From Herpetosiphonaceae bacterium (GTDB lineage Bacteria; Chloroflexota; Chloroflexia; Chloroflexales; Kallotenuaceae): 45,242 nucleotides of DNA. Of the stretch, positions 1 through 45,242 are shown in pieces (position 1 is the first letter of the stretch; each line of letters begins with the position of its first letter). The translations under genes and the position numbers were made by a program. The DNA lies in contig JACDGP010000035.1 in the NCBI GenBank assembly GCA_013821605.1, positions 1-45,242 of the forward strand, given 5' to 3'. The notes under the pieces are model-generated. The model was given only the letters and a program-made list of their open reading frames with translations. It had not been told where the DNA came from and made no database searches.

Positions 1-1245
1 GTGCCGTATGGCGATCCTAACTTTGGTAGGCTGCAAGCGTGTGGCTGTAAAAGCCAGGAAATCGCACAAAGTCGTGCGGAGAAGCTGCGCGAGCTATCAC
101 GGTTAGGACCACTGGCGACCAAGTCGTTTGCCGGTTTCGTGCCCAACCGCGGTGCCAGTGCGTATAGCAAGGTAGCGCTGGAGGTTGCACTGCGCGTCGC
201 CAAGGAGTTCGCCGACGTACCGGAGGGTTGGCTGGTGTTGACCGGGCCGTCGGGCAGCGGCAAAACGCATCTAGCGGCCGCTATTACCAATACGGTGCTC
301 GAACGTGCAGGCGGAGCATTGTGGGTCTTTGTGCCGGATTTCCTGGATCATCTGCGGACGACCTTTAGTCCACAGAGCGAGGTGAGCTATGACGAACTGT
401 TTTCCATGGTGCGGGATGCGCCGCTGCTCGCCCTTGACGATCTAGGAGCACACTCCTCAAGCTCATGGGCCGAAGAAAAACTGTACCAAATTCTGGCCCA
501 CCGCTATGACGCGCAGTTGCCGACGGTGATCACGACCTCGCGGCTGCTCGACAGTTTTGATGGGCGCTTGCGCTCCCGACTTGAGGATGCCGAACTCAGC
601 CGGGTAGTCGCCGTCGTGGGCTATACATCTGAGGTCGTGAACCGCTTGATGGGCCTTTCGTTTGACTTGATCCGGCGCATGACCTTCGCCAGCTATGATC
701 CGCAACCCTATGCTCTTGAGGAAGCCCAGCGCAACAGCTACAACTTATCGCAGGCCTTTGGCGTGGTCCAAAGCTATGGACGTGACCCCAACCAGCATAA
801 ATGGCTAGTGCTCCTTGGAAAGCACGGCACGGGCAAGACCCATCTGGCGGCTGCTGTAGCCAATGAACGGCTGGAACGTGGGCTCCCAACGCTTTTCATG
901 GTTACACCTGACCTGCTGGATGCGCTACGAGCCTCGTTCGGGGGCGAAGGGAATGGTTCGTACGATAAAGTTTTCTATGAGGTCCGGGCTACGCCGTTTC
1001 TGATCCTGGACGACTTTGGGGCCGAATCTGCAACAGCGTGGGCGAAAGAAAAATTATATCAGGTGCTCAACTATCGCTACAATGCGCAGCTGCCAACACT
1101 GATTACGACCAACCAACCCCTTGACGCGCTCGACCCGGCCTTGCAATCTCGCATGAGTGATCAGGAGTATTGTGGCGTTTTGCCCGTGTTTGCCCCTGAC
1201 TATCGTAAGACGCGCAGTGGGCTGTGGCAGCGGCGGCCACGCTAA
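1..1245 (+). CDS. Tandem DnaC/IstB-type AAA+ ATPase, 5' partial
   Basis: Helicase-loader/IstB-type ATPase with two AAA+ modules in one chain. Module 1 has Walker A GPSGSGKT (about residues 82-89) and Walker B LLALDDLGA (142-150). Module 2 has GKHGTGKT (273-280) and LILDDFGAE (334-342). Each is followed by a sensor-like ITT(S/N) segment and a conserved SR(L/M) near its end. The two modules are clearly homologous (YDAQLPTVITTS against YNAQLPTLITTN). Residues 3-16 (GDPNFGRLQACGC) resemble the second half of the Cys-rich zinc-binding N-terminus of DnaC-like proteins, and the frame is open at base 1, so the gene very likely starts upstream and the GTG at base 1 is not its true start. DnaC-like proteins normally have one module, so the duplication is unusual. 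By family it would bind ATP and load or remodel a DNA-bound partner. No transposase accompanies it, so an IstB role is unlikely. Confidence 0.85.
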   Translation: MPYGDPNFGRLQACGCKSQEIAQSRAEKLRELSRLGPLATKSFAGFVPNRGASAYSKVALEVALRVAKEFADVPEGWLVLTGPSGSGKTHLAAAITNTVLERAGGALWVFVPDFLDHLRTTFSPQSEVSYDELFSMVRDAPLLALDDLGAHSSSSWAEEKLYQILAHRYDAQLPTVITTSRLLDSFDGRLRSRLEDAELSRVVAVVGYTSEVVNRLMGLSFDLIRRMTFASYDPQPYALEEAQRNSYNLSQAFGVVQSYGRDPNQHKWLVLLGKHGTGKTHLAAAVANERLERGLPTLFMVTPDLLDALRASFGGEGNGSYDKVFYEVRATPFLILDDFGAESATAWAKEKLYQVLNYRYNAQLPTLITTNQPLDALDPALQSRMSDQEYCGVLPVFAPDYRKTRSGLWQRRPR

Positions 1246-1260
1246 CCGGCTGCCGCGCTG

Positions 1261-1269
1261 TGCTACAAT
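1261..1269 (+). promoter_or_regulatory. Extended -10 promoter element for argF
   Basis: TGCTACAAT is a TGn-extended -10 box (TACAAT, five of six matches to consensus) placed 47 bases before the argF ATG. No convincing -35 box lies 17 bases upstream, which is common with extended -10 promoters. Inferred from sequence only. Confidence 0.45.
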
Positions 1270-1316
1270 CGATCCTCCCGGCCCGATGATGTGCTGCGGC
1301 TTCCAAGGAGACTCCA

Positions 1317-2249
1317 ATGCACCATCGTCATTATCTGTCGGTCACGGATTTTTCTGCCGAAGAAACATATACGCTGCTCGCCCTAGCAGCTAGGCTTAAG
1401 CACAAATGGCATAAACATCAACGCCCTTCGAAGCGGCTCAAGGGCCAGACGCTGGCGGCGATCTTTGAGAAGCCCTCGCTGCGCACGCGTACAACACTGG
1501 AAGTCGCAATGACACAGCTCGGAGGGCACACAGTCGTGCTTGGGGATTCGATTGGATTAGGCGTCCGGGAGCCGGCCATGGACGTTGCGCATAACCTGGC
1601 ACGTTGGGTCCAGATCATCGCCGCTCGTACCTTTGCCCATGCCACGCTAGAAGAATTAGCGCGTTATAGCGCGGTGCCGGTGATCAACACACTATCGGAC
1701 CGGGAGCACCCTTGCCAGGCGCTGGCCGATATGCTGACGCTCCAGGAGCACTGGGGCGAGCTACCGGGGCATAAACTGGCGTTTGTGGGTGATGGCAATA
1801 ATGTGGCGCACTCGTTGCTGCTGCTGGGAGCGATGCTCGGCTTATCGGTCGCCGTTGCTACGCCGGCCGAGTATGCACCCGATCCCTTGGTCGTTCAGCG
1901 GGCCGAAGCGTGCGCGGCGCAACACGGCTCCAACATTGTCATAACCACCGACCCGCAGATCGCCGTGGCCGAGGCGGATGCGATCTATACCGATGTATGG
2001 GTCTCGATGGGTCAGGAAGCAGAGACGGCAACCCGGCAGTCCATCTTCGCGCCCTATCAAGTGAGTCAAGCGTTGTGGGCCAGAACCGGCAACAACCAGA
2101 CCCTGATCATGCATGACCTGCCGGCGCACCGGGGTGAAGAGATTAGTGCCGAATTGCTTGATGGGCCGCATTCGGTGATCTATGACCAGGCCGAGAATCG
2201 GCTGCATGTGCAGAAGGCGTTGATTCTGACACTGCTGGAGCGGACGTGA
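1317..2249 (+). CDS. argF: Ornithine carbamoyltransferase
   Basis: Joins carbamoyl phosphate and ornithine to give citrulline in arginine synthesis; cytosolic, a trimer in the family. The carbamoyl-phosphate motif SLRTRT is at residues 54-59, the HPCQ motif at 131-134, and the C-terminal ornithine/catalytic loop reads HDLPAHRGEE (266-275). At 310 residues it is full length. AAGGAG ends six bases before the ATG and supports this start. One oddity is that residue 267 is Asp (codon GAC), where the textbook OTCase signature is HCLP with a Cys that contacts ornithine. The rest of the loop is canonical, which argues for a true OTCase rather than an acetyl- or succinylornithine variant. It is a stand-alone arg gene here, with its own putative promoter just upstream. 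Confidence 0.93.
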   Translation: MHHRHYLSVTDFSAEETYTLLALAARLKHKWHKHQRPSKRLKGQTLAAIFEKPSLRTRTTLEVAMTQLGGHTVVLGDSIGLGVREPAMDVAHNLARWVQIIAARTFAHATLEELARYSAVPVINTLSDREHPCQALADMLTLQEHWGELPGHKLAFVGDGNNVAHSLLLLGAMLGLSVAVATPAEYAPDPLVVQRAEACAAQHGSNIVITTDPQIAVAEADAIYTDVWVSMGQEAETATRQSIFAPYQVSQALWARTGNNQTLIMHDLPAHRGEEISAELLDGPHSVIYDQAENRLHVQKALILTLLERT

Positions 2250-2284
2250 ACGCCCGGCGGTCAGGGCAGTTAGAGCAGGCTAGG

Positions 2285-3274
2285 CTAAAACTTGGTTAAC
2301 AAGAAGGGTGTGGTGGTTGGTGCAGTGCTGCCACCGGCAGGCTCGACGCTAATAGCAGCGGCTTGATAGTCCTTTAGTTGGGTCGGGACTTGGACTTGAA
2401 GGGTAGCACTTCCATGCTGGTCGACATGAAAGAGATTGGAGCCAACCGGTTTTTGACCTTGAAGCAGCCAAAGCTCGTAGGTTTTATCCGGTGGCAGGAC
2501 CGGCAATCCATCAGCCAGTAAGAAGGCCTGATTACCAGCAGCATTGACCACAAGTTGGCTCCGCACATTGGCTCCTGTTCCTGAAAAGGCGACGACACGT
2601 GTGCCCGGGGCCCGTACCGCATCAATGATCTGCCGTTGTGCAGCAGCTTCCTTTTGAGTCTGCTCCATTTGGCTCTGAAGAGCAGCACTAGTCTGCTGTT
2701 GTGCGGCGGCCTCCTTTTGAGTCTGCTCCATTTGGCTCCGGAGTGCAACAATTGTCTGTTGTCGTGTGGCAGCCTCGCTTTGAGTCTGCGCCATTTGGCT
2801 CTGAAGAGCAGCACTGGTCTGCTGTTGTGTAGCGGCTTCCTTTTGAGTCTGTCGGATTTGACCCTGGAGGCGCACCGTGTTACCGGCAAGGGCCAGCAGC
2901 AACGCGAGTGCCCCAACGCCGATCACACGTCGAACCAGGAGTGGGGTACGACCCTGCGGTGGTCCGCCAAGCTGCCGCCACCAGGCCTTCGATGCCGGGG
3001 GAGTTGCAGCCTGAGCGGGGGACGGGACTGATACTGCCGGACGCGCTTGCTGGGCACGAGCCATAACCCGCGCGCGGAGGTCAGCGGGTGGTTCGATCTG
3101 CTCAGGTGTCCTGGCTAGTGCCGCAACGATACGCTCGGATTCGTTCAATAACGCCCGGCAGTGTGCACAGCCACGGAGATGTTCGTCAGCGATCTCTTGC
3201 TCGCTTGGCTCTAATGCACCCAGCGTATACAGATCGATGAGATCGTCAATATGTTGATTCCGCGCTGTCGTCAT
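2285..3274 (-). CDS. RskA-type anti-sigma factor with coiled-coil repeats
   Basis: Membrane anti-sigma factor expected to sequester the ECF sigma factor encoded immediately upstream. The N-terminus carries a zf-HC2-like H-x3-C-x2-C motif (EHLRGCAHC). A hydrophobic segment near residues 115-131 (VIGVGALALLLALAGN) is the likely single membrane span. A heptad-rich stretch of near-identical 21-residue units follows. The C-terminal domain (YELWLLQGQKPVGSNLF...) matches the anti-sigma-K RskA C-terminal family. The sigma stop lies nine bases before this ATG, so the two are co-transcribed and probably translationally coupled. A TTG one codon upstream is an alternative start. The extended coiled coil between membrane and sensor domain is atypical for RskA, which usually goes straight from the span into the C-terminal domain. 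Confidence 0.85.
   Translation of the reverse strand: MTTARNQHIDDLIDLYTLGALEPSEQEIADEHLRGCAHCRALLNESERIVAALARTPEQIEPPADLRARVMARAQQARPAVSVPSPAQAATPPASKAWWRQLGGPPQGRTPLLVRRVIGVGALALLLALAGNTVRLQGQIRQTQKEAATQQQTSAALQSQMAQTQSEAATRQQTIVALRSQMEQTQKEAAAQQQTSAALQSQMEQTQKEAAAQRQIIDAVRAPGTRVVAFSGTGANVRSQLVVNAAGNQAFLLADGLPVLPPDKTYELWLLQGQKPVGSNLFHVDQHGSATLQVQVPTQLKDYQAAAISVEPAGGSTAPTTTPFLLTKF
2635..2870 (-). repeat. 63-bp tandem repeat within anti-sigma gene
   Basis: Nearly four in-frame copies of a 63-bp unit. The shared core TTTGAGTCTG recurs with exact 63-base spacing, starting near 2651, 2714, 2777 and 2840. Each unit encodes 21 residues (three heptads) of the type QTQKEAAxQQQTSAALQSQM, giving a continuous Gln/Ala-rich coiled coil. 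The units differ by several substitutions, so the array is not a very recent slippage product. Confidence 0.9.
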
Positions 3275-3283
3275 CAAGTAACC

Positions 3284-3904
3284 CTATTCCTTACCTAGCT
3301 CTGCGCCTTCGAGAGCTGTTCGCAGGCGTTCCATACCTCGGCGGATGCGCGTTTTCACCGTACCAAGCGGGTCGCCTAGCTTCGCCGCTATTTCCAGATG
3401 ACTTAAGCCACCAAAGTATGCTAACTCAATCGCCTGCCGTTGCTCGGCGGGTAGCGAGCGCAACATGCGCCGGACCTGCTCCGCTTCCAGGTTCTGGACC
3501 GTCACCTCGCTCACATCCTCACTGTGAGTTGTACTCCTTTGCTGGATGCCCGGCTCAGCATCGTCCACAGACAGTGTTTGTGGACGGCGTTGATGGCGTC
3601 GTACCATATCGATCGCAATATGATGTGTCATACTCAGGAGCCACGTGCCAAAACGACCTCGGCTACTGTCGAACGCGTCGGCGTTCCGCCATACACGTTC
3701 AAACACATCCTGCGTGATCTCTTCTGCGTCGGACGTATCGTTCAAGATACGGAAGGCCAGCGAAAAGACCGGCCGACTATACCGCGTGTATAACGTATCC
3801 AGTGCCGCGATATGACCTGCCACCAGCCCGGCGATCAGTTCGTCATCACTTGCCTCACTCGAAAAGCTCGGCTCCGCAACAAAACTTCCCGCTCGTTGGT
3901 TCAT
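3284..3904 (-). CDS. ECF RNA polymerase sigma factor (SigK-like)
   Basis: Alternative sigma factor of the sigma-70 ECF group. Region 2 is visible as SDAEEITQDVFERVWRNA followed by a W-L-x-x-(M)THHIAIDMVRR segment. Region 4 reads RSLPAEQRQAIELAYFGG, SHLEIAAKLG and GTVKTRIRRGMERLR, a complete helix-turn-helix for the -35 element. Length near 206 residues is typical. A TTG at 3913 precedes the chosen ATG at 3904; neither has a strong ribosome-binding site. The downstream gene encodes its cognate RskA-type anti-sigma. Autoregulation is usual for this family, but I cannot identify its promoter with confidence. Confidence 0.92.
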   Translation of the reverse strand: MNQRAGSFVAEPSFSSEASDDELIAGLVAGHIAALDTLYTRYSRPVFSLAFRILNDTSDAEEITQDVFERVWRNADAFDSSRGRFGTWLLSMTHHIAIDMVRRHQRRPQTLSVDDAEPGIQQRSTTHSEDVSEVTVQNLEAEQVRRMLRSLPAEQRQAIELAYFGGLSHLEIAAKLGDPLGTVKTRIRRGMERLRTALEGAELGKE

Positions 3905-3946
3905 CCTAATCAACGTACGCCCCCAATTCGCCGTTGGATGCAGCAG

Positions 3947-3964
3947 TGTGCCTTGCTAGGCACA
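3947..3964. promoter_or_regulatory. Palindrome upstream of the sigma gene
   Basis: TGTGCC-ttgcta-GGCACA is a perfect 6-bp inverted repeat about 45 bases before the sigma-factor start. It could be an operator or a small hairpin. The rest of the 3905-4193 intergenic stretch, between divergent sigma and dedA-like genes, shows no gene or other clear element. Confidence 0.3.
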
Positions 3965-4193
3965 GGGGGATTTGCTGTGAAGTAACGGCACGAGCCATGC
4001 TGGGTCCAGATCATAACGTAGAACTTACATGAAGATACAGCAAGATATGTGCAGTCACCCGCAAGGTATAACTGCGTGCAACCTCGGGAGATTGCTGCTC
4101 GTCATAGCTCAAGAGCGGTCGCTGAAACTTCGTAGGGTGCCACATCCTGGTATCATGCTACATTGCTGACTGTTAAGCAAAGGGGTAAGGCAG

Positions 4194-5483
4194 ATGATGC
4201 GCGGACTACTTGGCCGCCACACGGATATAGCCATCTTTTTAATCCTATTTTTAGAAGAATTAGGCATCCCAATGCCGATCCCGGCCGATGTCATGGTGAT
4301 GTATGCGGGCTATCGCCTCCACCAGCATACCATCAATCCTTTCGTGGCGATTGGGATCATTGTGTTAGGGGCAAACGTCGGGGCCTGCGTGTTGTATGCT
4401 GTGGTACGCCGTGGTGGGCGACCACTGGTCGACCGCTTCGGCCATTACCTGCATCTTGATGCGCGTAAACTAACACGCGCTGAGCATTGGTTGGAGCGAC
4501 GGGGTGTGCTGGGTGTGATCATCGGGCGGTCGATCCCGGGTGTGCGGCTCGCAACCGTGATTGCCTGTGGCCTCTTCAACGTACCACTTCGTGTCTTTTT
4601 ACCAGGGCAGATTGTGGGCAGTTCGATCTATATGCTCGTCTTTGGGCTGCTTGGATATTATGTTGGCCCGCAAGCCGTTGAGCGGTTGCATTGGTCGACC
4701 GATTCCTTGCGGTTAGTCCTGCTCATTGCCTTGGCGGTAGGCTTGCCGCTGCTGCTTCGCCGGTTGAACCGTGATACGATCAGCGACGATACGAGTTCGA
4801 TTCAGGAAGGTTTGACGCTACGCCAGCGGATACTGGCCGCCCTCGCAGCCGGTTTCGTCGGCACGATTGAGCTAACAACGATTTGGGCCATCGCTGCTTC
4901 GCTCACCAATTTGATGCGCCGGGCCGATATTCAGTCGGCGGCTTTGCGCTTAGCACGCTGGCTGGATCTTGACGAGCGAGCAAATAGTGTGGCCATCGCG
5001 TATACACTGGATTATTTAGCTGTGCTGGTGGTGTCTTTGGTGGTAGCCGTCCTGTTTTTTGAACGCTTGATGCCGACGGTGCAGCAATTGCGGCCACGTA
5101 AGCTGACTACCCAGGCCCTAGCCTTATGGGGCTGTATGCTACTCCTGGCTGGGATGGCGGTGAGCGCAAGCATCGTTAACCACGTGTTACGCCACCCGAC
5201 ACAAGTAAATATGTGGCTATCGCCATCGGGTGGGATTGTGGTCGGGATCATTGCGTTTGGGCTGGGGGGCTATGCGTATGTCGCCGTCGAAACACGCCGG
5301 CTGGCCATCGATCAGTTCTCTGACGATCCCCTCCTTGCCCCTAGCATTGTCACAGCAGCGGACGAGGAGCAGATCGACGCAGCGGAGCAGCCGCAGTCCG
5401 GCACGGCGCTGCCCAAGCGTGGCACAGCTAATGGAGAAGCGGTTTTGGAGTCAAGTATCCATAGAGGACAAGGTCTACCATGA
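4194..5483 (+). CDS. DedA-family membrane protein with C-terminal extension
   Basis: Multi-pass membrane protein. Residues 1-200 match the DedA/SNARE-associated (VTT) family: an early FLEELGIPMPIPADVMVMYAGY segment, a reentrant-like G-R-S-I-P-G-V-R-L motif near 110 (the conserved GRFIPGVR region), and several spans. DedA proteins act as lipid scramblases or in proton-coupled membrane homeostasis. Unlike typical 200-220-residue DedA proteins this one is 429 residues, with about four additional hydrophobic segments after residue 220 (around 222-240, 275-295, 318-338 and 345-365), so the second half is an extra membrane domain I do not recognise. GGGGTAAGG precedes ATGATG; either Met could start. 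It overlaps the next gene by ATGA, which indicates coupled translation. Confidence 0.82.
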   Translation: MMRGLLGRHTDIAIFLILFLEELGIPMPIPADVMVMYAGYRLHQHTINPFVAIGIIVLGANVGACVLYAVVRRGGRPLVDRFGHYLHLDARKLTRAEHWLERRGVLGVIIGRSIPGVRLATVIACGLFNVPLRVFLPGQIVGSSIYMLVFGLLGYYVGPQAVERLHWSTDSLRLVLLIALAVGLPLLLRRLNRDTISDDTSSIQEGLTLRQRILAALAAGFVGTIELTTIWAIAASLTNLMRRADIQSAALRLARWLDLDERANSVAIAYTLDYLAVLVVSLVVAVLFFERLMPTVQQLRPRKLTTQALALWGCMLLLAGMAVSASIVNHVLRHPTQVNMWLSPSGGIVVGIIAFGLGGYAYVAVETRRLAIDQFSDDPLLAPSIVTAADEEQIDAAEQPQSGTALPKRGTANGEAVLESSIHRGQGLP

Positions 5484-5800
5484 AATACCTTACGTCGGTG
5501 CTCGTGATCATCCTGGTGCTGGCCCTTGTGACCTTTGGATTGCAAAACACTGGGCCCGCAGGCGTACAGTTTCTGACCTTACACACGGATGTTGTGCCAT
5601 TGTTTGTCATTATCTTCGTGTCGGCCCTGCTGGGTATGGCTGTGGTCGGCTTGCTGAGTGTCGCTGGTCGGATTCAAAGGGGCCTTGAAACACGGCGCAT
5701 GCGCCAACAGATTGCTGATTTAGAGCAGCAGGTTGCGGATTTGAAAGCGCTTGTGCCGCCGCCGGTCATGAAGCCTTTACCGGGCGAGCGGCTACCATAA
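5480..5800 (+). CDS. LapA-domain (DUF1049) inner membrane protein
   Basis: Small membrane protein of 106 residues. Two hydrophobic spans (about 3-20 and 37-62) are separated by a short loop containing N-T-G-P-A-G-V-Q-F, then an amphipathic coiled-coil tail (RQQIADLEQQVADLKAL). This layout is that of the LapA/DUF1049 family, linked in proteobacteria to lipopolysaccharide assembly. Its role in organisms without LPS is unknown. It starts on an ATGA overlap with the DedA-like gene, so both membrane proteins are probably made together. Confidence 0.8.
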   Translation: MKYLTSVLVIILVLALVTFGLQNTGPAGVQFLTLHTDVVPLFVIIFVSALLGMAVVGLLSVAGRIQRGLETRRMRQQIADLEQQVADLKALVPPPVMKPLPGERLP

Positions 5801-5820
5801 GCGGCGTCAAGGAGGAAAGA

Positions 5821-5856
5821 GCAAACCGGACGAGGTAGTATCCTCGCCCGGTTTGC
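5821..5856. terminator. Bidirectional hairpin between convergent genes
   Basis: A 14-bp stem with one mismatch (GCAAACCGG/CCGGTTTGC plus CGAGG/CCTCG) and a six-base loop sits between the convergent lapA-like and clpB genes. There is no clear U-tract on either strand, so termination is inferred from position and stability. Confidence 0.6.
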
Positions 5857-5871
5857 CGTGTAGGGATGTGG

Positions 5872-8484
5872 TTACGCCACGACCTCGGCAAGCTTATGAG
5901 CGCTGAAGGTAAAGGTGCCTTGCGGATCGACATCGACCATGATCGTGTCGCCATCGCGGAACTCGCCTTGCAACAGCTTGAGCGCCAGAGGGTTCTGCAG
6001 ACGCTGCTGGATCGCTCGCTTGAGCGGTCGCGCCCCATAGACCGGGTCGTAGCCTTCATCGGCCAGCTGACTGCGTGCTCCAGGCGTTAGTTCCAGGGCA
6101 ATCTTGCGGTCCGCCAACAGCTTACGTAAGCGCCCGAGCTGAATCTCGACCACTTGGCCGATCTGGTCACGGCTCAACGGCTTGAAGACGATCGTTTCAT
6201 CGATGCGGTTCAAGAACTCTGGGCGCAGATGCTGGCGTAGCTCGTCCATGATACGCACCCGGATCGCTTCCTCGCCGGCACCACGCTGGGTCAGCTCCTG
6301 GATGATCGGACTGCCGATGTTGGAAGTCATAATGATCACGGTATTCTTGAAGTTGACCACGCGCCCCTGACCATCGGTCAGCCGCCCATCATCGAGAATC
6401 TGAAGCAGCACGTTGAAGACGTCCGGATGGGCCTTCTCGATCTCATCAAAGAGCACCACCGAATACGGTCGCCGGCGCACCGCCTCGGTGAGCTGCCCTC
6501 CTTCTTCGTAGCCGATATAACCGGGTGGTGCGCCGACTAGGCGTGCTACCGTGTGCTTCTCCATATACTCCGACATATCAATGCGGATCATTGCCGCTTC
6601 GTCGTCGAACAAGAACTCGGCCAGGGCGCGCGCCAGCTCAGTCTTGCCTACGCCGGTCGGACCAAGGAACAGGAACGAGCCGAGTGGTCGTTGCGGATCC
6701 TGCAAGCCGGCCCGCGAACGACGAACAGCGTCGGAAACGGCCCGAACTGCCTCGGCCTGCCCAATCACGCGCAGATGCAGGCGCTCTTCCATCTTGACCA
6801 GCTTTTCGACCTCGCCTTCCACCAGCTTCGAGACCGGCACGCCCGTCCAGCGCGACACGATTGCGGCAATATCCTGGGCGTCAACCTCCTGCTTCAGCAA
6901 GGAGTTGCCGCCGTCGTTGAGCTGCGCCTCGGCCTCACTGAGTTGCGCTTCCAGGCGCGACATCTGGCCATATTGTAATTCAGCAGCCTTGTTGTAGTCG
7001 TAGGCGCGCTGGGCGGCATCGATCTCGACCTTGGTCTGGTCGATCTGCTCTTTGATCTGCTGAATACGCTGCAACACCTCGCGTTCGTGCTGGAGCTGTG
7101 CTTCCAGGCCACCGCGCTGCTCGCGGAGATTGGCCAGCGTCTGCTCGATCTTGTCAAGGCGCTCTTTGCTGGCTACGTCCTTTTCCTTACGCAAGGCTTC
7201 GCGCTCGATCTCGAGCTGCATCATGCGCCGCTTCAGGTCGTCTAGCTCCTGCGGATCGCTGGTGATCTCCATGCGTAGCCGCGCCGCGCCTTCGTCGACC
7301 AGGTCGATAGCTTTGTCGGGCAGGAAGCGGTCGCTGATATAGCGGTCGCTTAGCACGGCTGCAGCCACGATGGCAGCATCGGTGATGCGGACGCCATGAT
7401 GGGTTTCGTAGCGCTCTTTCAAGCCACGTAGGATCGAGATCGTATCTTCGACATTGGGCTGATCAACAACGACCGGCTGGAATCGTCGCTCCAGGGCTGC
7501 ATCTTTTTCGATGTGCTTGCGATATTCGTCGAGCGTCGTCGCACCGACCAGACGGAGCTCGCCACGGGCTAGCATGGGCTTGAGCATGTTGCCGGCGTCC
7601 ATCGCTCCTTCCGCAGCCCCGGCACCGACGACGGTGTGCAGCTCGTCGATAAACAGGACCACGTCCTCGTGCTCCTGGATTTCCTTCAGCACTGCTTTGA
7701 GACGCTCTTCGAACTCGCCGCGATATTTGGCCCCAGCGACCAAGGCCCCCATATCCAGACTAACCACACGGCGGTCTTTCAACGCTTCGGGCACGTCGCC
7801 ACGCATGATACGCTGGGCCAGCCCTTCCACGATGGCCGTCTTGCCAACGCCTGGCTCACCGATCAGCACCGGATTGTTTTTGGTGCGGCGGGACAAAATC
7901 TGGATCACACGGCGAATTTCTTCGTCACGGCCAATCACCGGATCGAGTTTGCCACGACGTGCCAGCTCGGTCAGGTCACGGCCATACTGCTCTAAGGCGG
8001 CATAGGTACCCTCAGGGTTCTGGCTGGTCACGCGTTGTGAACCACGCACCTCGCGTAATGCTTGGAGCAAGGTATCGCGCGTTAGGCCGGTGTTAACCAG
8101 CAACCGCTGAGCCGCTCCGCCACCAGTTTGCAGGATTGCCAGCAGAATATGCTCGGTCGAGACGTATTCATCACCGAACTGCGCAAGCTCGTCATGCGCG
8201 CGGACCAGGACGTTGCGTAGCCGGGAACCGAGGCTGACCTGCACGCTACTGCCACTGACTTTGGGCAGCTTATTGATTTCGGCAGTCACTTGCTGGCGTA
8301 GCGCACCGACCACTATATCGAGTTTACCCAAGACCTGGGGTACGACACCGTCGCCCTGGTCGAGTAATGCTAGGAGCATATGCTCCGGCTCGACCTGACT
8401 GTTGCTGTTCCGCTCAGCGAGGGCTTGCGCATTAAGGAGCGCTTCTTGTGTTTTTTCTGTAAAACGATTGGTATTAAAGGCCAT
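5872..8484 (-). CDS. clpB: ATP-dependent disaggregase ClpB
   Basis: Hsp100 chaperone that extracts polypeptides from aggregates together with DnaK; cytosolic hexamer. Domains in order: Clp N-domain repeats (1-145), NBD1 with Walker A GEPGVGKT near 206-213 and Walker [10 protein letters not shown], a long coiled-coil M-domain (about 405-530) which marks ClpB rather than ClpA/ClpC, and NBD2 with GPTGVGKT near 605-612, followed by the ClpB-typical C-terminal domain. At 870 residues it is full length. The start is backed by AAGGAAGGTGA nine bases upstream. It is a single-gene unit with a strong promoter and an HspR/HAIR-like repeat over the -10, so heat-shock repression is likely. Confidence 0.97.
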
Positions 8485-8506
8485 ACGTTGTCACCTTCCT
8501 TATCAA

Positions 8507-8538
8507 GCTGATAGTAACTATATCAAGTTTGGTGTCAA
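8507..8538 (-). promoter_or_regulatory. clpB promoter with HAIR-like operator
   Basis: Read on the minus strand, TTGACA (8533-8538), a 16-base spacer and TACTAT (8511-8516) form a sigma-70-type promoter. Overlapping the -10 is CTTGATA-N7-TATCAGC (8507-8527), which has the architecture and half-site core of the HspR-associated inverted repeat CTTGAGT-N7-ACTCAAG. A further TATCAAG half-site lies at 8501-8507. HspR is known to repress clpB and dnaK in actinobacteria. Regulation here is inferred; no hspR gene lies in the window. Confidence 0.6.
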
Positions 8539-8576
8539 CGCGGCGTTAGCGGAGTGTTAGCAGAGTGTTAATGTCA

Positions 8577-8614
8577 GCAACAACAAAACGGCATCATCGT
8601 TGAGATGACGCCGT
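8577..8614 (-). terminator. Rho-independent terminator after tRNA-Glu
   Basis: On the minus strand, just past the tRNA 3' end, ACGGCGTCATC pairs with GATGATGCCGT (one A/C mismatch) around a five-base loop and is followed directly by TTTTGTTGTTG. This is a classic intrinsic terminator. Confidence 0.85.
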
Positions 8615-8619
8615 CGAAT

Positions 8620-8696
8620 TGGTGACCCCAGCGGGATTCGAACCCGCGATCTACACCTTGAAAGGGTGTCGTCCTAGGCCGCTAGACGATGGGGCC
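8620..8696 (-). tRNA. tRNA-Glu (UUC)
   Basis: The cloverleaf folds without mismatch: acceptor GGCCCCA/TGGGGTC (one G-U), D-stem GTCT/GGAC, anticodon stem ACACC/GGTGT with loop CTTTCAA (anticodon TTC), T-arm GCGGG-TTCGAAT-CCCGC, discriminator A. The 3' CCA is encoded (8620-8622). Confidence 0.97.
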
Positions 8697-8707
8697 ACGA
8701 CGGGGGA

Positions 8708-8736
8708 ATAGTACGTGTATTCCCCCGCTTTGTCAA
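8708..8736 (-). promoter_or_regulatory. tRNA-Glu promoter embedded in an inverted repeat
   Basis: On the minus strand TTGACA (8731-8736), exactly 17 bases, then TACTAT (8708-8713), with the tRNA 5' end 11 bases further on. The region also forms a perfect 10-bp hairpin (CGGGGGAATA 8701-8710 with TATTCCCCCG 8718-8727) covering the -10, which could also act as the pepA 3' hairpin. Confidence 0.7.
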
Positions 8737-8743
8737 CCACGGT

Positions 8744-10213
8744 TTAGCGTTGGCTGTAGTTTTGGAGTAGTTGGACAAGCAGGCGGACGCCGAAGCCCGC
8801 AGCGCCTTCGCGGGCGTACGGCTTGGCCATTTCTTCGGCCCAGGCGACGCCGGCAATGTCGAGGTGGACCCAGGGCCGGTTGCCGGAGAAGCGTTCCAGG
8901 AAGGCTCCCGCAGTGATCGCGCCACCAGCCCGTCCGGCAGTATTGCGGATATCGGCGATCTTGCTTTTGACTGCTTCTTTGTACTCGGGCAGGAGAGGTA
9001 GCTCCCATACCAATTCGCCGGTCTCGTCACCGGCCTGCTTGACGCGTTGGGCCAACTCCGCATTGTTGGTGACCATGCCGCTGATCTGGTTACCAAGACC
9101 CACGACCACAGCACCAGTAAGCGTGGCGAGGTCGATAATGGCGTCGGGCTCGTATTGCTGCACGTAGGAGAGGCAGTCGGCCAACGCCAGGCGGCCCTCG
9201 GCATCGGTGTTCAGCACCTCGATCGTGATGCCGTTCATCGCTGTAAGGATATCACCGGGCTTGTAGGCATTGCCGCCAAGCAAGTTCTCGGTTGCACCGA
9301 TGATACCGATCACATGGAGGTTAGCAGGCTTGAGATCGGCTAGCGCGCTCATGGTACCGAGCACAGCAGCCGCGCCCATCATGTCCATCTTCATCAGATC
9401 CATATGCTCGGCGGGCTTGATGGAGATGCCGCCGGAGTCGAAGGTAATCCCTTTGCCGACTAGGGCAACGGTCGGACCCTGACCTTTTTTGCCATACTCC
9501 AGGACCACGACCTTCGGCTCCTCGTGTGCGCCCTGAGCCACGCCCAGGATCGCGCCCATCCCATTTTTGCGCATGCCTTCGCGGTCAAGCACGGTCAACT
9601 GCATGCCACCGCGCTTGGCGATTTCAGTGGCTACTTCAGCGAGGCGAGTGGGAGTGCAGGTCGCGGGCGGCTCGTTGCCCAGGTCACGCGCCAGTTTGAC
9701 ACCGCCATAGACTGTTTCGGCTAAACGAGCAGCACTCGCACCGGCATCGTCGGCCACGACGACGGTCGCATTTTCTAGCGGGAAGTAGTCGGTATCATCG
9801 GCGGTCGTGCCTTTGCCGCGAAACTCCTCGAAGCCATAATTCGCGAGCAAGACCGCGTCGGCGGTAGCACGCGCCAGCTCGGCAGCATCAAAGCCCGCCG
9901 CCTGCGGTACTTCGACCACGAGGCTATGGAGATTATGCTTGCGAACTCCTAAGACGGCCTCGCCAACGGCTCGGCGTAGACGCTCGGAGGTGAAGCGGGT
10001 TCGTGTGCCGAGGCCCACGAGCAGAGCCCAGCGCCGGCCGCTTTTGCCCTCCGGAAGCCGAAGCAGCAGGGTTTTGCGCATTAGCGCGCGGAACTCGTCG
10101 GGCTCAATGATGCCCGCTACTATCTGCGGCACTTGCTCGTCAAGGAAGATGGGCAAAATCACGACGGCAGCGGCTACATCGCCTGCACTGCCAGTAGCTA
10201 CCTTAAAGTCCAT
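8744..10213 (-). CDS. pepA: Leucyl (cytosol) aminopeptidase, M17
   Basis: Two-metal aminopeptidase removing N-terminal residues from peptides; cytosolic hexamer in the family. The C-terminal catalytic domain shows VGKGITFDSGGISIKP (metal-binding Lys and Asp), KMDMMGAAAV, and the M17 signature NTDAEGRL with its metal-binding Asp and Glu and catalytic Arg. The N-terminal macro-like domain spans about residues 1-160. At 489 residues it is full length. GGGTGGTG precedes the ATG. It is separated from upstream genes by a divergent intergenic region of about 140 bases and is probably monocistronic. Confidence 0.95.
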   Translation of the reverse strand: MDFKVATGSAGDVAAAVVILPIFLDEQVPQIVAGIIEPDEFRALMRKTLLLRLPEGKSGRRWALLVGLGTRTRFTSERLRRAVGEAVLGVRKHNLHSLVVEVPQAAGFDAAELARATADAVLLANYGFEEFRGKGTTADDTDYFPLENATVVVADDAGASAARLAETVYGGVKLARDLGNEPPATCTPTRLAEVATEIAKRGGMQLTVLDREGMRKNGMGAILGVAQGAHEEPKVVVLEYGKKGQGPTVALVGKGITFDSGGISIKPAEHMDLMKMDMMGAAAVLGTMSALADLKPANLHVIGIIGATENLLGGNAYKPGDILTAMNGITIEVLNTDAEGRLALADCLSYVQQYEPDAIIDLATLTGAVVVGLGNQISGMVTNNAELAQRVKQAGDETGELVWELPLLPEYKEAVKSKIADIRNTAGRAGGAITAGAFLERFSGNRPWVHLDIAGVAWAEEMAKPYAREGAAGFGVRLLVQLLQNYSQR

Positions 10214-10352
10214 ACACCACCCTCAATGGTTATTATTTATTAACGACGGCTCATTGTAACAGAGAAGGATTGAGGGACGAGGACTGAGGACTGAGTAGGG
10301 GAACTTTTCGAAAGCTGTGGTAGGATCACACGGCGGATCGGAGAATATAGCT

Positions 10353-10565
10353 ATGACGGCGACTGAGTTACTGCCAACATTACGTGATTTGACACGCGCT
10401 GATAAATTGCGCGTCATGCAATTTCTGGTAGGTGAGCTAGCAAAAGAGGAGGAGATCGATTTGACCGCGACGTCGAACTATCCGGTCTGGTCGCCCCATA
10501 CAGCATTCGAAGCTGCTGATACGCTGCTCGTTGCACTCGCTGCGGACAAGTATGACCCTGCGTAA
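10353..10565 (+). CDS. Small antitoxin-like partner of retropepsin-like protein
   Basis: Protein of 70 residues, starting at an ATG with GGAG twelve bases upstream. The sequence runs through LTRADKLRVMQFLVGELAKEEE and ends in a Y-P-V-W-S-P-H-T-A-F-E-A-A segment. I recognise this as a small family, widespread in cyanobacteria and Chloroflexi, that sits directly before retropepsin-like genes. The function is unknown. The helical N-terminus resembles small antitoxins in layout only. Its 3' end overlaps the next ORF by 14 bases, so the two are translationally linked. Confidence 0.75.
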   Translation: MTATELLPTLRDLTRADKLRVMQFLVGELAKEEEIDLTATSNYPVWSPHTAFEAADTLLVALAADKYDPA

Positions 10566-11004
10566 TTCACTCCGCGTGCCATTTACCGCTGCCGATGCAG
10601 TTCCAGGCGAAGCAGGCTTGCTGCCGTTTCTCCCACTTACGCTACTATATCAAGGTCGATCAACGGGAGCTCAGGGGCTGCTGGATACAGGGGCAGCTGT
10701 CAATGTTCTGCCGTACCGGGTAGGATTAGAGCTTGGCGCAGATTGGAGTGACCAGCCGGCTACCTTGCGTCTCAGCGGGAACCTGGCCAACCTTTCGGCA
10801 CGTCCTCTCATTGTGTCAGTAGCCATCGGGCAGTTCACGGCAACTCGGCTCGCTTTCGCGTGGACAGAGGCAGAAACTGTACCCCTTATTTTGGGCCAGG
10901 TTAACTTCTTTATGGAGTTCGATTCTGCTTCTATCGGTCACAACAAGCCTTCGAGGTTTGCCCCAAGGAGTAAGTGTCCTCTCGTCTACGTCCAGGCAAC
11001 GTGA
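10552..11004 (+). CDS. Single-domain retropepsin-like aspartyl protease
   Basis: Protein of 150 residues with the aspartic-protease signature GLLDTGAAVNVLPY, the D-T-G-A active-site loop of retroviral-type (homodimeric) proteases, followed by a second hydrophobic L-I-L-G-Q motif (VPLILGQVNFFMEF) corresponding to the conserved I-L-G of the flap side. Family members are predicted soluble cytosolic proteases; substrates are unknown. The chosen ATG lies inside the preceding gene. An in-frame ATG 21 bases earlier is possible but gives an unrelated extension. Its tail overlaps the 3' end of the convergent pmbA-like gene by 19 bases, and the last 20 residues may not be conserved. Confidence 0.8.
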   Translation: MTLRNSLRVPFTAADAVPGEAGLLPFLPLTLLYQGRSTGAQGLLDTGAAVNVLPYRVGLELGADWSDQPATLRLSGNLANLSARPLIVSVAIGQFTATRLAFAWTEAETVPLILGQVNFFMEFDSASIGHNKPSRFAPRSKCPLVYVQAT

Positions 11005-12281
11005 CCGTTAAAGGCGAAGCCCGGGCTGGGCTGGTCGGCGAAGGTTACCAGTTGCAGGTCGTCGGCACGCATGTGCTCGAAGAAGTTGCCGCTTAAAGTG
11101 GCGCGGACGTGGCCGGCAATCTCGCCATTGCGGATTAGGAGTGCTTGGGGCGTGGCCAGGGAGTAGTTACCGCTAGAGCGGTCCTGCGTATGCAGGCCGA
11201 GCACGCGTAGGACGAGCAGGCCATCCCGGATCGTGGGCAGGAGCGTCTCGTCGGTGGTGGTATAAGGGCCGGTCAAGCTGATGCTGCGGGCACCACTGGG
11301 TGGGGTCGTCGGCGGCAGGTTGAGGCGGCGGGCATACTTGAGATCGAGGACCGGTTGGACGAGCCGGCCCTTTTCAATGTACGTTGTGGGCACACTGGGC
11401 AGCCCTTCGCCGGTCCAAGCGAAGGAGTCGGGACCGAGCGGTTGCCAGGGATCGACGTGGAGCGTGAGGTCGGAGCGTAAGACTTGGCGCTGCGTGGCAA
11501 AGTCGGCGGTGCTGAAGGCCGATTGTCCGTGATAGACGCCGGAACCACCCATATTACCCCAGACAAAATAGCCGAACAGACTGCTGGCAACATCGGGATG
11601 CAGGATGATAGTGGGAGTGGAGGTCGTGGGAGTCGGAAGATCGCGCCGGAGATGTTCGACAGTGTGGCCCAGACGTTCGATCTGGGTGGTGATGTAGGCG
11701 GGGTCAACGACTGTGCGCCATTGATCGCCGTCGCCTAGGATGCCATCGAAGGTGGCCGAGAAGGAGCAGGACGTCGTACGGTCGTGTAGTTGGAGCCCTT
11801 GGGAAGTGCGTAGCCAGCTTTCGCCTAGTCCGGCCCCGACGCCGCCGTTGAGCGTTTCGACCTTGAAGCGGGCGGCGAGTGCCTGCAGTTCCTGGAGGAC
11901 CTCGAAGAGATAGGCGGTCCGTTCCGTAAACAGCGTGGGCACATCGGGACTCCAGCGCGGGACATCGTGATAGCTCTGTGGGCCGAGGAACTGAGCGGCA
12001 TCGGGGTCGTCATAGGCGGCAGCTTTGACACCTGCCAGCAGTTGATCAAGGGCCAGCAGGCTATTGCCATCAAGGTTGCCACGGCTCAGGCGACCGTCTT
12101 GCCATTCGATGAGGAACCCACCGCCGGTTGTTTCGCTAGCGGCAAAGGGGCTGTAAACGCTGCCCACGTCGTTATCGCGGATGCCAACGCCGATGCCACG
12201 ACGTTCGCTCAGGTTGATGCGATAGTTTTTGATGTCAGAATGTGAGTGGAATGCTGCTTCGAGCTCGTCAATATATGTCAT
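10986..12281 (-). CDS. TldD/PmbA-family protein (TldE-like)
   Basis: Homologue of PmbA/TldE, the non-catalytic half of the TldD-TldE protease that trims modified peptides. Features are an N-terminal GGG(F) segment (SETTGGGFLIEW), a central ALQxLA helix, and the family's C-terminal glycine-rich stretch RSSGNYSLATPQALLIRNGEIAG. The HExxxH motif of catalytic TldD subunits is absent, fitting the TldE/PmbA branch. Length is 431 residues. No tldD partner lies in the window, whereas the two are often adjacent. Its 3' end overlaps the convergent retropepsin-like gene by 19 bases. Confidence 0.85.
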   Translation of the reverse strand: MTYIDELEAAFHSHSDIKNYRINLSERRGIGVGIRDNDVGSVYSPFAASETTGGGFLIEWQDGRLSRGNLDGNSLLALDQLLAGVKAAAYDDPDAAQFLGPQSYHDVPRWSPDVPTLFTERTAYLFEVLQELQALAARFKVETLNGGVGAGLGESWLRTSQGLQLHDRTTSCSFSATFDGILGDGDQWRTVVDPAYITTQIERLGHTVEHLRRDLPTPTTSTPTIILHPDVASSLFGYFVWGNMGGSGVYHGQSAFSTADFATQRQVLRSDLTLHVDPWQPLGPDSFAWTGEGLPSVPTTYIEKGRLVQPVLDLKYARRLNLPPTTPPSGARSISLTGPYTTTDETLLPTIRDGLLVLRVLGLHTQDRSSGNYSLATPQALLIRNGEIAGHVRATLSGNFFEHMRADDLQLVTFADQPSPGFAFNGHVAWT

Positions 12282-12399
12282 AGGTCCATTCTACCTATGA
12301 GCGGGGATTGGAAGCAAGCTGCTTGTACATTTGACGGAGATCGGCTACATCGGGTACCTTCTAGTTAGACCGCTACTGGAATACAAGAAAGTAGGCTCC

Positions 12400-12726
12400 A
12401 TGATCTACGAACTGCGAATCTACGATGCCATGCCGGGCAAGCTTGCGGCGCTCCATACACGTTTTACCACTGCGACGGTGCGGCTGTTCGAGAAGCATGG
12501 GATTAAGCCGGTTGGCTTCTGGACAACCTATATTGGGCCGAACTCGAATACGCTGACCTATATTCTGGCATGGGAAGACCTTGGGGAGCGGCAACGCAGG
12601 TGGGATGCGTTTGCGAGCGACCCGGAGTGGCAGGCGGCTAAGGCAGAGTCGGAGAAGGATGGGTCGCTGACCGAGCGGGTGCAGAACATGATCATGCAAC
12701 CAACAGGGTATTCGCCCTTGCAGTAG
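12400..12726 (+). CDS. NIPSNAP family protein
   Basis: Small dimeric ferredoxin-like fold protein of 108 residues, starting MIYELRIYDAMPGK with a later F-E-K-H-G-I-K-P-V-G-F-W and LTYILAWEDLGER, the hallmark order of NIPSNAP domains. The bacterial function is not established. The ATG follows AAGAAAGTAGG; a longer frame starting at 12331 adds an unrelated hydrophobic stretch and is less likely. Confidence 0.85.
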   Translation: MIYELRIYDAMPGKLAALHTRFTTATVRLFEKHGIKPVGFWTTYIGPNSNTLTYILAWEDLGERQRRWDAFASDPEWQAAKAESEKDGSLTERVQNMIMQPTGYSPLQ

Positions 12727-12748
12727 TGGTAGTGAGAACAAGAAAAAC

Positions 12749-12774
12749 GGCTCCTAGCAAAGCTGCTGGGAGCC
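12749..12774. terminator. Hairpin downstream of NIPSNAP gene
   Basis: An 11-bp stem, GGCTCCTAGCA/TGCTGGGAGCC, with loop AAGC. The run of T follows on the minus strand (CGTTTTTCTTG), where no gene needs termination. On the plus strand it is only position that suggests a terminator for the NIPSNAP gene. The remaining 12775-13012 bases show no gene. Confidence 0.5.
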
Positions 12775-13012
12775 ACTTAGAGTGCAGCAACGGAGGAGTC
12801 GACAGAAGAGCGAAACAGGAGTATTATAAAGGCACCGAGAGCACTTCTTCCAGGCGTCACTATTCTTAATCTACGTCATCATAGACCGAGCTCTATTGTT
12901 GTGACCTATCAAACCTTGCATCCGTAAGGTGTACGCATAGGTATAGTCGGGGACCGACCAGTAGGATTGCCCTACAGGTCAGCCCTTAACTGTGCATGGA
13001 AGGAGCGAACCC

Positions 13013-14032
13013 ATGAGAGTGCGCTATCTGGCGCGGTCGTTGTCGTTGGTGGCGGTCGTCGGGCTGATGTTTCTAGCAACAGTGCCGGTCCATGCTACCA
13101 GTACGCGTAAAGTCATTGTTTTTCTCCAGGGCCTCGGATCATACCTGACGCAAGCTCAGCTCGATACTATGAGCAAGTGTTTGGTGCCAGTTCAAGTAGA
13201 CCCCTTCAACAAGCTTAAAGGTCAACTACTGAATCACGGCAACTATCAGTGCAGTGATTTTCTCCAGTTCTCCTATGCCGGTGGCTCCGTCGATGAGCAG
13301 GGACGGTGGCAGGCTATGCCCTATGATTGTATTGCCTCGAGTGCCAATAGCTTGGCTACCAACACAAATCTGCTCGCTACGATGCTGAATGACTATCAGA
13401 ATGCTCATCCAGATATCCAAGTCCGCTTTGAATTAGTAGGCCACAGCCTAGGCGGCTTGATCGCATTCGACACATCAGCCTTAGCCGGAGGAACTATCTC
13501 AGCCGACGCAATCGATAGTGTTGTGACGATCGATAGTCTCCTCAATCATAAATTGACTGCTGACTTACAAGCACAACGTCAAGCCTTACCTGGTTATACG
13601 TTGCCGCATTCGGCTCCATCCTGCAATTCATTAGTGTTAGCACAAGCATACAATTTCACATGGAGCCCGGCGATCATCGAGGTCTCAGACGTCACGGACG
13701 ATCAGGTCAAGCAAAACTACCTCGACGACCGGCAAGCCGTGGTAACTGCGGGACAGAGCTATCAGATACGCTATATGACAACCGGCAACAGCTCGGATTG
13801 TGCCTATGATCAGGATTTGTGTCATGCTCCCGGTATGTGGCAGGACGAGCGCTATACAATGACAGTAGCCAACGCCGATAACGTGACGATGTTTGATGAA
13901 GGGACGAACAATTGCGTCGCAAAATTATTCATCGTGCCCTGCTTCGTTAATACGCATTTTGCTGTATTAAAAGATGGACAAACAGCTGTTCCTGCCATCG
14001 TCTCGTTCATTGGAGGACAGGTAGCTCCCTAG
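13013..14032 (+). CDS. Secreted lipase-like alpha/beta hydrolase
   Basis: Starts with a clear Sec signal peptide (MRVRYLARSLSLVAVVGLMF..., probable cleavage after VHA near residue 28), so it is exported. The mature part has VIVFLQGLGS (oxyanion-hole strand) and FELVGHSLGGLIAFD, the lipase G-x-S-x-G nucleophile elbow. A catalytic Asp may be in VVTIDSL. The His cannot be assigned with certainty. Several Cys residues (for example CNSLV, CAYDQDLC, NNCVAKLFIVPC) suggest disulfides outside the cell. AAGGAG lies seven bases before the ATG. Substrate is unknown; esters or lipids are plausible. Confidence 0.85.
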   Translation: MRVRYLARSLSLVAVVGLMFLATVPVHATSTRKVIVFLQGLGSYLTQAQLDTMSKCLVPVQVDPFNKLKGQLLNHGNYQCSDFLQFSYAGGSVDEQGRWQAMPYDCIASSANSLATNTNLLATMLNDYQNAHPDIQVRFELVGHSLGGLIAFDTSALAGGTISADAIDSVVTIDSLLNHKLTADLQAQRQALPGYTLPHSAPSCNSLVLAQAYNFTWSPAIIEVSDVTDDQVKQNYLDDRQAVVTAGQSYQIRYMTTGNSSDCAYDQDLCHAPGMWQDERYTMTVANADNVTMFDEGTNNCVAKLFIVPCFVNTHFAVLKDGQTAVPAIVSFIGGQVAP

Positions 14033-14049
14033 CGCACCCCATGTATCGC

Positions 14050-14590
14050 TTATTGTCCTTCAGTTTTGAACTGGGCGAAGAATTGCCAGATGAGGGTGCT
14101 GGCATCAATGTCCTGGCTTGTCAGGCCAATCACCGAACTGGGCAGATATTGGTAGCCACCGGGCCAGGTGTGACCGCCGTTGTTGATGATGTACAGCTGC
14201 ATAGCTAGAGGAACACCCGCCTCCGCTGCACAGCCACCAATGACGCGCAGTTCCTCGGTAGTGCCATCGTCCCAGACGCCATTCGGCAGCTCGGTCGTGG
14301 TAGCAGGGTCAGTGCACGACGCAAGAGAAGCCCACATATCCTCAGCGTCAATGGCTCCCATCAAGTGCTGGCCATACTTGGTGCCGGCCCACCCGTCAAA
14401 GGAATATAGTGGATCGACGGTACCATGCATCGTAATTAGCGGCATCGGATGGCTCAGTTGACAAGGGAAGGTGCTGGGCATGTGACCTGATACGGATGCA
14501 ATGGCAGCCAATTGTGGACTGAGCTTACAACCCAACTCCTCGGTGAAGATGGCACCGTTTAGCTGATGTTCATAGTGTACGACACGAAGC
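14050..14590 (-). pseudogene. Truncated PHB depolymerase/feruloyl esterase-like gene
   Basis: The 3' half of a secreted esterase of the LpqC/PHB-depolymerase type. The part from LNGAIFTEELGCKLSPQLAA to the stop is well conserved and retains the acid (HGTVDPLY) and the His (NNGGHTWPGG). At the expected nucleophile elbow (G-x-S-N-G in the family) the frame reads HQLNG, so the Ser is lost. No oxyanion-hole region or signal peptide lies upstream, where the divergent TauE-like gene begins instead. The open frame continues to 14658, but that extension is not family-like. It is most likely a decayed remnant. A short expressed protein without catalysis is the alternative. Confidence 0.7.
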
Positions 14591-14652
14591 TGTATGCGTG
14601 ATATCACCTGTCTGTCAGTTGCATGACAGGAACGGAGGAAAAGGAGGACAAT

Positions 14653-15411
14653 GTGCAACTACAACTCGGGGTCGGGCCGTGGATCGTGCTGATTGTGGGC
14701 GCGTTGTTGATCGGGCTGTCGAAGACCGGTATTTCTGGGATAGGGATCTTCGCCGTGGCGCTCTTTGCGTTGGTGCTGCCGGCGCGGGAGTCGGTCGGGG
14801 CAGTGCTGCCGATCTTGATCTCGGCGGATCTGGTGGCGGTCACCGCCTATCGACGGCATGCGGTCTGGAAACATCTGTGGCCACTGTTTCCATGGGCAGC
14901 GGCCGGTATTATCCTCGGCTACTTTGCGATCGGACGAATCAATGACAGGCAGGTCGCGCTATTAGTTGGCGTGATCTTAATCGTGCTGGTCGTCCTGCAA
15001 TGGTTGCGGATGCGCAGGGGGCAAGCGGCCGGTGGGACGGCTGACCCTGACGTGCCGACCAGCCTCCCGTTTGTAGCGGCGGTGGGCATGCTGGCCGGCT
15101 TCACCACGATGGTCGCAAATGCGGCCGGGCCGATCATGATTCTGTATCTGCTCGCGATGCGCCTGCCCAAGATGGAATTCATCGGCACCGGTGCATGGTA
15201 CTTTCTGCTGCTGAACCTCTTCAAGGTGCCGTTTAGCCTGCAGCTCGGTTTGATCAGCAGCAGTTCGCTTGCCCTCGATCTCCGGTTGTTCCCACTCGCG
15301 ATCCTGGGTGCCATCGGTGGCCGTGCCCTGATCCCGTACATCAATCAGCAGCTCTTCGAAGGGCTCGCGCTCATTTTTACGGTTATCGCGGCTGTCAAAC
15401 TGTTGGTGTAG
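14653..15411 (+). CDS. TauE/SafE-family transporter
   Basis: Integral membrane protein of about 252 residues with roughly eight hydrophobic spans. The family's N-terminal glycine motif is visible as LIGLSKTGISGIG and the repeat-half motif as AGFTTMVANAAGPIMILYLL. TauE/SafE proteins export sulfite, sulfoacetate or other organosulfonates; the substrate here cannot be told. AGGAGG (14642-14647) is spaced five bases from a GTG at 14653, which I prefer over the in-frame ATG at 14623 that has no ribosome-binding site and would prepend charged residues. Confidence 0.88.
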   Translation: MQLQLGVGPWIVLIVGALLIGLSKTGISGIGIFAVALFALVLPARESVGAVLPILISADLVAVTAYRRHAVWKHLWPLFPWAAAGIILGYFAIGRINDRQVALLVGVILIVLVVLQWLRMRRGQAAGGTADPDVPTSLPFVAAVGMLAGFTTMVANAAGPIMILYLLAMRLPKMEFIGTGAWYFLLLNLFKVPFSLQLGLISSSSLALDLRLFPLAILGAIGGRALIPYINQQLFEGLALIFTVIAAVKLLV

Positions 15412-15460
15412 GGCAATAGTAGAATGCTTGCCATTGTAACGCGCCATGTTACACTTCCCC

Positions 15461-15577
15461 ATGATCGTTATTCAGCGACTACTGTGGGATGACTGGGACG
15501 TTGCCCACGTTGTGCGTCACGACGTCAGCCCGCAGGAGATACCTCAGGATGACCAAATCGCGATCTACCCCGAATGA
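15461..15577 (+). pseudogene. BrnT-like toxin remnant
   Basis: A 38-codon open stretch, MIVIQRLLWDDWDVAHVV..., resembles the first 30 residues of BrnT/DUF4258-type toxins (typically IQxLLWDxWNxxHIARHxVTPEEV) and then stops. No continuation is recognisable in other frames. The 15412-15804 interval holds nothing else gene-like. Assignment rests on memory of the family, so confidence is modest. Confidence 0.4.
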
Positions 15578-15652
15578 GTGCGGCTTGGTATCCCAGCCGG
15601 CCGCAACAAGGTTAGGTACGACGTATTTACGACAGGTACCGGCCTCATTCGG
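15570..15652. repeat. Nested inverted repeats (three-way-junction-like)
   Basis: An outer 9-bp inverted repeat CCGAATGAG (15570-15578) with CTCATTCGG (15644-15652) encloses two smaller ones: TGCGGC (15579-15584) with GCCGCA (15600-15605), and GGTAC (15615-15619) with GTACC (15636-15640). Together they could fold as a three-way junction in RNA or a cruciform in DNA. No function is known. Confidence 0.45.
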
Positions 15653-15804
15653 CATGCAGTGCTCGCTCGGTGGTGTATATTGTGTGTATCATACTTGGGA
15701 TGGGGAGAAGCTGGCAAGGCAATGCCGCGAGTCCGTGAAGGATAGCTAGATGGTAACGTAGTTACTACACGACGTTCTCATAACATCTGGGGAAGGCAAG
15801 GAGT

Positions 15805-16119
15805 GTGTCATTCACGGCTGGCTTTGATCCGTTGCTACTCACCGATCATTTCCAACGTCATGGGGCGGATTTTGGAGCACTGACAGAGCAGGAGTATGAG
15901 CGCAAGGCAGATACGTTTCTTGGTGGACCAAGGGATGCACATACACTGGAGTGTATACGACCTCGTGACAATGATCGAATACGATACAACCCGGTGACTG
16001 ATGAGTTTGGAATCTTAGCAGCATCAGGAATGCTCAGGACGTACTTTAAGCCGACCCCCTATCGACACAAACAACCGACGAACCTCGCATATTTTCAAGC
16101 GGAGTGCCAGAAGAGATGA
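15805..16119 (+). CDS. Stand-alone CdiA-CT/Rhs-tip-like toxin domain
   Basis: Protein of 104 residues from a GTG start with AAGGAG just upstream. The pattern HFQRHGADFGALTEQEYERK, then RYNPVTDEFGILA and G-M-L-R-T-Y-F-K-P, matches small C-terminal toxin domains found at the tips of CdiA, Rhs and phage-associated polymorphic toxins. These are predicted RNases of the BECR/colicin-like group. Here the domain is free-standing, with no delivery module or signal peptide. It overlaps the next gene by ATGA, as in toxin-immunity or toxin-antitoxin pairs. Nuclease activity is inferred from family resemblance, and catalytic residues cannot be assigned with confidence. Confidence 0.6.
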   Translation: MSFTAGFDPLLLTDHFQRHGADFGALTEQEYERKADTFLGGPRDAHTLECIRPRDNDRIRYNPVTDEFGILAASGMLRTYFKPTPYRHKQPTNLAYFQAECQKR

Positions 16120-16382
16120 TGTATCTATGTCCCGTTTGTGGCTATCCAAAACTCATTGCTCCGCCGGCGGACTATATGATCTGTCCATCCTGTGGAACAG
16201 AGTTTGGGTATGATGATTTTGCGACCAGCTACGAAGAGCTGCGCAACGAGTGGCTTTCAAGAGGAGCGCTGTGGTTCAGTCGGAATACCCCAAAGCCGGA
16301 AGGATGGAGTCCAATGAGCCAGCTTGGACAGGCCGGCTTACTACCATCGCGGCTTGAGGCTCCCACTGAAAGTACTATTTGA
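16116..16382 (+). CDS. Cys-rich CPCC-like protein, probable immunity partner
   Basis: Protein of 88 residues beginning MMYLCPVCGYPKL and continuing with ICPSCGTEFGYDD, ELRNEWLSRGALWFS and a C-terminal W-x-x-x-x-Q-L. The two C-x2-C pairs form a likely zinc ribbon. Proteins with this layout (Cys-rich CPCC family) are recurrent immunity candidates beside polymorphic toxins. It starts on the ATGA that ends the toxin-like gene, which supports a toxin-immunity relationship. Function beyond that is inferred. Confidence 0.65.
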   Translation: MMYLCPVCGYPKLIAPPADYMICPSCGTEFGYDDFATSYEELRNEWLSRGALWFSRNTPKPEGWSPMSQLGQAGLLPSRLEAPTESTI

Positions 16383-16628
16383 TGCACTGCTGACCTCTGC
16401 CATGGCCTGATCAAACGGGATGACTTCCTCCTCTCCCCGCGCAATCGCATCGTGCATACACTCGGATGCGACAATGTCTTGCAACTCTCTAAAGGCGTCC
16501 ATCAACTGCTCATGTGAGGTGATAGGCAGGACAGCAGCGATCTGGTTGCCCGCGTTATCCAGGACAAATTGTGGAGGGGCAAGCGGGGTCGTTAGATCAA
16601 TGGGGGAGTTGAGAGAGACCAGGGGCAA
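16341..16628 (-). CDS. Orphan Phd/YefM-like antitoxin
   Basis: Up to 95 residues from a TTG. The core QFVLDNAGNQIAAVLPITSH resembles the DNA-binding N-terminus of Phd/YefM-type antitoxins found with RelE/ParE toxins, followed by an acidic helix and an F-D-Q-A-M-x-E-V end. The start is uncertain: no strong ribosome-binding site, and a neighbouring frame holds a short ATG peptide, so an N-terminal frameshift is possible. The partner toxin expected downstream is absent, since that position is occupied by the convergent CPCC-like gene (42-base overlap). Probably a relic. Confidence 0.45.
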   Translation of the reverse strand: MPLVSLNSPIDLTTPLAPPQFVLDNAGNQIAAVLPITSHEQLMDAFRELQDIVASECMHDAIARGEEEVIPFDQAMAEVSSASNSTFSGSLKPRW

Positions 16629-16703
16629 GTTGTGTAGTGTCGGTCATATGAATTATGGCTCCTAAATGGGGAGGATCGCATACAAACCATGTAGAATAGC
16701 AGA

Positions 16704-16778
16704 TGGTGAGCCGGGTGGGGCTTGAACCCACGACCATCACCTTAAAAGGGTGTTGCTCTACCACTGAGCTACCGGCCC
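16704..16778 (-). tRNA. tRNA-Lys (UUU)
   Basis: Acceptor GGGCCGG/CCGGCTC (one G-U), D-stem GCTC/GAGC, anticodon loop CTTTTAA (anticodon TTT), T-arm GTGGG-TTCAAGC-CCCAC, discriminator A and encoded CCA (16704-16706). The anticodon stem ACACC/GGTGA has an A-A mismatch at the 27-43 pair. Other helices are intact. Confidence 0.93.
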
Positions 16779-16785
16779 GCCGGAC

Positions 16786-16814
16786 AGTATACCCGCTTTT
16801 CAAACGTTGGGCAA
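16786..16814 (-). promoter_or_regulatory. tRNA-Lys promoter
   Basis: On the minus strand TTGCCC (16809-16814), 17 bases, TATACT (16786-16791), with the tRNA 5' end seven bases downstream. It matches the moeA promoter in both boxes. Confidence 0.65.
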
Positions 16815-17062
16815 GCCGGTTACGTGAGGCGTGAGGACGATCCCTGGTTATCTATGTGGCCCCGTATTGCGCTGCCCAATGCGAAATACTATGATCTGCA
16901 CCAGCACTCCTTATGCTATACTGGCCCTATCACTGCCTGGGTGATGGCAACCGCACACGCTGTATTTACCAATACGCTTGCTGCGCGAACCCCACCTCAT
17001 AGACCACACTGTATACGTCAACGAGCCGAATTTCTGGTCTCCGAGGATCTGCGAGGAAGCCC
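16815..17062. other. Intergenic, no recognisable gene
   Basis: Between tRNA-Lys and the STAND-like gene. Open frames here are short, overlap the next gene out of frame, and show no family resemblance. The stretch presumably holds the 5' leader of the downstream gene. Confidence 0.5.
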
Positions 17063-19363
17063 ATGGCTGCTGCGCTGCATATTAATGACAGTACCATCAA
17101 TGGACCGGTGGTGGGGGTTAACAACGGCAACATTGCCTTTACCATGTACAGTGGGCCCGTCGGTACGGTCATCCAGCACGCAGCGCCTGCACTCATTCAG
17201 CGGCTCCCAGGTAATCCCAGTCCGCCCCTGCCTCCACGTGGTTTTCGTGATCGTGAGGTCCAGCGAGCGGCGATCCAGGCCGAGTTGCGGATGGATGGGC
17301 GGGTGTGGCTCCATGGCTGCGGGGGATGTGGTGCTTCAGCGCTGCTGGCGGTCGTTGCACAGAGCGCGACACTGAAGGATGGTGTCGCGTGGGTCGCAGG
17401 GGCGCATGCGGGACACTTCCATGATGATGTGCTGATGTACCTGTTCCAGCGGTTTTACCTAGCACAGGCCGGCGCCGAGCATGCCATCGTTGATCCTGCG
17501 ACAGCTTGCACCTACCTCCAACAGCTCCAGGCGGTCTTTGTACTGGACGATCTGCCACTGGCGCGCTCCGACCTTGACGATGTGGTCAATGACCTGAACC
17601 ATGGTGTGGTCCTGGTAGCAGCTGATGCGCCGGCTCATGAGGCGTGTGCCCCATGTGAATTGGGGGGCTTACCGCCGGCAGATGCGGTTGCAATGTGGCG
17701 CGAACAGGCTGGCCTCGCTAGTGGGCGGCCCCCCCTCCAAGTTGAACTGCGGCTTTGTGCGGCGCTGGGACACCTGCCGCTTCCACTCAGACTCGTTGGT
17801 CGAGTGATGCGGGCGGGGGTGCTGACGCTTGAAGGCTGTATGGCGCTGCTTGATACTATGACGGGCAAGCCGCTCCAAGGGCGATTGCCGGCCGATCTGC
17901 CCCGCAGCCTGCGCTTAACATCACTGCCAGAAATGAGCCGTCAAGACGATGCACTCGTGCGTGCCGTCTGGCTCTGTCTAGCACCGCTTGATGCCTCCGA
18001 TCATCAAATCCTGGCATTCCTCGCGCGAGCAGCGGCCCCCGATCTCGATCTCGCAACTCTGGCCCAATTGAGTCAGATCCCGTCTGCCATGATCACCCCA
18101 GCCTTGACCCGGTTACGCAGCGTGGGGTTGGTGGTCAGTCAGGCCGAGCGCTGGTCGATCCCGGCTTCGCGGAGCCTCCGGCATGCCATTGATCAACTCC
18201 TGCCTGCGGGTGATGAGCAACGACGAGCGGCAGCTTTTTTTGCACGTGCAGCCCTGGCTCATGTGGGGAATATGCCGTGGCTGCAGCAGGAACAGGGAAA
18301 TGTCCTGGCGGCCATCCGGACGCAGCTGGCCAATGGGGAGCTGAGACAGGTTGGCCAGGTCATCCAGGCGGTGCAGCCGGCAGTCGCTAGCCAAGGTCAA
18401 TGGGGTAGCTGGAAGCAGTTGCTAGATTGGGCACGAACAGTAGCATCTACTACAAATGATCGCTCGCTCGAAGCGTGGGCACTCCATGAGGAAGGTACAC
18501 GGCTTGGCCTCGTGGGTGAGCGCACGGCAGCGGTTGATCAGCTTAGGCGCGCCGAGAAGCTACGCCGACGGCTGGGCGACCGCACGGGGGCTGCAGCCAG
18601 TCGCCATAACCGCCTAGTCCTCCAGCCAGGAGCAGGATGGTGGAAACCAACGCGCCGGAAAGGGCTGATAGCGGCAGTAGTCCTCCTTGCCGGTACTCTA
18701 GTCTCCCTGTTTCTTGCTTTAGGGGGTAGTGCCGCAAACTCCTCGACAGCTACAGCTACAGCCACAGCAACCTCAACCTCCATTCCAGGTCCTACCACGA
18801 CCCCTGTGGTCATGCCGCCGCCGCCACTCCCATCACCGTCTGGGACGGCAACGCCGACCGCAACTTTCCGTCCAACCGCGACTCCTTCAGCAACTCCGCC
18901 CCTAAGGAAGACTGCGACGACTATACCGACACGGACGAAAACAGTGACGTCGACCTCGACGATCACGCCAACGGAAACAGTGACGGCAACCACGACGATT
19001 ACGCCACCGGCACCACAAAGACTTGCATTCACAGTTGACCAAAGGGACCCAACGAGGTCAAGTGTGATCTTGACGTGGCTGCCAGTTCAGGATCCGAATG
19101 GCATTCAGCAGTATATCTTGGAGCTTGCGCCTCGTGTTTCTTCTAGTATCTCCAACAACTCTGCTCCCATTCAGGGTCAGGCCCCGGCTCCGTCCTTTGA
19201 GTTCCTTCGGTGTTGTCCACCTGGCTCGTCATGGCTGTGGCATGTACGAGCGGTCGATAAGGCAGGAACTGCAGGCCCTTGGTCAAGTGTTGCAACTATC
19301 GTCATGCCTCCGTTACCAACCGCCACGTCTACGCCGACGTCCAGTCCCCCTGTACTCAGATAG
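17063..19363 (+). CDS. STAND-like ATPase, membrane-anchored, with external FN3 domain
   Basis: A 766-residue modular protein. Residues 5-30 (INDSTINGPVVGVNNGNIAF) form a short beta-rich N-terminal tag of the sort seen before STAND NTPases. An NB-ARC/STAND-like NTPase follows, with a P-loop-position motif GCGGCGAS (85-92) and Walker B VFVLDDL. The P-loop Lys is Ala91, so nucleotide hydrolysis is doubtful. Winged-helix-like and helical segments lead to a single span near 536-556 (LIAAVVLLAGTLVSLFLALGG). A Thr/Pro/Ser-rich linker (about 557-650) then leads to a fibronectin type III domain (about 651-752) that would lie outside the cell. This suggests a transmembrane receptor linking an external adhesive domain to an internal STAND module. 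The function is unknown. Confidence 0.75.
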   Translation: MAAALHINDSTINGPVVGVNNGNIAFTMYSGPVGTVIQHAAPALIQRLPGNPSPPLPPRGFRDREVQRAAIQAELRMDGRVWLHGCGGCGASALLAVVAQSATLKDGVAWVAGAHAGHFHDDVLMYLFQRFYLAQAGAEHAIVDPATACTYLQQLQAVFVLDDLPLARSDLDDVVNDLNHGVVLVAADAPAHEACAPCELGGLPPADAVAMWREQAGLASGRPPLQVELRLCAALGHLPLPLRLVGRVMRAGVLTLEGCMALLDTMTGKPLQGRLPADLPRSLRLTSLPEMSRQDDALVRAVWLCLAPLDASDHQILAFLARAAAPDLDLATLAQLSQIPSAMITPALTRLRSVGLVVSQAERWSIPASRSLRHAIDQLLPAGDEQRRAAAFFARAALAHVGNMPWLQQEQGNVLAAIRTQLANGELRQVGQVIQAVQPAVASQGQWGSWKQLLDWARTVASTTNDRSLEAWALHEEGTRLGLVGERTAAVDQLRRAEKLRRRLGDRTGAAASRHNRLVLQPGAGWWKPTRRKGLIAAVVLLAGTLVSLFLALGGSAANSSTATATATATSTSIPGPTTTPVVMPPPPLPSPSGTATPTATFRPTATPSATPPLRKTATTIPTRTKTVTSTSTITPTETVTATTTITPPAPQRLAFTVDQRDPTRSSVILTWLPVQDPNGIQQYILELAPRVSSSISNNSAPIQGQAPAPSFEFLRCCPPGSSWLWHVRAVDKAGTAGPWSSVATIVMPPLPTATSTPTSSPPVLR

Positions 19364-19535
19364 AGCTGTGGCTGCATATATTCTTTTCGGGATCGTATCA
19401 GTTTGCGCTGCCGTACACTCGCCCGTATAATCGCCACGATACCCACCACTCGTGACCAGGCGATCCAACCGGATGCTGTGCGCGGGGTCGGGAGCACACC
19501 TACTCCGAGCGCACTGTAGCAGGAAGGATTGAACG

Positions 19536-19778
19536 ATGAAATTAGGGTTATTTGTGGTGGAGGACGCCAAGGCGGATCGGACCGTGGACCAGTTGGTGGA
19601 GCAAGGGTTACGCGTGACCCGTCTAGCCAGCACCGGCGGATTCTTGCGACGCGGCAACACGACGCTGCTGGTGGGGGCCGAGGATGAGGAGTTGCAGCGC
19701 GCGGCGACGCTGGTGCATACCATCGCTCCTGGAACGGTGATGATTACCTTGGAGTTGGACCGCTACGAGCATCTGTGA
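19536..19778 (+). CDS. Cyclic-di-AMP receptor-like protein (DarA/PstA family)
   Basis: Protein of 80 residues beginning MKLGLFVVEDAKADRTVDQL and containing the family signature TRLASTGGFLRRGNTTLLVG, which contacts c-di-AMP in DarA/PstA proteins. Typical members are about 109 residues with a large loop between strands. This one is shorter, ending soon after the last strand (VMITLELDRY). AGGAAGGA lies before the ATG. The following glycosyltransferase starts on a GTGA overlap with its stop, so c-di-AMP sensing and glycan synthesis may be coupled here. Confidence 0.82.
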   Translation: MKLGLFVVEDAKADRTVDQLVEQGLRVTRLASTGGFLRRGNTTLLVGAEDEELQRAATLVHTIAPGTVMITLELDRYEHL

Positions 19779-20983
19779 GATTGTTATATGTGGCGGCGGG
19801 AATCGCGGTGCCGGGCTCGTACGGTGGTTCAACGCATACGCTCGAAGTAGCGCGTGGCCTGTGCCAGCTCGGCCATGAGGTCCATGTCGTTGCGCACCAT
19901 CCGCAGCGCCAATGGCGGGCAATGCTCAGACCCGTTGATGAGGTGCGCGACGGCATTCACATGCACTACCTGGACGTGCCCAAGGCCGTAGGGCTAGGGA
20001 CCTATCCTCAGATGGCGCGACTGATTCGGACCCTCAAACCCCACGCGGTAATCGAACGCTATTACAACCTGGCGGGAGCCGGTGTGCTGGTGGCTGCGCG
20101 TATGGGGATTCCAGTTTTGCTCGAAGTTAATGCGCTGATGATCGATCCGCCGGGCGTGCTGAAGCGCCGGCTCGACGATCTGCTCGGCGGACCACTGCAG
20201 CGTTGGGCAATCCGACAATGCGAGTTGGCCGCGCGAATCGTCACGCCCCTCCAGACGACAGTGCCACCCGTGATCGACCGGCGCAAGATTGTGCAGTTGC
20301 CGTGGGGGGCGAATGTCGAGGAGTTTCGACCACGGACTGAGGAGGCGAACGACCGGCTACGGCAGACGCTTGGCATCCCGCCGGAGCGACCAGTCGCGGT
20401 CTTTCTGGGCAGCTTTCGGGCGTGGCATGGCGTGCGCGATTTCGTAGGGGCAGCGGTGCAGCTGCTCCATACGGGCATCTCCATGCACTTTCTGTTGATC
20501 GGTGATGGCCCTGAACGAGCAGCCGCAGAGGCGGCGAGCAGCCGTTGGAGTAGTCACTTCACCTTCCTGGGTAGCCTACGGCATAGTGAAGTGCCACAGT
20601 ACCTCGCATTGGCCCAGGTGGGCGTCGCACCATTTAACACCGCGCCCCATCCGGCGCTACGAGCGGCGGGCTTTTTCTGGTCACCCCTCAAAATCTATGA
20701 ATATATGGCGATGGGCCTGCCGGTCGTGACGGTCCGTATTCCCCCGCTCGACAATGTGATCCGCGAAGGGCAAGAAGGGGCGCTATTTCAGGAGGGCAAT
20801 ATCGACGACCTGGCAGCAGCGATGGTGCGAGTCGTCACCAGTCCCGAGCGGGCAGCGATGGGGCAACAGGCTCGCGAGCGCGTTGTAGCGCATTTTTCGT
20901 GGCAAGCGCACTGTAAGGCGTTGGAAGGGGTGCTTGAGGAGATTGTGAGCGCGGCAGCAAAGGGGCAACCGCACATAGCATGA
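19775..20983 (+). CDS. GT4-family glycosyltransferase
   Basis: GT-B fold glycosyltransferase of 402 residues. The N-terminal domain has a Gly-rich acceptor loop (AVPGSYGGSTHTLEVARGL). The C-terminal domain has the nucleotide-sugar strand VAVFLGSFRAWHGVRDFV, LLIGDGPER, and the E-x7-E element KIYEYMAMGLPVVTV. The likely role is building exopolysaccharide or glycolipid at the cytoplasmic membrane face; donor and acceptor are unknown. Translation is coupled at both ends: GTG start overlapping the c-di-AMP receptor-like stop, and ATGA overlap with the next glycosyltransferase. Confidence 0.9.
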   Translation: MRLLYVAAGIAVPGSYGGSTHTLEVARGLCQLGHEVHVVAHHPQRQWRAMLRPVDEVRDGIHMHYLDVPKAVGLGTYPQMARLIRTLKPHAVIERYYNLAGAGVLVAARMGIPVLLEVNALMIDPPGVLKRRLDDLLGGPLQRWAIRQCELAARIVTPLQTTVPPVIDRRKIVQLPWGANVEEFRPRTEEANDRLRQTLGIPPERPVAVFLGSFRAWHGVRDFVGAAVQLLHTGISMHFLLIGDGPERAAAEAASSRWSSHFTFLGSLRHSEVPQYLALAQVGVAPFNTAPHPALRAAGFFWSPLKIYEYMAMGLPVVTVRIPPLDNVIREGQEGALFQEGNIDDLAAAMVRVVTSPERAAMGQQARERVVAHFSWQAHCKALEGVLEEIVSAAAKGQPHIA

Positions 20984-22263
20984 CAGTTCCTCAGCCTCCA
21001 CTGCATGTCGTGGTCCCGACCGACGTGTTCCCACCGGGCAAGGTGGGTGGTGCGGCGTGGAGTACGCTGGCGCTATGCCAGGCGCTGCGGCAACGTGGGC
21101 ACCGGGTGACGGTGATCCTGCCGCGACGCGGGGCTACAGGCATACAGGAGCGTAGTGTTGAGGGCTTGCCGGTGATCGAGGTTGGCTACCAAGCGCCCGC
21201 AGTGCCGTTCGTGCAGAATTACTGGCGCTATGAACGGCTGTGGCCGCGCTTAGTACGCGTGATCGCCGAGGTTGCCAGGGCGCAAGGCGAGTTTGCGGGA
21301 CGGACGATCATCCATGGCCAGCACGCGCAAACCGGTCCGGCGGCGGTACTTGCAGGCCAATTACTCGGTGTGCCGAGCGTGGTGACGGTACGTGATCACT
21401 GGCCCTGGGATTATTTCGCGACGGGGCTGCATGGTAATCGCGTGCCCTACGCGCGCAACACCGTAGCATCGCTGGTGACCGATCTGCCGGCGCGTGAGGG
21501 TGCGTTACGAGGTGTGCTGGCGCTGCCGGCCGTGCCATACATGCTGCGTCATGTACAACGACGTGGGCAACTGCTGGCCCAGGCCAACGCAGTAATCGCG
21601 GTTAGCCACTATCTTGCACGACGGTTGGGAGAGAGGCTGCCGGCCGCATCTGTCCACGTTATTCCTAATCTGGTTGACCTACCGGCCATCAAAGCGACCG
21701 TTGCACACACGCCCGGTGAGCTGCCGGATGAGCCTTTTGTGCTGTTTGTTGGCAAGCTTGAACACAATAAAGGGGCCCACCTGCTGCCAGCGATGATGTG
21801 CGACCTGCCCAGCGCACCCCTACTCCTGATCGCCGGCGATGGTGGTCTACGATCCGAACTAGAGGCAACTCTGAGCGGGGCGGGGGTGCGTTTCCGCATC
21901 TTGCCGGGCTGGACGGAGCATGACGCCGTGTTGCAGTTGATGGCGCGGGCGACAGTGCAACTGTTTCCCTCGGCTTGGGGCGAGCCGCTTAGCCGCGTGT
22001 TGTTGGAAGCTTGTGCCGCAGGGGCATGTTTGCTGGCTCTGGATACCGGTGGGACCGCCGATGTCGTGGTTGATGAGCGCAGCGGCGTGCTGGTCCATAG
22101 CGTGGTGGCTATGCGCCGCGAGTTGAGGGCGCTCCTGATCGATCAGGAGCGCCGTGAACGTCTGCGCTCCGGCGCACAGATGCAGGCACACGTGCGTTTC
22201 AGCGCCCCGGTGGTGGTGGAACACGTTGAAGTGCTCTACCGCTCGTTGACCCGCTCGAAGTAG
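20980..22263 (+). CDS. GT4-family glycosyltransferase
   Basis: GT-B glycosyltransferase of 427 residues. The N-terminal loop is [20 protein letters not shown] nucleotide-binding strand ([18 protein letters not shown]) is followed by [14 protein letters not shown], and the E-x7-E region reads [20 protein letters not shown]. It differs enough from the preceding gene to suggest a different acceptor or linkage. Its 3' end overlaps the convergent ilvE by 28 bases, leaving no room for a terminator between them. Confidence 0.9.
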
Positions 22264-23168
22264 CCCCACTTGTCGGGTGTTTCGCCGGTGATCAGGCCGA
22301 AGAAGGCGGACTGGAGCGTAGCGGTGACCGGGCCACGCCGTCCTGCGCCGACCGTTATCTGATCGACCGAGCGAATAGGCGTGATTTCGGCGGCTGTGCC
22401 AGTAAAGAAGAGCTCGTCGGCGATATATAAGGCTTCACGGGGAATACGCTCCTCGCGCACCTCTAGTCCTTGCTCACGTGCCAAGGTCAGGACCGTGTCG
22501 CGGGTGATACCGGGCAGGACCGACGCGCTCAGCGGCGGTGTCATCAAGCGTCCGTCACGCACCAGGAAGATATTTTCGCCCGAGCCTTCGCTGACGTAGC
22601 CCTCCACGTCCAGCGCGATGCCCTCGCTATAGCCATGCTGGATCGCTTCGAGCTTGATGAGCTGTGAGTTCATGTAGTTGGCGGCGGCTTTGGCCATGGC
22701 CGGCAACGTATTCGGAGCTATACGCGACCAGGAGGAGACGCCGACATCAACGCCCTGATCGAGGGCCTCAGCACCGAGGTATTTGCCCCAATCCATCGCG
22801 GCGACCGCAAGCTCAACCGGACAGCCGCGCGGATCGACGCCCAATTCGCCATACGAGCGGTAGGCGATCGGACGGAGATAGCCGGAGTCAAGTTTGTTGG
22901 CCGTGATAATCTGCTTGCAGGCCGCTTTGACCTCGGCCGGAGTAAAAGGCATCGGCATGCGGTAGATTTTGGCCGAATCAAACAGGCGGCGGATATGGTC
23001 GGTCAGGCGGAAGATCGCCGGGCCACTGGCAGTCGCATAGCAGCGAATACCTTCAAAGACGCTTGAGCCGTAATGCACGACATGCGATAAAACATGGATC
23101 TGGGCATCGTCCCAGTGGACGAGTTCGCCGTTCATCCAGATATACTGGAGCTTGGTCATCGTTGGCAT
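22236..23168 (-). CDS. ilvE: Branched-chain amino acid aminotransferase
   Basis: PLP-dependent class IV transaminase making or degrading Leu, Ile and Val with glutamate/2-oxoglutarate; cytosolic. Features are [26 protein letters not shown], the catalytic Lys at residue 160 in [10 protein letters not shown], and [14 protein letters not shown] in the cofactor pocket. Full length at 310 residues. GGAGGAAT ten to eleven bases before the first ATG favours this start over the second Met three codons later. Substrate choice within class IV (BCAT rather than D-amino acid aminotransferase) follows from length and motifs. Confidence 0.93.
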
Positions 23169-23262
23169 GGTTGATTATTCCTCCGGCCGCACTTTTCGGC
23201 GTAGTGTAGCCCGGCCAAGACCGATCCGCAAGCGGAGGATGGAAAACGGCCCTCACCCCTGC

Positions 23263-23287
23263 CCCTCTCCCAGTGCGCGGGAGAGGG
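23263..23287. repeat. Hairpin repeat CCCTCTCCC/GGGAGAGGG
   Basis: A perfect 9-bp inverted repeat with loop AGTGCGC, preceded by CCCTCACCCCTG. This resembles an intergenic repeat I associate with many bacterial genomes. On the minus strand it follows mscS and is trailed by GCCGTTTTCC, so it may also terminate mscS transcription. Confidence 0.6.
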
Positions 23288-23323
23288 AAAGAAACAATCG
23301 CGGCCAACCGAGAAATGAGGACC

Positions 23324-24142
23324 TTAAGGCTGGGGGGTTGGGGCTGCAACCGGTTTTAATTGCTCAAGGGCAGTATGGAGTTGGAGGGTGATGAAGGAGG
23401 TTATGGCGGTGGCATTCGCGTCTGACTGGATCCAGAAGGCGACCCGGCAGGTGTAGTCGTCTTTGGTAAAGGCGGCCATCGTGATGGTTGGGGGATGCTC
23501 TTTGGGGATGAGTTTTTTGGCCTCCAGGGTATGTTGTAAGGCGGCGCGTAGGTGTGGAAGGGCCGTGCGTGGATCAAGCGTGTTGGCAATGGGGAAGTCG
23601 ACGGTGATCCGGCGGAGTGGGTAGTGCGTCAGGTTGGTGATCGAGCCGCTATACACATTGGCGTTGGGGATAAGCACTTCATGACCATCTTCGGTACGTA
23701 GGGCAGTGGCGCGTAAGGAGATATCGGTCACGATTCCATCGAAGTCACCGACCTGGATATGATCATCCAGGCCGAACGGTCGTTGGATCAGCAGCAGCAC
23801 GCCGGCCGCGAAATTTTTGGTAATGTCCTGCAACGCAAAGGCGAGGATCAAGCCGGCGATGCCCAGGGAGGCGACGAAGGAGGCAACAATCTCGGTTTGC
23901 TTGAAGATACCGAGGATGATCAGTAAGCCGAGGAGCAGGACGCCGATGCGGGTTAAGCGACCCAACAGGCGCGCGACCTCGCGCTGACCGCGCCGTCCAA
24001 CCAAGCGTTCGACAGCCTGTTGCAGCCGGTCGTCAACCAGCAGGACAAGGCCGACCACCAGCACGGCTTGAATGATTTTGGGGATCGCTTGTAAAATGGA
24101 ATGGCCCCACGCCGTCCACAAGCTATTCATATAGGCGCTCAT
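23324..24142 (-). CDS. MscS-family mechanosensitive channel
   Basis: Small-conductance mechanosensitive channel of 272 residues, about MscS length. Predicted spans lie near 18-37 and 62-85, then a pore helix with SLGIAGLILAFALQDITKNFAAGVLLL, the Gly/Ala-rich TM3 pattern of MscS. The beta domain follows (RPFGLDDHIQVGDFDGIVTDI) with VLIPNANVYSGSITN. It releases solutes on hypo-osmotic shock. A candidate terminator separates it from the upstream ygfZ-like gene. Confidence 0.93.
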   Translation of the reverse strand: MSAYMNSLWTAWGHSILQAIPKIIQAVLVVGLVLLVDDRLQQAVERLVGRRGQREVARLLGRLTRIGVLLLGLLIILGIFKQTEIVASFVASLGIAGLILAFALQDITKNFAAGVLLLIQRPFGLDDHIQVGDFDGIVTDISLRATALRTEDGHEVLIPNANVYSGSITNLTHYPLRRITVDFPIANTLDPRTALPHLRAALQHTLEAKKLIPKEHPPTITMAAFTKDDYTCRVAFWIQSDANATAITSFITLQLHTALEQLKPVAAPTPQP

Positions 24143-24179
24143 GCATCCTCCGAAGCTAACGATGCGTTTTTAATGGCAA

Positions 24180-24207
24180 CAACGCCAAGCTGTTTGGCAA
24201 GGCGTTG
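24180..24207 (-). terminator. Hairpin between ygfZ-like gene and mscS
   Basis: CAACGCC (24180-24186) pairs with GGCGTTG (24201-24207), with an alternative inner pairing GCCAA/TTGGC. The U-tract is weak, so it may terminate or attenuate. A further AGGGGTGT/ACACCCCT inverted repeat lies just to its right (around 24215-24254). Confidence 0.4.
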
Positions 24208-24268
24208 CGTCTGAGGGGTGTGTGCTGGACCAGCCTCTTTAACTTAACACCCCTACCTTATCGTGCGG

Positions 24269-25258
24269 CTAACCGCCGGGCAGTTCCTCAACCTCAGCGT
24301 GAGCAGTACCAGCTTGTAAGCTGACGCCGGGATGGGCATGCTCGGTGCGGATGTAGCCCAACCCAATCAGGCCCTGCTCCGGTGAATGCGCGATGCTTGT
24401 CAGGGTTCCTTGCTCTTTGCCATCAAGCTGGAGCTTCACGCCAACCTCAACCGGAGTGTCAAGCCGGAGGCGCATGAGCTGTTTAGCCAGGCGTTGGCGG
24501 CTGTCCATGCGGGCGATGATCTCCTGGCCAATATAGCAGCCCTTGGTGAACGACACTGCATCACGCAGGCGTGTTTCCAGGGGGATGTAATCTAGGCTGA
24601 GTTCATGCTGCCAGGCGGGGTAACCGGCCTCGATGCGGAGCACCTGATAGGTGGCCTCGTCAAGCGTTGGCAAGTCCTCGAAGCGCGGGGCAATCTCCAG
24701 CCAGTCGGCTTGCAGTGCGAAGATCGTAAAGGCCGGAGACGATGTATCGCCGAGCGGCAAGGTCCGCGCGACCCACGCGCCCGCTCCGGCGATCTGGGTG
24801 GCCTGGATATGATGCAGTGCCCACTCGCCAACCGGTAGCCCTGTTAGCTTTTGAAGCAGGGTGGCAGCCTGCGGGCCATACAGCTGCCATTGGACGGTAT
24901 GATCGGTAATCGCTTCGATTGTAACTTTGTCGTTAAAGAAAATGTTGCGCGCCAGCAATTTCCGGATGGGGGTTCCCTGACCGGGGCTCGTCACAAGCAG
25001 CAAATGCTCGGGCAGCGCATACACGGTGAGCAGATCGATGATGCGGGCATTATGGTTGGTCAGGACGGTACGCAGGCCCATGCCAGCCGTCAACGAACGC
25101 ACATCGTTGGTCGATAAGCGATGCAGCAGTTCGGCACGATCCCGGCCTAGCATGCGTAGTCGTCCGCAGGCGCTCGCATCATAGCGTACAACGCCGTCGC
25201 GGGCCGCCTGGTAAGCTTCGGGATGAGCCTCGGCAAGAGAATGAGGAGCACTTGTCAT
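24269..25258 (-). CDS. YgfZ/GcvT-like folate-binding protein
   Basis: Folate-binding protein of about 329 residues in the YgfZ branch of the GcvT fold, which supports Fe-S cluster assembly or repair. The diagnostic YgfZ motif K-G-C-Y-x-G-Q-E appears as KGCYIGQE near residues 238-245. The N-terminal half has LHRLSTNDVRSLTAGMG and the folate-site region TRLRDAVSF. The start at 25258 (MTSAPHS) is chosen over upstream starts in frame because the family-like sequence begins soon after, and AGGTGG is close by. It follows the FGE-like gene by 90 bases. Confidence 0.85.
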   Translation of the reverse strand: MTSAPHSLAEAHPEAYQAARDGVVRYDASACGRLRMLGRDRAELLHRLSTNDVRSLTAGMGLRTVLTNHNARIIDLLTVYALPEHLLLVTSPGQGTPIRKLLARNIFFNDKVTIEAITDHTVQWQLYGPQAATLLQKLTGLPVGEWALHHIQATQIAGAGAWVARTLPLGDTSSPAFTIFALQADWLEIAPRFEDLPTLDEATYQVLRIEAGYPAWQHELSLDYIPLETRLRDAVSFTKGCYIGQEIIARMDSRQRLAKQLMRLRLDTPVEVGVKLQLDGKEQGTLTSIAHSPEQGLIGLGYIRTEHAHPGVSLQAGTAHAEVEELPGG

Positions 25259-25348
25259 AAGATGACCACCTGCTATAGTAAACATAAACGAAGGTCCATG
25301 GGGATATGATACGACGATCCGCCGTATGCTGTACAACGACGTGGGCAG

Positions 25349-26161
25349 CTAGGAGTTGGGATCGGCAGCTAGGCGGAGGCCGAGGAACGGCGTGCTGGTC
25401 GTGGGCGGCAGCCGGAAGCGGCAGGCGCAGCGAGCAAAGCCGTGTGGGTTGGCGTAGCAGCCGCCGCGCAGGATGCGGCGAAGGTCGGCGGCGATGCGTG
25501 GGGGCGTGGTGCGTCGGCGCGGTAGCCACCAACGCCCGGCGGCATGGGGCTCCACCTCCAGGCCGTTGCGTTCATCATCGGCATACGGATAGGGTGCCTG
25601 GCGCGATTGGGTCCACTCCCAGACATTCCCGGCCATGTCGAGCAGCCCATAGGGTGAGACACCGGCGGGGTAGCTGCCGACGGGAGTTGTTCCAGGATGC
25701 CCACTCTCGCGGGTATTGGTGCACAACGGATCGAAGTCATCGCCCCACGGGAAAGAACGACCATCCGTCCCACGCGCCGCTTTTTCCCACTCGGCTTCGG
25801 TCGGCAAGCGAAAAGGCGTCCTGGTTTGCGCCCGGAGCCACCGGCAGAAGGCTTGCGCCTCAGCCCAGCGTATATCGACAACGGGATGCGAGTGGAGGCT
25901 GGGAGGGAGTTGGCCGCCGCTCCAGGTGATGGGCGGGCGGCTACCGGTCGCCCCAACGAAGCTCGCATAGAGCGCGTTCGTGACCGGCACCACCGCCAGT
26001 TGGAAGGCGTTGAGCTGCACGGTATGCTGCGGCGATTCTTCGGCGTAGCTTTCACGTGTGCCGCCATGCCGTTTAGCCAATGTACTGCGCTCGTGATCGG
26101 GTGTGCCCATGCTGAATGGTCCGGCGGCAATGGTGATCATCTGCGGCAGTTCGGCTACCAT
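25349..26161 (-). CDS. Formylglycine-generating enzyme-like (SUMF1) protein
   Basis: Protein of 270 residues with the FGE-sulfatase fold: I-x-A-G-P-F-S-M-G near the start, RLPTEAEWEKAARG, FPWGDDFDPLCTNT, SPYGLLDMAGNVWEWTQSR and a terminal RGGCYANPHGFARCACRF...FLGLRLA. In true FGEs two Cys near the C-terminus bind copper. Here RGGCY and ARCACRF supply Cys in that region, but many SUMF1-domain proteins have other roles. No sulfatase is nearby. It overlaps the upstream acyP by seven bases (ATGGTAG), so the two are co-translated. Confidence 0.85.
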   Translation of the reverse strand: MVAELPQMITIAAGPFSMGTPDHERSTLAKRHGGTRESYAEESPQHTVQLNAFQLAVVPVTNALYASFVGATGSRPPITWSGGQLPPSLHSHPVVDIRWAEAQAFCRWLRAQTRTPFRLPTEAEWEKAARGTDGRSFPWGDDFDPLCTNTRESGHPGTTPVGSYPAGVSPYGLLDMAGNVWEWTQSRQAPYPYADDERNGLEVEPHAAGRWWLPRRRTTPPRIAADLRRILRGGCYANPHGFARCACRFRLPPTTSTPFLGLRLAADPNS

Positions 26162-26445
26162 GCGATACTGAACGGTCCTTCGTGGTTGGTCGCTTCTTCC
26201 CAGGTGACCTCGACCGAATCGACCGCAGCATGCGCCGGCCCGCTATAACACCAGCTGACCATGCGCTGGACGGAGGCCCGGTTCCCTTCGAAGACGGCCT
26301 CAACGCGGCCATCGGCGAGGTTTTTGACCCAACCGTGCACGCCCACTCGTTTTGCTTCGTCGCGGGTTGCTGAGCGAAAGTTAACGTTCTGAACATTACC
26401 GGCGATCCAGACATGGGCCCGCCCGGTCTCCTGTGCTACGGCCAT
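26155..26445 (-). CDS. acyP: Acylphosphatase
   Basis: Protein of 96 residues hydrolysing carboxyl-phosphate bonds of acylphosphates. The phosphate loop reads GNVQNVNFR, with the catalytic Arg retained but the usual Gly of V-Q-G-V replaced by Asn, and the catalytic Asn is in GWVKNLADGRVE. AAGGGGAGAAC precedes the ATG at 26445; a longer frame back to 26532 adds unrelated sequence overlapping mnmE. It lies between mnmE and the FGE-like gene in one transcription unit. Confidence 0.88.
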   Translation of the reverse strand: MAVAQETGRAHVWIAGNVQNVNFRSATRDEAKRVGVHGWVKNLADGRVEAVFEGNRASVQRMVSWCYSGPAHAAVDSVEVTWEEATNHEGPFSIAW

Positions 26446-26482
26446 TGTAGTTCTCCCCTTCGAGCAAGCACGTACTGCAACG

Positions 26483-27850
26483 CTATTTGCCAATACAAAA
26501 GCGGCTAAATATTTCAGCCAACAAATCTTCACTCACCGTCTCACCCGTGATTTCGCCCAAAGCCTGGACCGCGTCCGTTACATCGATCGCCGCCAGATCC
26601 CAAGGTAGACCTTGCTCTAAGCCCTTGATAGCAGTGTGAACACCATCCACCGCCCGCGCAAGGGCATCGCGATGGCGCGGATTGGTGACCAAGGTCGTGC
26701 CGGGTAGCGCTACCGGACCAAGCAGCACCTGTGCCACAGTTGTGCCTAGCTCCGGCAAGCCCTGGCCGGTTGTCGCTGCCGTTGTGACCTCAGCACGGAG
26801 CATTGGGTGACCGGCGAGCATAGATGCTGCGTTGAGTTGCCGGGGCAGATCACTTTTATTGAAGATGACGATGGTGGGGGTAGCATGCGTCAAGGCAGCG
26901 ATGAGGCGATCTTCTTCGGTAAGTGGCGCTGAACTGTCGAGTACCAGCAACGCGAGATCAGCCGTGGCCAGCGCGCGACGGCTCCTTTCGACGCCGATGC
27001 GCTCGACCGGATCACTGCTTTCCGTAATACCGGCGGTGTCGATCAGCACCACCGGCACGCCGCCCAGATTAGCGGTCTCTTCTAGCGTATCGCGCGTGGT
27101 ACCGGCGATAGGCGTGACGATCGCGCGTTCGACGCGTAGTAGGGCATTCAGCAGGCTGGATTTGCCGGCGTTGGGTCGCCCGAGGAGCACAGCCCTTGCG
27201 CCGTAGCGATAGATGATGCCCTGGTCGGCGTGCTGGAGTAGCTGTTCGGCCAAAGCATAGGCACTGCGTAACGGTTGGAGCACCTCTTCGTCAGGCAGGT
27301 GATCTTCGGGAAAGTCGATCATGGCGGTCAGGTAAGCTAACGGGCGCAGTAACGCTTGGCGCAGGCTGCGAATCTCCTGTGATAGTCGCCCGCCAAGCTG
27401 TTGCAAGGCGAGTTCCAGACCGGTACGGGTCTTGGCCTGGATCAGATCCAAGGTCGCCTCGGCCTGCGCGAGGTCGATTCGGCCATGGACAAAGGCGCGC
27501 ATCGTAAACTCGCCGGGCTCGGCCAGCCGTGCCCCGTGCTCCAAAGCTAGTTCAAGTGTGCGGCGGAGTGGCAATGCGCCGCCGTGGCAATGCACTTCGA
27601 CGACATCCTCGCGCGTATACGAGTGGGGTGCCCGAAAGTAGACCGCCAACGCCTCGTCCTCGACGCTCCCATCCGCAGCCACAACCTGTCCGTAGCGTAG
27701 CAATTGGGGACGGTACCTATCACTCCCCCGCCGTGGGCGAAAAATACGCCGCAGAATCGGCAGCGCCTCAGTGCCGCTCAAGCGGATGATGCCCACCCCC
27801 CCTTCACCTACCGGGGTCGCGATTGCCGTAATTGTATCGGTATAAAGCAT
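26483..27850 (-). CDS. mnmE: tRNA modification GTPase MnmE
   Basis: GTPase that, with MnmG, installs the cmnm5 group on wobble uridine of certain tRNAs. The N-terminal folate-binding domain starts MLYTDTITAIATPVGEGGVG. A helical domain follows, with an inserted G domain: G1 GRPNAGKS near 224-231, DTAGI and NKSD. The C-terminus ends in the conserved FCIGK, whose Cys is required for tRNA modification. At 455 residues it is full length. The start at 27850 is fixed by this N-terminus. It follows the diheme protein gene by 31 bases and probably shares its promoter. Confidence 0.96.
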   Translation of the reverse strand: MLYTDTITAIATPVGEGGVGIIRLSGTEALPILRRIFRPRRGSDRYRPQLLRYGQVVAADGSVEDEALAVYFRAPHSYTREDVVEVHCHGGALPLRRTLELALEHGARLAEPGEFTMRAFVHGRIDLAQAEATLDLIQAKTRTGLELALQQLGGRLSQEIRSLRQALLRPLAYLTAMIDFPEDHLPDEEVLQPLRSAYALAEQLLQHADQGIIYRYGARAVLLGRPNAGKSSLLNALLRVERAIVTPIAGTTRDTLEETANLGGVPVVLIDTAGITESSDPVERIGVERSRRALATADLALLVLDSSAPLTEEDRLIAALTHATPTIVIFNKSDLPRQLNAASMLAGHPMLRAEVTTAATTGQGLPELGTTVAQVLLGPVALPGTTLVTNPRHRDALARAVDGVHTAIKGLEQGLPWDLAAIDVTDAVQALGEITGETVSEDLLAEIFSRFCIGK

Positions 27851-27881
27851 ATGCGTGTTTCGTCGTCCGTAGAAACCGGCG

Positions 27882-28226
27882 TTACTTGGGGGGCAAGCTT
27901 TGGCGGTGGCAAAAGCCACAACTCGGTGCCGACCAGTGCGGCATGCGTGGGGGGAGTGCTACACCCGCCGGTCGTGGCGCGTTCGCCGGTTGGGTATGAC
28001 AGGCGATACACCGAGCCGGTCGCACACTATAGTCGTGATTGGGCAAGTGCTCAACATTAGGCGCAAAGGCTGCCGCCGCTCCCCACGCCCAAGATAGCAA
28101 GATCACGACGACGGTGAAGATGCCCACGCCGCGCATAAACGGCCCACGCATCATTTTACGATAGCGCGCACGAGCTGCTTCGCGATCAAAGGTGGGCCGC
28201 TCCCCCGGCGGCTCTTCGTTACTCAT
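27882..28226 (-). CDS. Membrane-anchored diheme c-type protein
   Basis: Protein of 114 residues. An acidic and basic N-terminal cytoplasmic segment (1-30) leads to one span (about 33-54, VGIFTVVVILLSWAWGAAAAF), then an external domain with two C-x2-C-H heme-attachment motifs, CIACH and CGFCH, about 30 residues apart. It resembles the short membrane-anchored multiheme proteins that pass electrons to periplasmic partners. No partner oxidoreductase is adjacent; it leads an operon with mnmE. Its ATG lies six bases after a perfect TATAAT, so the transcript may be leaderless. Confidence 0.8.
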   Translation of the reverse strand: MSNEEPPGERPTFDREAARARYRKMMRGPFMRGVGIFTVVVILLSWAWGAAAAFAPNVEHLPNHDYSVRPARCIACHTQPANAPRPAGVALPPRMPHWSAPSCGFCHRQSLPPK

Positions 28227-28232
28227 GCCCCT

Positions 28233-28261
28233 ATTATACGACCTTCAAGGGGCACTGTCGC
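28233..28261 (-). promoter_or_regulatory. Promoter of the diheme-mnmE operon, leaderless geometry
   Basis: On the minus strand GCGACA (28256-28261), 17 bases, TATAAT (28233-28238, perfect), then six bases and the ATG. A start site seven bases past the -10 would fall on the A of the ATG. Confidence 0.65.
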
Positions 28262-28270
28262 AAATCTGTG

Positions 28271-29575
28271 CTAACAGCAAACATCATCGCCGGCCGATGG
28301 CGGCTGCTCCTCGCGCGGATCGACCTCGGGCCAGCCCAACATCATGACTGGCAGACGGGTGCCCGGCTCAACCACCGGCGTGTCTTCGGGAACGATCAGT
28401 AAACCGTCGGCGTGCAGCATCGAGGAAAGCATGCCGCTGCCTTGGTTGCCGGTGAGGTGGGCGATCCATTCATCGCCGTTCTGTTGCATCGACACGCGCA
28501 GATACTGGCGGCGGTCACCGCGGTCAAGGATGCGGTCGGCGACCGTCGCGGTGATCGTGGAGCGAAACAGGGTGCGCCGTCCACTCATCTTAAGCAAGGC
28601 TGGACGGCCAAACAGCTCAAAGGTCAGCATGGCCGATACGGGGTTGCCGGGCAGACCCAGCAGCGGGATACCAAGCACATGGCCGAAAGCCAACGGCTTG
28701 CCCGGCTTCATACGCACGCGCCAAAAGTCGAGCGCGCCGAGCTCGGTCAAGACTTGCTTGACCACATCATAATCGCCGACCGAAACGCCACCCGAAGACA
28801 GAAACAGATCGGCACCCCAATCTCGCCCCTGCTCCAGTTGGGCTCGTACCTGTGCGGCAGTGTCGCGGGCAATGGGCAGTTGTAGCACCTCGCCGCCGGC
28901 CTGGATCACCTGTGCGGCATTCGCATAGCCGTTCGAGTTGCGAATCTGACCGGGACCCGGCACGCTGCCAACCTCGACCAACTCGTCGCCGGTCGCCAGA
29001 ATGGCGACCTTGGGCCGGCGATACACCTGGACGTTAGCGGCTCCGACGCTGGCCAGCACCCCGATCGCGCCGGGCGTAACGACCGTCCGGGCAGCCACGA
29101 CCAGCGTGTCCCGCCGCACATCTTCTCCGGCTCGTCGGACGTTCGCGCCCGGCTCCCCAGCTTGGAAGATCCGGACGCGCCCTTCACTGCGCAGTGACGT
29201 AGTGCTGCGATCATCGGTATCCTCAAAGGGCACGACCAAATCGGCACCCGGCGGGAGTGGCGCGCCCGTCATGATCCGCATGACTGTACCCGGCTCGACG
29301 GCTGTCGTGGCGACACCTCCGGCCGGGACCGCGCCGACGACGCGCAAGATTGCAGGACGATCGCTGATCGCGGCGACGTCAGCATGCCGCACCGCGAAGC
29401 CATCCATCGCTGAGTTGTCGAAGGGTGGCAGGTTAATATCGGCGCGAATATCCTCGGCTAAGGTGCGGCCAAGGGTGGCGATTAAAGGAACGGTCTCGGT
29501 TCCAAGCGGAACAATATGGGCTAAAACGGCAGCTTGAGCATCTTCCACCGAGCGCAAAATAATGGCATCACTCAT
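28271..29575 (-). CDS. moeA: Molybdopterin molybdenumtransferase MoeA
   Basis: Inserts molybdate into adenylylated molybdopterin in molybdenum-cofactor synthesis; cytosolic dimer. The N-terminus has LPPFDNSAMDGFAVR, the family's substrate-site motif. The central MoCF-biosynthesis domain has ILATGDELVEVG and LFLSSGGVSVGDYDVVK. Near the C-terminal domain lies LLGLPGNPVSAMLTF. About 434 residues, full length. The tail ends in an unusual acidic CC. The start at 29575 follows from family alignment; the in-frame extension upstream reads into a translated remnant of an unrelated gene. The promoter geometry suggests a leaderless mRNA. No other moa/mob genes are in the window. Confidence 0.95.
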   Translation of the reverse strand: MSDAIILRSVEDAQAAVLAHIVPLGTETVPLIATLGRTLAEDIRADINLPPFDNSAMDGFAVRHADVAAISDRPAILRVVGAVPAGGVATTAVEPGTVMRIMTGAPLPPGADLVVPFEDTDDRSTTSLRSEGRVRIFQAGEPGANVRRAGEDVRRDTLVVAARTVVTPGAIGVLASVGAANVQVYRRPKVAILATGDELVEVGSVPGPGQIRNSNGYANAAQVIQAGGEVLQLPIARDTAAQVRAQLEQGRDWGADLFLSSGGVSVGDYDVVKQVLTELGALDFWRVRMKPGKPLAFGHVLGIPLLGLPGNPVSAMLTFELFGRPALLKMSGRRTLFRSTITATVADRILDRGDRRQYLRVSMQQNGDEWIAHLTGNQGSGMLSSMLHADGLLIVPEDTPVVEPGTRLPVMMLGWPEVDPREEQPPSAGDDVCC

Positions 29576-29581
29576 AGGGCG

Positions 29582-29610
29582 AGTATAGCAGGGGGGCATG
29601 AGTGGGGCAA
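29582..29610 (-). promoter_or_regulatory. moeA promoter, leaderless geometry
   Basis: On the minus strand TTGCCC (29605-29610), 17 bases, TATACT (29582-29587) with an upstream TGC (extended -10), then six bases to the ATG. It ends five bases before the left island repeat, so the insertion left moeA control intact. Confidence 0.65.
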
Positions 29611-29614
29611 GATG

Positions 29615-29669
29615 GCGGCAGCTACTCGGGCGTGAGCAGATAGGTGTTGATCGCCCACGCCACGCCATC
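29615..29669 (-). repeat. Left island repeat: orphan 3' end of HAD gene
   Basis: On the minus strand 29669 to 29622 reads DGVAWAINTYLLTPE-stop, identical in protein to the last 15 residues of the Cof-type HAD gene at 40073-40885. The repeat also includes seven bases past the stop (GCGGCAG on the plus strand), with further bases in common before a 3-base indel. Base differences from the right copy are three, all at codon third positions (GTG/GTA, CTG/CTA, CCC/CCT). The upstream body of the gene is missing here. Confidence 0.92.
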
Positions 29670-29682
29670 ACGAGAAGCTTGA

Positions 29683-29723
29683 CAAACTACCGTCCCGCTC
29701 TCCCCAAAGGAGGACGGGACGGT
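29683..29723 (-). terminator. Terminator after haloperoxidase-like gene
   Basis: On the minus strand, ACCGTCCCG/CGGGACGGT (29689-29723) extends by inner pairs CTCC/GGAG to a stem of roughly 15 bp with a short loop, followed by AGTTTGTC. Placed 12 bases past the stop codon. Confidence 0.75.
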
Positions 29724-29734
29724 CCTATTCACCA

Positions 29735-31282
29735 TCAGCACTGGACGTCGTAGAGCACACCGTTCTTGGTGATCGCATCCTTTGTGATCTTGAACTGGTC
29801 GTTCTCGAAGCTCGTGAACGTGAATGAGTAGTCTTCGTTGTAGTCTTTCATCTGACTACGTAGGACGCAGAGCGCGACCTGCTCGCCTAAGAGGACTGAT
29901 TGTATATAGTCGCTTCGCCAGTGGACCCCCGCCATATTGCGTCCGATTGCAATGTTGGCCGCGAGCTTATTCAACTCGCTACCGACGGTCAGGTGATGTG
30001 CATCCGGTCGTGTATAGGGTACGAGTTCCATCCCATCGTCAGTTGGCACGACTGGGTTTGGCACCGGTGCTTGCTCATCGAACCATGCCTTGAGGATTGT
30101 CACGCATGCACCTGCGACGGTTGCGTGACCGGCTCCATAGGAAGGATGTGTCGGACTGCCTTCCGGAAAGGCTTGTGGGAGCAAGTAGGTGCCGTATTTC
30201 GTGAATGTCTTATCCAGCGCCTTGGAGTTCAGAATATCGTCGTGAATTGGATAATTTTTCTTGGTGCCATTGAGACCAGCCAGCTTCAAGTGCACTAAGC
30301 CACCGTATTCTTCCGGGCGCAACCGCCGGTGCACGAACCATTTCTGGTACCAAACGGTTTTCAAGGCGCGGGTGGCAACTTCGGTAACCAAGCTCAGGAT
30401 GTGTGGATCGCCGAACGTGCCGAAACCGATCTGGGTTTTCGATTTGCCAAGCACGGCGGGATTGTAAGGATTGCCTGCGTCCACCGGCACCTTCATGTCG
30501 AGCAAGATCAGGCAGGCGTTGAGGTAGGCTTCGTACAGTGCATCCATGTGTACCCACTGACCCATGTCGCGCATGTTCCGAATGTACCGCCGCGTCCCGT
30601 CAAACTGATCCGGCCCTGGTTGGTACCCGTTCTGAACTGCAAGCCATGCACCATAGTCGGTCAAGTAATCCTCACCAGGCACCACCGTTTGCGCTTTCTG
30701 GCTGATCAGCAACGCGCCGTACCGAATATCCTTGAGCAGGAACTGCGAAATGTACGGTCCCCGTCGCTCGCCGTGGGTGAACCCACGAAAGATGGTCTTC
30801 GCTGTAAGTGGAATGTTGTGCTCTGGGTCCAACTCAGTGAGCTTTCCCAGATCCACGACCGCCTGCGCAACCAGCGAGTCGCTACCAAACTCCGTGAACG
30901 GGACGTCACGTAGCAGAGCTATCCAGTAGAGCTCGACTGCCTCTGCCGCCTCTTGCGCACTGCTGAGGGTCGGCGGTGTCAGCATCGTCAGGTTGTGAGG
31001 ATTCGGCCCTTCCACATCCGTAGCAAGTCCTGCCTGTGGGTCGGTTAACTTGCGACCAAGCCCCAGCTTGATGGCTTCGAAAGTGGCAGGCAGGCCACTG
31101 TTGAGTGCATCCAGTAGGGATTGGTAGGCTATCGCATTGACCTCGCCAAATTCATCGTGAGGTAGGCCTTTGTGGAAGTTGCCGATCCGGGTCGGGTAAC
31201 GTGTTTCGTCACCATTTGTCGGATGTGCAATGGTCATGCTGCCCGCTTCCATCACCATGTGACCGTTTCCTGCGTCACTCAT
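29735..31282 (-). CDS. Vanadium-dependent haloperoxidase homologue (PAP2 superfamily)
   Basis: About 515 residues. The three vanadate/phosphate-site motifs are present in order. First comes K-x7-R in QKWFVHRRLRPEEYGG (near residue 314), with the spacing of red-algal bromoperoxidases. Next is THPSYGAGHATVAGA. Last is GRNMAGVHWRSDY, with Arg and His. The enzymes oxidise halides with H2O2; some relatives are acid phosphatases. In red-algal enzymes the second motif carries a Ser before the GH that binds vanadate; here it is Ala, which may alter activity. No signal peptide is seen. A strong AAGGAG precedes the ATG at 31282. It is flanked by hairpins on both sides, so likely a single transcript. 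Confidence 0.85.
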   Translation of the reverse strand: MSDAGNGHMVMEAGSMTIAHPTNGDETRYPTRIGNFHKGLPHDEFGEVNAIAYQSLLDALNSGLPATFEAIKLGLGRKLTDPQAGLATDVEGPNPHNLTMLTPPTLSSAQEAAEAVELYWIALLRDVPFTEFGSDSLVAQAVVDLGKLTELDPEHNIPLTAKTIFRGFTHGERRGPYISQFLLKDIRYGALLISQKAQTVVPGEDYLTDYGAWLAVQNGYQPGPDQFDGTRRYIRNMRDMGQWVHMDALYEAYLNACLILLDMKVPVDAGNPYNPAVLGKSKTQIGFGTFGDPHILSLVTEVATRALKTVWYQKWFVHRRLRPEEYGGLVHLKLAGLNGTKKNYPIHDDILNSKALDKTFTKYGTYLLPQAFPEGSPTHPSYGAGHATVAGACVTILKAWFDEQAPVPNPVVPTDDGMELVPYTRPDAHHLTVGSELNKLAANIAIGRNMAGVHWRSDYIQSVLLGEQVALCVLRSQMKDYNEDYSFTFTSFENDQFKITKDAITKNGVLYDVQC

Positions 31283-31366
31283 AATCTCGCTCCTTGCCGA
31301 GTGCGTGGGTATCACTCGATGCCTATGAAAGGAGACGCAGCAGGCGATTGCTTGCACTTAACGTCG

Positions 31367-31392
31367 AACGGCCACCATAGCCGGTGGCCGTT
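31367..31392 (-). terminator. Hairpin after zincin gene
   Basis: AACGGCCACC (31367-31376) pairs perfectly with GGTGGCCGTT (31383-31392) around a six-base loop, between the zincin stop and the haloperoxidase start. The following bases are only weakly T-rich. Confidence 0.55.
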
Positions 31393-31446
31393 TGCTGTTG
31401 GCAGGGGCAGGATCAGGGTGACGTCGTGCCACTGACGGGTACTTGA

Positions 31447-33747
31447 TCAGTCTCGTGGTACCCAGTAGAGGCGGTACCGCTCGTATCGCACGTTACCTTC
31501 TCTATAATCTGGGTCAATGAGCCGTGGAGCAGTCGTGACATCCAACGGCGCGGCGACGTACCATGCCCCGCTGGGACGGTACGAAGGTATTGGGTGCCAT
31601 ACACCCTTATCGTCCTGTCGGTGGATAATCGCTTCACCATCCCGCAGTTCGGTGCGTTTGTCATAAAAAATGCATAATGTAGGCAGATAGTCGTGCGGCA
31701 ACAGATCGTTGCTACACAAGCTATATGTGTAGCCACGCGCCTCAGCGTTTGTATCCAGTTTACTGGGTGCTCCGCCCGGCCAGCGCGTTGTCACCATCCT
31801 GATCTTCCCGTGCTGTTTATTGCCATCTGGATATTCTCCTTGGTCAGCGAAGAAGATCATCAGATTACCGTCTGACGAACCGGGCGTCATTGGTGTCCCA
31901 CCTACCGGTGAGCCCGTGGGCGGCCCTCCTCCCTGGGAATAGGTTGCTATAACAAACGTGTCGCCCTGTTTCACAAAAACGTGACCATCCAATGATATGC
32001 CTTCTTTGAGGTCCCGATTCCCACTGACCGGAAGCTGGTCGCCCTGTTCCACAAAAACGTGACCATCCAATGGCGTGCTGCCTTCGGTGATCTGGCCTCC
32101 TCTTAGATGAATCCGAATGTTGGCTTGTGGATCGGGACTAGTAACTTGATCGAGTGGGAAGACATACACTTCTGCACGCGCGATAGCATCCGCGCTACCA
32201 GGGGCAGATACGTTCACGCGAATTTTGGCGGTGCGAGCGTATTCTGACTGGACTGCTTCCGGCTGCACCTCAATGATTGGGAACGACTTGGGTGTCACAT
32301 CTCGCCATTTAAGTGCCGTAATCTCCCAGCGTCCTTCCTCCTTGTCTGTTACTCCAGCTATCTTTCCACACAGCACCTTTTCGTGCCAGTCCATGCTATC
32401 GCCAATTAGGACGATCGAGTCGCCTTCTTCAGCGCCAAACAGCCGGAAGCCATCCTCAACGCGCGCGTCGAGCGTTCCTTGCGCGAGGATACGATCAGGA
32501 ACAGTAGTCTCGTCAAGGTTTTTAAGAATGTATACCCAACAGTGTTCGATATTTACCCGGGGATCGACCAGAGACACTGGGAGTAGTAATTCCTGTTTCC
32601 AATTAGGGTGCTGCCCTGGCGCACCGTTCGTGCTGGAAAGTTGCAGCCAAGCGACATGTGGCAGTTCGTGTAACGGCAAGGGAACCCTGATGGTCCTAAC
32701 TGGTTCCTTAATTTGGGGAAACCGAGGGATTTGCTTGGTACCAACTCCTTTAAATCCATCGATGATAATGTCCCACTCAGCCTGCTTGCCTTTGGCAACA
32801 TCGGTGTTACTGTGTGCCGTGAGCTGGCTTGTTCCTTCGAGCGTGGACATGATCGACTCGACGGGTGGACTAATCGAGGGTACAACCACGTTCCGGGTAC
32901 TGCGTCGTGCTTCGTAAGGTGACGCAGTAGCCTTGATGTCATCGGGAATATATATTTGATGCGTATCCACGTAATTATCAAGTAATTCCAAAGCATAGTG
33001 TGCCCACTCGTGAACCAGCACTCGATAAGCTTCCGGCTCGTCCCACGGGATACTTCCGCGGCTATTCTTCTGCCAGTACCCCCGGCCAAGTCTAATGGGC
33101 ATATACTTAGTTGATTCATGGAGACCACCAACCCAACTGCGCGGGAGCAGGCGGTTCGTGGCCATTACCTGCACATCAGCGCAGTTAAGTAACTCGGGAC
33201 CACCTATGATTACTTGGCCGAAGGTCATCCAGCCGTCGGTCACGTTGAAAAGAAAGTCTGAGGCACGCCGCACGGCGCGCTCGAGTATTTGGACATTATA
33301 TGGGCTCGGTGACCATTCAAATGCGACGATGACGTTGAAGAGGTAGATGTGGTCCTGGAAGAGCGGCTGTCCGGCAGGATCTCGATCTCCTGAATGCACA
33401 CAGTAACACTGATAGGTCCAATTAAAAGGAGTAAGAAGCTCCTTGCTATCTGTGTTGAACATTACGTCCAGCGTATGATCTGGTTCGCTCTTAGCACCGT
33501 AAATCGGAACTAACTGGAATGGACTGGTGATGGCCTTCTTGATCGCAGTCTTTTGTGTTTCGTTTCGTTCGCCTAACTTTTGTGGTATGTTTCCAGAATC
33601 TGCCTTTGATGACTCGGCGGCTACTTCGGCTTTGTCTGGATAGATTGAAGCTCTTGTCAATGTGACATTTGAAGGACGGGGCTGGATGATGTGATCAGAA
33701 GACTGATCCGTCGGATTAAACATATACGACTGCTGTTCGTTCGCCAT
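31447..33747 (-). CDS. Large CLCA-like HEWAH zincin metallopeptidase homologue
   Basis: A 766-residue protein with a zinc-metallopeptidase motif VHEWAHYALELLDNY: H246-E-W-A-H250 and an Asp seven residues later. The HEWAH-x6-D spacing is that of the N-terminal metallohydrolase domain of calcium-activated chloride channel regulators (CLCA). The protein begins without a signal peptide (MANEQQSYMFNPTDQ). The C-terminal half appears beta-rich, with an internal 26-residue duplication (DGHVFVEQGDQL / DGHVFVKQGDTF) and a Gly/Pro linker. Base composition looks lower in GC than neighbours. It is divergent from the CHAT gene, with 69 bases between starts. Substrate is unknown; the family link rests on the motif. 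Confidence 0.7.
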   Translation of the reverse strand: MANEQQSYMFNPTDQSSDHIIQPRPSNVTLTRASIYPDKAEVAAESSKADSGNIPQKLGERNETQKTAIKKAITSPFQLVPIYGAKSEPDHTLDVMFNTDSKELLTPFNWTYQCYCVHSGDRDPAGQPLFQDHIYLFNVIVAFEWSPSPYNVQILERAVRRASDFLFNVTDGWMTFGQVIIGGPELLNCADVQVMATNRLLPRSWVGGLHESTKYMPIRLGRGYWQKNSRGSIPWDEPEAYRVLVHEWAHYALELLDNYVDTHQIYIPDDIKATASPYEARRSTRNVVVPSISPPVESIMSTLEGTSQLTAHSNTDVAKGKQAEWDIIIDGFKGVGTKQIPRFPQIKEPVRTIRVPLPLHELPHVAWLQLSSTNGAPGQHPNWKQELLLPVSLVDPRVNIEHCWVYILKNLDETTVPDRILAQGTLDARVEDGFRLFGAEEGDSIVLIGDSMDWHEKVLCGKIAGVTDKEEGRWEITALKWRDVTPKSFPIIEVQPEAVQSEYARTAKIRVNVSAPGSADAIARAEVYVFPLDQVTSPDPQANIRIHLRGGQITEGSTPLDGHVFVEQGDQLPVSGNRDLKEGISLDGHVFVKQGDTFVIATYSQGGGPPTGSPVGGTPMTPGSSDGNLMIFFADQGEYPDGNKQHGKIRMVTTRWPGGAPSKLDTNAEARGYTYSLCSNDLLPHDYLPTLCIFYDKRTELRDGEAIIHRQDDKGVWHPIPSYRPSGAWYVAAPLDVTTAPRLIDPDYREGNVRYERYRLYWVPRD
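31961..32072 (-). repeat. Internal duplication in zincin gene
   Basis: A 34-base segment (CCCTGTTTCACAAAAACGTG...) at 31961-31994 recurs at 32039-32072 with one mismatch, 78 bases apart (26 codons). Near-identity at DNA level in otherwise diverged sequence indicates a recent duplication or gene conversion. Confidence 0.85.
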
Positions 33748-33816
33748 AGTCTGCCTCCGCTTTGCTTACATACGCTCAATGTGCTACCACACCTGACCCG
33801 ATAGAAAGGCCTGTCG

Positions 33817-36474
33817 ATGACTATCAACTTAAAGGTGGATGATCTATCGCTCCTTTCACTTTGCGCAATCCTTCGTCGCTTCGACGGTGATTTGTTGCAG
33901 TCCTTTGCTTCGTTCGACGCGTCTGCGTTAACCGAACTGCTCGCCAGCGACCGAGTAGTACCCGTCCCAGAACTTCCCGGCTCATTTCAAGTCCGTGAGG
34001 ATGTGTGGACCGATGTACTGGCCCGCCTACGTGCAGAGCATCCAGACGACGAGTTGATGCTCCACGAGGAAGCATTTGTCCGCTTCCTGCAGCGCTTGCA
34101 GGATGATCCCAGTATCCCCGAGCGTCGTGACCACGAGGAGCGCTGCTTCTATCACCTTGAGGCGCTCCGCGTACCGTTGATCGAGCGCCGTGAGTGGGAA
34201 CGTATCCGCCACTACGTCGCCGTCCTCCGGGCCGCACGCCCGCAGGCGCAACGCCATCTCCACCTGCTGTCGCTCTATGACGGCTTTGATGCGCTTCACA
34301 TCCCAAACTACGAGGTCGGTGAAGCCATCCTCTCGACCCTCGTGGCCGATCCTTCACTGGCAGACGACATCCGGATGCGCGCCTTCAACATGCTGGCGCA
34401 GATCCACTGGTTCCAAACCCAATACGACCAGGCACTGGAGTTCTACCGGCAGGTTCATATACTTGCGGGCGTAACCACCAATCCTACCTTTCAAGCTCAC
34501 GCTCTGCTCAATATGAGCATGGTTTACCACGAGATTGGCTACTACATCCAGGCACTGGAATTGAGCGAGCAGAGTCTGCATGCGTATCAAGCGCTGGACG
34601 ATACGTACCACGAGGCGCATGCGCACTATGAGGTCGGCAAGAATGCGATACAGCTTGGGCGTTGGCAGGACGCGCAACATCATTTGGATGCAGCCGACGT
34701 GATCTACGTCCGGCTGGGTGTAGAGTCTCAACTGGCTAACCTGTATTGTCTGCGGGCTCAGTTGCACCATGCCCTCGGTGACGAAGTCGAAAGCAAAATG
34801 TGGTATCTGCGTAGTCTGGAAATCGGACGGTCTCAACAGCATGGCGACCCCGCTGTAACGATGGATGCCTGGCTCCTGCTTGGGTTCCTCTACCAAACTC
34901 AAGAGCATTGGTCTGAAGCTCTGGCGGCCTACGAGCAGGCCGCTACAATCGCTGCGGGCTTACGTAACACGCACTCATTGGCGCTCACTCACTTCCGCTG
35001 TGGCGAAGTGTATAAGGTTCAAGGATTGACCCATGCAGCTGCCAACGCGTACCGCAAAGCGATCGATTTGCTTGAGACCCTGCGCGGGGCTGCGGCCGGC
35101 GAGGAAGTGAAGCTTGGGCTCCTCGGCGCCACACAGCAAATCTACGAGGCGACCATCCTCCTCCTGCTTGAGCAGGGTCGTCATGCTGAGGCCTACCATT
35201 TCGTACAGCGCGCACGTGCACGTGCGTTTCTTGATATGCTGGCGCAGAAATCGCCTGAACTGTACGCCTCGTTCGACCAGCCGGTCGCTACACTGGCGGA
35301 GATTCAGGCGCACCTGCCCAAGGATGCCGTGCTCGTTGAGTACTTCACCACAGGTGTTCTGCCACGCGGTGATAGCCTCATCAACCGGCTCCCACTCAAT
35401 AATGCGCGTCTGCGCAAACATCTTACCACACGACCTTCCATCCTAATCTTCGTTGTCACGCACGACGGCCTGGAGATCTACCGCCCATTGCTCGATCCAA
35501 ATACGTTGCGGCCCTTGCCGCATGATGCTGGCCCAAGCAGGCGTCTGTTAGAGCGGCCGCGTTTGCTCACAGAATTGCACAAACGCCTTATTGCACCATT
35601 TCAACACGTGCTACAAGACCGTCAACTGCTCTACCTGATCCCGCATGGGCCACTGCACTACGTACCGTTTCTGGCCCTCTGCTCTGCTTCCGGGGAGTTC
35701 CTCCTTGATCGTAGCGGTCCAGCAGTCGCCATGGTGCCTAGTGCAACGATTCTGTTACGCAATTGCCTCGCATGCCCTCGTGGTCGCGGCCGTGGGTTAC
35801 TCGCGGTAGGCTACAATGGTGTAGGCGAGCGCGAACTGCGTTATGCCGAAGTCGAAGCACGTGCGATCGCTCGATTGCTAGGTGGCGAGGCGTGGACCGG
35901 TCCCCAGCGTAAGACCGATAGTCTGATCGAGCCGGCCCGCCACGCATGCTGGCTGCATTTCGCCGGACATGCAGTCTATGACCCCCAAGATCCGCTCAAC
36001 TCCGCACTACAACTAGGAGAAGATGAGGCGCTAACCGCACGGACGATCATCGGACGGCTTAACCTCCAAGCTGATCTGGTGACGCTAAGCGCATGTACAA
36101 GTGGGCTGAGCCATGTCGTTCCCGGCGACGAGTTGTTTGGCCTCCAGCGCGCATTCTTATACGCAGGCGTCCCCAGTGTTGTTTGCACGTTGTGGGAGGC
36201 CAACGACCTTGTCGCGCTGCTGATCATGGAACTGCTGTATACCGCGCTACGAGCGGGGGTGCCGGTGGCGGCGGCGCTACGAGATGCACAGGTAACGATC
36301 CGTGAGATGACGGGACGCGATCTCCAGGCAACCATCACGCGGTTGCATTCGGATAACCCCGAGCTCGCTGCAGCGCTCAATGATATGATAGGTGTCCAGG
36401 CCGACCTGGATACCCATCTGTTTGCCGACCCATTCTTCTGGGCACCTTTTATGCTTATCGGCGGACCGCGCTAG
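33817..36474 (+). CDS. TPR-CHAT caspase-like protease
   Basis: 885 residues. The N-terminal 100 are of unknown type. About 130-460 consist of TPR-like helical repeats (for example AHALLNMSMVYHEIGYYIQA, DAWLLLGFLYQTQEHWSEA). The C-terminal third is a CHAT domain with the caspase-like dyad: His718 in LHFAGHAVYD and Cys760 in LSACTSG, plus GDELFGLQRAFLYAGVPSVV and the ALRDAQ end. CHAT proteases act in eukaryotic separase and bacterial immune systems such as Craspase and gasdermin activators. AAAGG lies eleven bases before the ATG. It converges with a sigma/zf-HC2 pair (17 bases between stops), a neighbourhood I associate with CHAT proteins of unknown role. Cleavage of a partner is inferred. Confidence 0.9.
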   Translation: MTINLKVDDLSLLSLCAILRRFDGDLLQSFASFDASALTELLASDRVVPVPELPGSFQVREDVWTDVLARLRAEHPDDELMLHEEAFVRFLQRLQDDPSIPERRDHEERCFYHLEALRVPLIERREWERIRHYVAVLRAARPQAQRHLHLLSLYDGFDALHIPNYEVGEAILSTLVADPSLADDIRMRAFNMLAQIHWFQTQYDQALEFYRQVHILAGVTTNPTFQAHALLNMSMVYHEIGYYIQALELSEQSLHAYQALDDTYHEAHAHYEVGKNAIQLGRWQDAQHHLDAADVIYVRLGVESQLANLYCLRAQLHHALGDEVESKMWYLRSLEIGRSQQHGDPAVTMDAWLLLGFLYQTQEHWSEALAAYEQAATIAAGLRNTHSLALTHFRCGEVYKVQGLTHAAANAYRKAIDLLETLRGAAAGEEVKLGLLGATQQIYEATILLLLEQGRHAEAYHFVQRARARAFLDMLAQKSPELYASFDQPVATLAEIQAHLPKDAVLVEYFTTGVLPRGDSLINRLPLNNARLRKHLTTRPSILIFVVTHDGLEIYRPLLDPNTLRPLPHDAGPSRRLLERPRLLTELHKRLIAPFQHVLQDRQLLYLIPHGPLHYVPFLALCSASGEFLLDRSGPAVAMVPSATILLRNCLACPRGRGRGLLAVGYNGVGERELRYAEVEARAIARLLGGEAWTGPQRKTDSLIEPARHACWLHFAGHAVYDPQDPLNSALQLGEDEALTARTIIGRLNLQADLVTLSACTSGLSHVVPGDELFGLQRAFLYAGVPSVVCTLWEANDLVALLIMELLYTALRAGVPVAAALRDAQVTIREMTGRDLQATITRLHSDNPELAAALNDMIGVQADLDTHLFADPFFWAPFMLIGGPR

Positions 36475-36491
36475 TACCATCCGGTACATTG

Positions 36492-37217
36492 CTACCCTTC
36501 AGGTAACGCACCAGGCCTGATCTCGACCTGCATGTCACCGACTGCTTCCATTGGAACCGGTGTGAAAACAACAAAGCCGATTTCGTCCGTCTCGCCGTGC
36601 AAACTCGTGCCAGCAATACGCAGGATCACCGAGCTACCCCCCTGATTGAATACGTCTTTGGTAAGCATTTCGACGCCGACACGCACCCTAGCCTGCTTGC
36701 GTGCTCGATCTTCTGTTGCAACGTCGACCGTTACATTGATGTGCTGCGTTGCACTTGCTCGCTCCACATGATAGCGATACAGCCAGTCGCCCTGGGCTCC
36801 GCCCCGAAACTGGCTTACGGGCACTGGCTGGTGGATGGTGTTGGCCAGCGCCTGAGAGAATGAAATGATGATCCGGTCGAGCGTGTCGATCACCAATGCC
36901 TGGAGTGACATCTGCGATGGAACAGATAATGGGCGAGCGGGTCGTAAGAACGATAGATCGGGCTGCGAACAGCTGGGAGCGGGCGGGATTTCGTCGTCAG
37001 CCGTAGCATCAACATACTCGATCAACTCGTCAAGCTCCGCACGACATACACTGCATGTGCGGATGTGCTCGGAAACCTCTGGGTAGAGCGCTGACGCATC
37101 GTTCCCCAGCATGCGCTGCATCACGTAATCTGGAAAACGTGTCCGCACCATATGCGTTTCGGCTGCATTTGCACCATGCTCCGAGACATTGGAATCGCTG
37201 TCGCCTGTCACATCCAC
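36492..37217 (-). CDS. zf-HC2 anti-sigma-like protein with C-terminal beta domain
   Basis: 241 residues. The anti-sigma zinc-binding motif H-x3-C-x2-C appears as HIRTCSVC (about 71-78). There is no membrane span. The C-terminal part (from about LQALVIDTLDRIIISF to VPMEAVGDMQVEIRP) looks like a beta-sandwich ending in a G-F-V-V-F-x-P-V-P-M turn, as in regulatory-domain proteins that accompany CHAT operons. It starts three bases after the upstream sigma-like stop with GGGGAG before it, so translation is coupled. The likely role is a soluble anti-sigma or adaptor for the sigma-like protein and a possible CHAT substrate (inference). Confidence 0.75.
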   Translation of the reverse strand: MDVTGDSDSNVSEHGANAAETHMVRTRFPDYVMQRMLGNDASALYPEVSEHIRTCSVCRAELDELIEYVDATADDEIPPAPSCSQPDLSFLRPARPLSVPSQMSLQALVIDTLDRIIISFSQALANTIHQPVPVSQFRGGAQGDWLYRYHVERASATQHINVTVDVATEDRARKQARVRVGVEMLTKDVFNQGGSSVILRIAGTSLHGETDEIGFVVFTPVPMEAVGDMQVEIRPGALPEG

Positions 37218-37220
37218 TAC

Positions 37221-38051
37221 TTACTCCCCGCCCTCGACTGGCCGTCTGTCCCTCGTCTCGTGTTTCACGTGTGGCAACAACCCATCTTCCCTTGCGAGTT
37301 CCTGCCAGCACGCCAGTTGCTTAAGCTTCGCAATCGCCCGTGTGCGTAACACATAGACGTTCTCGACTGAGTTGCCAAGTCGCTGCCCGATCGTGCGATC
37401 ATCAAGCCCATGCCTATACTGCAGCAACAGCACCTCAAGTTGCTGGTGTGCACGGGGGTGGAGTTGGCGAAACTCTTCGAGACAGCGCTCGACCCCGGCG
37501 ACGCGTTCCTGTCCTCGCATGCGCAGCAGGGCTTCGTCAGCGGGGTCCAACTGTGCCTCATCGACAAGTCGCTCAAGCAGGGGGACATCATCCGGGTGGG
37601 ATGCTGCCTCAAATGAAGCCTCGGGCCGGCTTAACTGTCGTCGCAGCGCTTTCGCCGCATCGCGGAGATGCTGCAAAGCAAACGCAAGAAATGCGCCTGG
37701 AGTGCGGCAGCGTTGAAAAGCGATGAAGGTCGCTTCCAATGCTTGCTGCGCGGCCTCCGTGCTGACATCCCGGTACCTCCAATAGGCAATATCACACAGA
37801 TAGCGGTGCAGTTCGGTGTAACCAAGCTCTTGTCGGTCTTGACCCTCGCTCCCCGAGCAAGCGTTGTACATGGCCTGGCTGTAGACATAGAGTGCAGCTC
37901 TTGGTGGTTTGGCATCTACATCTTGAAGGATCTGGGCAAGCGTTTGCTGCACGAACAGTTCGTGGTCGAGAAGCGCCCACGCATGCCGCGTAACGAACTG
38001 CTCAACTGCTTGCCGACACTGAATCTCGAGCTCTGAAGAGTTGTGCTCCAT
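37221..38051 (-). CDS. Divergent ECF-like sigma factor
   Basis: About 276 residues. The C-terminal helix-turn-helix (RAHQQLEVLLLQYRHGLDDRTIGQRLG followed by VENVYVLRTRAIAKLKQ) matches sigma-70 region 4. A weak region 2 is seen around YRDVSTEAAQQALEATFIAFQR and GAFLAFALQHLRDAAKALRR. The N-terminal 100 residues are not recognised. I chose ATG 38051 (MEHNSSELE); the frame is open to 38240, and the extra 63 residues do not look sigma-like. It lies just upstream of and coupled to the zf-HC2 gene. The target promoters are unknown. Confidence 0.72.
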   Translation of the reverse strand: MEHNSSELEIQCRQAVEQFVTRHAWALLDHELFVQQTLAQILQDVDAKPPRAALYVYSQAMYNACSGSEGQDRQELGYTELHRYLCDIAYWRYRDVSTEAAQQALEATFIAFQRCRTPGAFLAFALQHLRDAAKALRRQLSRPEASFEAASHPDDVPLLERLVDEAQLDPADEALLRMRGQERVAGVERCLEEFRQLHPRAHQQLEVLLLQYRHGLDDRTIGQRLGNSVENVYVLRTRAIAKLKQLACWQELAREDGLLPHVKHETRDRRPVEGGE

Positions 38052-38283
38052 CAACACCACAAATGCGTACCTGATAGACGGATAGTGTGGACTGATGCGG
38101 ACGATCTTGGCCAGTAAGGGGCATTCCCATAGCGCAGAAACATCATAGCACAGGGAGCGCATGGATTCAACTGGCACGTGGCTGCACGTTGCCATCTGCC
38201 TCCCGCAGATCTTCAGCGTCATGCGTTCACCATTGAGCATCCATGCAGGCTTTCATCGGGTCCCTCACAAGAGAAAGGGGGTT

Positions 38284-38298
38284 AGAAACCCGGCTTCT
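38284..38298. repeat. AGAAACCCGGCTTCT palindrome
   Basis: A 15-base near-palindrome in the divergent gap between the sigma-like and PASTA-like genes. Similar AGAAACC-CGG-TTTCT palindromes occur as interspersed repeats in cyanobacterial and Chloroflexi genomes, from memory. The rest of 38052-38430 holds no gene if the later sigma start is right. Confidence 0.4.
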
Positions 38299-38430
38299 TG
38301 CACTTAGCCGGTCCTGCGGACATGTCAGAACAATGAACCAGCAGAATGTTCCGCTTAGTATGTTGGACCAGGCGGCAACTGCAAGGTTTCTGGGCTGCCC
38401 TCCCTTATTGAGTTCGAAAGGAGGGTACAT

Positions 38431-39288
38431 ATGCTGGATTCAAAGAACCTGAAAGATGTCAGTTCCGGATTATCTTTCAGTAAAACCGCGCGGGATGCTG
38501 GATTGCCCGAGAAGCTCGACAGTGGGCAGAAGGAAAAAGCAGAGGCAAAACACGGTTTGGTAGCTGGCATCTTTAGTATCGTCTATTTGCTGCTTATGCT
38601 TGCCTTCTTTAGCTGGCAACTGTTCGATACTTGGATTGGAGCGCACACATTGATCGGCCTGTTCGGCTACAGTCTGACGCGCCTCAATACGCCCACCTTC
38701 CATCTCATTGCCTTTACGATGATTGGCGGTGCACTCGGTGCCATTGTTAATGGAATCCGTAGCTTTCTTCGCTATAGTAATGGCTTTGCGTCACGGCATA
38801 CGTGGAAGTACATCACGGCTCCTTGGATGGGGGGCGTGCTGGCGCTCCTCGTGTATGCCCTGATCCACAGCAGCACTGCCGTATTTAGCGGGAGTACCAC
38901 AACGGACGGCGGCAGCGCTCAACTCCTGGCTAACTTCGCTGCTGCAGCGCTCGCAGGCTATGGCTCACGGGATGTCTTCATCTGGCTTGATGCGCAAGTT
39001 GAGAAGCTGTTCAAAGTACCGCAAGGCGTTCCCAATGTGATAGGCAAACCCGAAGAGCCGGCAACGGATACGCTACACGATCACAACTTGGCGAAAGGCG
39101 CAACCATCAATGTGCCTCGGAAGCATGGTGAGATAGATGGGACAGTGGTAGCGCAATCACCATCCCCAAACGAGATAACGACCCGCGACGCGGAGGTTGA
39201 TCTAGTCGTTGCTACAAGCGTATCAGACAAAGGAGGTGTGCCACTCTCACAGGATCCAGCCTCAGCTAATGGTACCAAACCGCATTGA
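38431..39288 (+). CDS. Four-span membrane protein with PASTA-like C-terminus
   Basis: 285 residues. A Lys/Asp-rich N-terminal 40 precedes about four hydrophobic spans (near 43-65, 88-108, 130-150 and 165-185). The tail (about 205-265) begins VPNVIGKPEEPATDTL and continues to SPSPNEITT...DLVVATS, a PASTA-type domain (V-P-x-V-x-G opening, ending in a V-x-L-V-V-x-x strand). PASTA domains bind peptidoglycan or muropeptides, which fits the amidase gene 141 bases downstream. Whether the tail lies inside or outside depends on topology that I cannot settle. AAAGGAGGG precedes the ATG. Confidence 0.65.
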   Translation: MLDSKNLKDVSSGLSFSKTARDAGLPEKLDSGQKEKAEAKHGLVAGIFSIVYLLLMLAFFSWQLFDTWIGAHTLIGLFGYSLTRLNTPTFHLIAFTMIGGALGAIVNGIRSFLRYSNGFASRHTWKYITAPWMGGVLALLVYALIHSSTAVFSGSTTTDGGSAQLLANFAAAALAGYGSRDVFIWLDAQVEKLFKVPQGVPNVIGKPEEPATDTLHDHNLAKGATINVPRKHGEIDGTVVAQSPSPNEITTRDAEVDLVVATSVSDKGGVPLSQDPASANGTKPH

Positions 39289-39429
39289 TGGAGCTAAACT
39301 CGCCTAGAAGGAGCTGGGGTACGCCCGCCGTCGGGTAAGCAGGCCACCGCTATGGTAAAGAGCGAACTGGTACAAGGGTGCCATGGCCTGAATATGGTCG
39401 AATGGTTTTACCACTAACAGGAGTTTCTC

Positions 39430-39990
39430 ATGACTACGAACATTGACCGGACGACCTGGGATACCACGCAGTTCCGGCCAGTCAATAACGGTTACTGGAG
39501 CCGCGCCAATTTCGGCGGGCGCCTACCCAACCGCATTGTCGTTCACACCACCGATGGTGTCCTCGGCAGTACCTTCACAGGCGAATGCCGCTATCTCAGT
39601 GACGCAACAAACGAACAAGACCCAAATAACCAGGTCTGTGCGCACTACATGATCGGCAAGCAGGGTCAGTGTGCGCGGCTGCTCGATCCACGCCTGTTCA
39701 TCGCATGGGCTGTTGGCAGGTGCATTGATGGATGGTCTAACATCAACACTATCAGCATCGAATGCCATCTGACGACGGGCGAAAACTGGACACCTGAGAT
39801 GCGCGCCACACTGGAGAGCTTGGTCCTCGAACTCGCTGACATCTATCCTATCCAAGACCTATCTGTAGATGTGGAAACCCATCGGCACATCGCTCTACCC
39901 CCCGGTCGCAAACAGGATCCAGTCATGTGGAGCGATAACGATTTTGATGCATGGCGAGCCAATCTGAGCCTAGCAGCGGCACCCGCGTAA
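39430..39990 (+). CDS. N-acetylmuramoyl-L-alanine amidase (PGRP/Amidase_2-like)
   Basis: 186 residues. The first zinc ligand His is in RIVVHTTDG, followed by CAHYMIGKQGQ, an A-W-A-V strand, INTISIECHLTTG and a late T-H-R-H segment with K-Q-D-P, the usual H...H...(D/K) order of T7-lysozyme/PGRP-type amidases. These cleave the lactyl-alanine bond of peptidoglycan. No signal peptide is present, so export would need another route, as with phage endolysins. AGGAG lies before the ATG. It is the last gene of the island. Confidence 0.82.
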   Translation: MTTNIDRTTWDTTQFRPVNNGYWSRANFGGRLPNRIVVHTTDGVLGSTFTGECRYLSDATNEQDPNNQVCAHYMIGKQGQCARLLDPRLFIAWAVGRCIDGWSNINTISIECHLTTGENWTPEMRATLESLVLELADIYPIQDLSVDVETHRHIALPPGRKQDPVMWSDNDFDAWRANLSLAAAPA

Positions 39991-40015
39991 GGTACATCGC
40001 GAAAGGACCCGCACC

Positions 40016-40041
40016 GACCGCCGTAGCCTGCTGCGGCGGTC
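40016..40041. terminator. Hairpin between convergent amidase and HAD genes
   Basis: GACCGCCGTAG pairs with CTGCGGCGGTC (one T-G pair, minimal loop), a very stable stem between two convergent genes. T-rich bases follow on the plus strand only after about 10 bases. Confidence 0.6.
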
Positions 40042-40062
40042 ATCCCATCGATATTGTATACA

Positions 40063-40120
40063 GCGGCAGCTACTACTCAGGCGTGAGTAGATAGGTGTTG
40101 ATCGCCCACGCTACGCCATC
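40063..40120 (-). repeat. Right island repeat within HAD gene 3' end
   Basis: 58 bases covering the last 15 codons and stop of the HAD gene plus 10 bases beyond. It matches 29615-29669 apart from three synonymous changes and an extra ACT next to the stop. This is the right boundary of the putative island. Confidence 0.92.
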
Positions 40121-40885
40121 TTCCCACACGGGTGGTAGCACGGCCTTAGCCGCCGCCTGGACTTCCGGGATCGCGTTGCCCATCGCGAGGCCGAGGCCGG
40201 CCCAGCGGATCATTGGCAAGTCGTTCTCCTGGTCACCGATGGCGATCACCTCTTCGCGGGCGATGCCCAGCCGCTGCGCCAGCTGTTGCAACGCTGCTCC
40301 TTTGCTGACGCCTAGTGGGGTGAGTTCGCCAAAGTTGGCGTGGGAGCGTAGTGCGGTGAGCCGACCGGCGAAGTGCACGACCAGTTCAGCCAGTGCCTGC
40401 GTAACGACGTCCGACTCCGCAATGAAGAGCAGTTTGAGCGGTGCAGTTGTGGCGACGAGGCCGGCCAAATTGGGCTCGACCACGATGTGCACACCCTCTG
40501 GGTGCAGCGCGTTGTACTCGTTGATCTCCGGCCCATATGCGGCGATATACTGGATCTCATCGATGAATACAACCACCGGTAACTGCATGGTGAGCAGCAG
40601 CTGCACGGCTTCGACCGCGAGGTCATTCGGCATAACAGCATGGTGATAGATTTCGCGCGTCACTGGCTCGATGAGCAAACCACCCTGGTAGCAGATAACG
40701 GGCTCGTGGATGTCCAACAGTTTGATGAACGGTAACGTCGCGGTAAAGGTGCGGCCCGTCGCGAGCGTCACCCTCACACCGCGCGCCTGCGTGTCCGCGA
40801 TGGCATGCTGGACGGCCGAGCTGAGTTCCCCGGTTGGGCTCAGTATGGTGCCGTCAAGGTCAAGGGCTAGTAAGCGGTAGGGCAT
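40073..40885 (-). CDS. Cof-type HAD-IIB hydrolase
   Basis: 270-residue haloacid-dehalogenase phosphatase. Motif I is LLALDLDGTIL, motif II LATGRT, motif III includes KGAALQQLAQRLG (conserved Lys), and motif IV is IGDQENDLPMI, with a IIB cap between. Substrates of the Cof group include sugar phosphates, FMN and HMP-PP; not assignable here. AAGGAGCC precedes the ATG. The 9-base gap from the TMEM175-like gene suggests an operon. Its 3' end is one copy of the island repeat, so the last 15 codons may derive from the incoming element. Confidence 0.93.
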   Translation of the reverse strand: MPYRLLALDLDGTILSPTGELSSAVQHAIADTQARGVRVTLATGRTFTATLPFIKLLDIHEPVICYQGGLLIEPVTREIYHHAVMPNDLAVEAVQLLLTMQLPVVVFIDEIQYIAAYGPEINEYNALHPEGVHIVVEPNLAGLVATTAPLKLLFIAESDVVTQALAELVVHFAGRLTALRSHANFGELTPLGVSKGAALQQLAQRLGIAREEVIAIGDQENDLPMIRWAGLGLAMGNAIPEVQAAAKAVLPPVWEDGVAWAINTYLLTPE

Positions 40886-40894
40886 AGTGGCTCC

Positions 40895-41470
40895 TTATTG
40901 GGCAACCGTCTTCTCGATGCGGCGGTCAGGGATGAGCCACATGACTGCGACGAGCACGTATATCGCGCACGCTAGCCACGAGTTCACAAAGGTAATTGGA
41001 AGGGCCACAAAATAGATCACCGCCGATATTTTGCCCTTGAAGTCTCGGCCAATGGCGGTCGCCAGCACAGAATCGGTGCCATTACTTGCGATGAGCGCGC
41101 GGGTAAGAATAAAATACGCGATTGCAGCCAGCCATAGGATCGCACCATAGAATGCAACCGGCCACGTGGAGAAGTTATTCTCGCCCATCCAGGCCGTGCC
41201 GAACGGGAAGAGCGATAACCAGAATAGCAGATGTAAATTGGCCCATAGCACACCGCCATCGACGCGCTTAACCGCGTGGAGCAGGTGGTGGTGGTTGTTC
41301 CAGTAGATGCCGATATTAATAAAACTCAGGACATAGCTCAAAAATACCGGTAGCAATGGGCGCAACGCGGCCAAATCGGTGTGCTCCGGTACTCGTAGTT
41401 CCAGCACCATGATCGTGATGATAATCGCAATCACACCATCGCTGAACGCTTCTAGGCGGCCCTTGCTCAT
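40895..41470 (-). CDS. TMEM175-family (DUF1211) potassium channel-like protein
   Basis: 191 residues with the family's first-helix signature R-x-E-A-F-S-D-G-V-I-A-I, which lines the pore. About six hydrophobic segments follow, with a His-rich N-N-H-H-H-L-L-H loop after the second or third. Bacterial TMEM175 proteins form tetrameric K+ channels. Full length for the family. First gene of a likely two-gene unit with the HAD hydrolase. Confidence 0.9.
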   Translation of the reverse strand: MSKGRLEAFSDGVIAIIITIMVLELRVPEHTDLAALRPLLPVFLSYVLSFINIGIYWNNHHHLLHAVKRVDGGVLWANLHLLFWLSLFPFGTAWMGENNFSTWPVAFYGAILWLAAIAYFILTRALIASNGTDSVLATAIGRDFKGKISAVIYFVALPITFVNSWLACAIYVLVAVMWLIPDRRIEKTVAQ

Positions 41471-41509
41471 GCTGGGTCTTTCTGTTAATGGGACAAATAC
41501 TATTTCGTA

Positions 41510-41833
41510 CTAGCTGATTGCATCAAAGCCTAAGGCAAACTCAATAGCAAATCGCACCGCTCGCAGCTTAGTCGCTGATAGGTGGGTAATGAAAGTGTTC
41601 AAATTTGCCTTAGGCACCGTCTGGATGTTGTCGAAATTGACCGCACAGTCGTTAAAAAGACCATCTGCGGGCGTAAGCACAACTTCTGAAGGAATCCCAC
41701 GGATAGTTGACGTAATCGGCGCGATGGTAATACCGGGTAAAAATCTAATAGCAGGAGTCCGAGTCAAAATCAAGACGGGACGCCGTTTGTCTGGTGCGTG
41801 GAAACTGTACCAGTACACGTCGCCTTGATTCAT
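41510..41833 (-). CDS. MazF/PemK-type endoribonuclease toxin
   Basis: 107 residues beginning MNQGDVYWYSFHAPDKRRPVLIL, the MazF-fold N-terminus in which the P-D-K-x-R-P-V region holds the catalytic Arg, followed by ITIAPITST (conserved Thr) and a later SEVVLTPADGLFNDCAVNFDNI. MazF toxins cleave mRNA at short sequence motifs. Starts on an ATGA overlap with the antitoxin stop. An in-frame start four codons earlier lies inside the antitoxin gene and is less likely. Confidence 0.9.
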   Translation of the reverse strand: MNQGDVYWYSFHAPDKRRPVLILTRTPAIRFLPGITIAPITSTIRGIPSEVVLTPADGLFNDCAVNFDNIQTVPKANLNTFITHLSATKLRAVRFAIEFALGFDAIS

Positions 41834-42063
41834 TCCTGTCCCCACGTCTGTTCAGTGGCCCATATATCAAACTCACCTGGCTGGACAGGATGGTCGGTAT
41901 AGCCTCGTGCATGTTGGGCGTCTGCAGCTGCAATCTCATAGCTACGTACTGCAGCTTCCAGCGCAGCGCGAATGAATGCGGAGCGGGTTGTCTTGCGTTC
42001 CACAATGACCCGGTCGACTTCTGCAAGCAGTGGTTCATCGATCGTCATCTGAATCGTTTTCAT
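41830..42063 (-). CDS. Ribbon-helix-helix antitoxin of MazEF-type module
   Basis: 77 residues. The N-terminal ribbon-helix-helix (KTIQMTIDEPLLAEVDRVI, KTTRSAFIRAALEAAV) binds DNA, and an acidic, Gln/Trp-rich C-terminus (FDIWATEQTWGQE) is suited to block the toxin. It is the first gene of the module, coupled to the toxin by ATGA. It would autoregulate through the TGTGGA half-sites that overlap its promoter. Confidence 0.88.
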   Translation of the reverse strand: MKTIQMTIDEPLLAEVDRVIVERKTTRSAFIRAALEAAVRSYEIAAADAQHARGYTDHPVQPGEFDIWATEQTWGQE

Positions 42064-42078
42064 GTCGACACCTAACTA

Positions 42079-42124
42079 TGTGGATAACAATCCACAATAT
42101 AGTCCACATCTGGTACATGGTCAA
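42079..42124 (-). promoter_or_regulatory. MazEF-type promoter with repeated operator half-sites
   Basis: On the minus strand TTGACC (42119-42124), 17 bases, TATATT (42096-42101). A perfect palindrome TGTGGAT-AACA-ATCCACA occupies 42079-42096, touching the -10, and a third half-site GTCCACA lies in the spacer (42102-42108). Spacing of the half-sites (about 11-12 bases) suits cooperative ribbon-helix-helix binding. Confidence 0.7.
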
Positions 42125-42242
42125 GCGTCTATGACCGGCGAGACAAAGCTTCGAGGGGGTTGGGGAGCGCTTACATGTTGCATGGACCTGAGAAAACGGC
42201 TAAGATCCAGCAGCTTAGACAGTGGGGCAGGTAAGGAGAGCT

Positions 42243-43013
42243 ATGGGAGAGTTTAGAAGTCGCTATCATGCGTGCGTCTCGCGCCGCACCGTGCTTGGTG
42301 CCCTAGCTACAGCTGTCGTTGCCGCCGGTAGCCGGGCAGTGCGTAGCCATGCCCAGGCGAGTCTCACACCGCGCCTCTGGCTCCCACTTGTGCAGGCCGG
42401 TACTGCGATTGTGGTTGACGACGCGCCGATCCTGGGTCCAGCATCGGGCACAGTGGAGCAAGCGACCGCGTGGTTTGCGGCGAATGCTAACCCCGATTCG
42501 AGTGTCGGCGGTTATACGCCGGATGACTGTGCAACGATTGTCGATGCCTACCAACAGCAGGGCGATGCTGTTGGCATAGATTGGTTTCTGGCAATGGCTC
42601 AGATGAGCGTCGAGACCGGCGGCTTGACCTCGTGGTGGTCACTACGACCGCAACGTAATCCCGCAGGGCTGGGAGTCACCGGTCAAGTCCAGGCAGGGAC
42701 GCCCGATGCTCCCCCCGGACCCGGCTGGGCCTGGCATAACAACCAGTGGGAAGCAGGGTTGAGTTTTCCAGCGTGGACCAGTGATTCCGTGCCGGCCCAT
42801 CTTGGCCGGCTGCTGGCCTACGCCCTGACCGACGCGCAGGCCAATCCCGCCCAACGACAGCTCATTAATCAGGCTTTGGCCTACCGGCCTTTACCTTTGA
42901 GTTACCGTGGCATCGCCCCCACGATTGATGGCCTCAATGGGACCTGGGCCGTTCCCGGCACGACCTATGGTCAAACAATTCTGCTCGTTGCCGGTCGGAT
43001 GCGTGGGGGCTGA
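42243..43013 (+). CDS. Secreted lysozyme/glucosaminidase-like protein
   Basis: 256 residues. The leader has an S-R-R-T-V-L-G-A-L twin-arginine-like motif and hydrophobic stretch, with an A-Q-A cleavage candidate near 34, so Tat export is plausible. A LWLPLVQ motif follows. The body contains DWFLAMAQMSVETGGLTSWW with a possible catalytic Glu, then NPAGLGVTGQ, resembling the glucosaminidase/lysozyme-like fold that cuts glycan strands. TAAGGAG lies before the ATG; an upstream GTG is unlikely. Substrate and catalytic residue are inferred. Confidence 0.7.
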   Translation: MGEFRSRYHACVSRRTVLGALATAVVAAGSRAVRSHAQASLTPRLWLPLVQAGTAIVVDDAPILGPASGTVEQATAWFAANANPDSSVGGYTPDDCATIVDAYQQQGDAVGIDWFLAMAQMSVETGGLTSWWSLRPQRNPAGLGVTGQVQAGTPDAPPGPGWAWHNNQWEAGLSFPAWTSDSVPAHLGRLLAYALTDAQANPAQRQLINQALAYRPLPLSYRGIAPTIDGLNGTWAVPGTTYGQTILLVAGRMRGG

Positions 43014-43026
43014 AGCTGATTACTCC

Positions 43027-44004
43027 TTATGGCATATTCTGGCCGCGGGCGCTCACATACAGCGTGTACCACTCCTCGCGCGTCATGAGTTGCGCTTGCT
43101 GCTCCGCGTCCTTACAGGCAACGATACGTGCGGCATTGATGGTGCCAATGACCGGCTGAATCAGCGCTGGATGCTTCATTAACCAGCCGAGCACGATGGC
43201 TTCCGGTGTCGTTTCTTTGGCGCTGGCCAGCTGCTTAACCAACTCCGCCGTCTTGCGCACGTTCTCGGGCTCCTTGTCGAGTGCGCGTCCCGAGAAACGC
43301 CCCTGCGCCAGCGGACCCCACGCTTGGATTTGAATACGTTCCATCTGGCAGTATTCCATCAGCCCTTCAGAGAAATGAACCTTAACGCCCGCTTCTTGGT
43401 TGACATGGACGGTTTGATCAAGCCAGTCCAAACGTGACAAGCTCATTTCAAGCTGGTTGACCGCTAATTGATCGGGCAAGGCACGCTGGAGGAAGCGGAT
43501 GTGGCCAACGCTCATGTTAGAGACGCCAAAATACCGCACCTTGCCGGCGGCTTTCAGTTGGCCGAACGCTTCTGCGACCTCGTCCGGCTCCATCAAAGGG
43601 TCGGGCCGGTGTAGCAGTAAGACATCTAAATAGTCGATGCCCAGGCGGCGCAGACTGGCATCAACCGCCTCAAGAATGTGTTCCTTGGAGAAGTCGAAGC
43701 GTCCGGGCACCGATCCTTCGCCGAAACGAATACCGCATTTGGATTGAATGACGATCTGTTCCCGTAATTCCGGTCGCTCCTTCAGGATCCTACCGAAGGT
43801 TTCTTCCGCTTTGCCACGCGCATAAATATTGGCATGGTCAAACATGGAAATACCAATCGACAGTGCAGCATCGACCGCCTGCTCGGCTTCGAGGACGTTC
43901 TGTTTCGTGATCGGATTATCGTTCCACCCTCCGCCAAAGGACATACAGCCTAACACAAGGCGACTCGTTTGCAGCCCACGCTGGACTAACGGCAATACCT
44001 TCAT
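43027..44004 (-). CDS. Aldo/keto reductase
   Basis: 325-residue NADPH-dependent oxidoreductase with a TIM-barrel. LVLGCMSFGGGW opens the barrel; the catalytic Asp/Tyr/Lys/His are in MFDHANIYARG, QSKCGI and LLLHRPDPL; and GVSNMSVGHIRF and QLEMSL are conserved. The YdhF-like subfamily is likely. AGGGGAG precedes the ATG at 44004. A perfect TATAAT lies at 44038-44043 on the minus strand. The physiological substrate is unknown. Confidence 0.92.
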   Translation of the reverse strand: MKVLPLVQRGLQTSRLVLGCMSFGGGWNDNPITKQNVLEAEQAVDAALSIGISMFDHANIYARGKAEETFGRILKERPELREQIVIQSKCGIRFGEGSVPGRFDFSKEHILEAVDASLRRLGIDYLDVLLLHRPDPLMEPDEVAEAFGQLKAAGKVRYFGVSNMSVGHIRFLQRALPDQLAVNQLEMSLSRLDWLDQTVHVNQEAGVKVHFSEGLMEYCQMERIQIQAWGPLAQGRFSGRALDKEPENVRKTAELVKQLASAKETTPEAIVLGWLMKHPALIQPVIGTINAARIVACKDAEQQAQLMTREEWYTLYVSARGQNMP

Positions 44005-44158
44005 TGATAGTCTCCCCTCTATGGTTCCGTTGGTGCCATTATACGCGAGCGGATTGTTAACCCAAATATTATCCATGCAATGTAGACATTTGCCCTGCTA
44101 ACGTGTAGACTGCGTGCATTACTACGAGGGGCTCAGGTGTGAGCACGAGGTAAAACTA

Positions 44159-44377
44159 ATGACACGAACCTTTACTGCCGTCTTTGAGCAGCGCGGCGAC
44201 TGGTGGATCGGATGGACAGAGGAACTGCCGGGCGCCAACGTTCAAGAGCGCACGCTAGAGGAAGCGCGCCAGAGTTTGCAAGAGGTCATCCCGCTTATTC
44301 TGGAGGTCCGCCGCGAGAATGATGAGGTTGAGCCTACTGTCCATCGGGTCCGCGAAGAGTTGACGGTCACGGTTTAG
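44159..44377 (+). CDS. hicB: HicB-like antitoxin
   Basis: 72-residue antitoxin with the HicB partial-RNaseH fold: TFTAVFEQRGDWWIGWTEELPGANVQERTLEEARQ. It stops before a DNA-binding domain, so repression may depend on another factor. The chosen start follows a short leader-like extension in the same frame from 44114. It precedes hicA by one base, in the reverse of the usual toxin-first order. Confidence 0.85.
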   Translation: MTRTFTAVFEQRGDWWIGWTEELPGANVQERTLEEARQSLQEVIPLILEVRRENDEVEPTVHRVREELTVTV

Positions 44378-44378
44378 A

Positions 44379-44567
44379 GTGGCCAACCGGCGCCGACTTA
44401 TTAGCCACCTCACTAAGCATGGCTGTGTCCTCGTACGAGAAGGAGGCAAGCATTCGATATGGCGCAACCCTGTGACTGGCGATGTCTCACAAGTTCCCCG
44501 CCACAGCGAGATTGATGGCAAACTCGCGCGGAAGATTTGCCGGGACCTTGGTATCCCAGATCTGTAG
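44379..44567 (+). CDS. hicA: HicA-like mRNA interferase toxin
   Basis: 62-residue double-stranded-RNA-binding-like toxin. The GxH motif with the catalytic His appears in LVREGGKHSIWRNP, followed by VPRHSEIDGKLARKICRDLGI, the family's C-terminal half. GTG start, one base after the hicB stop. It cleaves mRNA when free of HicB. Confidence 0.9.
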   Translation: MANRRRLISHLTKHGCVLVREGGKHSIWRNPVTGDVSQVPRHSEIDGKLARKICRDLGIPDL

Positions 44568-44596
44568 ATTCCTATATTTTGCGTCGAGGGGGGCTT

Positions 44597-45242
44597 ATGC
44601 ATCGCTGGCATCCACGCTTATTGCTGGTCACCTTCGCAAGTGCCTTCGCGGCCCTGCTCATTCTGCAAAGCGGCTTTACGGCGGGCGTCACACCGCAAAC
44701 AACGCCTACGGTCTCGGCGACAGCTACAACCACCACCCCTACTCCACACCTTGAACTCGCCGTCGAGTCACCCACCACTCCGGTCGGCTCGCTCATCACC
44801 CTGCACATCACCTACGTTAACCTTGGCTTGCCGTACACCACCATCACTGTTGACCCACCAACGCTCGCTCAATTCGATCCTCCGTTGCCCCAACCCTGCA
44901 AGTATGATCAAGATCCTACCGGCTGTACGGTCATTACGTTCCGGGCCCTCGCGCCGGGGACCGTTACCTTTCGAGCCAGTGCAACGGGCGAAATCTTTGA
45001 CCCAGGGTGCTCCTGCTATCGCTTCAGTGGCGGCTCAGATAATGGTCCTGCGACTGTCATGATCACGCCAATGACGGCCACGACCACTGCCACGGCCACA
45101 ATGACGCCTTCAGCCACGGCTACGAGCACGCCTTCGGGTCAAGGTGTATACCTGCCGCTCATCCTCAACTCCGACCAACCGACGACGACGACGACGACGC
45201 TCACAGCAACCGCGACGCCCTACGTCCCTCCGACATTGACCC
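44597..45242 (+). CDS. Secreted Thr-rich protein, 3' partial
   Basis: The frame stays open from ATG 44597 (GAGGGGGG eight bases upstream) to the window end, at least 215 codons. A signal peptide (MHRWHPRLLLVTFASAFAALLIL...) leads to a Thr/Pro-rich stretch. A compact beta-domain follows, beginning HLELAVESPTTPVGSL and containing two Cys pairs (C-K-Y-D-Q-D-P-T-G-C and C-S-C). Then come Thr-Ala-rich linkers and a QGVYLPLIL motif followed by six consecutive Thr. The layout suggests a cell-surface protein. Function unknown; starts 29 bases after hicA. Confidence 0.75.
   Translation, partial: MHRWHPRLLLVTFASAFAALLILQSGFTAGVTPQTTPTVSATATTTTPTPHLELAVESPTTPVGSLITLHITYVNLGLPYTTITVDPPTLAQFDPPLPQPCKYDQDPTGCTVITFRALAPGTVTFRASATGEIFDPGCSCYRFSGGSDNGPATVMITPMTATTTATATMTPSATATSTPSGQGVYLPLILNSDQPTTTTTTLTATATPYVPPTLT

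Follow-up and report, generated by a model that had tools for sequence, protein, structure and literature searches.

A four-gene core encoding a TPR-CHAT protease, a large zincin, a zinc-finger anti-sigma-like protein and an ECF-type sigma factor was found in the window, the whole stretch of 45,242 nucleotides from a Herpetosiphonaceae bacterium analysed here. This core, characterized by conserved active-site residues and recurrent linkage, is the solid result of the analysis. It lies in an island that spans 10.4 kb between two copies of the 3' end of a HAD hydrolase gene. The core is tentatively regarded as a CRISPR-independent switch leading from a protease to a sigma factor, common to several families of this Chloroflexota order and present in the source genome as an acquired cassette.

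The four-gene core

The TPR-CHAT protein (33817–36474, plus strand) is a caspase-like cysteine protease according to domain matches and alignment, and His718 and Cys760 of its CHAT motif are invariant in 11 homologues. The neighboring gene (31447–33747, minus strand) encodes a large protein with a HEWxHYxxxxxD zincin motif, which is invariant among its homologues. PF08434 indicates a weak likeness to CLCA metallopeptidases: this model matches 4 of 10 zincin homologues with a best E of 0.0019, and the window protein stays below the cut-off. The predicted structure of the zincin (mean pLDDT 56) gave no match in the PDB at E 0.001 or better.

Alignment, profile and structural model point to an anti-sigma-like protein encoded at 36492–37217 on the minus strand. 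H51, C55 and C58 of its HxxxCxxC zinc finger are invariant in seven homologues, three of which match zf-HC2, and its predicted structure (mean pLDDT 69) contains N-terminal helices and a C-terminal beta domain; no PDB entry matched it at E 0.001 or better. When its profile was compared with the PDB, all five matched chains, 3hug_B among them, were anti-sigma factors, at weak E values of 0.055–0.97. The adjacent gene (37221–38240, minus strand) encodes a probable, divergent ECF-type sigma factor, which scores 32 bits on TIGR02937 against a cut-off of 42.9 and matches the solved ECF sigma factor 9isn at E 0.002; its start is probably located some codons further in than 38240.

The zincin and CHAT genes are neighbors in 10 of 12 loci; in the remaining two, the zincin gene is the last on its contig. 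All four core genes are present in six loci, the window included, and their order in one of these (G004 C65) is that of the window. The core genes are also found together in further families of the order. Two of its genera have the core in every or nearly every species examined, which suggests that it is inherited stably there rather than mobile. Ten weaker sigma matches elsewhere had no linked CHAT and anti-sigma genes; outside those ten, only G160 C449 links sigma, CHAT and anti-sigma genes, and its CHAT frame is long and may join several genes. A regular-expression search for a common ECF promoter yielded no convincing shared motif.

For the working of the core we infer a trigger, a cleavage target and a regulon. 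The zinc-finger protein would hold the ECF-like sigma factor until the TPR domain triggers the TPR-CHAT protease, after which the inhibitor would be cleaved, directly or by a relay through the CLCA-like zincin, and the freed sigma factor would transcribe response genes.

The border repeat and its surroundings

The island is bordered by a direct repeat of 56 nt at 29614–29669 and 40065–40120, with 89% ungapped identity and a spacing of 10,451; self-BLAST of the window detected the pair at E 1.3e-14 over 58 columns. A search of the whole 5.9-Mb genome showed the repeat to be unique, as the closest other match was only 17 nt long, at E 0.1. It has sharp borders and a 23-nt perfect core. Its coding part of 48 nt, 15 codons and a stop, encodes DGVAWAINTYLLTPE up to that stop, beyond which one copy carries an extra TAG (a 3-bp indel), followed in both by CTGCCGC. 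The repeat alignment identifies the copy at 40065–40120 (minus strand) as the one in which the living HAD gene ends, while the orphan copy at 29614–29669 (minus strand) consists of the last 15 codons, the stop and 8 nt beyond, located 38 nt upstream of the moeA start.

The preliminary description had placed the last 15 codons and stop of HAD at both ends of the segment, with three differences, all synonymous, and both observations were confirmed: the three differences in the 48-nt coding part are third-position transitions. It had concluded further that coding constraint had once acted on both copies. The synonymy stands and the conclusion is weaker than stated, as simple arithmetic gives a chance of about 0.06 for three synonymous differences out of three if the living copy was under constraint and the orphan evolved neutrally once duplicated; with every change placed in the orphan, the chance is 0.014–0.029. 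The differing codons of the living tail (GTA, CTA and CCT) are the less used ones in the HAD body, and the orphan has the preferred ones.

On the moeA side, the gene (28271–29575, minus strand) probably begins at the ATG at 29575, as read from the sequence, the longest-ORF start at 29671 being less likely. A putative moeA promoter, TTGCCC-N17-TATACT (29582–29610, minus strand), is proposed from a consensus match only; its boxes at 29605–29610 and 29582–29587 lie directly outside the orphan HAD tail, so that the promoter is apparently intact just beyond it.

In the family members compared, and likewise in another genome of the order, moeA stands in divergent orientation to the mraZ-rsmH-fts cluster or to the genes next to it, and HAD and moeA are adjacent in none of the relatives compared, mraZ being the family neighbor of moeA. 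The nearest relatives compared are of other genera, with moeA about 61–64% identical; a moeA search of relatives and of the genome_contigs collection returned no genome of the same genus. The HAD gene of the family adjoins prmC and asp23/fakA, a place from which HAD is gone in the source genome. The gene at 40073–40885 (minus strand), a Cof-type HAD-IIB hydrolase by family matches, does not group with the HAD of the family in tree comparison and falls outside its clade, and thus outside the family's vertical line. The suggestion that HAD had originally been next to moeA is therefore at odds with the ancestral order of the family, in which moeA lies by the mraZ cluster and HAD by prmC and asp23/fakA. 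Because the family order differs, an adjacency of HAD and moeA, if ever present, would be recent and lineage-specific.

A duplicated tail was sought at 29 further HAD-gene loci (28 in other genomes and one, a paralogue, in the source genome), many of them read for 7–20 kb and some on contigs that end early, and none carried a comparable one. The best tail-like matches there were a 40-nt inverted one (L101) and direct ones of 22–31 nt (L210, L211). Since 0 of 29 loci has such a tail, the HAD 3' end is no visible integration hot spot.

Origin of the island

The cargo looks acquired. GC3 is 0.54–0.65 in the island genes, as compared with 0.76 in HAD and 0.70 in moeA, with the island values overlapping those of some flanking genes, and good zincin homologues are present in two of five family members, as is also the case for the haloperoxidase. 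The statement that no integrase is visible between the repeats holds, since seven genes fill the island and none is a recombinase by family and profile searches. Intergenic DNA within the island sums to about 650 bp, and there is no room for an integrase remnant. Defence-system models matched the island proteins only in generic TPR and PASTA stretches and one weak CHAT stretch.

The reading that we prefer, though only tentatively, is that an acquired block, whose core would be a protease-controlled transcription switch, is located at a pre-existing HAD-moeA junction and was perhaps inserted site-specifically. We infer the following order and route. The cargo block would have entered a junction already present, so that the orphan tail would be a leftover from the 3' end of the resident HAD gene, and the present tail of the living HAD gene would have arrived with the block; the likeliest route would be site-specific insertion by a recombinase since lost, as in a decayed CIME-like element. 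Like CIMEs (PMC5704250) and the ssrA islands of Dehalococcoides (PMC3146451), the island has a gene 3'-end direct repeat at both borders and cargo inside; unlike them, it has no integration module, related complete element or empty site among the genomes compared. As a gene 3'-end island it is unremarkable unless an empty site turns up.

The initial proposal of a site-specific island in a gene 3' end is thus borne out in part, by the border footprint and the acquired-looking cargo, because the tail lies just outside the putative, apparently intact moeA promoter and the cargo has a lower GC3 and a patchy distribution across the family. It is weakened with respect to integrase, att-like copies and hot spot, because the island contains no integrase and is too tightly packed to hide the remnant of one, no att-like copy was detected elsewhere and no comparable tail occurs at the 29 other HAD-gene loci. 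Homology-facilitated illegitimate recombination needs no integrase and so accounts for the absent one. DNA of a related strain, in which the cargo followed that strain's own HAD allele, would have paired with the resident gene at one end; at the other, a microhomology join inside the resident HAD would have left its last 48 bp. Such an event, which we consider possible and somewhat unlikely, also accounts for the synonymous allele differences and for the arbitrary border inside the HAD gene, and import of an allele is plausible for a HAD foreign to the family. However, it requires a donor with cargo within about 10 nt of the HAD stop, and none was found among the genomes compared.

The synonymous differences would also suit two coding copies, as expected if the orphan tail were the last remnant of a second HAD gene, duplicated or imported, that had its place beside moeA before it was deleted, with the cargo unrelated. 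HAD genes have been moved, lost and replaced in the source lineage, but this leaves unexplained why the homology has such sharp limits and why the cargo comes to within about 75 bp of each copy, and this origin is judged unlikely. Far less probable is a site-specific element that is still mobile, with its integrase supplied in trans. Decayed elements reduced to attL and attR have been described (PMC5704250), and elsewhere the genome encodes eight tyrosine recombinases whose catalytic domain is nearly complete; however, no att-like copy of the repeat is present on the contigs bearing them, and no zincin relatives were found in plasmid and viral collections. The repeat used as a pattern on viral contigs likewise gave no match.

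Relation to known systems and the remaining genes

In type III-E CRISPR systems, the TPR-CHAT protease Csx29 cleaves the sigma inhibitor Csx30 of the CASP-sigma system (PMC10028731), and in the island, too, a TPR-CHAT protease is encoded next to a probable ECF-type sigma factor and its putative inhibitor. The island differs in that no Cas7-11 or other Cas family is represented among its proteins, its CHAT protein scores 26 bits on the Csx29 model NF041237 (cut-off 300), its inhibitor has an HxxxCxxC zinc finger, and a large zincin is added to the core. A likeness also exists to the EACC2 neighborhoods, caspase/ECF-sigma conflict systems of multicellular bacteria, in that a gene for a caspase-superfamily peptidase adjoins an ECF sigma gene in hosts of multicellular habit (PMC8195603). 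In contrast to EACC2, no TRADD-N or DUF1822 match was found in the island proteins, a TPR-CHAT protein replaces the fused caspase, and the island has its own zinc-finger inhibitor and zincin. If the core works as proposed, the type III-E switch of protease, inhibitor and sigma factor also exists without CRISPR; it would then offer a simple setting for studying the signals and substrates of TPR-CHAT proteases, and would let one ask whether the CRISPR version arose from stand-alone cassettes.

The core is flanked by genes for a vanadium haloperoxidase, a PASTA protein and an amidase. The vanadium-dependent haloperoxidase of the bromoperoxidase family (29735–31357, minus strand) matches the solved enzymes 1qhb at E 2.7e-94 and 1qi9 at E 3e-84 over residues 42–528. 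By domain matches, a membrane protein with one PASTA domain is encoded at 38431–39288 and an N-acetylmuramoyl-L-alanine amidase (Amidase_2) at 39430–39990, both on the plus strand.

The duplicated HAD tail

The window is the complete contig C122 of a 5.88-Mb genome assembled in 259 contigs. The duplicated 3' end of the Cof-type HAD-IIB hydrolase gene (HAD; 40073-40885, minus strand) was confirmed as a direct repeat framing the seven-gene island, with an orphan copy beside moeA (28271-29575, minus strand) at 29614-29669 and the living HAD 3' end at 40065-40120. It is the single such match genome-wide, and a whole-genome search found no further resemblance to the repeat longer than 17 nt. The repeat contains a perfect core of 23 nt and a coding part of 48 nt, in which the copies differ at three third positions (HAD/orphan: GTA/GTG, CTA/CTG and CCT/CCC). 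Past the stop codon, an extra TAG is present in the HAD copy only, followed by CTGCCGC common to both. Read by eye, the end of the orphan copy lies directly outside a promoter-like TTGCCC-N17-TATACT upstream of moeA.

From these differences, the preliminary description had concluded that both copies were once under coding constraint. All three are indeed synonymous, but a neutral orphan can still produce this pattern. If the copies separated by duplication and selection then acted on HAD (~12 synonymous sites) but not on the orphan (48 neutral sites), the chance that any accepted change is synonymous is ~0.4, giving ~0.06 for three of three by our own arithmetic, or 0.014-0.029 if all changes are assumed to lie in the orphan. 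The differences lean towards two coding alleles without requiring them. At the same sites the living HAD tail uses rarer, A/T-ending codons while the orphan carries those favoured in the HAD body, a contrast that, at three sites only, fits a tail imported on lower-GC DNA.

Gene order in relatives and the route of insertion

The proposal that the HAD 3' end originally adjoined moeA does not match the family order, and it survives only as a late event. In the family members examined and in genome G030, the mraZ, rsmH, ftsL and ftsI cluster, or its gene-called part, lies divergently upstream of moeA (names read from translations); 3' of moeA, family members whose contig reaches far enough carry a homologue of 27882-28226, mnmE and an acylphosphatase gene. 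The mraZ of the source genome is on a different contig, without moeA. In relatives, HAD is found between prmC and asp23/fakA, close to both, with two or three other genes separating HAD from asp23 in G001. The equivalent region of the source genome consists of prmC, a CAP-domain gene, asp23 and fakA, with HAD absent. In the HAD tree, four family HADs form a single clade (100/100), with the window HAD outside on a long branch. Given that HAD is missing at the family locus, that the window HAD falls outside the family clade and that moeA has other neighbours in the family, the window HAD probably replaced the family's own gene and came from outside that line; a junction of HAD with moeA, if ever present, would be new in this lineage. 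A PemK/MazF-like toxin gene at 41510-41845 is 75% identical to a gene 4.7 kb from the HAD of genome G004, in differing orientation.

The earlier remark that no integrase is visible between the repeats holds, as none of the seven island genes (0/7) encodes a recombinase and the spaces between them total ~650 bp. Elsewhere the genome encodes eight tyrosine recombinases whose catalytic domain is nearly complete, on contigs bearing no repeat-like sequence. The suggested search for other elements at the HAD locus yielded no comparable duplicated tail at 29 other HAD-gene loci (28 from other genomes, plus a paralogue from the source genome), a survey that is not exhaustive since several contigs stop within a few kb. 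Searches of two genome collections recovered no congeneric genome for an empty-site comparison. The repeat is likely the footprint of an insertion and the island an acquired block, as had been described, but the site-specific route is putative and the ancestral-order argument fails for the family.

Cargo and recurrence of its four-gene core

The cargo begins with a vanadium-dependent haloperoxidase gene (29735-31357; E 2.7e-94 to a solved haloperoxidase), uncommon among relatives; in genome G078, 2.3 kb separate a homologue from a related TPR-CHAT gene. Four core genes follow: a zincin (31447-33747) in which the HEWxHYxxxxxD motif is invariant and which weakly matches the CLCA metallopeptidase domain; a TPR-CHAT protease (33817-36474), whose His718 and Cys760 are invariant in 11 homologues; a zinc-finger anti-sigma-like protein (36492-37217) with an invariant HxxxCxxC; and a divergent ECF-like sigma factor (37221-38240), assigned by sequence matches. 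Up to E 1, the 36492-37217 profile matched only anti-sigma chains in the PDB (3hug_B, which we take to be one, RsiW, ChrR and DdvA), every match being weak. A PASTA protein (38431-39288) and an amidase (39430-39990) complete the island. Within the zincin gene, 31960-32072 holds a 78-bp internal tandem duplication (35-nt copies, 97%), and the protein repeats LDGHVFV(E/K)QGD.

The core is the part of the island deserving further study. Zincin and TPR-CHAT genes are adjacent in 10 of 12 fetched loci, the contig stopping at the zincin gene in the remaining two, and all four core genes are present at six loci, the window included. On contig C65 of G004, core order and orientation are those of the window, on the opposite strand; extra zincin and CHAT copies without a sigma pair close by occur on G004 C265 and G005 C1223. 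Among 400 genomes drawn from the phylum, the closest sigma homologues (E < 1e-30) are limited to this order and genome G160; downstream of its sigma gene, G160 encodes a zinc-finger protein and a CHAT domain. Since all or nearly all species examined in genera g4 and g12 of this order carry the zincin, the core seems stably inherited there. The sigma/zinc-finger pair of G160 lies on contig C449 and is followed, at 2992-7875 of locus L241, by an open frame of 1627 aa that has matches to CHAT, cyclase, AAA, TPR and solute-binding families and could represent either a single fusion protein or a join made in assembly. In G032 (locus L089, 8788-13407), the zincin frame, antisense to the CHAT gene, stays open for >1500 codons, which is probably a composition by-product and not a sign of a longer gene.

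Parallels with protease-sigma systems

In the closest worked-out parallel to the core, the sigma factor CASP-sigma is inhibited by Csx30, which the TPR-CHAT protease Csx29 cleaves (PMC10028731). The island likewise encodes a protease together with a sigma factor and its plausible inhibitor, all of the kinds seen in that system, and, by analogy, may work similarly; however, it has no Cas protein, its protease is far from the Csx29 model cut-off, and it is not a member of that system. A second parallel is found in EACC2 caspase neighbourhoods, which contain ECF sigma genes (PMC8195603). No description of this four-gene core was found in the literature, of which coverage was partial.

Elsewhere in the window, the 766-aa product of 17063-19363 matches nothing in Pfam, and 2285-3913 holds a second sigma/anti-sigma pair, in which a standard ECF sigma factor (3284-3913) accompanies an RskA_C/zf-HC2 anti-sigma factor (2285-3277) that contains internal repeats (2619-2869).
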